Position numbers and translations under genes: made by a program. A stretch of 64,000 nt of DNA from Chrysoperla carnea (lineage: Eukaryota > Arthropoda > Insecta > Neuroptera > Chrysopidae): NCBI RefSeq assembly GCF_905475395.1, contig NC_058337.1:87166368-87230367 (forward strand). The letters are read 5' to 3'. The notes below the pieces were generated by a model that saw only the letters and a program-made list of their open reading frames with translations, made no database searches and had not been told where the DNA came from. Positions within the stretch are counted from its first letter, which is position 1; every line of letters starts with the position of its first letter. Shown one piece after another: positions 1 to 64,000 of the stretch.

Positions 1-499
1 TGATTTGTTTTTTTATAAAGACCATTTTTATTCAAATTGAATAAAGAAAAGCGCAAAAAGCTAAATTTTTGCTATCAATTACTGTCTAAACTATTCGATT
101 TACACAAAAAGTTTGCTTTATTATAAAGAACAACTTTCTTATTTAAAGTGTTCGTCTAGTGTTTGTCAGTTTTGAATCAGAGTGAGGTTATAATTGAACC
201 TAAAAACTTAGATCGAATTAAATACATGTATAAGATGTGTGTCTTTGAAACTAATATTTTTCGTTTAAAGCTTTTTCCTGGATCCTACTTATTTTTCGAG
301 TTTCACGGATATGTCAAGTTAAAAAAACACCTGTATTTAACTACTTCAGGTCTTTGAACAAACTTTTGTATAAAGGCCATTATTTTTCGAGTAATTTTAA
401 GATACCGATTTTTTTACACTTGATGTATGCTGGATGTTTAAGCAATTAACTTAGTTAGTTGTTATTTTCAGTTATTTCAATTTATATGCTTGTTTTCAG
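1..499. other. Upstream part or intron of the zinc-finger gene; nothing else seen
   Basis: AT-rich sequence with no recognisable exon. Its right edge (about 487-499) is a good 3' splice site, a T-rich tract ending in TTTTCAG, which is why the zinc-finger exon is taken to begin at 500. A short open frame at 163-357 begins at TTG, matches nothing I know and is treated as chance. Confidence 0.5.
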
Positions 500-966
500 A
501 ATTAGGCAGTAGAAGAAGGGTGAAAAGTCATCTGTGTTCATATTGTGGACGAACATTTGATCGTTTATCCCATTTAACAATACATATACGAACTCATACA
601 GGTGCAAAACCATTTCGTTGTGAATACTGTGAACATCAATGTCGTACTAAACAACATTTAAGTTCACATATGCGTAGACATACCGGTGATCGTCCGTATA
701 AATGTAGTTATTGTGAAAAATCATTTGCTGATCGTGGCTACTTAACTGTTCACGAACGTTTTCATTCTGGACATAGACCTTACATCTGTTCAACGTGCAC
801 TAAAGGTTTTACAAATAGTAAAGATCTAAAAGTACATGAACGTACACACACTGGTATGAAATTATATTCATGTGATATTTGTCATAATAGTTTTACAACG
901 TTGCATTATTTTAAAGTACATACAAAGAAACATAATGTAAATACTACGAATAATCCGCCAACGTAA
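500..966 (+). CDS. C2H2 zinc-finger protein, terminal exon (five fingers)
   Basis: Terminal coding exon of a C2H2 zinc-finger protein, probably a nuclear DNA-binding transcription factor. Five consecutive fingers are visible. Each has C-x2-C, a hydrophobic core and H-x3-H, starting at [32 protein letters not shown] and CDICHNSF. They are joined by TGEKP-like linkers (HTGAKPF, HTGDRPY, HSGHRPY, HTGMKLY), typical of tandem DNA-binding fingers. The second finger has Cys in place of the usual Phe ([10 protein letters not shown]). After the last finger a short Asn/Thr-rich tail ends at TAA (964-966). No ATG precedes the fingers in frame. The frame opens at a T-rich AG acceptor (498-499), so this is the last exon of a gene starting left of the window. 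A weak polyadenylation hexamer ATTAAA lies near 1062. I do not recognise the orthologue. Confidence 0.85.
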
Positions 967-2396
967 CATTTTGAATAATATTTGTAATATTTTTATTGTA
1001 AAAAGAAATTGTTTATTTAAATATATGGTATTATTTGTATTTATTTGCACTATAGAAACCTATTAAACTATTTTCAAAATAGTCCATTGAAGATTGCATT
1101 TTTTGCAAAAGTCAGAAGACGCAATTTTATTTTTTGTTTGTTAAGAGGTGCGCTAGTCTTTGGACAACAACAAAATAAAATTGCGTCCTATGACTTTTGC
1201 AACCCGAAATGTTACTTTTCAATGGACTAAAATACCTTACAAGCAAATACATCTGTGTGAAGCATAATAACCATGTCAAGAGTACAAAATATTTGACAAA
1301 GCTGGCGTTTACTTACTATGATATTTAAGATAATGAAGATACTCTTAAAAAGTTTTATCTTATTTAAAATTTCACCATTGATTATAAAGAATTGTTTCCA
1401 TCGTGTGACAAATTGAGTAGCGTATAGTATTTTGCAGAAATCACTTATTCATTAGCTGTTACGCAAAATTATTTTAAATGTCCGTTTTTTGGTAAAAAGA
1501 ATGTAAACAAAACTCGCTGCGGATTTATTCGTCAAAGTTGCAAATAAGCCCTATAAATTTCTTTAAGCATCGAATTAACTAACACTCTGTATAATATAGC
1601 GTCGTTTTCCATTATTCAACATTTGCCGATATCACAGAATAACTAATCTTAAACTAATAGTGTCTTTTGAAATAAAATTTTCTAAAATGAATAAATTTTT
1701 TTCATTAATACAAGTTGAAAAGAACCGTGTATACATACACATTGTTAATAATTACAATCATATAAATAAATAAAAAATTATTACAACATACATTATCACA
1801 GTATATTAATCCAAGCACCGAAAGCTCAATTATTAATTATTACATTGTTTAATTTAACCTATGGTTAAAAATTGCAAAAACTAAAAATTATTTAGGAAAG
1901 TTTGGAATAAGAAATTTACTGTATTCGTTGGGTGCGTAATCATGGTAGGGACCATGAAGGTTATAGAACAGGAGAAAGCTTCATGGTAGGGACAATCAAA
2001 CCGACGCCAGCGCTCCCAGTGGACAATCCTACAGCAACTTTTAAAAACATAGTTTAAAAATATTAGCAGGTACTTTATTAACAATACAAGTAAAATGTTT
2101 GTCTCGTTATCGCTGAGATCTTAACTTGATCAGAAATCAATAGTGCATGCTGATTAGAATTACAAACAAATAATAAAATACTAATAATTAAAATTAAATT
2201 TACATATTTCTTTATTAAGAACAGTAAATAATTCAAACATGAGTAAGTAGTACTTACTATACTGTAGTTACAATTAACTACACGGCACACGAGTAATAAA
2301 AGTTTTCAACATAAATAAATATAATAAATACATTAAAAATATAATTATTTATGTACATACATTTAATGAGATTCAATGCATATACATCATATTGTT
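967..2396. other. Intergenic, convergent 3' flanks of zinc-finger gene and IDH3B
   Basis: No coding sequence is supported here. The stretch holds the 150-bp foldback element at 1080-1229 and a repeat at about 1930-2035 in which CATGGTAGGGAC occurs twice. An inverted relative of that repeat lies near 42305-42350. The small open frames on the minus strand at 1881-2290 show no domain and are treated as chance. Confidence 0.5.
1080..1229. repeat. Palindromic MITE, 150 bp
   Basis: Foldback element. The ends TAGTCCATTGA (1080-1090) and TCAATGGACTA (1219-1229) are exact inverted repeats. A further inverted block of about 38 bp (near 1101-1140 against 1166-1203, core GACGCAATTTTATTTT) gives a long hairpin with a short loop. 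The size and terminal inversion suit a non-autonomous DNA transposon. The superfamily is not clear. Confidence 0.7.
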
Positions 2397-2402
2397 TTTA
2401 TT
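2397..2402 (-). promoter_or_regulatory. Candidate polyadenylation signal of IDH3B
   Basis: AATAAA on the minus strand, about 67 nt beyond the IDH3B stop codon. Another AATAAA overlaps the stop codon itself but is too close to be the usual signal. Confidence 0.4.
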
Positions 2403-2468
2403 AAATGTTATGTAACGTACTACTTATATAATACTTCGTATTTAAATAATAAAATAAAAAATAAACTT

Positions 2469-5400
2469 TTATTTTTCTGGTGGTTCTAAATTGGCAATTA
2501 CAGCATATGTAAACTCTGTTGTATTTGATTGTCCACCAATATCCTTTGTTCGTACTTTACCATCGGTTAATACCTTATTAATTGCATTTCGAATCATGTC
2601 ACCGTAATTGGCTAAATTTATGTGTCGTAATAATTTTGCTGCGCACAAAAGCATTGCTGTTGGATTTGCAACATTTTTACCAACACCAGCAGCAAAAGTG
2701 TGTCTTGCACCCTAAAAATGTAAATTTTTATACATGAAATATTTAATTAATTATGGTGAATAAAAGAGGTATTAATTTTTTTAATCGTTTTGTACAAAAT
2801 TGTTGTCCTTTGATAATATAGCATTATATCGAATACCGTTTAAACTGATATATTAAACGAGAGCATCAGAGATGAAGTACCAAAGTAGTCGAAGATCTTA
2901 GGGATTTCTTAGAATGCTTCAAAATAATATAGAATCTTACTGTTCGAAAATATTCTGGATTGTATCAAAAGATTTTGGATCTTCCTCCTGAAGATATTCT
3001 ATTTTTAAAAATTATTGTACGTTTCACTAGGTGACGTGAATAATTGAATTACGTTTACAGGTTGTCCCAAAATTATGGCTAAATAATTACAACGATAATA
3101 ACTTGTTTAACTTAAATACAACTCACGGTTTATGTCAACAGCAAATGGAAATTGTAACTGTCAACTATTCAAATACCATCAACGTTAAATAACTATGAAA
3201 TGCCTGTGTACGTTTTCATGAAAAACGCACATTTTCAGAATCGAACTGATTTTAACATATTTTTACCTACCATTTTTTATTGTTCATTACTTTTAGGCCA
3301 CCAATATATGGATTGGCTTTAATCTTCGACAGAATTTTCATTATTAAAGTGAAGAAACAGAAAAATTATGAGGAACTTATCAAATCCTTCGAGTTTCATT
3401 TAAACAACTTTATTAAAAAATATGGTGTTAACTTACTGGTTCAAATACTACACAATCAGCGGAATATGAAGCACCGGCAACAAGTCCAGCGCCACCAACT
3501 AATCCAGATGCTAAATTATCAATAATGTTACCATATAAATTTGGAGTGACCATGACATCAAATTGTTGAGGGTTTGATACCATCTGCATGGTACAATTAT
3601 CAACAATCATTTTTTCAAATTCAATTCTAGGATATAGCTTGGACATCTAAAATAGTTTTAAATTAGTTGTAAAATATTATACATTTTTCAGTTTTTTCGA
3701 TTATTGCCTTCAAAGTAAAAAAATTAATGTTTAGAAGTTTAGAAAAAAAAATAAATAAATAAATACAGTCGAATTGATAACCTCCTCCGTTTTTGTTTGA
3801 AGTCGGTTAAAAAATGGAATAAAATTTAGAAATAGCAAAACAACTTTCGAGAAAAGGATCGGGCTTTAACGAACCAACATAATTTTGACACTCATTTTGG
3901 ATACAAAATGTTGTTCATTTTGTCACTTGCTGCGCTCGTGATCCAAACTTCACATCTAGTGCCAAATCGCGTTTATTTTGCAACTAGTTATATAAATAGC
4001 CATATAAGTTTCTAAAAGATTTCTAATATATAGTCGTTGTAGCTTTTCTTTAACTAAGGAAAGTTCAAAACTAATATCACATTATTAGGGGTGTTTCTAA
4101 AGGTTTGAATGTTGTAAAAATATTTTTATACACATCATCTGAAACGCTTAAATTTATATTTTTCAAAAAATTATGGAAAAGGGAGAGGTTTTACTCTCAA
4201 AGAAACAAAAAGTGGATATATCAGGAACATATAATTTTTATTCAACAGAGAGGTGATAAGCATAATTCTAAATTTTCATAAGAATCGGTCTTCTGACCGA
4301 AAAAATTCATAATAGATTCGGAGATAATACATATTGTATTTTAACCGTCAATTATCGGACTATAAAATAGTATAGTCCGATAATTGACGGTAGAGTATTG
4401 ATTAATATTTTATTGGATAAGGGCGATTTTTTTATTGATTTTAACGCGTTTCATTCTGCTAAAAAATCTGAAAATTAAATGATATTTCAAAAATTCTGAA
4501 TACGGGTTTTTATGGCTCAAAAGACATCTTAATTATAAATTTATTTCTAAGTGTAGATTATTTTTCTAAAATGGACATTGATATTTCAAAATGTTTCATA
4601 GTAGTTATATTTGTTTGAATACTTACTTCTTCGCAACATTTAAGAAACAGACCATCTCCAAGTTTCATAATATTAGCTTTATGAACGCAAGTAACCTTTT
4701 TACGATTGTTACTGGTAGCATAATCAAAAGCAAATTTAGCTATACGTTTTGATTTTGTTTCTGTAATAATTTTTAAACATTCTACAACACCAGGGACACC
4801 TTCATGTTCAAGTGCTGAATATTCTCCTTCAGTTTGTTCACGAATGATAGTACAATCGACATTTTGATGGCGTGATTTAATTCCAGGAAATGATTTTACA
4901 TGTACCACATTAGCATACAAATCTAAGGCCTCTCTTAATTTCATATTTAATGTTTGAAGTTCACCGGTATGACTGTAATCTGGTGTTGATAAAATTCCTT
5001 TTAAACATACACGATTTCGAGCTATTGATCCAGCAACATCTTCTAAAGATGCACTTAGTATAGGATTGACTTCAGAGAAAAAATGTGTTTCAAAATCAAC
5101 AGGAATACCAGCTGCTTTAAACACTTCCTGTACGGAATAGACTAATTCCGGTCCAACACCATCTCCCGGTATTAAAGTACATGTTGTCCTTGTTTCAGGA
5201 AGTTTTGGTGTAGTTATTTTAGTAGCCTGAAGAAATATTAACTATTACTACATTCCATTCTAATATTTTATACGGAATTAATTGCTATAGAAACTAACGG
5301 CAATATTATGAATCATTAATAAAGTAAAACATTGAAACCGTTAAATATTTGAAATTCCAAGAAACTATAGGTGGTACTTTAACGTCTTTGAAGAGGGAAT

Positions 5401-8400
5401 AAATCCATGGTATAAACAAACAAAAAACCATATAGAACTTAATCTATTTTATACTATTAATCTATTTTACACCATTCACAACCCTAGTTCGTAAGTCAAT
5501 AAGTAGAAATTCCTTTTTAATGCATTTTAATGTTTATTCCCTCCTCTTCATTTCATATTTAAATCAGTTGAGGTCGGCTCAGTAGCTTTTAGTCGCAAAT
5601 TAGATTTACAGAATAAATGTTCAGGTGATAAATTGCAATATAATTTATATTATCTGTAACTCAGATAATGATTAAAATTTTTATTTTACTAATATTATTC
5701 GGTAAATTGTAAACACTGTGTTTCCTTATTCGAAATCCTCTCCTTATTTATTCGCCGATTTTGCTAGTTTTTCTGCACATCGTGACGTTATTACTAAACG
5801 ACCAACGAATGTGATAACGTACACACAGTAGCAAAAGAGAAATTGGAGTTTCCGATTTTTATTTTGTCATTACTAATCTGTGCTGCTAATCGCAACCATA
5901 ATTATTTATTAATAATAAAACTTTGTTTTAGCAGGTACTTTTATTAATTTAATTTTTTTAATTTATAAATTTTCGGATTTTTCTTACCATCAACGAGTAT
6001 TATCATTTTAAAAAATTACAAATTTTTAAAAATGTTTTACACTCATAAATAGGTATGTTCACACAGGAGTTGTGTATTAGCACAAAATGTAGGGACGCAT
6101 TATTACCAAAATTATTTAAAAACACTTTTTTTAATCTCATCATAAGAATGATTCTTACAATGTTTGCGAAATTCAAATAGCAAAATTTTCTTTTAATTTT
6201 CAAAAATTTGTGATTAACATTAAAAAAAATATTTTACTAGTTACCACCTATAGCGTTATATGCATAAATCTTTTTTAATGAAATGTTTTTCTATGTGTAC
6301 ATGTGACTATGAAAACGTATCCGTGTACACGGGTGTTAATTAACGAAAATAATTACAAAATTTCATTTCTTCATTCATTGTTCAAACTATTTATTTTTTA
6401 TCTAGAAATAAATAATTGGTTAAATAAATTAAAGAAAATGAAAAAATATTTTAGTTTGTATGTCAAAAATATTTTGATGATATTGGTAGAATCTGGATAA
6501 CTTAAACATCGATAACGTAAAAATCTCTATAAATTAAATTTTTTGTTCCCTTCTTTTAAGCCTAAAACCTCTTTTACTTAAAATACAAAGACTCTATAAC
6601 TTAAGGTAGTACCTTTATAGTACTATCGGTAATAGACTTTGTACTCAGAATTTAATGAAACTTGACATAGTTGTCCGTTATTATATCATAATTAACCAGT
6701 TAAAATTTTAGAGGCCTTCAGAGAACTGAAAAAAAGATATTTTAACATTGACCCTTATGTCAATGTAAAAGTCAAACGCAAAGTTCAAGCAACAATTAAA
6801 AAAGAATCTTTTGGAAGTTGAGCCGTATAATTACAACGATTTATTAATAGACTCTAATCATTAAAGTGTAATATTTGACGATTTGTATGCCACAGTTATG
6901 GTCTTTTACAAATAAAAATATTATTATTATTATTATGGGAAATCGATTTTATTTTATTTCACAAAAGTGGACGTTCTGATTTTCAGTTCTCTGAAAGACC
7001 CTAAAAATTTAACTGGTTAATTATGATATAATAATGGACAACTATGTCAAGTTTCATTAAATTCTGAATTCAAAGTCTATTACCGATAGTACTACCTTAA
7101 ACGAATAATTCGATTAATTTAGGCGGTGGATCTCAGTAACTTAAGTGATGTTTTGACGATCTCAATAACTTAAAACATCTATATTTTTATTAATAAATTA
7201 CCCTAGTTCTTGTGTAATAAATAATATAACATATAAAGTACACAATATGTATAAACAATAAACAAAGAACATAAATAAATCTCATTAAATATGAATATGA
7301 AGTACTCTTTAACTTAAACCCACATTTATCGAAATTCTATACTGTAACACGAATCCACATACACGACATATTTAACTCGTGATCACAAGATGAACGTTCG
7401 AACTCGACTCAAAGACAAGGCCAACCCGTGGATCATCTGATAAATGCAATCATAGCGTGAATTCGTGAATGAAATTGATGAAACACTCACAGTTATCAAG
7501 GTCCTACGGGATTTTGGCACATGCGTTCACTCTGTAATCTACCAGTTAAATATGTCGCTTAAGTAGATTCGTATTATTATCAAAATATTTTTGACATACA
7601 TAGTTTTGAATAACTTTTATATACTCACTTCTAATTTATTAACCAATTATTTATTTCTAGGTACGAAAAACAATGAAATTTTGTAATTATTTTCGTAATA
7701 ACACCCGTACACACGGATACCCTTGTCCGTGTGTACAGGTACTTGCGAATAGTCACATCGAATTTTATTTTACTATAAAATTTAAAAGTATTTTACGGGA
7801 GAAACTGTTGGTTATATTGAGTTGCTAGAGACGTCTTTACAATTATCGTTCGATTTTTTCAACCATTGTCATATGTACGATGTGTATAAAAAAAAATTGT
7901 ATAAAAGTTGATGAATCGTTGAACGATAAATGTATGACAACTTCTACCTTTAAACACAAAACAAGAAAAAACATAATATTGACAAAGTATATACGTATAA
8001 ATATTTAGTTAAAAAGTCCTATATATCTTATAAAAACCCCTTGGCCCTGTCGAAAATAGCAAATTCGGAATTAGTTTACGTTTCTGTCCCTTTATTGCAT
8101 ATTATTTGAATAACTTTAATGAAATTTTAAATATTTATGCCGCCTGTAAAGTATACATCTTGAGGACACCTTAATAATCATCAAAATGTTTCCTGATCGA
8201 TATCTAATTCTATATTTTTTTTTTTGTAATGCAGAATTTTTACTAACTACCTACTTTCAAATCTGTAGACCCAGCGGCTGCAGTAGCTGCCCCACGATGA
8301 ATTATATTCTGGGAGCCCTAAAAAGTAAAATTCGATACAAATCATTATATAATCAAAATCATATTTGTACTAAAACTTACCTGTGATATCACCCTAAGTA

Positions 8401-8422
8401 AATTTTTAGTAATGATAGTCAT
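2469..8422 (-). CDS. IDH3B: Isocitrate dehydrogenase [NAD] subunit beta, mitochondrial (5 exons, 385 aa)
   Basis: Beta subunit of mitochondrial NAD-dependent isocitrate dehydrogenase, the matrix complex that oxidises isocitrate to 2-oxoglutarate in the TCA cycle. Minus-strand coding exons are 8422-8381, 8317-8255, 5226-4627, 3646-3437 and 2711-2469. All junctions are GT-AG and phase 0, and the sum is 385 codons plus TAA, the same length as human IDH3B. Exons 1-2 give a basic, Ala-rich, acid-poor leader ([14 protein letters not shown]...), as expected of a mitochondrial presequence. Exon 3 holds [11 protein letters not shown] near the mature N terminus, then [16 protein letters not shown] and [14 protein letters not shown]. 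Exon 4 carries the isocitrate/isopropylmalate dehydrogenase signature [20 protein letters not shown]. The wording [11 protein letters not shown] and [11 protein letters not shown] and the [10 protein letters not shown] tail fit beta better than gamma or the catalytic alpha subunit. The ATG at 8422 has A at -3. No frameshift is seen. Confidence 0.95.
3755..3815 (-). repeat. Fragment of the TTTTAACCGAC dispersed repeat
   Basis: In IDH3B intron 4 (exon 4 to 5 is 2712-3436; this piece lies in the exon 3-4 intron), the sequence reads, on the minus strand, TTTTAACCGACTTCAAAC followed by a GGAGGTT stretch and AATTCGACTG. This is the start of the repeat found in fuller form at 15139 and 26065, truncated after about 60 bp. 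Confidence 0.6.
4344..4391. repeat. Perfect 21-bp hairpin in IDH3B intron
   Basis: Arms 4344-4364 and 4371-4391 are exact reverse complements, separated by a 6-nt loop (AAATAG). The hairpin lies in the intron between exons 3 and 4. It may be a tiny foldback remnant or could form a stable stem in the pre-mRNA. Confidence 0.8.
6300..7762. repeat. Nested inverted repeats in the large IDH3B intron
   Basis: Two concentric inverted-repeat pairs lie in the 3-kb intron between exons 2 and 3. The outer pair, about 6300-6425 and 7638-7762, shares a core of ACGAAAATAATTACAAAATT and a CGTGTACACGGGTGTTA-like block. The inner pair, about 6600-6735 and 6985-7105, shares TAACCAGTTAAA, TATCATAATTAACC and a CAAGTTTCATTAAATTCTGA-like block. 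Arms are imperfect with small indels. No transposase frame lies between them. Likely a foldback DNA element, or one inserted in another. Confidence 0.65.
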
Positions 8423-8982
8423 TATTCTAAAATAAGTAAACTACAAACAATTAAAGGAATTTCTGTTCCTTTCCTTATTATCTTAAACCAAAATAAAAAG
8501 TGAAGATGTAATAAAATCTATGGCGTAAAAGCCATCTACTGACTTTTTATGGAGATATATTTAAAAAGAAAATTTTATTAGAGAGACTAATTTGTTCACA
8601 TTTTAATTTGTGGATGACTTTATTAATGAATTAGGATAAAGAGAAATTTTGGACGGAATTTTTAAATAGAGTTGTCAAGGATACATAATTAAAATTTTGC
8701 AATATGAATATTTCAAAATTAAAAAAAAAAAATATGCAGATTTTTTCATAATCGACGTAGCACAAAAATATGTTTTAGTTAACGTGGTTGAAACACACAT
8801 CGCTAGTGTTTCTACTCATAAAATAGAATCACAAAGCAGTGACGTCATACTGCCATTGGAGGCATATGCTGCCTTGTATGTTGTGTGAGAACAAGTGATA
8901 GTGCACAAGTATTGTGGTCAAAACGATTTGAAAAAAAATCAAACATTTTAAAACATTAAAATAATATAAATTTACAATCAAT
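8423..8982. promoter_or_regulatory. Divergent promoter region IDH3B / CK1 alpha
   Basis: 560 bp separate the divergent start codons, so both promoters and 5' UTRs must lie here or just inside the genes. A perfect palindromic cAMP-response element, TGACGTCA, sits at 8840-8847, with an inverted CCAAT box (CCATTGG) about 6 bp beyond. No clear TATA box pairs with either gene. The open frame at 8697-8888 is probably 5' UTR. Confidence 0.5.
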
Positions 8983-11900
8983 ATGGCTCCTATATTAGGT
9001 ATCAAGGATTTTCTAATAAGTCATAAATATCGTTTAATTCGAAAAATCGGTAGTGGTTCGTTTGGTGACATATATCTTGGTATTAATATCAGCAATGGAG
9101 AGGTAATTTTTTTTTATACTAAATATTTACTGTTATTTTCAAGACAAAAAACACAATTATATTAATTGGTTTATTAAAATCTTTGTTTGAATGTGCACTC
9201 AAACATTTAGTTATGTAAAATATGTTTGTTAAAAATTGCTTTCGAAATTCATGAACTTTTTAAGTAAAATTTATTGTGTTTTATAAACTTGAAATTGGCA
9301 GCCATAATAACCGTCGTCAATATTTATTAATAATAAGTTTACTTAAATCCTTTTTATTAACTTAAGTTACGAAACAATTTTATTATTGTTTCCTATTTGT
9401 AATAAAAATTTAACGGTATCTTAATTAAAATTGCCATGTTTATTGCAGAAATTATGTTTTTGTATTTTTTTTATTTTCAAAATGGTGTCTTGAAATGATT
9501 TAAGTGCATATAAATTTCTATACAACTTTTTTAAGTCACCTAAATTAATAAATTTTAAATTTTTTTGTAATTCATAAAAAAAATTTTTCCGGGTAATTCT
9601 TGAATATGTAGAAACTTTCAATTTGTGAAAATAATTACCATATTGCACAATGTTGGTTATAAATGTCACATCTTTGTATGCCCACCTTCAGTTTTTTTTT
9701 TACGAATTTGTATTAAATTTCCTAATGCAATTATTTTAACATTATTCGTGCATTCAGAAATGACGATGCTGATTTGTTCTTGGTATTTGGGGGGACATAA
9801 CGATTTTTGAGAGCATGATTCAATATTGTTTATAAAATAATTGATAATAAAAATAAATTTTTTAATGAATTCATAGAAAATGACGGAGATTATTGATAAA
9901 AGTTAATAGCACGTTTTATCATAATTAAATACCGAACACATGATTTTATTTGTTGGTAATTCTACCTTTAATCGGATTGCTTGTGTGAAGTCATATTAAA
10001 ATCAATGACGAAATTTTAAGAAATTAATACCATTAATTTCGTATTTTTATCGTAAATCAACCAGTTTAAATGAACAAATATTGCTTTTCTATCGTATTTT
10101 GATTGCATAATCGTTTTGTTATGTTCAATAAAATTAGTTAATTTTTCGATAATAATTATTATTTTTTGTGACATACAAGTCGGTCAAGTTTACAACGTTT
10201 TTGTGACATAAGCTAATTAAATAATGAAATAGTTTTTCAAATTAATTTTAAATTATCTTTAACTCTCGGCGCAAAAAAGGTGTGTTATAATTTCGACCGC
10301 TATGTGTGTCTGTCTGCCTGCCTGCCTGCGACACAGTAGCTTCAACAACAACAACAATAGGCGCTACAGCCCGACGTGGGCCTTGGCCTCCTCCACAATG
10401 CGCCTCAAGACGTTGCGGTCCTGGGTCTTGGTTCCCCATCCAGTGACTCGCATTGTCCTCAAATCATCCAGCACCTGGTCCATCCATCTGAGCCTTGGTT
10501 TTCCTCTCTTCCTGGTAGCATAGATCTTGGCGTTAAGTATCTTCTTCAACATCCTGGCGTCTTCCATTCTCTGGACGTGCCCAAACCAACGGAGTCTTTG
10601 GGATTTGATGAACTTAACAATATCTTTACCGTCCAGGATTTCTAATATCTCGCTGTTGTTCCGGATAGCCATTCTGTCTCATTGATTTGTACCGCTCCAT
10701 GGATTCTTCTGATTATTTTCGAACCTTCTTATCTTCTCTTGATCTTCTACCGTGAGTGTCCAGTTTTTACTCCAAATATACAAGACTTTGGTCGAACCAA
10801 AGTCTTGTATATTTTTAACTCTCGGCGCAAAAAGGGGTGATATAAGTTCGACCGCTATGTGTGTCTGCCTGCCTGCCTGCGGCACAGTAGCTTCTAAGCG
10901 AGTTAAACGATTTTTTTTCAAGTTTGAAAGGTAATTTGGTAAAATGTTTTTTAGCTATGTTCCAAGAAAAGCGGTGTAGTTTCGAGAGAATTACAATAAA
11001 AAAAATCGTATTTTTCGGTTTTTTAACTTTTGTAAATTTTACTTGTGAAATCAAATAGACTAAAATTTTTATAGGTACGGTATAAGAAAGTAAATAAGTA
11101 CGAATTCCTTTGCGTTTTGAAATAACATTTGAGAGATCTCAAGATCCCAACCTGAAGGTAATATCAGAAATACCGTATTATCTTTGTAAACAAAGTGTTA
11201 GCCTTACAAAAATTATTCTTATAATACTTGTCTCAGCAATATCCATCCCTATATATTATAAATGTGAAAGTAAGAATGTTTGTTTGTTTGTTATGCTTTC
11301 ATACAAAAACCAGCGAATGGACTTGAATGAAACTGTACGACATTTTACTGCTTCATCTATGATCATCATTTTGAACCATAAATTAAAGATTTCTGTAAAA
11401 ATTTAAAATAGTGAATGTAAAACAATTCATGGCCATTTTTTCTGAAATACTCGATGAATTATGACTATTTTACACTTAAAAAAATTCAAAACTGTGCATA
11501 TATTTTAGCTGTGTAAAACACCCATTCGAGTGTTATGGAAGGGGGATAGGTGAGATCAAGAGAGGTGGAGGTTATACGGCGATTTTTACTTTTAAGTCCA
11601 GTGAAGCGAGCCGATATCATGCTAGTTGTTAAATAAAGGAAAAAATACTTTGCGCTACACACACCTTGAAATAAATGGCTATCGAATAAGATAATCTCAC
11701 TACCGGTTATTACTCATTTTTTGCAACAGGAATTAAAATTCCTTTACTATTTATTTGTAAAGACGGTATGGAGGAAATATTAGTATTAAGCGTTTTACTA
11801 ACTAATAATAAAAAGGTCAGGAATTCAGAAATTTCAAACTCTTAAATTAACTTTTATCCACCTAAATTGGTGATTTTGCCGCCTGTGCGACTGCCAAAAA

Positions 11901-14900
11901 TACGAAGCCCATTTTAAAGGTTACTATTCGACGCAGAATTTCGTGACCTTTAATTTCTTTCAAATATAATTACCTGTTAGAAGTCACCCGTTTCCAATTT
12001 ATTATCCTATAGCTGAAAAAGTTCCAAAATTTCGACTCCAGCAAGTTTGGCTTCATTTATAACCGGCACAAATTCATATAACTCTTAGTTGGGATTCAAA
12101 TTAGTTTGGGGAAATTATTCAAATCTACTGTGAATGTCTTGTAGGTACAAATCGTTTTGTCATAAAATTCTTAATTCGAAAAAGTACGAGAAAATTTATT
12201 TTCAATTAGAAACTTTTTTATAGTACTTTAAAAAGCGTATGATATACTTTGTTCAAAAAACGTCAAATTTTTCAGTAATTTGACGTTCAATACTCCGAAT
12301 TTCAATCGCCCATTACTCAGAAAGTATTGACTTTTTGAAATATACTTGAATGACACTTTTTTAAGATTTTATCACCCTCTCGATTTTCGTTGCCATTTTC
12401 AACCAACATTTTTCCACCTCTTAGAAGGGATGGTTACCCCCCCCCCCCCCCGGCAGAAGCACCGGTATATAACTTTTGATCTAGAAAGTGTACATAGCTT
12501 AATCCCAAATTTTTAGGTCAATCGGAGCTATAGGAAAGAATTTAGAGGTTTAAGCCTCGTTTAATGGAGTATTGTTCCCTTCTGATTTATTATATCGACG
12601 TCGCACTGTGAAGTACGGTCCCGGGACTGAGTAACATAACCAAACTTTTGCCATAAAATTCTTAATTCGAATTGAAAATAAATCATTCAACGTGTTTATA
12701 CAAATTTAATTTTTAACATCTTATTCTTATCAGTAATATGACCTACACAATTTTTTCATTTCACAATGAAGGTTTTAAACAATATTAAAATTTCAATAAT
12801 TCATAAAATCATGATTTGAAGGTTAACGATATTTTGGGTATCCTGTTACTATTATAATCGTAAAAGTTTGTGAGGATGTATGGATGTTTGTTACGATTTC
12901 ACGCAAAAACTATTGAACTGATTATGATAAGACTTTACAGAATCATACCTTAAACATCAAAATATAACATGAGCTATAATTTATAATGCTAGTATATTCT
13001 TGGCCGGAGATATAACGATAAAACCAAATTTTTTTACAATACGTAGATATTATTAAACCATTATAATTAAACATTCTAACCGAGCTCTGTCGCTGAAGAC
13101 CATTTAATTTTCTGAGAGATAGAAGTAAATTTGGTGATTAAGGGTGGACTAAGCGGGGGCATGTTGGTTGAAGGATTGCATGTGGTGAATTAGTCTATAA
13201 AGTTGGCATTATTTATATTGTGAGTGAAATGGCAGGGAGGATGATAAGTGAAGCTATAATGCGGTTAGTTTTTGTTGAAATTTAAAAAAGTTGAAATTGC
13301 GAAGCGGGCGGATAACTGCTAGTTCTTCATATTATGATTAATGATGAGTCTGATTTCGTACTGAAATATAATCATAATATAAATTAAATCAATGACAAAA
13401 GACAAATTTTTGTTTTGTTTAAAAAAAATTATTTAACAAAGTCCGAAAGCCGTAAGGAACCTGCAAAAGCTAGTCGCAGGTCTAGAACGGAGTTTTGGAG
13501 GAGCTCAAATTCATGGCCTTAAATTAGTTGTAGGTCACGGTTATTACACAAATCTATTTCATACCAACGTAAGACTTAAGTTGTCATGACCCTCTAAAAT
13601 CGCGCTTAGCAGATAGAGCGGAGGCTGGACGGAGTTCAGTGTGCAAAATATGAGGATCCCATTTTGTCAATAGATTCTTGATCAGAAAATCTTATAGATT
13701 AATGTTACGGGTGTGGCCAGAAACCCCATTGGTCCAATTTTTGTATACCCCCCCCCCCCAGTAGAAACAGTTAAATGTCATTTTTTTGAACCAAGTAAAA
13801 GTCATCCTATGTTTTTTAAGGTCATTTAACGTAAAAAAAGGCTGATGTGATTTGTCAATTTTCGAGATATTAACAGTTTAATGAAAAACTTAAAAAAATC
13901 CATTTTGAAATCTAAAAAACAGGGCTTAAAAGCCTCGTTTACTGGAGTATTGTTAATCCTTTCCGATTTGTTATTTCGAGATTGCACTGTAACATACTCA
14001 AACTTTCTTTCTCTTTAATAATTTTTTTTTTGTTGGGCATTAACATAACATTATTTTATTAATTTAAAAAAATCGACGCCTAGTTTCATTACAAAAATTC
14101 AGGAAGAATTTTTAACGACAACAAAATCAGGAGATAGATTGTCTAAAAAAATGAACTTCGCAGATTTTTTTTAACTAAAATTTTTTTAACGGTGTCATTT
14201 GGAACAATAAGTGAAAGCTAAAATAATTCATATTTTATGTGTATGAATAAAATAAAAAATGTTTATTATTTGAGCCATGATTCATCCTGACCGCGTTTTT
14301 TTAATACCATGTATATATTATGAAATATACATAGTATATTAAGTTTAGTCCTAAGTTTGTAACGCTTAAAAATATTGATGCTATGAACAAAATTTTGGTA
14401 TAGGTGTTCATAGAATCACCTAATTAGTCCATTTCCGGTTGTCTGTCCGTCTGCCTGTCAACGCGATAACTCAAAAACGAAAAGAGATATCAAGATGAAA
14501 TTTTTATAGCGTACGCAGTGTCGTAAAAAGTGAGGTCGAGTTCGCAATGAGCAACATAAGTCAATTGGGTCTTGACCTATGGGTCCGTAAGACCCATCTT
14601 GTAAACCGTTAGAGATAGAACAAAAGTTTAAATTAAAAAAAATGTTCTTTATAAAAAAATGAACAACTTTTGTTTAAAACATTTTTTTGTAAACATCACT
14701 GTTTGCCTACGAGCACGCTTATTAGGTGCAAATTTTATAGTATGCATTAATATGTGTGTGTGTGTAGCTATTTAAAAGTGGATATCTTTTTTTATTTATG
14801 TGGCGTCAAAAAACAAACGATTTTTTAATCAACACTTTCTATACATGGTATTTCAACAATTAACTCAGTCAATTGTTTGTTTTCACTTGTTTTAAATAAT

Positions 14901-17900
14901 TGCTTAAACAATTGATCAGTTTTTTCTAAAAATTATACAAAGCTAGTGTTCCGGTAATTAAGAATTTTTAGGAAATTTCATCTGTTTAAAACTTTTTTAA
15001 TTTTCACTGTTTTCATTTTAAAGCTGTAAAAAGTGGCAGTATTTTTATTTTATTTGCTTGTAACTTTTAAACAATGAACAAAGAAAATGAACCAGATTTA
15101 TTAATTTCTTAATTGTAATAGTTCCGATTTTGATGACATTTTTAACCGACTTCAAACCAAAAAAAAAGAGGTTCTCAATTCGACTGTTTTTTTTTTTTGT
15201 AACCTCAGAACTTTCGACTGGGTGAACCGATTTTGATGATTCTTTATCTATTTGAAAGCTGGTGCTTCCTCCGTGGGATCCCATTTCATTTTGATCTAAT
15301 TCTGACAACGGCATCCATGAGAAAACCTCGCCAACCGATTTCGATTATTCTATTTTAGTGACAAATTAGTTACTTCAGATTCACTAAAATTCACAAAATA
15401 AAAAAAGCTTTTAACAAAAAGAAGAACCGACTTAAAAAAAAAAACTTGTCCAAACCAAATTAATATGCACTAAAAAGTAAAAAATAACGATAATATAATG
15501 CAGTTAAAATTATTGTTATTTTTGGAGTCGGTGTCAGCCAAGCTAATGTAGCAAACTGTTCTGTCAGAGTTATTTCCTTGGCTGACACCGACTCCAAAAA
15601 TAACAATGTTTTGTTTGTATGCTGAACCGTTTTTGAAATAGAGGGCGCAGAAGATGGTGCGCTCAGCTTAACATACTTCAGTGCTGGGTCAATATTTATA
15701 AATATAAGATATTCAATTATTATTTAAGTAGAATTCAATGAATAATTATGGAAAAAAACCGCAAAATAAACTGGTATTAATGAATTTTTCAGACTTTCAT
15801 GAAAGAAAAGTCCTTGTAACGCCGAGTATGAAAATTATCGTAAAGTATTACCTTTACAACAGCCTTGCAAATTTTCAACTGTTTTGAAATGATTGTTAAA
15901 TGTTAGTTTTAACCTTAGACCTAATTAATATATGTAGAATATATAAATGTTTATTATTTGTTTACTATTTTGATAAACAAACAAAAGTGAGAAAATTTGT
16001 TATTGTTGATTGAGTTAATGAACGCATGAAGATACCACGTGATACCTTCATGTATTGTCTCCATTAATATCTTAAGAACGTTTACCTATTTGACAAGGTT
16101 TTCATGAAAGCAAACATTATGATGTTTATTGTTTATAAACGTAACATCGCATCACATCGATCAATATTGTATGAGAGAGCCCACATGTTTTAGCCAATTC
16201 AAATCATGAATTTGGGTCAAACACCAGAAATATGGAATTTGTTTATAAAATATTCTAACACTAGAGTGATACCCACCCGCTTCGCTGGGTTTAAAAGTAA
16301 AGATTGAAAAAGATTGCTCTCGCTTATCCCTTTTCTATAACACTCGAAATAATGGTAAGGATTGTTTTACACATGTAAAATATATGTATGGTTTTCTATT
16401 TTTTTAAATGTATAATTGTCGTAATTATTCATTGAGTATATCAGAAAAGATGGTCGTGAAATATTTTATTTTGACTATTTTTACAGAAATCTGTAATTTA
16501 TGGTAATTTTAAATTATATTAATTTTTAAATTTATTAATATATCTTTATAAATTATAGCTCATGTGTTATTCTGAAGTATGAGCTATATTGCTGTACAGT
16601 TTCATTAAAAACCATTCGCTAGTTTTAAAATATAAAAATTCAAAAATTAGTCTCAGAAACGAAACACTAAAAACGGTCAAAGTTCGAAAAATTTGGACAG
16701 TAAGTCGGTTTTGAATGTGGTTTTCGGCATTCGATTCGTTAGACCGTTAGGAAATCGTCACCTAAATTTATTTATAAGAAACTAAAAATATGCAATTTGC
16801 ATAAATAATATGCATTTTATAATAGTACAGGAAAAATAGTATATTTTGGCACAAAATATGTACTATAATGAGACTTTATTAATTAACTTAATCTTGTCCC
16901 TAGAAATGAATATCTGCCGAGTTCTACCAAAATTTAGGCGTCCTATTCCGTCCCAGGGTGTATGAGCAGGGAGGAAACACACAGAAACTATTAATTAATT
17001 TAAAAAAAATTCAAATAGAAGATGAATTTTCTATAATTTTTTTCTTTCTTCGAGAATGTTTTACAAGACCACTAGTTGAAGCTACGTGCAAATTTTCAAC
17101 TCCCTATCTTTTATAGTTTTGGAGAAAATGGACACATTTTGTCCCCTCAAGAGTTGTTAATTTTTCTACAAGGAATAACTTATTTATCTAATAACTTTTG
17201 TTCTACTTCTAATGGTTTAAAAGATGGATCATTTTTCATTTGATTGAATGAGCAAAAAAATTGGCATATCTCGGTCAATTCTGTGGATGGGGAAATGACA
17301 TAGAAACCGTAAATTTGATCTGAACTTGTAAGGTCATTTAAAAATCAACTGATGCTATGAATTGATCTTGAAGACCAATTAACAGGTCCATTACGTGAAA
17401 TTATTGATAAAATTTATACAAATTTGAATGATACGAGCGTAAAATGGACGATTTGCACGATGAGTATCGTGAACAGTTTTCGATTTTTTTGATAAACAGT
17501 TTGACATTCTGGTTTAATTCAAATAGAAAGGCATCTTGTAAAATTTTTTAAAAACCTTTAGTTTTTGTGAGAAAAATTGGCAAAGCTCAACCGTAGCTCG
17601 AAAATTACTCGTTAAAAAGCTCGAAAACTATTGGATTAGAAAAAATTTCACAGAAAGCCATTTTCCTATCTAATATTGCGGGGTCCTTTCCAAATTCTTA
17701 AAAAGAAAAGCAGAACCCATGATCCCAAATGATAAGTGCACCTCGTTCCTTTTATTGTACATATTTTTATTTAGACTTAATTTTTATTTAGACATCTTAC
17801 ATTCGACAGTAAGAAATATTTCGATTTACGATCTCCTTAATGTTTTTATTCTGGACCCGTTTCTGGTTAATTTAATATGACAAATTTTGAAAACAGATTA

Positions 17901-20900
17901 TTACTCCTTCGAAATATAAAGTAATGAACATTTTATTTTATCAAACTGTGAAAAAATTATTTTAATACGCCTTTCAACCCACAGCGTTCTTTACGGGAGT
18001 CAATCTCCAGCTACGTCCTTGTATTAAATAGAAACGAGTAAGTCGAGCATAAAATTTAGTGACATACATTTTGTTAGCTATTTTGTTTAATAAACATTAA
18101 ATTATACAAATCTCTTAATATAAAAATCTTATATACTGTTGTGTTTTAATGTCCGATGTGATATAATCTCCAAACACTATAAAATTTATAATCCAATCAT
18201 CTTAGAATTTCACCTCGGAATCTAACGGAATAAGTTGAATTTTTGTCAAACCTTTATTTTAATAGTACAAATGTTGTCACAATTGATCACGCGTTCGCGT
18301 TCTTTGATATTCAAAGTCAAAGGTCACGAAAATCAGTTTTTTGTGAATATCTCGTTTATTTTGCCTTCAATCGTATTAACATTAATTATAAAAGTTGTAG
18401 AAGATAAAATTTTCTACAAATTTTGTTTTGAAACTTTCAAAAAACTTTTTTGAAATAGAAGGGGCAGAAGATGGCGAGCTAAGCTTAACGTACTTCAGTG
18501 CTGGGTCACTATTTATAACTATAAGGTATTAAATAATTATTTAAGTAGTATTTAATGAACAATTAAGGAAAAAAACCGCAAAATAGACTGGGATTAATAT
18601 TTAATACCTTATATTTAAATAATTAATAATTATTTAATACCTTATATTTATAAATATTGACCCTGAGCACTCCATCTTCTGCACCCTCTATTTTCAAAAC
18701 GGCCCAAAAATTGTTTGTTTTTTTTTTTTTTTTTTTTTATGAGGCTCAACTTTCTAATTTAAAGTGTTATTCTATCCCTTACCCTTTAGGATCTAAAGCT
18801 ATTAAAAAAACCGGAAAACTAGGTCCAATTTAATGTCAGAACATCAAACTTTGTAACTTTTGTTTAAGTTACTTTTTGATTGATTAAGTACAAGACAAGT
18901 TATTTAGGTATATAGATTAAATTGGCCCACCCAGTATAAACACATATACATGTATGTATCAGCTTTAACAACATCGACATATCAGCTATAGCGACCAACG
19001 AAAAAAAACACATTTTTTTAAGTATGTGTAGTGCCACAAAATATCTGATAATAGATAGTGTTGCAATACTTATTTTTATACCATGCATATATGTAATATG
19101 CAAGGTATACTAAGTTTAGTCCCAAGTTTGTAACGCTTAAAAATATTGATGCTATGAACAAAATTTTGGTATAGGTGTTCATAAAATCACCTAATTAGTC
19201 CATTTCCGCTTGTTCGTCCGTCTGTGGGCACGATAACTCAAAAACGAAAAAAGATATCAAACTGAAATTTTTACAGCGTACGCAGGATGTAAAAAGTGAG
19301 GTCGAGTTCACTGTTTACCCGTGAGGGCGCAAATTAGGCGTAAATTGTGTAGTATGCATTATATAAATTGTATATGTATGTGCAATGTGATAGAGTAATC
19401 AACACTATTTATGCATGGTATTTCAACAATTAACTCAGTCAATTGTTTGTTTTCACTTGTTTTATTATGAAACTAATTTTTACATTTATTTCAAATTTTT
19501 TTTTTACTTTATACAAGTCAAAGTTCTCTTATACATTATATTTTTAATAACTTTTTTTATCTTAACACATTATACCATTTAATATATGAGGGTTAGACTG
19601 TACATACACTTCAATGGCAAACGTACATTCGAATTTCCATTTGCACAAATAAAAAGTAACAAAAAAATTACCCAGATGTAACGTTTTAACCTTTGAATCT
19701 TAAAAAATTTATTTTTATCCTTATATTTTGAACTTACAATCACATATCGGTTATAGTGATCAATAAAATAAGTCAGAAATAACGACTAACATGTGTACAT
19801 GCTTTCACTTTATAACGACAATGATTGTCGAGCTATTCAATGTGATTTTGACTAGCCCAAAATGTATCATTAAAAAGATATCAGGGAAAGATGAAAACAG
19901 AGAATGATTTTTCAACAGGTTATCTATCTTATTTTTATTTAATACAATTCTTACATAAATTTTAAAAATAACTGAAAAATTTATGTAGTAAAATAAATAT
20001 AGAATAATTTTTATCGAATTATTAAAATTTTGAATTAAATTCTTTTTTTAGGAAGTGGCAGTTAAAGTGGAGCCGTTGCAAGCACGACATCCTCAACTAT
20101 TATACGAAAGCAAATTGTATAAAATTCTTCATGGAGGTGTGGGGATACCCCATATTAGGTAAATACATTTATTTGAAATATTCATTTCATATTTTCACGC
20201 ATTTCATTTTAATATAAAAACGATTCCTTCCGTGACATTCATTCTACTGGTTATAAATGTTATTGACTTTTTATTCAAATATGTTATTCATTATTTATTG
20301 TATTCTGTTTCGTTCAGAAAATATTTTGTATGATGCGTACAAGAATTGGAAAAATCGTAAATTTAGTAATTGGTAGTTTTCGATCAAATTTTGATTCTCA
20401 AGTTACTTTTTAATTTTCACTTGCTTAGAACTTATGTTAGAGAAACAATTTCTTCATTCCATTCATAAAATATGTCATACAAAATTTCGTTTTTGAATCA
20501 ACCCCTTTCCCGTACCCCGCTGCGTTACATTATCTCAGTCGCCAACAAACAAACCAACAAACTAAAAAAATCTGTGATATATTTGACAATGAACTGCGAA
20601 TATCACGTTTCTTTAAATCCCCTCCCACCACAGTTGCATTTAGTCAAAATAAATGAAACCCCCCTCCCTCCCACCAGTTTGTGCACACCTTATTTCATGA
20701 ATGGCAATGACTCATGGACTCATGAAACAAACCTTCTTATATACTCAAATATTTATGATTAATAAACTAAGATAGAAAAGTTCGAAGCAATTACGTTAAG
20801 ATAAATTCGAAATTAACTTTCTTTTGGAAATGGTCTAAATTTACGATCCATTTTTTCTTTTATTATTTCCAGCCGAAACCACGCTTCCGAAAAATTTTCT

Positions 20901-23900
20901 AATATCTCTAATAATAATGTTAATAATAACAGAAATCCTTTAAAATGTTTGTCTAATATTTAATTTATACTCAATAATTATATTTTATTTAAACAATTTC
21001 TTAATATAAACAAGTTTTGAAGGTAATGAATACATGAATACTTGAGCTACTATAGCACTGTAGTTGAAAATTATAATCAAAGAGCCAACAATTATATGAT
21101 GAGGATATTTTTACTATCCTTTAGTAAAATTGCATTTATTTGATGTATACGCTTACTTTTATTGAAATTAATTTTCATACCATGTATATGAAATATACCA
21201 AGGTATACTAAGTTTAGTCTCAAGTTTGTAACGCTTAAAAATATTGATGCTATGAATAAAATTTTGACATAGGTGTTCATAAAATCACTTAATTAGTCCA
21301 TTTTCGGTTGTCTGTCTGTCGTCTGTCATCACGATTACTCAAAAACGAAAAGAGATATCAACCTAAAATTTTTTCAGCGTGCTAGGATTTAAAAAGTAAG
21401 GTCGAGGTCATAAATGAGCAACATAGGTCAATTGGGTTTTGTAAACCGTTAGAGATAGAACAAAAGTTTAAATGTAAAAAATCTTCCTTATAAAAAAATA
21501 AACAACTTTTGTTTAAAACATTTTTTCGTAAACATCACTGTTTACCCGTGAGAGCGCAAATTGTATAGTATGTATTATATGGGAATATCAGTTATATATG
21601 TGTGACATGTATGTATGTGTAATGTGACAGAGTAATCAACACTGTCTATACATGGTATTTCAACAAATAACTCAGTCAATTGTTGGTTTTCACTTGTTTT
21701 TCTATAAGTTTTCATGCTCTTTTGGAACTTTTTCAAAGGGAAAGTTCAATCACTTCTAAATTCGTGCACGATTTCAGTTTGAAGTGCTCTACATTTTTAA
21801 CTTCTATTTCCATTTTTGTAAAAATGTAAATAGGAGTGACTAACACTTAATATTTACAGTTCACTCTAAAGAACATCAACATACAATATTTGTGATTGAA
21901 ATATAAGACTGGTCATTCTACATTTTTCGGGCCAAAGCAAAGATACAGCAAACCAACACATGCAAAAAGTAGGAAATTTTCCGTAGAATTCAATACACTA
22001 TTGCACTATTTTTACCATTTTGAAGTAGGGAATCACATTGGAAATAGCCGCCAAAGTTGGTGGCAAAAGTCTTTTAGGTTTTTGAAAAAAAATATGTTTT
22101 GTATCAAAAAAAGTTTCGAATAATAAATGTGCAACTTTTTATTTCGGATCGATCTATTCCAGTTAGATGTCAAAAAATTAATCAAATAAACAATTTAATG
22201 GAAAAAAAAATTGATATTATTGGTGAGGTCTTAGTTATTGATGGAGGTAAAACTGTGCTACAAATTTTAAAATTGTTTCCAAACTATGCGCAAAATCTTT
22301 TTTTTAACGGTCATCCGGGGGGGGGGGGGGAGGTAAGTAAGATCAATTGAAGTGGAGGCCATAAAGCGGTGGTTTTTACTTTTAAGCCCAGTGAAGTGGG
22401 TGGGTATCAAGCTAGTATTTTATATAATAAACGTAAATAATAATATTGTATTGTTTTAAATCACTTGGAAGTATATACTATTTTTGGTAATGATATAAAA
22501 TTAAGTTATCAATGATTAATTTAAATAATACGACAGAGATATTATCAATATTTTTGTTTTATTTTAAATAAGTAATTTTGTTTATCATTATTTATGTGAA
22601 AATTTGTAAAGATTAAAACGTTTTGTTTTTCATCCTTGAAAATCACTCAAATTTCAAATTTTAAATTTATTATTTATTTACTCGCTTTTGTGCATCAAAA
22701 TTGTTTGTTGATATTAGATATCCTGATGCTTTTGTTCTTTCTATCTGAGATATTGAATCTGTTTTTCTTCAAAGAGATATTTTATGGGCACAAATAATCT
22801 TTCGCTAATAACGTTTCTCATGTAGTCAATGCATCCCACGACAATTTCCATTAGGTACCTGATTGTATTGAACAACAAAATTTCATTTTGAGCTGAAAAT
22901 TGCTCGATATCATCATTTTCGAAAAATTCGATACAAAATAACTCCTTTTAACCTATATTGGATGTGATGCACATTAGGAAGAATTTTTTTTTCTTTGGTG
23001 CAATTTATGCCATTAAATGATAATAATTCCCTCTCAAAAATTTGGATTCAGCGCATCAAAAACCTTCGGAAAAGTAAACTCACGTTTCTCCACTATATAT
23101 ATTGTCACAAACGTTGAGGTTTGGTAAAAATTATCAAAATTTAAAAAAATATACGATTTTGTTTTTGGTTAAATAAAAGAAATGTGGGGTTCGGTAGGAT
23201 ATTTCTGTCCCACTTTATGGGTTTAAATCGAGAAAGCATAAGTTCGTATGAATTTTGTTGAGTACACTCAGACAAACATTTTCCACCTACTCTCATAAAA
23301 ATCTACTGGCGATGAATCGATTCAAATACCTTATTTCCTAGATTAAAGTGCTTACAATAAAATAATAGCCTAAAAAAATCATCAGTTTTTTTCTTTGTTT
23401 ACTCCACATTCTTTTCCTTTGTTTATTCAATAAACCCGAAAAAGTTCCTACATACTTGCTGGAAATTATATGTTTTTAACATCTTAGCTATTGCATACCT
23501 ATATATTTTAAACTAAAGGTGATTTTTCTTTTTAGATATTTTGGAACAGAACGAGAATATAATGTATTAGTTATGGATTTATTAGGACCTTCACTGGAAG
23601 ATTTATTTAACTTTTGTGCACGTCGATTTACAACAAAAACAGTTTTAATGCTTGCTGATCAAACAATTTCACGTATTGAATATGTTCACTGTAAAAACTT
23701 TATACATCGTGATATAAAACCTGATAATTTTTTGATGGGCATTGGACGTCATTGTAACAAAATATTTCTAATTGATTTTGGTTTAGCTAAAAAATTCCGT
23801 GATTCACGTACTCGAATGCATATCCGATATAGGGAGGATAAAAATTTAACTGGCACAGCACGATATGCGTCAATAAATGCACATCTGGGTATTGAACAGA

Positions 23901-25258
23901 GCCGTCGTGATGATATGGAATCACTTGGTTATGTATTGATGTATTTTAATAGAGGCTGCTTGCCGTGGCAAGGTTTAAAAGCAGCCACCAAAAAACAAAA
24001 GTATGAAAAAATTAGTGAGAAAAAAATGTCAACACCGGTTGAAGTATTGTGTAAGGTAACTTGATTTTTTTTATTAATTGTTTTTACTGCTTTTCAAAAT
24101 AAAATAGGTGCATGTTTAGTTTTGATATTTTATCAAGGTGAGTTTTTTAACAATTAGATTACTACTTTGAAATACATAGTTTACTATCAAAATAGTAATT
24201 GAATTTTTCAAATGATTCGACTGCTAAAAAAAAAACTTAGGCTCTGTTAAATCATAGAAAAATATATCTCTGTGATCACTATAAGAATGCTTTAACCCCA
24301 CTCATTCAGATTAATAAAGGAAAAGGCCTATTGATGTTTTTATTTTCTAAACACTTCTCAATATGTAATTGTATAAATTCCATATTGAGAAGCTCCACCA
24401 TAGGACAGTCTCTATGATAATATTAAAGCCAAAATTTCAGAACATAAATAACGACAAAATTTATCAAAATGTCAGCGAATTTTCTCTCAATTATAATATT
24501 TCCTTTAATTTGGAAAAGGGATTACTAATGGAAACTGTAAAAATAGTTTAAAATGCCCTTATTGAGCTTTCATCTTTATATTGTTCGTAATAAAGATGGC
24601 AAAAAATAATTTCATTATTTATATATTGACATTTGATATTTTGAAATAAGAACTCTGTCTACCTGTAAATCCAGCGGTGGATATCGATGCTTTTTTTGTT
24701 ATTAACATTACTCGAAACCGAACAATATCGATAGTTTGTAGTTCAAATACTTCATATCATATTCATATACAACACTTGTTATTATGTTTTGCAAACTAAG
24801 TACATGCAAAATCTCTTTCATCCATTTTATCAAAAAGAATCTTTTTATAATTGCCTCCAAACTAAGCCACGTTCCTTTATGGATATCAGTTGTAAGCTAC
24901 TCATTATGATACATATCAGTATTGAAATAATGATTTTACTAATGGAACACAAGTGTATAATTTTTTTTCTCTTAACAAAAAATAACAGGGTTTCCCAGCC
25001 GAATTTGGAATGTACTTGAATTATTGTCGTGGTTTACGATTCGATGAAGCGCCAGATTATATGTATTTACGACAATTATTTAGAATTCTATTCCGTACAT
25101 TAAATCATCAATATGATTATACATTCGATTGGACGATACTAAAACAAAAAGCAGCTACATTATCATCGAATATCACAACTGGCACACAAGCACAGACATC
25201 ACAAGGTGTGACCCAACAAGCAGGTACGTCCGCAACCAACTGTAATCCACCATTGTAA
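8983..25258 (+). CDS. CkIalpha: Casein kinase 1 alpha (4 exons, 338 aa)
   Basis: Serine/threonine kinase of the CK1 family, a priming kinase for beta-catenin/Armadillo and Ci/Gli in Wnt and Hedgehog signalling. Exons are 8983-9102, 20052-20158, 23536-24055 and 24989-25258, with GT-AG junctions. Exon 2 to 3 splits an Arg codon (AG|A). The sum is 338 codons plus TAA, against about 337 in human CK1 alpha. Visible motifs are the Gly loop [12 protein letters not shown] (exon 1), the VAVK lysine (residue 45), HRDIKPDN with catalytic Asp 135, IDFG with Asp 156, and the CK1-specific SIN (in [19 protein letters not shown]) in exon 3. [10 protein letters not shown] is in exon 4. The tail is short and Gln/Thr-rich, unlike the long tails of CK1 delta/epsilon and gamma. 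The vertebrate L-insert is absent. The ATG has A at -3 and G at +4. The first intron is 11 kb and full of repeats. In the activation segment the stretch before YREDKNL reads MHIR where human has QHIP. Confidence 0.96.
9103..10256. other. CK1 alpha intron 1, proximal part; nothing recognised
   Basis: AT-rich intron sequence. The open frames here (for example 9421-9669 minus, 9625-9810 plus) lack any domain and overlap on opposite strands, so they are treated as chance. Confidence 0.5.
10257..10894 (-). mobile_element. 5'-truncated non-LTR retrotransposon, RT C-terminal remnant
   Basis: On the minus strand the frame 10672-10364 encodes the C-terminal tail of an insect endonuclease/reverse-transcriptase polyprotein: [15 protein letters not shown], then [19 protein letters not shown]-x-x-x-TQDRN and [13 protein letters not shown]-stop. 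Upstream pieces of the same protein appear in other frames (a [15 protein letters not shown]-like part near 10680-10760, then [14 protein letters not shown]), so at least two frameshifts have occurred. The 3' tail after the stop holds CAGGCAGGCAGGCAG and GCGCCGAGAGTTAA and ends near 10257. A second copy of this tail of about 80 bp lies at 10816-10894 in the same orientation. A dead fragment inside CK1 alpha intron 1. The clade is not resolved. Confidence 0.8.
10774..10814. repeat. Perfect 19-bp palindrome at the retrotransposon junction
   Basis: Arms 10774-10792 and 10796-10814 are exact reverse complements around a 3-nt loop (CGA). The hairpin sits exactly between the truncated reverse-transcriptase fragment and the second copy of its 3' tail. 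Confidence 0.85.
11246..11625 (+). mobile_element. Non-autonomous Helitron copy 1
   Basis: Begins TCCCTATATATTATAAATG, continues with GAAAGTAAGAATG and TTTG repeats, and ends in a GAAGCGAG block followed by GCTAG. It has 5' TC and 3' CTAG, flanked by A (11245) and T (11626), the standard Helitron insertion context. No Rep/helicase frame is present. Shares its 3' half with the copies at 16261 and 22230. Confidence 0.7.
12437..12451 (+). repeat. 15-nt C run
   Basis: Homopolymer of 15 C, unusual in this AT-rich intron. A 12-C run lies at 13748-13759 next to a related repeat. Confidence 0.9.
12547..13990 (+). repeat. Direct repeat pair flanking a Helitron
   Basis: A block of about 70 bp at 12547-12615 (AAGCCTCGTTTAATGGAGTA, ending in a CGCACTGT-like motif) recurs at 13922-13990 (AAGCCTCGTTTACTGGAGTA, ending in GCACTGT) in the same orientation. 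Each copy follows a C run. The Helitron at 12841-13322 lies between them. Two copies of an unidentified repeat. Confidence 0.55.
12841..13322 (+). mobile_element. Non-autonomous Helitron copy 2
   Basis: Begins TCCTGTTACTATTATAATCG and ends GGCGGATAACTGCTAG, with A before (12840) and T after (13323). The internal sequence (TTTGTTACGATTTCACGC, then AAAAACTATTGAACTG) matches the insect Helitron-like pattern seen in copy 1. The 3' end carries GAAGCGGGCGG, as in the other copies. 482 bp with no coding capacity. Confidence 0.7.
14304..14894 (+). mobile_element. ATACCATG MITE family, copy A
   Basis: Fullest copy of a dispersed element. It starts ATACCATGTATATATTATG and has conserved blocks AAGTTTGTAACGCTTAAAAA, TCACCTAATTAGTCCATTTC, CGATAACTCAAAAACGAAAA and TAAACATCACTGTTT. 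It ends with ATACATGGTAT (reverse of the start) followed by CAACAATTAACTCAGTCAAT and TTTTCACTTGTTTT. Non-coding, inside CK1 alpha intron 1. Confidence 0.75.
15139..15485 (+). repeat. TTTTAACCGAC dispersed repeat, copy 1
   Basis: Starts TTTTTAACCGACTTCAAACC, continues with TCTCAATTCGACTG, a T run, ACCTCAGAACTTTCGACTGG and GTGAACCGATTTTGATGATT, and closes with AAATTAATATGCACTAAAAA. The same order of blocks recurs at 26065 and, truncated and inverted, at 3755. Non-coding; probably a non-autonomous transposon of a type widespread in insects. Confidence 0.7.
15512..15770. repeat. 31-bp perfect hairpin plus linked unit
   Basis: Arms 15512-15542 and 15577-15607 are exact reverse complements (core GAGTCGGTGTCAGCC) around a 34-nt loop. 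The following unit (about 15630-15770, with GAGGGCGCAGAAGATGG, ACTTCAGTGCTGGGTCA and GAAAAAAACCGCAAAATA) recurs at 18446-18600, where it forms one arm of a foldback. Confidence 0.75.
16261..16625 (-). mobile_element. Non-autonomous Helitron copy 3, 5'-truncated
   Basis: Reverse orientation. The plus strand begins CTAGAGTGATACCCACCCGC at 16261, the complement of the GCGGGTGGGTATCA...CTAG end of copies 1 and 4. The match runs to the block complementary to CAGCGAATGG...AATGAAACTGTA near 16600-16625 and stops there, so the TC end is missing. Confidence 0.6.
16626..18445. other. CK1 alpha intron 1, mid part; nothing recognised
   Basis: AT-rich intron sequence without a supported gene or clear repeat structure. 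The open frame at 18235-18453 runs into the foldback that follows and is treated as chance. Confidence 0.45.
18446..18701. repeat. Foldback element, about 250 bp
   Basis: Left arm about 18446-18545 and right arm about 18605-18701 are inverted copies. GGGCAGAAGATGG...GGGTCA...TTTATAA...TAAGGTATTAAATAATTATT on the left is answered by AATTATTTAATACCTTATAT...TGACCC...CCATCTTCTGCACCC on the right. The left-arm sequence is also present, without a partner, at 15630-15770. Confidence 0.7.
19078..19463 (+). mobile_element. ATACCATG MITE family, copy B
   Basis: Starts ATACCATGCATATATG and ends with GCATGGTATTTCAACAATTA then TTTTCACTTGTTTT. Carries the same internal blocks as copy A but lacks about 200 bp of the middle (no AACCGTTAGAGATAGAA block). 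Confidence 0.7.
21177..21700 (+). mobile_element. ATACCATG MITE family, copy C
   Basis: Starts ATACCATGTATATGAAATAT and ends ATACATGGTATTTCAACAAA then TTTTCACTTGTTTTT. All internal blocks of copy A are present, including AACCGTTAGAGATAGAAC and TAAACATCACTGTTTACCCG. Nearly full length, with small differences. Confidence 0.75.
22230..22415 (+). mobile_element. Helitron 3' fragment, copy 4
   Basis: Ends CAGTGAAGTGGGTGGGTATC then AAGCTAG (CTAG at 22412-22415, followed by T), matching copies 1 and 3. Upstream are the shared block TTTTTACTTTTAAGCCCAGT and a 14-nt G run (22317-22330), where copy 1 has a shorter G run. The 5' boundary is uncertain. Confidence 0.55.
24056..24988. other. CK1 alpha intron 3; nothing recognised
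   Basis: AT-rich intron of 933 bp ending in AAAAATAACAG. No repeat or exon stands out. Confidence 0.5.
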
Positions 25259-25752
25259 TTTATTCAATTCCTATTCAAAGATTTTCTTCAAAAAATTATT
25301 ATTATTATAACTTTGTAATTTTAATTTTTTTTAATTTTCTTGTTTTGGGTAATTAAAATTAATATAAAATAACACTGACAAACACTGTTTATATAATTAT
25401 ATAATATGAGAAATGAAAATGATCTCAGTACTCGATTCAGCAGTCAAGTCAGTCGTCAATCGCACGATACATCGTGTCTTTATCAATAATAATAATAATA
25501 ATAATAAATAAATAAATAAATAAAAATTGTGTTCTTACTTAAAAAGATAAAATATAGAAAAAAAATTAATATATGTGAACAATTGAAAAGAAAAAATTTC
25601 ACTTCATGAAATGATTAAATAAATTAATCGTTTCCATGATATTTTTATATAAAAACAAATTAAAATATTATTCTCTGTGCGTTGAGAAAGAGGACGATCA
25701 AGCTGGATGAAGGGAGGAGGGAGTTTTAAGGTAGTGAGGTGTGTAGATCATT

Positions 25753-25787
<35 letters not shown>

Positions 25788-26060
25788 AAATTAATAAAAA
25801 AATATACATACATCAGTGTAGACTTAAAAAAAATTGTTTATGCTGTTAATTATTATATTATGTATATTGTATGATGAACTGTTATTTGTAAAATCCTGGG
25901 TACATTCTGGGAACAATATTCTCCGAAACTTATAAATATAGTGAAAACAAATGAATTAATCATCCTTATCTTTATATATATATTGTAAAAGATTATTAAT
26001 TATATGTACCAATTTTTTTTTCTTAATCTTTAAATATGGAACTGTAATTTTGGAATTTGA
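25259..26060. other. CK1 alpha 3' flank with simple repeats
   Basis: Contains AAT/AAAT microsatellites at about 25487-25525 that supply several AATAAA hexamers and so candidate poly(A) signals for CK1 alpha. A TATATA tract lies at about 25753-25788. No coding sequence. Confidence 0.6.
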
Positions 26061-26410
26061 TTTTTTTTAACCGACATCAAACTAAAAAGAGGCGGTTCTC
26101 GATTCGACTGTATTTTTTTAATGTTTGTTACCTCAGAACTTTTGAATGGGTGAACTGATTTTGATAATTCTTTTTCTATTAAAAGATGGTGCCCCCCATT
26201 TGCTCGCGTTTCAAATTTATCCAGTTCTAACAACACCCTTTTCGTATTCGACAAGGAGAAATAAGAAAACCATATAAGTCTTGAATAATTCAATATCGCG
26301 CCAATCGATTTCGATTATTCTTTTTTTAATGACAAATTAGTTAGTGTATCTCAGGTTCATTAAATAGAAAAAAAAACCATTACAAAACAAATTAATATGC
26401 ACTAAAAAGT
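26061..26410 (+). repeat. TTTTAACCGAC dispersed repeat, copy 2
   Basis: Same block order as copy 1: TTTTAACCGACATCAAAC, CTCGATTCGACTGTATTTTT, ACCTCAGAACTTTTGAATGG, GTGAACTGATTTTGATAATT and finally AAATTAATATGCACTAAAAA. Non-coding; the open frame on its minus strand (26030-26293) is a shadow. Confidence 0.7.
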
Positions 26411-26600
26411 AAAAAAATAATTGCGTATTCTTCTGAATAACAAACAATAATAATAATTTGATTGGCTTTTAAGTAGTCTAATATTTTTTATTTCATTTTA
26501 CTTCGGAGAATTCTAAAAAATATTTTGATTATTGTTTGTTATTCAGAAGAATAAGCAATTATTTTTTAAGTTCTTAGTGCATACTAATTTGCTTTGAAAT
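26391..26600. repeat. Foldback built from the end of the TTTTAACCGAC repeat
   Basis: The terminal block AATTAATATGCACTAAAAAG...ATAATTGC...ATTCTTCTGAATAACAAACAATAAT (26391-26452) is answered in inverted form at about 26535-26600 (ATTATTGTTTGTTATTCAGAAGAAT...GCAATTATTTTTTAAG...TTAGTGCATACTAATTTG). Arms are about 62 bp with a loop of about 85 bp. Confidence 0.7.
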
Positions 26601-27214
26601 AGTTCAATATTTAATAAGAAAATCAATACAATTTTAATTGAAAACGATTTTAGTTGATTTTTTGTTCTTCGATGAAGTTAATCAGTTTTAGGAGTACATT
26701 ATAGCGTATAGGATTTATACATAATAGGGAATATTCATGAATTTTTTTTTTTTTAATATTTTTAATTCGTTGTTTATACCGTTATATTATAGTAAAAAAT
26801 TAAATACTGTTTAAAAAGGCTGTAATTAAGTGTAAAAAAAATTTCAAATAGAGAATAATTTTCAGATGTTTAAACGCAGTCCTTTAGGTGCTCTCTGTTG
26901 ATGACGTATTAATATGTGATCTGTCTATTGGTGACAGTTCAATGTATAATTTACACTTTAAAAAATGAATTTACAACACAGATTTTACGCAAGTTATTAT
27001 AAGTTTTCTAATAAAAAGTAGAATAATATAACTCAATGTAATACCATACAAAATATAAGTAATTAATACCATATAGTATGTCAACAAATCTGACAAGCCA
27101 ATACTATGACGTCGCGTCCGTTTTAAAATTTGAATTTCCGTTTAAGAAATTTGAATTTCTCTCACTGAAATTGTACTTTTATTAATTAATTTTAAGTTAT
27201 TAAAAATATATTAA
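26601..27214. other. Intergenic, left flank of piggyBac; nothing recognised
   Basis: AT-rich, no gene or repeat recognised. It ends with the TTAA target duplication at 27211-27214. Confidence 0.5.
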
Positions 27215-29838
27215 CCCTTTAGCTACTAGTGGTACTTATCAGTCCTGATTTTTACTACCTCTGAAACCCCAGCATGTGAAATAATGGAAATTTTTTGGTG
27301 CTGCTTGATGTTTTGATATCTCGAATAGTTTACGAATACGGATTTCTTTAAAAAATTCAAAAATTATTTACCAAACCGGAGATAAAATTTGGGTACTTCA
27401 AGGTACCACTAAGGGATTCATACAACAATAAAACTCAAATTATTTAAATTTCAAAAATAATTTAATATTTTCTTATTATAATCTTTAACAATCGAAATAA
27501 TTACCAATAAATAAATTAATCCTGGTGGTAATGAAGGAAACAATTTTTTTCCTTGTTACAGCATAAAAAAATTCCACAAGCTGAGCACTTTGAAAAAGGT
27601 CTTGATTGTATTCCATAACAGCGGCACTGTTCACACCTTCCTCTTTGATTCCCAAATCGTGCCCAATGAGCACCTCTATTACTTAGTCGTAAGTCTTGAG
27701 ATACCGAATAATTATATTTTCTCTTTTGCGGACGATTACCATAGCTGATGCGTGAATTTGACAATCTTGATGTAGAAGGTAAAGTAGCACCTTTTACTGC
27801 TAGTCCATTTGTGACAGCTCTACGAAACTCCAACACGCTCATTTTAGTTCGAGCTTGGCAATAAATTATATATGCATTTATCAAAGAAATTTCTATCATT
27901 CCAAAAAGTAAACGGTGCCACCATTTCTTAGATCTTCTGTCTAAATTATATAAACTGCGTAGATGATCGGCTCGATCGACACCACCCATAAATTTTCCAT
28001 AATCGCATATTACTTCGGGACACTTTATTGGATGTTTTTCCCCTTTTTTATCTCTTCTTTCTACTGTAGTTTCTTTACTACCATTATAATTTGAGGCCAA
28101 GAGAACTGGTCGATTATCCATCCATTTACAGAATGTAATGCCTGTGTTACTTGTCTTGTGATCGAAATCGCCTCTTTTCATGTGCTTATCATTAATGGTA
28201 GGAGGAATACCTTTTCTATTTTGTCGTATAGTGCCGCAGGCGAAAGTTCCTTCAACTTTCAATTTTTCCAACAATCGTAACGATGTGAAGAAATTATCGA
28301 AATAAATAATTTTTTGTTTCCCCCAATGCTCTTCAGTCATTTCTAACACAACGCGTTCACCTAAATTGTAATTTTCAAATTTTTTGTCAACTTGACCGGT
28401 TTTCCCTTGATATACATCGAATTTCTTTACGAATCCACATTTATCCGCCAAGATCCATAACTTATAACCTCTTTTCACAGGTTTCATTGGATTATATTGT
28501 TTAATCGTGGATCTTCCTTTGAAAAGGATCATGGCTTCATCTACAGCCAGCTCTCTTGAACCATAGTAATAATGCTTAAATTGTTCGTTCAAAATGTCTA
28601 TCAAAGGCCTTACTTTGTATAGTTTATCATTACTATTTGTTATAAATGTATTGTCGTTGATATGAATATTGGAAAGTATCGTTTCAAATCGCGTCCGTGT
28701 CATAATATTCCTTACAAACGGAACGTCATAATCTTTATCGGTTGACCAATAATTTTTAATGGAAGGTAATTGGTGATACCCCATAAAAAAATTCAATGCA
28801 AAGAACGATAAAAGTTCATCTTCGGTAAGTTTTAAGTTTTTATTTTTTTGGGTGGCATATAAATTCGATTGGAAAGTTATGTGTTTTATTGCAGGACCCA
28901 TTACCTTTATAAAAAAATCAGTGGGTGTCTCACAATCGGAAATTTCGTCTAAATTTACACCTGCAAGAGAACAGAATTTCAATACATACTAAAATATTAT
29001 GATGGTTACCGTATACCTTCTGGCAAATAATAAGGACCAATATTCTTATCTTCTTCAATTTTTTTCCAAGTCCTGCATTCATGTAAAATATTTGTAATAT
29101 CTTGTAATGTAGATGGTACCGCAGGTCCCATTTCAATATCTAATTCTTCGTCTTCATTAAACATGTTATCTAAATTTCTTTCAAAAACATCCGTAAAGTG
29201 ATCAGTATTATTATCCTCCTCCTGTTCAAAATCATCCTCTTCATCGGTTTGTTCAGATAAATCGAATGGAATATCTTCTTCAAGTATTCTTATTAACTCA
29301 TCATCAGTCATAGCTCTATTTCTCGAACACATTTTCAATTACTGTACTAAAATCGATTTATTTCAAATACTATTTTATTGTTTCAAAATAATATCATAAC
29401 AATGCTTACAAAAGCATTGTACTTACTTAATGGTACTTACGAGTCCAGTTTATATTTTTTGATATTTAAAGATGAACAATTTAATAAAATAAAACTATTT
29501 TATACAGGCACATTCAAAACACATTAATTATTAATAAAAATCCACATATTTAATTAAAAATTCAAAATTATACCTGAATTTTGTTCGATAATTTACACTA
29601 AAATACGCAATTATAACCTTTGACAAGAACTGAGTCTCAATTAGTGTAAACATGCTGTTATTGCAAGTTTTTTCAAGTTTTTGAATCATAATCCGTATAA
29701 GAATACATTAAACTTTAAAGTACCACCAAAATATCTAGAAATAAATATTGTTAATAAGTTTTACAGAGAATTCAAATAGTCGGTACACTGAAGTACCACT
29801 AGTAGCTTCCTAGAGAAACAGTGTCGGTAGTTAAGGGG
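27215..29838 (-). mobile_element. Complete piggyBac-family transposon, 2.62 kb
   Basis: Flanked by TTAA on both sides (27211-27214 and 29839-29842), the invariant piggyBac target duplication. The left end reads CCCTTTAGCTACTAGTGGTA and the right end, reverse-complemented, CCCCTTAACTACCGACACTG; the outer 12 bp agree at 10 positions. The 16-bp block GCTACTAGTGGTACTT begins 7 bp from the left end. On the right it begins about 32 bp in. This asymmetric spacing is the known layout of piggyBac terminal and subterminal repeats. Inside is one uninterrupted (after splicing) transposase gene. Everything visible for mobility is present, so the insertion is probably recent. Confidence 0.9.
27516..29338 (-). 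CDS. piggyBac-family transposase (2 exons, 588 aa)
   Basis: DDE/D transposase for cut-and-paste movement of the surrounding element at TTAA sites. Exon 1 is 29338-29017 and exon 2 is 28960-27516, joined across a 56-nt intron (donor GTATAC, acceptor CTCTTGCAG). Splicing joins PEG to VNLDEIS in frame and gives 588 codons plus stop, the usual family length. The N terminus is acidic (DEEDDFEQEED). The piggyBac core follows, with candidate catalytic Asp 248 in LAVDEAM, Asp 329 in IIYFDNFFTS and Asp 436 in GGVDRADHLR, in the family order and spacing. The C terminus (about 550-585) is the Cys-rich zinc-binding domain (CEQCRCYG, CSACGIFLCC, CFLHYH) that binds terminal repeats. No stop or frameshift interrupts it. 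An intron in a piggyBac gene is uncommon but known. The ATG at 29338 is the first Met of the acidic region; a second Met is two codons in. Confidence 0.92.
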
Positions 29839-31489
29839 TTAATTACTAAAATAAAGGTTTAGTTGAAATGTCCAGCCAATAAAGTTAATGAAAAAAACAT
29901 TTGAACCAAAATTAAATTACATGAATATTCCCTATTCAGACAAGTCACGCTGGGGCAAGTTAAAAATATCATAATTTCTTTGAACTTCGTTATTAACTCG
30001 ATAAATGTAAAATAAAAACAATCGCAATAAAATTTGTAGAATGAAAACTGTTTTAGGCAACTCATAGTTTGACAAATGCGGTTAAAGCGCATGCTTTTTT
30101 GTTGTTGTTATAAACTTTGGTATCTTCTAATCTTCGTTTGTAAATTCAATTAAAGTATTTTTTTTTCGAAAATTTTTGACGTAAAAATTTGAAATGATAT
30201 TAAAATTAGCTCAATTTAAGAAAAGAATTAAATTTCGATGAAAGGGGATGAAATTCGTAACTAAGCATTCAACTATAAAATTCGAACAAATATGAGCCAA
30301 AAGTATTAAAAAGCTAAAAATCGCTTTTCTTTCGTTGCAATTTCAAAAGTACAATTTATTCGAAAGAAAAAAAAAATTGTCTATCAAGTAAAATAAAATG
30401 ATTGAAAATAATTATCAAAATGTAGTTGTCACTCACGTACAGAAAAATTACAATAAGTTCAACTATTGTACAAACTTTTATGGATTTTCTACACTTGTTA
30501 AATCTAAAGTTTTAAAAATGCTCTCTTTTGAAATATAATCTATCAAAATCCAAAGTCTTCAATTTTATAATTTTCACTTTTTCGATGTTCAAATAAAATT
30601 TGCGTTACATATTTCTTTGCATTAAATGTATAATGCCCTTATATCAATTATATACTTCATAATTATCTTTACATGAAACAAATTACAGTTGTTTAACAAA
30701 ATAAAGAATATTTATATATTGAAAAACAAAATTTGTAAAGAAAATTTATTTATGAAAAATTTTTATGATTGAATTTTAAAAAACAAAAATTAAGAAAAAC
30801 AGATTACATTTTTAAAACCATTTTGAACGTTGTGAGTACTAATTTAATTTTTCCACATTTTGAAAATACAAAATCACATAAAAAATTTATTGTATAAATA
30901 TTTTAAAAACAAATTATGTAAATTAAAACTAAAAAATGTATAAGTAATCAAATAATCAGTGATTTATATAATGATTATCAAAGATAATCAATAAGAACTC
31001 TTTAGATGTATGAAATTAAATTTTAATTTGCTTCAATTTCTAGATTATTTCATAAATACGCTACGTCAACAAACTTAGACTCACATTGTTTTCTAGTATA
31101 AAAAGAGTCTAGTAAAGCTCTCAGCCTTTTTCAATGAATTTTATGAACTTCTGATTAATAAAATACCACTTTAATTAAATAAGAAGGATTAGTATTTTAT
31201 TTTTTAAAACATAATTGAATTGTTTTTTAAATGTCTGCCTTAACGTTTGTGAGGTTGAAATTCTTATTTAGTTTTTACTCACTTAATACTGTTTTACAGC
31301 AGTTTTCAGAATTATCACACTAGATTACAAATTACCGTCATACTGCCAGTCTGCTAATATTTTTCTATAAAAGTACATATTGTAACAAGAAAATCGTACT
31401 TATTTAATCCGGCTAGTATCCACTTTTTTACTAGTTTACTTCAACCCCACACCCTTCGAAACCGCCACAAAATTTTGTCTGTCACTATT
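29839..31489. other. Intergenic; nothing recognised
   Basis: AT-rich, low complexity, no supported gene on either strand. Confidence 0.45.
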
Positions 31490-31496
31490 TTTCCTA

Positions 31497-31790
31497 GTTT
31501 ATCCCTTTCTTGCCTGGCGGTACTCTAAAGAACCGAATTTTTTTGCAGGCTGTGGCCCAATACCCGAATTCGGCGCGGTTGAAACAATACACTTTCAATC
31601 GCGTTTATGACATTAAAATCACTGTACTGTTATCAACTTCGATAAAATAATAAAATCTAGTTACTAAAGAATACATTTGAAAGTATCATTAAGAGTTTAA
31701 TGATAAAAAATTTAATATATAAGGAAAAATTTGGCTTTAAAATAGGGGTACTTTCGAGTGCCGTTAAGCAGCTACCGGCAAACTAGGTTG
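31497..31790. repeat. Possible short TIR element
   Basis: CCTAGTTT and a GGCGGTACTCTAAAGAACC block at 31497-31540 face GGTACTTTCGAGTGCCG and AAACTAGG at 31744-31785 in inverted orientation. About 17 of 23 positions agree in the inner block. No target duplication was seen. Weak candidate for a small inverted-repeat transposon. Confidence 0.35.
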
Positions 31791-33718
31791 TGGCAGGAAA
31801 AGGTTATAAAAAATGAATGCTTTGACTTACCGTTGCTTCCAGACTGTTAGGGTGCACATTTTTCCCTAGATTTTTACATCCTATCTCGAAAATGGCCGTT
31901 CTGTCATATATATGTCTTATGAGAGTAAATGCTCCACATCGACTCAAGAGTTTATTTATCACGCGACAGAAAGTTAGAGTACATAAATTCTTTGACGCTC
32001 CATATCCTAGAATATAGCTTTAGCTGTAAGTTCTTGGGCAGGGCTTAAAAAATTTATTATTTCATTTAAAACTAGTCTAAGAATATTCAAAATGTGTTTC
32101 TACAATGGCTAATGTTTTTCTTCCAAAATATTGGATGTAGAAATTAGAGCAAATTAAAATTGTTTTTTAATCAGTGATTTAATTAAAAAATACATAATAT
32201 TATTAAAAATAAAAAACAAAAAACAAATAATAAGTGTTTTTTGACACATCAATTTTTTATATTTTAATGCTGGTGTAGTGAGAAGAATAAACTATAATTA
32301 TTAAAGATAAATTTTTATATAAACCGCCTATATTTTCGATGTTATTTAATACAAACTTTTTTTTTGTGAAAATTTTTAACTATTCGAAAAAAGGAAAAAA
32401 TTTAACATGAAAATGTGTACATTTAGAATTATAAAGCTCAACAAAATATTTTGATAAATAAAATGAACAAAGATATTTATTTAAAACAGTATTAAATAAC
32501 CCGTCACCTTATTTTTGCTACTCCATCTAATGAATAAAAACAATCCTCTTCTTTATTTTAATTCTACATTTAAGTTTTTTACTTGGAAAATTGATCATTA
32601 AAAATAAACTTTTTCTCTCTTTCGCAGCATAACATGAATAAACAGCCAATTTAAGGTCTGTGTTCACGGTGTTTAAATATCGATTCAAACAAAATTACTC
32701 ATAATTGAATAATTTGAATCGTGTTTGTGACAACCAATGAATCGATTTTTACGAATTTTAGCATTGTGAATTCAGATTTTAATACTTAATTCAATTTTTT
32801 TGGATGGAGAAGCAGATTATAAATCAATATCATTGCTTTGTAATATTTCTAAATATTGAGTCAAATGTCTATTTAGACGTCGAATATATCAAATAAAAAA
32901 TATTTCCTCGTTTTGTAGTGACAAACCGCGATTCAGCGGACAACAAGACTTCATATAAACCTATAATCACTAATTCGAAGATCTCCAAAATCTCAGCAAG
33001 TCATTTATCAAAATCGAAATAAACATAAAAACAAATCTTATTTCGGTTGATCGAACAGAAATTTTTTTATTCAAATATATTTAAAGAAAAATCATTTTAA
33101 GAAAAACAAAAAACAATCCAAATGCAAGTAATACAAATTTGTTTTATTTTATTATTTTTCTTAACGTCCGTTTCGTGTGTTGATATTTTTATTTAAAAAA
33201 AAAGCAAACATTTTTTTTATGTCCTGTAAATATATTTTGTCTTTCTCATTAAAAAAATAATAAAAGAATAATTACATGAATGTTGTTTTTTTGTTAACAA
33301 GTAATTTTTTGTCATAAATCAGAATTTGTGTTGTTTTGAATTCAACTACCATTTGATCAAAATGAATCAATTTATAATTAACGAAATTAATTTACCCTAC
33401 TTTATTATGCTAAGCTCAGATGACAACATATTTATTAAAATTTGAGCAATTATACATAGATAAAACTGCTAATTTTCTTAACTTCGTATTACATTGGTGC
33501 TTTTAGGAGAGAAATCAGCAGGTTCAATATTAAAATATAAAAAACTTGTAGTTAATTTTATATTTTTCGATAATCTTATGTCAAATATTAGCTCATTGTA
33601 TAATATTGAGCATGGTTACAGGATACTCCGCGCAAAGGCTATTTATAAATTAAGTATCTGTTTGTACTTTTTCTGTTATCAATGTATGGGGTTATTAAAT
33701 TTACCGAGAGAACGTCTG

Positions 33719-33751
<33 letters not shown>

Positions 33752-34947
33752 AAGGTTGATCGTATTGGAGTATTTTGTAATCACGGTCGTTGTTTGATTT
33801 TTATGGTTTAAAGTCTGATTTACAATTGAAACTTAAGTTAAAATTCGTAAGACTTGGTATTGAATATATCGGGAATTAATTTAGTGAAATCCTGTTTTAC
33901 AATTGTAAATTTGGAAATCATAGGACGTTGGCGTAAATTATTTTAATCGTGAATTTAGTAAATAAAGCCAGTGCAAAAGTTTTTTGTACTAGTAATGAAA
34001 AGGTAAGGATTAATGATCCTGTACAATAATACTGTTTATCATAATCTAACAGTTAGTTGTAAAAGATTTAATTTGCGTCAAACTCAAATTTTTGTTGTTT
34101 AAATATGATGATAGAAGTGAGAAATTGAGTTAATTTGGTTTCAAAAACTTGGAAAGTTGCACTTTTCAAATTAATAGATAAGGAAGGTGTTTAGTATTCA
34201 ATTTCTGCCTTTTGGATTTAAAAAAATTGATTAGATGGGATGACAAAAACACTTTCACATTTAGTATAAAGGTAAGAATGTTATAACTGTAGCAGGTGAA
34301 GTAACTTGAGAAAACAAATCGAAATATGCAAGTAAACCAGTTTTTGAAACTTCTACGAATTAATCCTAGTGAATTATTCGAAATTGTAACATGCATTTTA
34401 AACCGAATTGGTACAGTGGTACACTGAATCAAAGCATTAATAGATTTTTATATTTGTGTTCATAATTTAAAAAAATGTATATGACTCAGAATTAACATAA
34501 GAAAATTTCAGTTTGATGAAAATTAGTCACTTTATAAACAATCATCTCTTGAGTTATAATTAATAAAATGCTTTAAAAAGAAACAATTAAAATATAAATT
34601 AATATCCACAAACTCGTTATTATCAAATTAATGAAATTATAAAATAATTTTTGAATAGTTAATTTATTTTGTTAAAATTATCAATCTATTGTCAAATTAT
34701 ATAGAATGGAAAATAGTATAAAACTTAAAATATCAAAAAAGATACTATATTGCAAAATCGAACTTCAGACGTTATGCCGTCCTGTCTAAAAATTTGCATA
34801 CATTTTACGATAATATCTATGTATACAATTGCCCCATCGAAAATTATGTAACGAAAATTTTGTGAATGATCATGTGAGTGTATGCTAAGTTTTATCAAAA
34901 ATGAAAATTAATGATATTTATTTCAAGTAATACAATTTTTGCATGTA
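31791..34947. other. Intergenic; nothing recognised except a poly-T run
   Basis: No supported gene. A 29-nt T run at 33719-33747 could be the poly(A) tail of a minus-strand retroposed copy, but no parent sequence is recognisable to its left. Open frames at 33494-33751 and 34166-34432 have no domain. Confidence 0.45.
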
Positions 34948-35043
34948 TGATGTACTGATTTTGTGGTCACTTGATTTATAGCAAACGAAAGTTTTTGATG
35001 TACTGATTTTGTGGTCACTTGATTTATAGCAAACGAAAGTTTT
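34948..35043 (+). repeat. 48-bp perfect tandem duplication
   Basis: Unit 34948-34995, beginning TGATGTACTGATTTTGTGGT and ending GCAAACGAAAGTTTT, is repeated without change at 34996-35043. The identity of the units implies a recent event. Confidence 0.9.
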
Positions 35044-35397
35044 TGACAAAAAAAATAATTTTTTGATCGACTAGTTGACATTCACCAGAATTCTAGAATT
35101 ATTATTTGCGTTAGATATTTAATGCATCAGATGAGAGAAATGGTTACTGCGGACATATTGTGTAAGCTACATTTCGCATTTCAAAATATTTTTAAGTCAG
35201 AAAAGAAACAAAATTTATTATTTTTTGTAAGCACTTGCAGACTCATGATGATAGTTACAACGTTGATTATTTAGGCGGGGCGACGACAAAGTGAGCGATC
35301 ATTTTTCAACCTTTGCGAAATTTGTTGGAGGCGCGATAAGTCGTTTTAATTTTTTTTTTTTTTTTTGTAATGGTACAGTAAATCTGGCATTTTGACT

Positions 35398-36222
35398 GGA
35401 AAAAATTACAATGGTGACTCTGAGGTTATAGATCGTTAGGGGGGCATGTAAATAACTTTAAAAAAAATTAAGAGAATTTTTCGTTCCGCTGTTTTTGAGA
35501 AAATCCAAAAAAATGGGAAAAAAAATTTGGAATGCGTTTTTCAAATGGTGGCGTTAAAGTATCAAAAAAAGGGTTTTCCACGGTTTTCATTAAGAAAAAA
35601 TGATTTTTTTGTAAAAGTGTAAATGAAAAAGTTGTTTGACTCAAAATTAGCTTCAACTTTTATTTAAACAATTTTTTTGTAAAACTTACCGTTTTTGAAA
35701 TACAGCTTGCTAAAAAATCTGAAAGTTAAGTTTTTTAAAATTTTGAAAAGGAGTACTTGATTTCCTTTTTATTTTCTTGGTTTATTTTAAACATACATTG
35801 TTTTACTATAGCTCGGAAACGGTAAGTTTTTCATAAAAATTGCTTAAATAAAAGTTGAAGCTAATTTTGAGTCAAACAACTTTCTCATTTACACTTTTAC
35901 AAAAACATCATTTTTTCTTAATGAAAATCGTGAAAAACCCTTTTTTTGATACTTTAACGCCACCTACTTTTTGTAATTTAACTCGTATGACGTTGCTCCA
36001 ATGACATAAAATGTAGCTGACAATGTCTTCTATATTTTTTATTTGAAAAACTTTTCCCTTAAACCAATAGATTCCGAGAAAAACGCATTCCAAATTTTTT
36101 TTCCCATTTTTTTGGATTTTCTCAAAAACAGCGGAACGAAAAATTCTCTTAATTTTTTTTAAAGTTATTTACATGCCCCCCTAACGATCTATAACCTCAG
36201 AGTCACCATTGTAATTTTTTCC
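35398..36222. repeat. Long foldback element, 825 bp
   Basis: Left arm from 35398 (GGAAAAAATTACAATGGTGA...) is the reverse complement of the right arm ending at 36222 (...TCACCATTGTAATTTTTTCC), through GATCGTTAGGGGGGCATGTA, TTTTTCGTTCCGCTGTTTTT, ATTTGGAATGCGTTTTTC, a GGCGTTAAAGTATC block and ACTCAAAATTAGCTTCAACT. The arms close around a loop near 35700-35820. The right arm carries about 110 extra bp (roughly 35965-36080) with no counterpart on the left. No coding capacity; the minus-strand open frames are arm sequence. Confidence 0.85.
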
Positions 36223-37401
36223 AGGTCCGGCCTTTTTTTCGTCTATATATATTTCGCTGGAACTAGAAGGTTATATCATGGATAAAAATTAACGCAGTCA
36301 AATAATGAATTCTTTGAAAAATTGCAATTGGATAACTGAAAAATATTTTATCGGTCAAAACAGTAGATAAACAAAATTAAAAATTACAATTCTATAAGTC
36401 ATGTGATCACTTTCAGGTTGGTGTTCATATGTTTTCCTTGAAAAATGATACAATCTCAATGTGTGGTTTCCATTTTTCAAGTAAGATTTGTGAATTTCAG
36501 CCAGTAGACAAATTAATTCGTCATATTTTGAATGGGGGAAGGGATACTTCTCGTATACTCAATTTTATAGCAAGGTGAATTAACTAATTTTTTTAATGAG
36601 TCTCGTTTGATTCAACAAACTTAATATAAAAGAGGTATAGCGAGCACGGAAAATTTTTTCACCATAATATTTTGTTGAGTTAACAAACACAAAAAGTATT
36701 TCAGAAATTTTTATGATTGGTTTCGTAGTCTTACTACCAATAAATAATTATTTAAAATATTAAATAAAATTATTCATATTTTTCGATATGTACAATTAAT
36801 ATTCATTTCATTTTTATAATGTAGATTTTAAGTTATTTTCTTAAAATTATTATATTCATTAAACACATTTATATTTATTTTGATTTATTTAATCAGCATC
36901 TACACTTACCCCTCCATAAATATTGATATTTTTATCTTTTTTTTTTTAAGATTAATTTATAGATGATGCATTGTGTATTTGATAGGCGTTGATTAAATAA
37001 TTGAAAACGTTATATTCTAAGCAAATCATCTTTTTCTGTAAATATTTCAAATTTGTTACTCATAAGTGATATATATTTATTTTAAGTTATAAGTTAAAAG
37101 GATTCTTGATGCTTCAAATTTCTGTATATTTTTCAAATTGAAACAAACAAAATTAAACAAAAACAAGAAATATATAAGAAATTTAATTATTCTCTGATTC
37201 TGTAGTAAACCAGTTGTGATTGTATACTAATAATTTTTTTTATATTAAATTAGTTGTAAACGATATTTTTGATTTTATTCTTTTTTACCAGTTATAATGA
37301 TATCTAAGCATTTCAAAAATCAAACCATATTAAATGATTATGTAATGGTTTTTTTACGTCATATAAGTAAAGAAAGATAGTCATTCTTAGAGAGCACGCC
37401 T
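36223..37401. other. Intergenic; nothing recognised
   Basis: AT-rich, no supported gene or repeat. Confidence 0.45.
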
Positions 37402-37845
37402 AGCTGGTATTCCCATTTAATACATACTATATAATTTGAGCCTAATTTGCGCCCTCATGGCTAAACAGTGATGTTTACGAAACATTGTTTCCAACAAAAG
37501 TTGTTCATTTTTTTATTACGAACAGTTTTTACTTTTTAACTTTTATTCTGTCTCTAACGGTTTACAAGATGGCATCTACGGACTCCAGACCCAATTGACC
37601 TATGTTGCTCATTTACGAACCAACGTCACTTTTTACATCCTGAACACGTGATAAAAATTTCAGCTTGATATCTCTTTTCGTTTTCAAGTTATCGTGTTGT
37701 CAGACGGATGGATGGACATTCAAACGAACAACCGAAAATGAATTTTCCTATACCAAAATTTTTCTCGTAGCATCAATATTTTTAAGCGTTACAAACTTTT
37801 GACTAAACTTAGTATACCTTGATATATTTCATATATACATGGTAT
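37402..37845 (-). mobile_element. ATACCATG MITE family, copy D (inverted)
   Basis: On the minus strand it starts ATACCATGTATATATGAAAT at 37845 and runs through the AAGTTTGTAACGCTTAAAAA-like block, the GATAACTTGAAAACG-like block and AACCGTTAGAGACAGAA to the CACTGTTTAGCC block near 37470. The distal end with CAATTAACTCAGTCAATTG is missing. Confidence 0.7.
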
Positions 37846-38856
37846 AAAAACTTATTTTTTGATAATACAGGTAAATTTTATCCGATCTGAATGGATTTTT
37901 ACTTGAAATCCACTAATTTTGGGTAAAATTTTGTATTAATGATGTTAGTCTTCCGTTACCATTCACCATTGTACACAGTATGTACGTGGGCCAGAATTCC
38001 AAAAAAATTTTTATCCGCTTTAAAAATGTGCGCATAAATACTACACCTTTAGAAATTCTTGTGTAATTATGCTTATCGGAAAAATGGTTTTTGTTATTGA
38101 ATTGTGTTATGAAAATGACACACTTTTAAGGAAAGGAAGTGAATGAAGTAAAAACAAATAAAAATTTAACTACACCAATTTCTATGTTTACTAAACTAAT
38201 TATCAAATTATACAAATATACTACATCGATATTTAAATATATAGGGAGTTATTCCAATCATTCTGCAAAATTACTAAAATGCTAAATTGTTAAGAGTATC
38301 GTGATCACAAAAAAAATAAATAAAACAGCCAATATCAATGTCGATAAGATATTTTTCTGTTCACGTATTCGAAATTGTTTATTTTCGAATTTGTTTGAAG
38401 AGTAAATTGAATTTACTAGTAGCTGTACTTATGTAAAGAAGTTGAATTGTAATTTTTTACATTCTTAAGGTTTAACTGTGACTTTTGCCGGGAACGATAT
38501 TATAGCAGTTTATTTGATTTGCTATTAAATGATTGCAATTACTCCCTAATATTAACTTTGAATACTATATATTATAAAATAATGAGGTGTCTACTTTCTC
38601 GGCTTCGATACTTCGATTAAACTCGTTTTGTTTTTGATAACTCTTTTTACTGAAAATATTTTCAGTAAAAAGAGTTGTTTTCTGCAGCCTGAAAACTATT
38701 TATCAAAATGCGGATTAATATCAGGGTTTTATAACATCATTATCTATATTGACACCATAATTTGGATAAAGAATGAATTATCAAAGCCGGGAAGCAATCC
38801 ACAAGTTAATTAAAAATAAAAAAATAACGAAAAAGTTATGGAAATTTAATTATTGT
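37846..38856. other. Intergenic, 3' flank of the amd-type gene
   Basis: No supported gene. TTTATT on the plus strand near 38511-38516 is AATAAA on the minus strand, about 340 nt beyond the stop codon, and could serve as a poly(A) signal. A short inverted repeat (ACTCTTTTTACTGAAAATAT followed by its complement) lies at about 38639-38675. Confidence 0.45.
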
Positions 38857-41800
38857 CTATTGAGATTTTTCAGTTATATTATTTGGATGATAATTATTCG
38901 AAATTTTAAAACTTTCTTTAGTATTAATATCCATGTTTGAGGTTTTCTGTACAAAAGTGTTACTCGATATTTGTGATGGACTTTGAAGTATTTCATTGGC
39001 TTGTGATTGAATTTCATTCCAAGCAAATTCAATATCCTTTTCAGTCGTTAAACGACTACATACCACATAACGTATTATATAAAAACTTTCATACGTTGCA
39101 GGTACCATGTACAATTTTTTACGTTCGACGATTTTATTTAACAATTGTTTTGTGAATTCATCATCACCTTTTAATCGGAAACATACTAAGGCCATTGATG
39201 GTTCCGGTATCACTTCAAATCGTTCATCAGAACGTACATAAGAAGCAAATAATTCTGCTAGACGGATATCTTTTCTTATTGAATTCTGTAAACCTTCAAC
39301 TCCATATAGACGTAATGTGGTCCATAATTTTAAAGCTCGAAAACGTCTACCTAATGGTATTTGCCAATGTCGATAATCGGGTGCCATACTATTTTGGCTA
39401 TGTTGATTGTGATGATGTTCTAAGTAGATACGATCCACGTTAAATGTATCCACTAAATAATTTGAATTTTTTACCCACATTGCTGAACAGTCAAAGTTAA
39501 CTAACAACCATTTGTGCAAGTTGAAATTAAAAGAATCGCTTTTATCAATACCCTTCATTAAATGACGATATTCGGGGCAGACTAGAGCAGCACCTGCGTA
39601 GGCGGCATCGATATGAAGCCAAATATTATACTTTTGACACACTTCAGCTAATTCTTCAATATTATCAAATGCACAAGTGCCGGTTGTGCCAAACGTTGCT
39701 ACCAGATAACAAGGAATAAAACCTTTCTTAATATCTTCCTGTACAGCCTGCAATAATGTTTCACCACGTAAAGAACAATTTTTGTCGACTCCAAGTAAAC
39801 GTACGGGAACAGAACCCAATAATCCAGTTTTTTCTACTGACGAGTTTGATTGATTTGACGCATAAGCTACTAATTTCCCTTTAATTACTGCTTCATCCAT
39901 AGTTGGATCTGTTTCTTTTATACGACGTACTGTTCGTTGTTTAGCAGCAAGCATTCCAACTAAAGAAGCTTCACTGGCGGAACCCTAAAATTAAAAAAAA
40001 AAAAACATTTAAGGCAAATTGAATAAAAAGGTAAGTTGCAGTTTATACTTACTTGTATAATTCCTCCGCCTGGTCCTTCAGAGCTGTTTAAAAATTCTTC
40101 AGGTAAGTCTAGCAGTTTACCGAGCCAATTCATCATGGCTACTTCAAGTTCGGTGCAAGCTGGGCTTGTAATCTATAAAAACAAAATTAGTTAATTACAT
40201 GACAGATGTTTTTCTTTAAATTGCCTTTTTTAACGATTTTACTTATTAATTTAAGGTGCGTAAAATGCTCTAGATAAAAGAACCGTATCTAATGTGTCGT
40301 ATTTTTGATCAGGACCGAATTATACAGTGATGGGAAAAAGTTTGGTTATCCTAAAACTGTCTTGGACGTTTAACGCGCGTTTCTTGCTCTGTGTATCTTC
40401 AAATTGGTGATTACATGTAAGAGATTTTTTTCTTAAAGCATATGATGGCCCACCCATATCTCTACCGCTGGATTTCGTACTTTATTTAATTAGCCTTAAA
40501 TTATGAAAGATCCTTAGCCCATAGCACGGCTATATTTTCCATTTGGTAAGGTTCATTCAGAGGTGCTTGAAATTAACCACGAAAAGCTGTTTCAAGAGAA
40601 AAGGCAAAATTTTTAGGAATGTTAAGAAAGACTTACAAACATATTAGGTACAAAGTTTGGTTATCCAAATTTTGGTTATGTAAATCATGTAGGAACGCTT
40701 CCCAAGTCTCTTGACTTGTGTCGAGTAAGTAGGTAAAAATAGGAGGGGTATTTTTTTTTTAAAATTAGGTTTTTATTCCTCTTAAACTGCGATGGTTTGT
40801 AACAGTTTTTGACAGTTTAAAAAAGGTTTAAAATTTAAGTTTTTGGCAAAAAAGCGTGTATTTTTCCGAAATTAATTTTTGGTGGCTTTTTATTAGCAAA
40901 ATCAACATTTTGAAGTACTTTTTCAAAAATAGTGGAATACCCTATTCCATGTTCCAAAATTTAGCTTTTAGCTTATATTTGACAAAATATGCGTCTGGCG
41001 TTCTATAATTTTTAAATACCTATTCAAGCTATTTAATCATAGTTCTTCGCAAGCAGTGCCCTTTTTATTTATAGCGTGTATCGCATTTAAGATGAAGATA
41101 CCCTCATATTTTCGTTATTTATAGGAATATCGATTTGAAATTTTGGACAGTCATACAGGGTGATTGGTCATATTTTTTAAGATACTTAAACGAAATCTGA
41201 ACTTTAAACTCAGCCTACTACAAATTGACAAATAGGGTCGATTCTTAATATTTTGCCAAGCGTTAGAGATGGTTAGATATATCGAAAAAAATTATTAGAA
41301 AATGTTGCTTAGAATATTTTTTTATACCCATATACAGAATTTTATGACAAAATCCAAAAATTCGGATTTTGTCATGAAAATCGGTATATGGGCATAAAAA
41401 AATATTATTTTTCTTATAATTATTTTTCGATATATTTGACCATCTCCGATACTAGGCAAAATATTAAGAATCAGCCTTATTTGTCAATTTGTAGTAGGCT
41501 GGTTAAAAGTTCAGATTTCGGTTGAGTATCTTAAAAAATGTGACCAATCACCCTGTATGACTGTGCCAAATTTCAAATCGATATTCCTATAAATAACGAA
41601 AATATGAGGGTGCCTTCATCTTAAATGCGACACACTGTATATAGAGATTGTATTTTCAGAGGGTAAATAGTTCTACCAAAAGAAACAGCGTAACAATATT
41701 TATCACTAACTTTACGAACATACTTGTAGCGACTACGAAAAAAGGGCAGTATTGGAAGGAATGCGTTTTTTTCTAAATATAAGATTTTTAGATATCATTC

Positions 41801-44800
41801 TATTCGCACCGTGCGCGAGTTTCGTTTCCATGACAACGATACACTACTTTAATAGACCTTTTCATCATGTCATATGCGCAAGTGCAGAGTTAATTTTTTC
41901 GTACTGACAGCAATAAGTAGGACTAAGATAGAAGATATTTGTTATGCATTTTATCACATTGGTTATAAATCATTTAGTACGAAACAAATGTGAATCGTGA
42001 TTTTAAAATGAAAAGCCCTATTATAGAATTGTATGGATGCATATATAATTGTATGGATTTCATTGAAGACTTACATTGAAAATTTAATATTATTGTCTCA
42101 CAAATTTAAATAAATAATTATGATAATATATATTTGAAAAATAATATTTGTGCAATTTGATTTCTTATTTTCCCATTTTTTAATGCATTAAGTTTAATTA
42201 ATTAGTGTTTTTCAATAATTTTAATTTGACAGTTTCTATAACATTAACATGTAAAGAATTGCAAATTAGTCATAACAGCCCCCTTTATCACCAAAATTTT
42301 TCACTGGAAGCGCTGGCATCGATTTTATTATCCCTACCATGACTACGCACACAACGTACATTATACCAAATGTACTCAAAAAGAGAACATATTATATTTT
42401 AGATATCTATTATAGTATCCATGGCGATGTGAAAAATATTTTCAAAATTAAATATTTCTTTGGTTTCTCTTGGCTTTCATGGCAACTGGAACGTAACATA
42501 ATAATCTATTGCTTTGAAACTGGCATATTTTTGGCGGTGTAAGTTGAAAATTTTTAATCTATCATTGATAATTGTATATCTGTTTTTGGGCCCCGTTCGA
42601 TGCGCCGCCCTTTTTGATAGAATGAATTTCATTAATTTTGATCCAGTTTTTTTTTAAAGTAACTTAATTTATTGAAATATAATTTTTTAAATATTACTGA
42701 TAAACAAGGCAGATAAATATATATATATAAACTTTAGACAGATGAATAATTCATATTTCTTTTAATATTAATCAATTTGAAAATTTCTTTTTCCTGGCTT
42801 TGGTCCGTGCAAAAACGTCAATTATGTCGTCGTATTTAATTTCTTGGACTAGTTGGGCTTCAATAGACAATAATGCAAGTGCATTAAGTCCATCTTGACC
42901 CATGCTTGCGCGTAAATAGGTTTTTACCCTTTTAAGAGTAGAAAAAGATCTTTCGCCTGAACAATTTATAGCCGGAATACTCAAAAAAATACAGAGAGCA
43001 ATGTCCACATTCGGATAAACTTATCGAAGATTCCGTGAATGCAATACATTGCATATTTTTTGTGCAGAGCGTACATCTTCCATATTTGCCAAGGAATCTT
43101 TGAATTGACAATGTAAATGAATGCATTCATTGCCTAACGTCTCTTCCAAATCATCAGGATACTTACTGATTAGTTTATTGGCAAGATTTTTTAATTCATT
43201 CGTGTCTATTTCAGATTAATTTTCAAAAAAATTTATATTATTATAAACAAAAAATGTTCTGGCACTTTTAAATGAAAATTATAACGATATTCAATACCCC
43301 TGAATAAAAGAAAATATTGAGAAAAAGTATTAGATTGATTAGAAAACCAACACTTGAATAAATAATTTCAAAATGCTTCATACACGTGAGATTAATCTCA
43401 CTAAAGGAACAGAAAGTAAAGAACATTACTCGATAAAGACAGATTGAGAAGTAGATTAATGAATTGGATTATAATATTTTCAATCGAAAATTTTTTATAA
43501 AAACTATTCTGAACCAATTTTTATAATTGATTGTCTATACTTTTTTGTGACTCTAAAATTTTGGCATTTCTTAAATTTTGCCGCCCTTCAAATTCTGCCG
43601 CCCTAGGCCCGGGTCTCACGGGCCTAGGCCTAAATCCATCACTGGTTTTTGGTGTAATTATTAAATTTGTAAATTTTTATATAACCTCAACAAAGTTATA
43701 ATTCAAATTACACAAAAAACATTTAATGTTTATCACAATTATTTTAATGAATGCAATTAACTGTAGTCTAACTATTTAATTTTATCAGTCATTTTATGAT
43801 CAGAAAATTTATGTTTGTACAATTACTTAGTCACTTAATTTAATTTTAATAATGCATGTCAAAAGTAAAAGTTTTACTACTACCGCATAATAGGCAGAAA
43901 TAACAAAAAACAAATTACTTCTTCAACATCATCGTCATCATGAAAAGATAATATGTACAAATCAAATATTATAATGAGGGGTAATTAACACAGCGGAAAC
44001 GGTGTGCTCCCTATTTCACGAACCCTATGGTTACGAACTTTAAGGTCGGCTCGTTCATAATTTTTTATAAACAAATAAAAAAATTGAATTGAAAGATATA
44101 ATAGTGTAAACGTTCTACCTCCGTAGGTTTGATACAATTAGAATAGGTGAATTCTTTAAAAACTTTGATATATTTTAATGTTTACTACGAAATAACATTG
44201 ATTATTTCACACAAAATCAATTTACATTCTTGATTTCCAAATATACTTAAAATTAATATATTTATTCCAGAAATATTCTTAGCACTGTGCTGTGTGATGC
44301 CACATCGACTGACCATAGGTAACTGCACTGTTATTTCTACAGCACTCTTAACTACACATTTTCATATCTCATATATAGGCAATTTGCATGACGTAAATGT
44401 TAAGTGTTTGTCAAATAATCGAAAACTAATATACATGTATAACGTATACGTAATTCAAGTTGCCTATTTATTAATTTTGTAAATCAGCTTTTTACATTAA
44501 CCGTTTCATTGAATTAACAATTTATTGTTTATTAACAAATAGAAACATATGCACTACTAACTCATACCTTACTAATGATATTTGACACCTAAGAAATACA
44601 TTGCATGAGGTTTTAGCAAAATGCGAGCGGTTTCTTTCATTTTCTATTGTTTGTAACATCTTTAACTGTACTGAATTATATCTATTCCTTCATTAAAATA
44701 CTTGAAGTGTATTGGTACCTATTTAAATAAAGTAAAAATTTGGTAAAATTTCATAATTTTTTTCTTTTTTTTTCTGCAAAATGAAGGTAATTATGCTTTC

Positions 44801-47800
44801 TAATAACTATCATTATTATTTTTATGAGGCTGATATTAATGAAAATTGAAATTATCATATAATTTATTATTGAAATAAAATATATGAGATTTATTAATAT
44901 TTAAATCCTTTATAATAAATAGTTACACAATTATATAAACGTAATTATTTTGCAAAAGACAATCAGTAGTTCTTGAATATGTCAGCTATAATTACACTTA
45001 CAGTTAGAATTACTTTCAAAATATTGCTTTCATATAAGAGGACCTGCATACCTTAACAATTGAGACTTGTGTTGATTTTTGAGTATGACACTCTTTTAAT
45101 GTCAATTACGATAAATAATTTATGATTTTACTTTTCTATTTAGTTTTTACCATAGACATCAAGAATGGAGTGAGCGTTCCCTACCCAGCTGTAAAGTTCT
45201 TTATTTGTATGCTACAGACCTCATTTATGTTTTTACCTCATTGATCTTTGAATAACCAATTCATACATAGTATATAGCTAGATTTAATCTAGCTAGATTC
45301 AAAGGTCAACAACAAAATTTTGTCTCCTTCTAACCCCGCCCCTCACGTTTATTCTTTATTATTATCAGTTGAATATGGTAAGAAATTATGACCAATATAA
45401 CTAATACGTCGCTTTACTAGCTCAGTTGGTTAAGGCGTAACCAATTCCGTCCGCCGGTATGCATACCGGTATGCATAGGGTAGCGGGTTCGATTCCTGCC
45501 GTCGCAACAAAATTAATTTAATTAATAGTTGTGATGAGCTGGTGTAGTGCATGATATATGCATGAAGGAGGTGCACTCAGCCTCTGAAATTGAGGAGCTG
45601 ATAAATGAAATTATCAGCGGAAAGGTGGTAAAACACATATATGGTATCACAATGGGCTCTATAGCCTAAGTGTGTCCTTCGTGGACAGCCAATATAACCT
45701 AACATAAGTATCATACCTCATAGGTAAATTTTCGCAGTAAAAACTTAAAAACTTTAATTTACGAACGGAATACTCCGTCCAAAATTTGTTGTCTTTTTCG
45801 TTTTGTACGTACTTTGAAACGCAAAACCCCAAATTTTAAGGGTGGTTACAATTACTTTCTTGGCTCGATTGCAAAAGCTTCTTATCTACTATTTTTAGAG
45901 ACGAGAAAAAAATAAAACTTAAGATAATTACACTACGGGCTTTCTGGAAAAATCGTAATTAACACACCATGGCAACTTTAAAAATAAATTCTATTTTTAA
46001 ATACTTAAAAAATATAACCTTGGTAACTTACCCAATTAAAGCCAATAACAGCTAAACCAGCACTCAATAATTCACCAACAATACTTGCATATGATTGTCC
46101 TGCTGGGAAATATGCTGAAAATTGTGGTGACTGCCAGTGTACAATCTAAAATAGAAGATAACATCGTTCATTAATTGAAAAAATTTCAAAATTCTTTTAA
46201 GCAATATAACTTACACCTGGCAATATTATATTTTCCATGTCTTTTAAAATATCCTGCCATTTATCTGGTTTTTGCGGAGTTTCAGTTGGAAGTACTTTGT
46301 GCAAATAGCCTGGCTCGACAGATGTTAAAACAGGTCTGAAATTAATAATTTATAATTGAATATACAAAATTCTTGTGTGTACTTAAAAAATAATTTTATT
46401 TCGTTAAATTTTCCGAAAGGTGGAAAGGAAGTATCTTTCTACCCATGAATGAAAACTATAATTTTTCAGTATTTAGAAGGGAAGTGAGGAGGAAAACCTA
46501 TATTATTCGGCAGATATTTACTGCGCCATAGATTTTCAAAACTTCATTGAGTGTTTGGTTGATTAAGCAGGCGGGGGACCCAGTTTGTCCCTCTACAGCT
46601 ATTCTATAGCTATAATAAATCTCTACAAGAACTTACTGAAACCAAGCGATAAAATTTCGGATTCCATCGAATTATGATAAAAAATATGATAAAACATAGG
46701 TAGAACAAAATTTTAATATTTGGTAAATGTTTACACATATGGAACTAACAGTTACCCACCCGCTTCGCTTTGTAACTTTAATTTTAAATACATAGGAGTA
46801 TTATAACTTTCATTCCCTTAAAGAATGAATATTTATAAAAAAGTGGTACAGTAAAGTTTTGTCTCAAACCATAAGCACATATATCTACATTTCTAACTTC
46901 AGAAATGACAAAGTTTTATAGAAACTTTCCTACTCTCATTTTAACTCCTTATTACCCTCAACTCTCATTTTATCTGCTTGGTTAACCAATTAGGCGATGG
47001 GTTGCAAAAACCCCTAATTAGTACGCATTTACGTCACATAGGGAACGTTTCTCCAAAATTGCATGCTTCTAGATTCAGTGATTTCAGCTGTGCTTTGATC
47101 GATCAGTCAGTTAGCAAGTCAGTTTCTTCTTATACTATATAGCTATAGAAGAAAATATGGCGAATACACGTATATGTGGTATAGCTAGTTTTGGCCAACT
47201 TTTTGACTAGTAAAGTATAATGGTAGCGCTTCATTGCATTTTAAAAAATTAAACAGTCGTGTTAAATCGGGCGAAACGAGCGAACCTTCTTCGATCGGTC
47301 CAATTTGTTTTAAATGGATGGGTATAGTATTTCAATGTCTATTGGTATTGAAGAATTAACTTTCCAGGAAATATAGGTAAAATAAAAGTATTCATTCATA
47401 TCAAGATCAATAAATTTTTGTTACAATATAATTAAATAACTGTAGGAAATATAAATTTTGGTTATGGGCCATCGAACACGACAATAATCAGTCTGTATGA
47501 GACGTTTTTTTTTGTCATAATTAAAAACGTGTCAATATGCATTGACCTTGAAATTTTTTCCATTTCATATAAATACGCTTTGTTTGCAAAATTTTCCTAA
47601 TTAATCAATAATGATCATAGCTAATCTTAACGATTTTATTGATTAACCACAATTTAACATTGACATTCACTTAAGTACGTGATCAATTATTGTAAATTAG
47701 GTTTTGATTTGATGTTTTGTTTCGGGTTATTGAATAAATGCAGGCGTCATAAAATGAAAAACATTATGTATTACCTAAATTTAATTGATCATTACGCTTA

Positions 47801-49405
47801 CGGTTACATACATCGTACTTAGCGTTAATTATTTGTCAGTCAGGACAAAGTCGTTTATATTTGTTACAGGTAAGGTTGATCTTCAGATAAGAGTTGGTTA
47901 TTCCTAGGTAAAGTTGACTGTTTCTGGTCTTTTCTGTAAACGTTTATTAAAACCGAAAAATGTTGAAATTGGATCAACATATACTATAGTCAGAGTTAAT
48001 TATTCTCTCTGTCTTGAAATAGTAAAAGTTGACTTTTTACAAGGAAACGGTCTACCAGCTAATAAAAAACAAATACGAAAGTTAAAACCTTTATTTTAAG
48101 TGCACATGGAAAAGTTTAAAAAAAAACTTATAAAAATTACTATATTATAAAAAAAAAAGGGTGAGATTATACGGACACTGTCCTGTGCTTAACTGTCCTG
48201 TGCTTAACGTGAGTCTCACGTTAACATAATGATTAGATGGAGTAGATGATTAGCGTGTACAGAATGTTATCTAAGTCTTACTAAGCTTATCTCAGATTAC
48301 GATCATTATATTGTGAATATACCTATATCTTTTCTACGTTTCAAGATGATTGGATTTTAAACAATTATTGCTTTTTATCGAAGGTAGAGTAGAGGACACA
48401 CTCGGGTCCCCAATGCTCATTACTATTCAAGTTCTATTAATTCGATCATTGATTTATAATTTTCATAAATAGGCTTCTCAAGTTTCGTAAAATTTGTTTT
48501 CTCATCTGATGCATAAAGTAGCTCTGTTTGGTGTCTCTGTGTTTAGTACAAACGATTCAAATAGAGCAGAAGTACATAGATACTTGTTTTCCGTTGAATC
48601 GTGCATAGTGCAAAGTTAGAGGAAAAATATTTATAATTAGTTTTTAAAACACGAAATTAAATTAATATAAAATCATGTTAAAAAATTAATCAATTAAACA
48701 TTTAATGCAGAATAATATCATACAGACACACACTACTGAGCATAAGATTTAAAACGTGCAAATTATTCATAGCTATATTTATTATTAATGCATTTCCTTA
48801 TTTATGAAAAAAAATTGTGATCATTTCATATTAATTTATTTATTTTCACTGAGACCTCAGTCACTTGAGACGACTAAAAAAATACACTGATTGATCCTAT
48901 ATGTAAAAGTAAGTTTAAGCACCATGGCGTCAGTTTTTGCCCGGTACAGGTGAGAATATGAATATGAATATGTCACACCCCTTACTGTCTCACCCCTGCA
49001 CCAGTAATTATGTACGGCGTTGCTGGATAAGAATTCGATAAGAAATATATCGATAAACGTCTGTTACGTGATCACATTAATCTTTGAACAAAGCGTTAAG
49101 ACAATACAATGTAAGAACTGTGTAGTGTCATGTGGTAAAATAATAACATTATAGTATGTCTTGCTAATCTTAAAGAGAATTTTAAGATTTGCTTTCAGCT
49201 TTGAGAATAAATATGTCGTTATGGGATGAATGATCTCGTTTACATTGGGTAAAATAGTAATGGGTGAGTAAAGCACAAATTTATATTCCAGAATAATGAC
49301 AATATGAAAATTTGTTATATCTTACCGTTCTCGTATGTTTTCCAAATAATTTATAATGAACTCAATTGATGCACCAGCAAATTGTCGAAATTCTTCGGAA
49401 TCCAT
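38857..49405 (-). CDS. amd: 3,4-dihydroxyphenylacetaldehyde synthase, amd type (5 coding exons, 520 aa)
   Basis: PLP-dependent enzyme of the aromatic amino acid decarboxylase family, orthologous to Drosophila l(2)amd. It converts DOPA to DHPAA, a cuticle cross-linking precursor. Minus-strand coding exons are 49405-49326, 46335-46215, 46145-46032, 40172-40053 and 39984-38857, all GT-AG. Exon 1 to 2 splits an Arg codon (CG|A); the others are phase 0. The sum is 520 codons plus TAG. Motifs in order: MDSEEFRQF start and VEPGYL (exons 1-2), [12 protein letters not shown] and FNW (exon 3), SPACTELE and GPGGGIIQ (exon 4), [15 protein letters not shown] with Asp 271, and NFNLHKW with PLP Lys 303 (exon 5). 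Position 192 is Asn (NQSNSSVEK) where true decarboxylases have His. Asn 192 together with NFNLHK and the C-terminal EKSQ indicates the amd/DHPAA synthase branch, not Ddc, Tdc or Hdc. The ATG has G at -3 and +4; an acceptor AG just 5' (49409-49410) implies an upstream non-coding exon. Confidence 0.93.
40310..40700. repeat. Possible degenerate transposon in amd intron 4
   Basis: CAGTGATGGGAAAAAGTTTG at 40326 and a second AAAGTTTGGTTATCC near 40652 resemble the end sequence of Tc1/mariner-like elements, but in direct orientation and without a transposase frame. Low confidence. Confidence 0.25.
41070..41643. repeat. Near-perfect 570-bp palindrome in amd intron 4
   Basis: Two arms of about 280 bp meet near 41362 around AAATCCAAAAATTCGGATTT. 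Matching blocks include TCGCATTTAAGATGAAG, CGTTATTTATAGGAATATCG, ATACAGGGTGATTGGTCA, TACTACAAATTGACAAATA and a TATACCCATATAC-like block on the left, each answered in inverse on the right. Arms differ by scattered substitutions and small indels. No coding capacity. A foldback element, or an inverted tandem of one repeat unit. Confidence 0.85.
42590..43644 (-). mobile_element. hAT transposon deletion derivative
   Basis: The right end, read on the minus strand, begins CAGTGATGGATTTAGGCCTA, a hAT-type terminus. Exact 8-bp direct repeats GTTTTTGG flank the segment (42582-42589 and 43645-43652), the duplication length of hAT elements. The left end starts GCCCCGTTCGATGCGCCGCC and lacks a CAGTG counterpart, so that terminus has been altered. 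Inside, on the minus strand, only the C-terminal part of a transposase remains. Confidence 0.7.
42772..43215 (-). pseudogene. hAT transposase C-terminal remnant
   Basis: Reading the minus strand from about 43215, one frame gives [20 protein letters not shown]..., [19 protein letters not shown], then an in-frame TAA (near 43020). It continues with [40 protein letters not shown] and [13 protein letters not shown] to a KARKKK tail. The [19 protein letters not shown] segment is the hAT dimerisation domain typical of ZMYM1-like hAT transposases. The internal stop and loss of all upstream catalytic sequence show it is dead. Confidence 0.8.
43645..45407. other. amd intron 4, distal part; nothing recognised
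   Basis: AT-rich intron sequence without a supported gene. The open frame at 44294-44482 has no domain. Confidence 0.45.
45408..45705 (+). mobile_element. tRNA-derived SINE
   Basis: The head contains a perfect RNA polymerase III A box TAGCTCAGTTGG (45418-45429) and B box GGTTCGATTCC (about 45487-45497), followed by TGCCGTCGCAAC. The segment between them is expanded and holds a 16-bp palindrome CCGGTATGCATACCGG (45454-45469), so it cannot fold as a tRNA. A body of about 200 bp follows, with GTGCACTCAGCCTCTGAAAT and CAATGGGCTCTATAGCCTAA, then TGTGTCCTTCGTGGACAGCC, ending in CAATATAACCTAACATAA. CCAATATAAC also precedes the head (45392-45401), a possible target duplication. Confidence 0.75.
46745..47010 (-). 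repeat. Degenerate Helitron-like fragment
   Basis: On the minus strand the end reads AAGCGAAGCGGGTGGGTAAC followed by TGTTAG, resembling the 3' ends of the Helitron copies but with CTAG decayed. Upstream similarity is weak. Lies in amd intron 1. Confidence 0.35.
47011..49325. other. amd intron 1; nothing recognised but a short tandem repeat
   Basis: The 15-nt unit CTGTCCTGTGCTTAA occurs twice in tandem near 48178-48207. No exon recognised; the open frame at 47914-48099 has no domain. Confidence 0.4.
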
Positions 49406-49408
49406 GTC

Positions 49409-52400
49409 CTATATAACACACATATACATATTAATAACGAATTGGAACGATGCAAAAATATAAGTATCGCACGGGTAGTTTAGTATGATCAGCTTCACAA
49501 GTAGATGCCAAGATAAAAAATTAAACCTTCGATCAACTGGCCAAAGCTAATGAGCCAAGCTTGTTATTAATTCGCCCTTTTAAATAAAATTTCAATTTAT
49601 GATTTTTCTGTTATGGTATTAAAGGGTAGCGATAATAAAGTTATTTAATTAAAGCAAGCATTCACACTGATTCAAACCCTGATTTTTGTGCTTTTATTTA
49701 ATATTCTACTTAAGAATCTATAAAAGCTTATACAAGTAATCATTAGACATAGGTAGGTACTACGTAATGTAAACGGAAAATAAATCCGGAAAAAGTAGAC
49801 CGAAAAAAATTTCTGTAATAGTGTCCCATTTTTGAACGCAAAGGCTAAAAACTTCAGAACTCAACCAATTCATCTATAGTCGACAAATTCAGCCCAACCA
49901 ACTCGTAATTACAACAATACTCCGGGCCTATAAAATTTTTCGGGTCTATTTATTCTGATTACCAATGTAAACATAAAAAATAGATCCGGCAAAATCCGTC
50001 GTTGAGCATGATTAATTTTCGCATGGAAACTTTTTGCAGGATCCCATTTAAAACATGATCCAGGACAAAAAAGTGCAGGTTGTCTGAGGGTAACCCCCTA
50101 GGATATTGTTTAAACTAATTTTTTTTAAACAAATAAGTGTTAATGACCGAATCGCTTCGGAAGAATTTTTGCAGGAACCCGTTTAAAACATGCTCCAGAA
50201 CGTAAAAGTGCAGGTTGCCGGTGGGTTACCCGGTAGGTAATGTATAAAATAATTTTTTTTAACAAATAAGTAATATTGACCGAATTGCTTCGGAAAAAAT
50301 ATCATCATATAATTGGGGTAGGAGACGACCTAGATATTCTTTAGAGAGCTACATCTTCACTTAAGAGTTATAATGTGTTGTGAGGCAGCGGGGAGGGGTA
50401 TTTTAAACCAAATATTTAATTACAATTGTGTTAACAATACTAATAATATTTTTAATTAATAAAACATTAAACTACTTTACTCAACAATGTCTTTACTTTA
50501 GTGGTTAAATTGAATTAAATTGAATGGTGCACATAGCTTCTTAACTATTGGGCTTTGGACAAAAGTAAATAAGGTACTTTCGACTTAATATTATCAAAAG
50601 AGTACGCTCTGAAATTATGTTCATCGAGTTACGGGACACCCTGTATAGTGGCCGATTTGAAAATCAAATGTTTGATGCTATCTCCTCCGTTGATGGAGCA
50701 AACAAAAATTGTTTCGCTTAAAATAAACTAGAATATTGCGGTAAAACTTGTCACCCGGTACGTCTTATAAATAAGTACATAATATGAATTTTACCTACGT
50801 GAAAGTTTTTTATTTGTATAAGTATTTTATTGTATAAAATTTAATATATATATTTAGTGAAAATAATTGCCAAATTATGTATAAGAAATTTATTGTTTAC
50901 ATTTTTAATTAAGATTATTTTTTTATTTTATGACGCTTCTAAAATACCAAATTGGTAATTAAGGCATAGTAAAGAAAATGTTGTAGGTAAGTACAAATTG
51001 AATTTAGAACTCTTCACAGACCTTTTTTCATAGATCGGTATTATTTCAGAATCATTGGGATTTTGAAAAAAGAAAAAAAAAACAATTTAAAAACCTTAGT
51101 AAATTATTGAAACCAAAAACCCGTTGTGCCCGACTAATTAAGGATGTATGATTATGAGCATGGTAGTTGGGACACAAATTTAAAATATTTGATGGTAAAT
51201 TGTGTTAAAACTTGACAATATAAGACGAAAAGTAAGAATAAAATTTTTCGATATCTGGACTAATTTTCAAAATATCGAAAATTTTGTTTAATTATTTAGC
51301 TTTCGATATTTCGAAAACCAAAGCAGATATCGAAAAATTTCATACTTATTTTTCGTCTATATTCATGAAGTGAAAAAAATTCCTCGTCAAAGTTGAAAAT
51401 AAAGTACAAATTAATTTCAACGATAAGTCTAAACTTGCCTTGGCAATCGTACTGCCTTAATTATTATTAATCTACAAATTAAATATATGGTTTTTGGAAA
51501 ACGCTTATTTGTATCTGCAAAATATATATCCGTTATTCAATTTTATACAGAATGAATCAATTAAATGCAACTCAATGAATGGGTTCTTTAGTTCTTTTTA
51601 AAATTTTCATTAGCCAAAACTATATACAAATTTGTTTACTGAATACAGTCTTTTCATTTTAGTAACATTATTTCAAAAACTTTTTGCGTCCTCAGTAGCT
51701 TAAGTTATCATTTGTAGCATGTTTTTTAATCAAAGGGCAGGCATAGCTATAATAAACTAAGAAATTATTGAAATAATTTTTTTATTATGAACGTACATAC
51801 ATATCAAATTTCTGCTAAATGATTTTTGTTTTTATAATTTCAACCCATCCCTAAAATAATGGTCAGAGTTCTTAAAATGAAAATAGAACATTTTTCGATG
51901 TAATAAACTCTTCTTGAGGTAAAAAATTCTATTTTAGTAAACAAATCAAATTGATATAAATGTAAAAAATAAGCAACATAATTTAGACCTATTTTTGAAC
52001 AAGGTTTAGAAGACATAGAAGATTAAATTCAAAAAAGAGAATAATAATAAAAAATATTTCGAATAATTATTTATTGTCCAAAACAAAATTAGAATTCTAC
52101 CTCCATTATCTAATACTAAAAATTAAATCAAAATTACTTACCTTAAAAATTAAAATTTCCAAAAATATAACTCGAATTCTGATCTCGCAACAAACTAAAA
52201 CCGCTTCTTATATCAACTAACAATTTATACTGCGTTATTTAAGCAGTTACAGTAATGAAAGTGAACGTACTTTTTTTTAAGTAATAATAATTATTAGGTT
52301 TTATTGTTATAAGATTCAACAACACACAAGATGAAGAAAGTTTTAATTATTTATTTCAAAGAAAAAATAAAGAAAAAAAATCTTAAATCAATTGATTCGG

Positions 52401-53330
52401 CAAACAAAAATGAAATGAATGCCAAGGGTACTTTCTCAACTCTTTATATTGGATTTTAGTTCTTTTGATGAAGTAAGAATATTGAGTTGTGAGTATGATA
52501 ATAACTATTTATTGCCACTAAAAAATTGGTTTGAGATTCTTCCAATTATAAAAATTATTATCTACATTACGTAAAATGTCCTCGGTCAATACTTTTAAAA
52601 AATATTTCTACGTAGCTAATGATTTTTTCTTTTAATAATTTTTTCATTGTTTAAAATAAAACTTTTATAATAATTTTTCAGTAAATCAATCTTACGTTGA
52701 ATATTGTGGAAAAAAAATATTATAAAATAAATCAAACCTTGGAATGGTGAAGTTATCCGGAACGCACGCTATATTTCAATACCTACTCCTATCTAATGAG
52801 AATTCGATAAGGTGGGTATTGGTTACAGTTAAATCTCTGCGATAATCGAAAAGTATTTACGTTTCAAAAAAATATCATCATATTTGATATCGTAGAATCA
52901 AAGTATTAAGAAAATATGCAATGAAAAATCGAGATGTAAATTCAGAAGCGTTTGCCCTATTGGCAAATGAAACATCCCTTCATTTGGGGTGAAAAATGGA
53001 TATTCTGTTTAATCTGTTTAAATGATTTGACTTACAAACTTTTATTTAATTAATTTTCTTTAAAAAAATAGTTTTTAAAAAATGTTAAAAAAAAAAAAAA
53101 GTTTAATACATAATTTTATCCATAGAAATGAATAAAAAAAAAAAAATTGAGCTTCCATTAAAAAATAAAGTTCACATTTGAAGTTGAAAATGAACTTCAA
53201 GGTCAAATAGAGAAGTTTTACATGTTATTCCTCCTATAATTTCTATTATAACCATTTTCCATGAAAATGGATTAACGTTCATTACGTATTTTCAATTAAA
53301 CAAAACGAAAGAAACGAAAAATTACACAGT
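49409..53330. other. Upstream of amd; repeats, no gene
   Basis: No coding sequence is supported. The stretch holds the repeat at 49979-50310. A 5' non-coding exon and promoter of amd are expected somewhere here but cannot be located by eye. Confidence 0.45.
49979..50310 (+). repeat. Partial copy of the CCGGTAAAATCCGTC foldback family
   Basis: ATAGATCCGGCAAAATCCGT and ATTTTCGCA, then two successive versions of the unit AAAGTGCAGGTTG...GGGTTACCC...TTTTTTTTAAACAAATAA...GACCGAATCGCTTCGGAA (about 50040-50175 and 50176-50310). This is the arm sequence of the foldback at 59497-60200, here arranged head to tail. Confidence 0.65.
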
Positions 53331-53334
53331 AGTT

Positions 53335-53402
53335 GGGAATCGAATCCGGGTCTTCTAGATATCTGGTCTAGGGCGTTGCTTATCCGTCGCCGCTGTTATA
53401 CG
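53335..53402 (-). repeat. tRNA-like sequence, probable SINE head
   Basis: On the minus strand GGCGACGGATAAGCAACGCC is followed by CTAGACCAGATATCTAG (a 5-bp stem with a 7-nt loop) and the B box GGATTCGATTCC. The layout is tRNA-like, but the anticodon loop has C where U33 is invariant and the acceptor stem does not pair. Taken as a SINE head or tRNA pseudogene. Confidence 0.5.
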
Positions 53403-54250
53403 TAAGTGACTTAATTTAACTGTAAAGTCTCGCCTTCATATGAAGGACATAGAGAAAGAATATGCTACGCCACATGAACCTATTTGCTATTAAAAATTTT
53501 AAACCTCTTGATAGTGCACTTTTGGTCATAAATATAATAAAAAATCCATTAATTGACTTCTAGAACATTATAAGTTCCGATTATAGATATTTCTGAGCTT
53601 TTTGGGTGATTTTACACAAATAGGCCTCTTGATATTTGTATTTCGTATAGTCGGCCATTATCGAATTATATGGTGTATAATGTTTGAAAAACTCAAAAAT
53701 GACAATTTTCAAGGTTGAATAAAATTCCAAAAATATGAAATTCACTTTTCTTAAACTTGTAAATAATCTTTGAAATCCTTTAACAAAATCCTGATAGTAG
53801 GTAGATAAGATAAGAATTACACAATAACGAAAAACTATACTAAACTTGACGAAACGTAAGAAAATCTACGTAAGGAAATCGGTAAATTTTACTATGCAAA
53901 TATGCAATTTTCGACTTGAAGAGGTTTGCCTGTAATCTCAATTTATGTATTTACAAAAATATTATTCATATTAGTAGCTAATTAATTTAATTACACCTGC
54001 ATTAGATTAACTATGGGGTTAATCATACCAAGTTTACTTACGGTAAATTTTCATCTTAACAATAGATTCTTTTTTTAAAACAAATGAACTGAAACTGTTA
54101 TTCGAACTCATCGATAATAATTCCAGGAGATCGTTATATAAAAGAAACATTATACAACGTCATTGAAAATTTGCATATAAAAATTGTTTTAAGTATTCTG
54201 GTTACAATCGCAAGAAACTCATTAATATTCTTCTCTATTAAAAAGGTCTC

Positions 54251-54459
54251 GCTAATTAGGTACCAAAGTCAGAAATTAGGTGCTCTGTACCTTTATGTGA
54301 TTCTAGCAACTGTTTATCACTAACCGTTTACCACTTAATCTTAATAAGCACCTAATTGTGTTTTCTTAACATTCATTACTTCATTTTTATTTTCATTGCG
54401 TTGCTAGCATCATATAAAGTTACAGAGCACTTAATTTCTGATTTTGGTACCTAATTAGC
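54251..54459. repeat. Foldback MITE, 209 bp
   Basis: 60-bp arms 54251-54310 and 54400-54459 with five or six mismatches, ends GCTAATTAGGTACC / GGTACCTAATTAGC, shared block AGAAATTAGGTGCTCTGTA. The loop is 89 bp. Non-coding. Confidence 0.85.
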
Positions 54460-55604
54460 ATTTAAAAAGTATTATATATTGGCATTTTTTAAATGCGACT
54501 TCCGTACTTTCTATCGTTGGCGTAACAGATCTAATATAATACCATGGTATTATAATATAATCTCGACACAACCGTTTCACACAGATTTTCCCGTAAATTT
54601 CCCGAGGTTGTTTCTGACTGTAATAAGAGGAAATTTCATAATTATAGAATACTTAAATCAATAAAGTATTTTCTTACTTTTGCAAAAAAAATAAATAAAT
54701 AAATAAAAAAAGTAAGTAGACTTACTGTATTTATTAAACAAATTTTTTGTTAATATTAATTCTTTTTTGTTTACTTTAGGTATATCATTGTTTATTTTTA
54801 TTACTTACGTTTAATTTTCATTAATTGGTAAAAAAAACTATTAAATGAAACCGAAAAAAATTTTCTATCATTATGTAATTTAACGTTTTCTTCCTTATAA
54901 AAAAAATTGTATTAAATCATTGTATTAAGTCGTAAATCTATGTTTTTCTACCTTCCAAGCCGCTAAACCATTAGTGGAAAAGTTTTACTAGACCGCATTA
55001 ATCCACTAATTCTTCAAATAATAAGTTAATTCTTCAAAAACTACAGGGTGCAGTGTGCGTGATCTAAATATCCAAGCTAAAAATTTATATTAAAATCTCA
55101 AAACAAGCAACAATTTCTTTTGAAATAGACGAAGAAACGAAGGAATAAAGTTCGAAAAAATTTAAGCATTAAGTCGGTCTCACAGGTACCTGGTGCTCAA
55201 GGTAAACGATTCCACGTCGTCTAGTGGAGTTTTCGGGAAATTTGTTATATAATCGGTCCAAACTCATTGAACGACAAAGCTGGTGAAAATTTAGAAAAAA
55301 TGAAAATGTTATCCCGAAAAATGATTTTTTACTGTATAAAATAACCATTATTCATTCATATTTATATTATAGAAATATATATATATATATATAACTTTTA
55401 TCAATTTTTCTGGTTTAATTATTATTATTAAATAATATGCCTTCCTTTTTTTTATCATTTACATCGATTTCAGAAATATCAAACAGAACCTACATTTAAA
55501 AAAAAATATTACTACAATTATTCATTAAAAAAACAAGTTTATAGAAAAAAAGGAGAGTAAAAGGTATGTTTATTACATTATTGACTAGTATAACATGTCA
55601 ATGG

Positions 55605-56265
55605 TGGAGTAGTCGCTAGCCCAGTCGCCTCCGGTTAAGAGTACCTCGGTTCATATCTAGCAATGTCACGATCAATTTTTAATTAAATATTTTATTACGC
55701 TGAGATAATGTCATCTTTTTAGATAATTGTTATGAGAGCCAAAAGCGACAAATAAGTAAGTGAGGGAGGTATATTTTATGTTATTTTAATTCCCTCCCCT
55801 TGGCAGAAGATTGATTTATGACATGAGTAGGAAAGTGGGACGGACTAACTTAATTAATTTTTTGTGTGAAATAACATGTTCTCCTATTACAAAATCTTAT
55901 AAATTTCATTTCAAGAATAAGTTAGCATGGTTAGTTATAAATAAGTGGGATAAAATATATAACATGTTCTTCTGTTACAAAATTTCAAATTTTAGAGTGA
56001 TTTTTTAATTTTATAGCTCCGCGATCTTAGCACCTCATGTGCGGAATTTCGATTGACCAATTATACCATCTGAAAGGTCAGAAATTGGTCATAAAAGGTC
56101 AGTTGGTCTCATTAATTGGTCAGCATCAGAAAATTTTTTATTAAAGATTAAAGTTTTTCAAGGTCAATTAATAAGTTAAGCACCTCATTCGCAGAAAAAA
56201 TAAAAAACTCCACCTATGCGCGATCGGGAAGCATTCGCTGATAATTGGTCAGCTAATATAAATAA
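55605..56265 (+). repeat. tRNA-headed arm, left, of an inverted pair
   Basis: Begins with a tRNA-like stretch (GGTGGAGTAGTCGCTAGCCC, then a degenerate B box GGTTCATATCT at about 55653). It continues through CATGTTCTTCTGTTACAAAA (55963), AGCTCCGCGATCTTAGCACC (56017) and several AATTGGTCAG motifs to TCGGGAAGCATTCGCTGATA. The same order of blocks is found in inverse from 58795 to 58205. Confidence 0.6.
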
Positions 56266-56476
56266 TTGGTCAGTTTAATTTAATATTAAAAAAAATTAAA
56301 AAAGTTGTCTCTGTCGTAACGCGCATGCTTTGAGCCGGATGGTTTTATCAGGGCAGTGAGTACTTACGCACAGCTCTTCACTATAAACCAGACAGAGTAG
56401 GGGAAATATTTTTTTTATAATTTTTTACTTTTAAAAAAATGAATTTTTCCTTTTATTTAAATTTTTCACTCTTTTT

Positions 56477-57002
56477 ATACCATGTATATATGAAATATAC
56501 ATAGTATATTAAGTTTAGTCCCAAGTTTGTAACGCTTAAAAATAATGATGTTAGTATACAAATTTTGTCATAGGTGTTCGTAAAATCACCTAATTAGTCC
56601 ATTTCCGGTTGTCCGTCCGCCCATCCGTCCGTCTGTGGACACGATAACTCAAAAACGAAAAAAGATATCGAGCTGAAATTTTTACAGCGTACTCAGGACG
56701 TAAAAAGTGAGGTCAAGTTCGTAAATGAGCATCATAGGTGAATTGGGTCTTGGGTCCGTAGGACCCATCTTGTAAACCGTTAGAGATAGAAAAAAAGTTT
56801 AAATGTAAAATTTTTTTTCATAAACATCACTGTTTACTCGTGAGGGCGCCAATTAGGCGGAAATTTTATAATAGGTACTATACTTGATTATCAGTTATGT
56901 ATGTGTCACATGTTTGTATGTGTAATGTGATAAATAAATCAACACTGACTATGCATGGTATTTCAACAATTAACTCAGTCAATTGTTTGTTTTCACTTGT
57001 AT
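56477..57002 (+). mobile_element. ATACCATG MITE family, copy E
   Basis: Starts ATACCATGTATATATGAAAT and ends GCATGGTATTTCAACAATTA then TTTTCACTTGTAT. Internal blocks match copy A. It lies between the two inverted tRNA-headed arms, so it probably inserted into that structure. Confidence 0.75.
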
Positions 57003-57684
57003 TATATATATTTGTACATATGTCACCTATAAAAAATTTGAATGAATAATAATAATGGTTATTTTATATAGTAAAAAATCAATTTTCGGGATAACGTTTT
57101 CAAATTATTATAAATAAATAAATATCGTTATATATTTTTAATTTTGTTTTATTTTATTCTATCCCATTTTTCCTTTCAGAACAAAATTATTAATTAACTA
57201 ATTAATTTTTTTTTAGTAAAGGTACAAACAAATTCTTATAAAATATAGGTGAGATAAAGAAGTTGGATTGTAAATACGTAATATTCTTTTTGGATTTTCA
57301 TTTTATTTTTGTGTGGTATTTGGTTTGTAAAAAAAAAAAGTTGATGCAAAAAAATTTTTTTAAGATGAAATTAATTATATGGAATTATGTGCAAGTAATT
57401 CGTAAATAGTTTTTATGTATTTTGATTTCATTTAAATAAAGTTGAAAACTCAAACCCTGTTTTTATTTTATTTTTCCCCATCTCTCTGTAGCTATAAAAT
57501 ATTATTTCAGTTAAAAATAGGTGAGTATTTCGAACTTCACGATAGGTAAGTATTTCAAACTTCGTTTGCCATTTTTTTTTTTGTAATAATACTACTCAAA
57601 ATTTTCCGAAAATGAGTTTTACTTTTTGTTATAATTTAAGAAAGTCGAAAATATGAATATAATTATTTATTAATACGAATAACA

Positions 57685-57758
57685 GAGCCCTAATGGTATA
57701 ATGGTTAGCGTATCTGACTTCGAATAAATAGTCCCTTGGTTCGAAACTAGGTGAGGAC
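57685..57758 (+). repeat. tRNA-like sequence
   Basis: TGGTATAATGGTTAGC (A box) and GGTTCGAAACT (B box-like), about 30 nt apart, with TCTGACTTCGAA in the anticodon position, recall tRNA-Arg(TCG) or tRNA-Glu heads. The anticodon 3' stem does not pair and the acceptor ends do not match, so it is a pseudogene or SINE head. Confidence 0.5.
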
Positions 57759-57910
57759 ATATATTAAAAAAAAGTTCATTAAATCTTTTAAGCAAAATCT
57801 GATTTTTATTTTCATTTTTTTTCAAATTTCCACCACAGCATGTTTGCCTAGTAAATGATGAAAAAATTAGTTTTTTTTCGTTCAAAAACTTCAATTTTTT
57901 TCACATTTCT

Positions 57911-58144
57911 ACTAGGAGAACATCAAGGACGGACGGAATAAGTAGTACCTGATAGCAAGGTAATTGTTGTCACCTCGTAAGTCAGAAAGTTAGTGGTCTG
58001 CACACCCGTGTTTGGTGAGTGTGACCTCTAGTGGGCAGACCAATAACTTTCTGCCAAAATAAAATTTTAGACTTTCGGGGTGAAAACACTTACTCACCTT
58101 TCTCCTTATCAGGAACTACTAATTCCCACTTATGTTCTCCTAGT
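57911..58144. repeat. Foldback MITE, 234 bp
   Basis: Perfect 13-bp terminal inverted repeats ACTAGGAGAACAT (57911-57923) and ATGTTCTCCTAGT (58132-58144). Internal inverted blocks include AGTACCTGATA / TATCAGGAACT and CAGAAAGTTAGTGGTCTGCA / GCAGACCAATAACTTTCTG. Nested between the tRNA-headed arms. Confidence 0.8.
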
Positions 58145-58204
58145 ACAAATGTTGAAAAAATTGAAAATTTTTTCGAAATTATATTATTTTTTGAATATAA
58201 AATT

Positions 58205-58795
58205 AAACTGACCAATTATCAGCGAATGCTTCCCGATCGCGCATAGGTGGAGTTTTTTCAATCTTTAATAAAAAATTTTCTGATGCTGACCAATTAATGA
58301 GACCAACTGACCTTTTATGACCAATTTCTGACCTTTCAGATGGTATAATTGGTCAATCGAAATTCCGCACATGAGGTGCTAAGATCGCGGAGCTTAATTT
58401 TATAAAGATATACTATATGAAATGTTCGTTCGCCTATTAAAAGGTTCAAATTTTAGTATAACCAAGCCATTTTTGTACATATTTTTAATATTTTGTAACA
58501 GAAGAACATGATTTTAAAGAGTGAGATATATTTATGAGTATTTAAATTCCCACCCCCTGACAGAATTGATTATGATTCCCACCCCCTGACAGTGATTTAT
58601 GGCATATGTATAATTGACGTTATTTATAGCAAGAAGGCGTGTTATATAGATAACTTAAACTATAAAAAGAGTGGAAAATTTGTAACAGGAAAAATGCATT
58701 TAATTTAAAAATAAAAATGTTAACCACTCCAGGATACGAACCAGCGTATCTTGGTTTCATAGGCAAGAGCTATACTAACACAACCACCAGGGTTA
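58205..58795 (-). repeat. tRNA-headed arm, right, of an inverted pair
   Basis: On the minus strand it begins with a tRNA-like stretch (GGTGGTTGTGTTAGTATAGC, B box-like GGTTCGTATCC at about 58737-58747). It runs through CATGTTCTTCTGTTACAAAA (58510-58491), AGCTCCGCGATCTTAGCACC and AATTGGTCA motifs to the TCGGGAAGCATTCGCTGATA block near 58215-58235. Near-identical to the left arm over about 200 bp, more diverged outside. Confidence 0.6.
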
Positions 58796-59496
58796 TTTAT
58801 TACCATATAACTAACTTAATACTTACCTTTACTAAATAATTAATTAATTGATCATTTTGTTCTGAAAGAAAATATAAGATAGAAAATTTAAAAAATAAAA
58901 CAAAATTTAAAATATATAACGATTTTATTTATTTATAACACACAAAAAAAAAATGTTTTAAGTTTTCATGAAAAAACATATTTTTCATTTGCATATAACA
59001 AATTAACAGAGATTCTTCTTTTCTTCCTCTACTGCATTTACTTTCGAGCCATTGACTTTTTGCTATTTTATTACTGAACGGAAAATTTGGTAAAACAATG
59101 CCTTCCTCAATTAAAAAAGTTGGTCGAACATTATTCCTTTGTTTAAAATATGGCCATTCAACTAGACAAAATTTTGTTTATACGAAAATGAATTTAGTTC
59201 CTTAAAAATTTCGCATAAGTTTATGGGTATTTTTGTGTTGACTCAAAATTCGTAATCAGAATTCAAGAATAAATACATAAATACGATTTTTTAAATCGAA
59301 TATAAGCAAGCACACCTGTAGGTATTATTGGCTTTTAGAAATTTCATGTTTTTTTTTTAATATTTGAAATGCTTAGCATGATTATTTTTTATAATAGTTG
59401 TAATCGAATCGCTTGAATACAATTGAATGTACAATTTTAACACAATATTCATTCAATGAATAATAATTAATTTGATAAAATATTAATAAATAAATA
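58796..59496. other. Intergenic; nothing recognised
   Basis: AT-rich, no supported gene or repeat. Confidence 0.45.
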
Positions 59497-60200
59497 TAGA
59501 CCCGGTAAAATCCGTCATTCAGCATGAATAATTTTCGCAAGCAAAAATCCCGCTTCTGAACGTAAAAGTGCGAGTTTCTGGTGGGTTACTCGGTAGGACA
59601 TTGTTTAAATTAATTTTTTTTAAACAAATAAACAATATATTGACCGAATCGCTTTGGAAAAAATGTTCTATCATATAATTGGGGTCAAAAATTACAAAAA
59701 AATGTTCTTAGACATTTTTTTCTAAACGATTTTTATTCGGTGGTTTTTCGCGCGCTATCTCTGAACAATTTACAATCAGGCACTTAAAATGCAATTAGGC
59801 CAACGATTTTGCGGGACGTTGTTGAGTAAGCTTTACACTACAAATAAAAATTTTAAACATATTAAAAATCTGATTTTTTCATACACTTTTTGAGGGATAA
59901 AAATTGTTAAATTCGCGTTCTTTCAAATTTTACGAATATTTTGCTCGAAAACTGGAGGGGTTAGAGAAAAATGTCTAAGAACATTTTTTGTTAATTTTTC
60001 ATCAATTATATGATAAAATTTTTCCAAAGCAATTCGGTCAATATTATTTATTGTTAAAAAAAATAAGTTTAAACAATATCCTACCGGGTTACCCATCGGC
60101 AACCTACACTTTTACGTTCAGGTGTATTTTTTAAAGGTGTCCTGCAACAATTTTCTATGCGAAAATTATGCACGCTCAATGACGGATTTTACCGGGTCTA
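59497..60200. repeat. Long foldback element, 704 bp
   Basis: Ends TAGACCCGGTAAAATCCGTC (59497) and GACGGATTTTACCGGGTCTA (60181-60200) are perfect 20-bp inverses. The arms continue to about 59730 and from about 59950, with ATTTTCGCA, ACGTAAAAGTG, TTACTCGGTAGGA, TTGACCGAATCGCTTTGGAA and AAAATGTTCTTAGACATTTTT answered in inverse. A related arm, without its partner, lies at 49979-50310. Confidence 0.85.
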
Positions 60201-61201
60201 ATAGATGCGCTTGAAATTTTATAAAAAGAACTGCAATAAATTCTCACAATATTTTACTTTTTATAAATTTTAATTAATGAATTCAAAGAAATTTTTAACA
60301 TTTTCCTGATATTATTCAGATTTTAAAGAAACGAAAATTTACTCAAAATTGATTTGGAATCTTATATAAAAAACTGGAATTAGAGACCTTTTTTGGAATT
60401 TTTTGTGGATAAGAATGAGATAGATACACATATAAACGCATCTGTATTTAAACTTTTAAAATTTATTTTTTGGAGAAAAAACCAATAGCGAAGATCTTCG
60501 GATTGTAGCTAGAACATCAGTTGACTTACAGGGTATTCAAAGAGTTCGAGCCTTCCTCTCTCCGAATTTAGGAAATAATGACTGAAAATAATGACCAAGA
60601 CAAAAGTTGTAAAATTTAACTCGTACAATCTAATGGTGGTCTCAGATTTGATCTTAACCTTGACCAAGGTCACTTGAAGGTGAAGTAAATTTTTTAAAAT
60701 GATTATTTATTCTTCTTCTCCAAATTGGCGTTAACGCCTTGTCTTGACCATGAAACGTAAAGATTTCTTGAAAATTTCAGTTTCGAAAATCGGGCTCATT
60801 ACAATAAGTTCCTATACCGGGAAGTTAATAAGTGCATTAATTTTGAGCCTTTATATCTCCATTCGTATTTCGTTAAAAAACTACCTTCCAGGAAAATATA
60901 TTTTAGTTTAATGTGAAAATTTACTATTAAATTTTCTATAATACAAATAAATATTATAAATTATCAATCAAGTCAATTAATATAAGATAGATATCTTATA
61001 ATCTTTGTAGTACGTCCAAATGGTTTAGAGGAAATATCAAAAAATTGAAGAGGACTTGCCGCCATTGAAATCTCTCTAAGAAAATTAATAGATCTTTGAA
61101 ATTTAAAACTATTATTTTTAAACAAGCCTTTTTCTTCAAAGGATGAATTAAAAAAAATGTTTCGCCCTTTGGCTCAGTTTATAATAAAAAATCAAAAAAG
61201 T
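60201..61201. other. Intergenic; nothing recognised
   Basis: No supported gene. AT-rich with scattered short direct repeats only. Confidence 0.4.
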
Positions 61202-61346
61202 CTGCGTTAAATAAAAGCTGAAAGGAAAACGACAAAGCCCAGTAGTTTACATAGCGACCTTAACAGCAGAGAACCATTACTGTTAAAGTCGCTATGTAAA
61301 CTACTGGATTTATTTTTTTTCCTTTCAATTTTTATTTAAGTCGCAG
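61202..61346. repeat. Foldback MITE, 145 bp
   Basis: Arms 61202-61266 and 61280-61346 are inverted. CTGCG...AAATAAAA...AAAGGAAAA...CAGTAGTTTACATAGCGAC is answered by GTCGCTATGTAAACTACTG...CCTTT...TTTTATTTAA...CGCAG. The loop is 13 nt. Confidence 0.8.
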
Positions 61347-61449
61347 TCTGGCTTTTTTATTTTAAAATTTTAAAAAAAGTCAAAACACCCGAATTCATTC
61401 TCTTAAGCACGTGTTGAACATGCTCCAGTTTTATAAAAGTAATGATTTT

Positions 61450-61550
61450 ATTTACCGGAAATGGACTCTTTAAGAGATTTGGATCAATATTTTTAAGCGT
61501 TACAAACTTGGGACTAAAATTAGTAAACTTGATGTATATACCACATATGA
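61450..61550 (-). repeat. ATACCATG MITE family, copy G (fragment)
   Basis: On the minus strand, AGTTTAC...TTTAGTCCCAAGTTTGTAACG, TTAAAAATATTGATCC and, after a gap, AGAGTCCATTTCCGGT match the 5' part of the family. Only about 100 bp remain and the terminus is decayed. Confidence 0.55.
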
Positions 61551-61829
61551 GACTACAGAATATAAAAAAAAGAATCAAAAATTAAAAGCAAAGAAATTTT
61601 TTTAGATAGGCATATTTTAAAATTTCGTGAATATACCACCCCATTATGGAATAAGTATACACAAAAGAATTTAAGAATTTAGGTGTAAGAAAAGACACTA
61701 TAATAAAAGTATTTTCAATCAATCATATTTTAACAATTATTCAGGAAACCGGAACAAAAAATAAAATATAAATGAAAATAATTAATATGCAAAACACACG
61801 TGTACTGGTAACCTAAAATATTTAGATAA

Positions 61830-61837
61830 TATAAAAA
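61830..61837 (+). promoter_or_regulatory. TATA box of the Osiris-like gene
   Basis: TATAAAAA, 131 bp before the ATG at 61968. A start of transcription near 61860 would give a 5' UTR of about 100 nt. Confidence 0.5.
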
Positions 61838-61967
61838 CCGCACCTCATAAAAAAACACTTACTATTATTGAAAAATTATTGTATCGATAGGACATAACTA
61901 ATTAACTAGTGTGTCCCTAAATAAAAAGAAAATTTTATTTTGAATAATCTAAAAAACACAATAAAAA

Positions 61968-62213
61968 ATGCATTGTAGTGCAGCATATATTGTTGCAATT
62001 GTGATAACTTTATGTTTAACAATTAATGCTGATAATAATGTTAACATTAATGATGTAAATACTGATAATCTAATGATAAGAACAAATAATAAAGAAGATC
62101 TTGTGACGTCAGTGATTAATGAGTGCTCATCGTTAACATGCGTTAAAGATAAATTTTTAAGTTATTTGGATTCATTGTTGGGATTTGATGAAGATGAAAG
62201 CAGAAATTATCAG
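61968..62213 (+). CDS. Secreted protein, first exon; Osiris (DUF1676)-like
   Basis: 82 codons from an ATG (A at -3) to a donor CAG|GTGATT at 62213, phase 0. Residues 1-21 form a clear signal peptide: polar start, hydrophobic AAYIVAIVITLCLTINA, likely cut before DNN. An Asn/Asp-rich stretch follows, then residues 44-71 with two Cys five residues apart in NECSSLTCVKDKFLSYLDSL. A CxxxxxCxK motif followed by an amphipathic L-rich helix after a signal peptide resembles the two-Cys N-terminal region of insect Osiris proteins, which act in cuticle-secreting cells. If unspliced, the frame stops at 62237, which would give an 89-aa secreted peptide instead. Later exons were not found in the window. Confidence 0.55.
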
Positions 62214-64000
62214 GTGATTATTATTCATTTTGGATAAAGTTTAACATTTTTTTGTTTTTTTTTAATCATCTAGTGAAATAAAATAAAAATAATAAGAAGA
62301 CAAATTGTGTAAGATTCTCTATGTATACGCGCATCACACAAAAATTTCTAAAGTTATCGAGATATGATTTTTTCTTAAATTTAAAATAATTCAAGTGATC
62401 ATTTTAAGCTACATATTTAATGATGAATACAAAATTTTATAGTCCGATCATAGAAAGTGGCTCAAACTGTCGAAATTAGATTATTAATTTCTATAAAATA
62501 ATTTAGTGATCATAACGTGTATTAATTATAAATATGAATACAGAACAATAAGTGATAGTTTTTTATTCGTAAAGGATTTTTTCCGGAGAATAATTTATTT
62601 TAAAGCAATCTTTGAAAAGCATCCATGTATAGACAGTGATGATTACACTGTCACATTACATGTTACATACATAACAGATATTCCCATATAATACATACTA
62701 TACAATTTGCGCCCCCACGGGTCAACATTGATGTTTACGAAAAAATGTTTCAAACAAATGTTGTTTATTTTTTTATAAGGAACATTTTTATATTTAAACT
62801 TTTGTTCTACCTGTAACAGTTTACAAGATGGGTCCTACGGACCCAAGATTCAGTTGTCCTATGTTACTCATTTACAAACTCGACCTTACTTTTTAATTGG
62901 AGTTATCGTGATGACAGGCAGGCAACCGGAAATGGACCAATTAGGTGATTTTATGAACACTTATACTAAAATTTTGTTCGTAGCATCAAAAAATTATTAC
63001 TCCAAAAATAATTATGCACTTGGTGGGCGGAATAAAAAAAACACTCCCTCGACAACTCATAAACTTGCTACAAGTGAAATTTACAAAATTTTAAAAATCC
63101 CCGACAAATTTGTTTAAAAAGTTAGTACGCTTCTAAGCTTTATATAAAATTTAGAGATATTTCTCACCTTTTCAGCCCTTCGAACAAAGTGGCGAGGAAT
63201 GATAAGAATTTTTGAGCAATAGATTCCAAAACTAGAAAGCACAATTTTTCAAATGAGCTATTGAGGCTCCTTATTCGATGATTTTTCGCGGAGATACGAC
63301 TGTTTGAAATTTAGGTAAAATTGTGTTCCTTTAATAAATTGGCGCAGTATAATTTCTATTAATTTAATAACGAGAATATTTATATGCGTTTTAAAGATTT
63401 CTGTGCGTCCGTTTTCCAGAATATACAGCAGTTTAAAATAAGCGAAAGTACTAATTTCGCTTTAACAGTTAAATAATAACTCGGACCAAAAAAGCTCTTC
63501 GGACAACGTATAAGAACCTTTTTAAAGAGAAATAAATAAGCTTTCCAATGCTATTATTATATTTTAGGTAAATTTTTGCATCTCGTTTAAATTTTATATA
63601 TTTCATAAATAAATGAGGAAATATTTATTTCGCCTTTTCTGTTCTCGACAGAAAGCGGTAGGGGGTCACAAAAATTGTTGATATACCTTCTCAAAAATTT
63701 TAAAGAGTATAAAAGAAAATTAAAAAAATTTTCTCAAATTATTTTCAGTTTACATTTTTGGGTAAACAAAGTTAAAAATTTGTTTAACATTTTATTTCGA
63801 AATTTTTAAAAACCAAAATTTCAACATATAATAATGCTTAAAATGAGATAAAGTATAATTTAATAATAATTATTATTAATTTATTTACAAATATGCTTTT
63901 TATTAAAATAAAAATTATAGTAAATTATATGAAACAAATATTTATGATTACAAGAATTTTTTCGAAGACATTGAAAGAGTTATATTTCCAAAACTCAGGG
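62214..64000 (+). other. Probable intron of the Osiris-like gene
   Basis: No further exon recognised up to the window end. Holds MITE copy F. The open frames at 62506-62691 and 62854-63117 lie wholly or largely inside that MITE and are not genes. Confidence 0.4.
62622..63000 (-). mobile_element. ATACCATG MITE family, copy F (inverted)
   Basis: Plus strand CCATGTATAGACAGTG at about 62624 is the inverse of CACTGTCTATACATGG in copy C. The copy continues through the inverse of TAATGTGACA, GTTTACCCGTGAGGGC-like and AAACCGTTAGAGATAGAAC-like blocks to TGGACCAATTAGGTGATTTT and TGATGCTACG near 62985. The outer end is missing. Confidence 0.65.

Follow-up and report, generated by a model that had tools for sequence, protein, structure and literature searches.

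The element at positions 27211-29842 of the window, the 64,000-nucleotide stretch of DNA analysed here, is very probably an autonomous DNA transposon of the piggyBac superfamily and one copy of a very recent multiplication in Chrysoperla carnea. It measures 2,632 bp including the TTAA on both sides, and its coordinates are exactly those of the first-pass annotation. Most likely, a spliced transposase of 586 aa would bind the asymmetric ends, its DDD active site would cut the element out at TTAA, and the excised element would insert into other TTAA sites. Judged by the sequence comparisons presented here, the term "recently active" is supported for this family, and transposase activity as well as present-day mobility are likely. 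The element offers a clean candidate for a naturally active lacewing piggyBac with a predicted intron, and supplies near-identical copies from a very recent burst.

The TTAA target-site duplications were read at 27211-27214 on the left and 29839-29842 on the right, and TTAA also stands at the borders of the other copies. They enclose short terminal inverted repeats starting with CCC, namely CCCTTTAGCTAC (27215-27226, plus strand) and CCCCTTAACTAC (29827-29838, minus strand), which are identical at 10 of 12 bases. A 17-nt inner repeat, AGCTACTAGTGGTACTT, forms a further inverted pair, with a left copy (27221-27237, plus strand) and a right copy (29791-29807, minus strand) that are 100% complementary but asymmetrically placed: counted from the respective tip, the left one starts at base 7 and the right one at base 32. 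Duplications, matching termini and asymmetric inner repeats had all been proposed by the first-pass annotation, and each was recovered. With up to three mismatches allowed, the 16-mer of the inner repeat had two matches in the window against 0.21 expected, both exact and both near the ends of the element, while two of 100 shuffles gave two matches. The motif GGTACTT is present five times in the element, in each case in non-coding DNA, and another eight times elsewhere in the window. A near-palindrome, GGTACTTCAAGGTACC (27392-27407), has a similar counterpart near the right end, GGTACACTGAAGTACC (29782-29797); both are possible candidate binding sites for the cysteine-rich domain, by analogy with T. 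ni piggyBac, for which binding of this domain to a palindromic inner repeat is described (PMC7351741). An Rfam scan of the window at gathering scores and a tRNA search returned no matches.

The transposase is encoded on the minus strand. The uninterrupted frame of 588 aa that had been assumed for it turned out to be two frames, given that the unspliced reading yields 108 codons from ATG to stop and then a second frame of 490 codons. Removal of a predicted 56-nt GT-AG intron in phase 1 (28961-29016) joins the two to 586 aa plus stop, with an exon 1 for the acidic N-terminal region (29017-29332, the ATG starting at 29332) and an exon 2 for the DDE core and the cysteine-rich tail (27516-28960). 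The earlier description of the element as structurally complete therefore holds for its ends, TTAA and coding capacity, but not for an undivided frame. A diverged relative at C6:9798876-9801002 (73%) has GT...AG at the same point as the predicted intron, with a different length; the intron region is 61% alike between the two, the exons 70% and 77%. The alignment with piggyBat also spans the exon junction, but is weak support for the intron because it starts only eight residues ahead, with low certainty there. From the relative and the joined frames, we infer that the transposase is spliced.

The protein matches DDE_Tnp_1_7 (PF13843) with an E-value of 3e-95 over profile positions 2-349 of 349. 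Asp246, Asp327 and Asp434 align with the catalytic-triad positions of T. ni piggyBac, given as D268/D346/D447 in PMC7351741, in agreement with the catalytic aspartates noted before, and all three columns are Asp in 11 of 11 aligned lacewing piggyBac proteins, which we chose from 24 proteins in 15 groups. The cysteine-rich region claimed earlier probably corresponds to the tail in exon 2, in which the Cys/His pattern is present and aligned; the Pfam scan returned the DDE domain only. A single-sequence structure prediction for exon 2 alone reached a pLDDT of 35.7 and was set aside. Compared with the relative at C6:9798876-9801002 over 574 of 587 codons, dN/dS was 0.15 (bootstrap 0.10-0.20), at a dS of about 1.2, which is near saturation. 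This value shows selection on the protein in the past of both elements. An unselected frame of this length would still be open at 2% divergence with a probability of 0.13, counting stops alone.

The genome search with the element produced 34 rows, nine of which represent eight young copies, whereas the other 25 are 65-93% alike and mostly partial. Six of the eight copies, the window's among them, are identical over 2,632 bp. The remaining two are one base off each: copy L007 carries the change of Asp184 to Gly (D184G), and the copy at C3:8851590-8856788 has one change and is interrupted by a second piggyBac family. Copy number is thus low (8), and the host assembly holds near-identical copies rather than the many diverged ones with fixed differences that the first-pass annotation had named as evidence against its reading. 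TTAA bounds all seven complete copies, and the split copy also has TTAA at both outer sides. Among the flanks of L001-L007, no pair is more than 50% identical across the 60 nt closest to the element (ungapped, either side), and the fetched copy loci contain no N. Two differences in 21,056 bp amount to 9.5e-5 per site. At insect mutation rates of 2.8e-9 to 6e-9 per generation, which are not the species' own, the age would be approximately 16,000 to 34,000 generations and at most approximately 50,000 to 107,000. For comparison, T. ni piggyBac, which is called a recent entrant, is reported with a family divergence of approximately 0.17% (PMC5844692).

Near-identical copies between unrelated flanks indicate that the family multiplied very recently in Chrysoperla carnea. 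High identity alone would also suit copies arising by segmental duplication, gene conversion or assembly error, but such an origin is very improbable for copies of which seven of seven complete ones are TTAA-bounded, with unrelated flanks and without N in their loci. Practically no credence can be given to a transposase domesticated as a host gene: although the reading frame is intact once spliced, the eight near-identical elements at different places, of which seven are complete, including both ends and TTAA, rule it out. The genome thus holds several copies of a mobile type and not one conserved gene, the situation that the first-pass annotation had set against its own interpretation.

More weight belongs to a sub-case of recent transposition, according to which the family is young but now silent, the burst being already repressed, for instance by piRNAs from copies caught in clusters. 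This may be so, and we hold it as a tentative possibility: two of the eight fresh copies edge strand-biased transposon groups and another insertion has already disrupted one copy, but six copies are still identical. Points against the main reading, a recently multiplied autonomous transposon, are the tips with 10 of 12 matching bases, the number of eight copies and D184G in one of them. The insertion that broke the copy at C3:8851590-8856788 is a second piggyBac of 2,563 bp without its TTAA, with an open frame of 666 codons, located at the TTAA at element positions 138-141, a position that is effectively an empty site in each of the seven remaining copies. This second family comprises seven full-length or near-full-length copies at 100% (rounded), with bit scores of 4605 to 4623.

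Recent transposition does not settle where the lineage came from. The relative at C6:9798876-9801002 contains frame-shifting gaps and in-frame stops and is therefore dead. Four miniature relatives that were aligned (L033-L036; 263-314 bp) are 76-83% similar to one another and have the same left and right end layout as the element, their outer TTAA being partly decayed. Because these diverged relatives share the end layout, they show that a lineage with this layout, or a close one, was resident long before the present burst. Given this earlier presence, the burst may have started either from a revived resident lineage or by re-entry from outside. Of the "recent arrival" put forward by the first-pass annotation, the recent multiplication stands, whereas the arrival is weakened by the old miniature relatives. 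A pattern search for relatives in viral contigs gave no match, and seven pattern matches in bacterial and archaeal contigs included no relative. Judged by title and opening of the abstract, none of the papers listed for piggyBac with Chrysoperla, or with Neuroptera and horizontal transfer, concerned this element.

The groups mentioned above emerged from a genome search with PF13843, in which 125 stretches from 116/210 scored candidates, a sample, were merged into 97 loci. The sampled loci are clustered, with 24 neighbour pairs no more than 50 kb apart where a uniform distribution would give 1.8, and contig C6, which presumably corresponds to X, holds 32 of the 93 sampled loci of the six large contigs on 7% of their length. 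Of the 24 pairs within 50 kb, 23 have both members on the same strand, a number that none of 20,000 permutations reached (mean 13.5); at up to 100 kb and 300 kb, the strand is shared in 28 of 31 and 36 of 43 pairs, respectively. Among the 60 sampled loci with no other locus as close as 50 kb, 33 are on the plus strand. Groups of at least three loci are unanimous in strand in five of five cases at a gap of 50 kb, in seven of eight at 100 kb (the mixed one being C3:93.98-94.10) and in nine of 13 at 300 kb, where C1:11.89-12.15, C5:65.59-65.81 and C5:71.47-71.90 Mb are also mixed. Both fresh copies at the edge of such groups (C3:8.85 and C6:18.71 Mb) have their transposase on the group's strand, and the latter belongs to its group at the 100-kb gap only. 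In the second family, two copies belong to groups that are unanimous with gaps of up to 100 kb, one of these two being nested in the C3 copy of the element; a third copy is part of a group that forms at the 300-kb gap, and mixed groups contain two more. No probability is given for copies at groups, because the groups were defined with the fresh copies in the list.

Tandem duplication is a less likely cause of the strand-biased groups, since pieces in the cluster stretches analysed belong to different families, to which they show 32 to 68% identity, fresh copies aside. Nine cluster stretches compared as DNA shared mainly transposon-level similarity, but also short tandem repeats and, between C3:7.23 and C3:8.81 Mb, a 968-bp piece at 99.9%. 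As this comparison covered part of the clusters, it makes local duplication less probable as their source. Clusters may also lie inside the introns of long genes, which likewise tend to carry transposons in antisense orientation.

The bias extends to another superfamily. In a search for hAT elements (PF05699) with 150 of 1,204 candidates scored as a sample, 13 of the 14 hATs that lie no more than 50 kb from a piggyBac locus were on its strand (permutation p 0.0016), although the 14 are not all independent since three of them adjoin one locus, C6:9.80 Mb. The exception is C4:1431939. Inside the seven unanimous piggyBac groups, five sampled hATs were found where 0.16 would be expected, and each of them has the strand of its group. 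Neighbouring hATs more than 300 kb from any piggyBac agreed in strand in 10 of 17 pairs within 300 kb, four of nine within 100 kb and two of four within 50 kb, the few pairs at the two shorter distances making this a small control. In 40 kb of cluster DNA, 10 of 35 frames of at least 110 codons were put to Pfam, which assigned a family to five of these. The group's strand carried DUF7869, a Spin-doc zinc finger, for which DUF4371 also scored below the cut-off, and a parvovirus NS1-like piece, while two frames of a Gypsy-like element (gag match below the cut-off) between identical 343-bp repeats lay on the opposite strand. This Gypsy-like element runs counter to the strand bias.

With one-way transposons in 23 of 24 piggyBac pairs and 13 of 14 hATs, both from samples, the groups may be said to resemble unistrand piRNA clusters. 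In Drosophila, the accumulation of transposons in one direction has been taken to suggest a unistrand piRNA cluster, with Gypsy as the driver of the bias (PMC10643416). For the uni-strand clusters of T. ni, antisense orientation is given for 57.1% of insertions and for 79.7% of transposon nucleotides (PMC5844692). According to a review, uni-strand clusters are the dominant type in the soma of flies and in other insects, and beetle cluster content includes DNA transposons (PMC9962485). Since such clusters have been reported for Drosophila, T. ni and other insects, the idea itself is already known. It is an almost evenly balanced proposition that the lacewing genome has several unistrand transposon-trap loci, many on X, in which piggyBac and hAT, and not Gypsy as in the flamenco type, would lie one way, and that the present piggyBac bursts have been caught in the middle of trapping, with two of eight element copies and two of seven second-family copies in cluster orientation and a third of the latter in a looser group. 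Candidate loci for such trapping are C3:7.17-7.26, C3:8.785-8.856, C6:12.78-12.93 and C6:18.71-18.82 Mb. If this is true, the strength of the strand bias and DNA transposons as its carriers would be notable. If the clusters make piRNAs, it becomes testable whether the genome catches a DNA transposon in mid-spread, and in which order insertion and silencing occur.

Among solved structures, the best match to the transposase was piggyBat of Myotis lucifugus (PDB 9c0f) at 6.8e-45, aligned over residues 98-584 with the tail included, whereas T. ni piggyBac (PDB 6x67/6x68) is more distant at 5.6e-25 and its alignment stops short of the tail. The tips of T. ni piggyBac start with CCC, as in the element, but its inner repeats differ in sequence and spacing. 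Assigned by eye, the tail of the element resembles the Pgm/piggyBat/PLE-wu type described in PMC8086355, with an upstream His followed by Cys/His. TTAA, an asymmetric inner repeat and the DDD triad are shared with T. ni piggyBac, for which, however, a single frame of 594 aa is given (PMC7351741). Likewise, piggyBat is described as a single frame of 572 aa without easily recognizable inner repeats (PMC11707139), whereas the element has a predicted intron and clear inner repeats. The first-pass annotation held that the end layout is required for mobility. For T. ni piggyBac, this applies in HT-1080 cells when the native transposase is used. It does not extend to the superfamily as a whole, because the need is described as relaxed with a hyperactive enzyme (PMC7351741) and piggyBat lacks easily recognizable repeats of this kind (PMC11707139). 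The recently active piggyBacs described from beetles and from small animal genomes (PMC12732532, PMC10813416) resemble the element in length, CCCTTT-type tips and TTAA, but are described with single reading frames; we claim no novelty for an intron in a piggyBac. The beetle elements are also reported to show near-zero divergence among their copies (PMC12732532), as was observed here for the lacewing element.

In the eighth genome copy of the first piggyBac family (the stretch L031 on the large contig C3 of the Chrysoperla carnea assembly), a second-family piggyBac with an open frame (L031:3090-5652, C3:8854089-8856651) was found inserted at a TTAA inside the first-family element. The genome search yielded seven copies of this second family at 100% (rounded) identity among the matches listed. 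Four further assembly stretches (L033-L036) are old miniature relatives, which have the same asymmetric ends as the first family and are 76-83% identical to each other.

The window itself also contains a 104-codon frame on the minus strand (10364-10678), with a motif resembling the terminal part of such proteins as non-LTR retrotransposons encode; the Pfam search of this frame gave no match. Two other minus-strand frames, at 15045-15344 and 26030-26314, have a common peptide pattern as judged by eye and are probably two copies of one unnamed repeat, with no Pfam match for either. A 48-bp unit is tandemly repeated 2.1 times at 34948-35046 (100% match).

Among the sampled PF13843 loci (116 of 210 candidates scored), seven piggyBac groups were identified whose loci all point in one direction, namely C3:7.17-7.26, C3:8.785-8.856, C4:1.40-1.42, C6:0.776-0.834, C6:10.84-10.96, C6:12.78-12.93 and C6:18.71-18.82 Mb, and five of them contained a hAT on the matching strand (150 of 1,204 PF05699 candidates scored). 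DNA comparison revealed a 968-bp piece common to two separate transposon groups on C3, at 7.23 and 8.81 Mb (L056:1-967 and L070:1543-2510; 99.9% identity). A Gypsy-like element flanked by identical 343-bp repeats (L069:1768-6669) lies on the strand opposite to the piggyBacs of its group, and a parvovirus NS1-like piece within a transposon group (L072:8204-8611; PF01057, 2.3e-8) looks like an endogenous viral remnant. We regard the seven one-way groups as candidate unistrand piRNA clusters.
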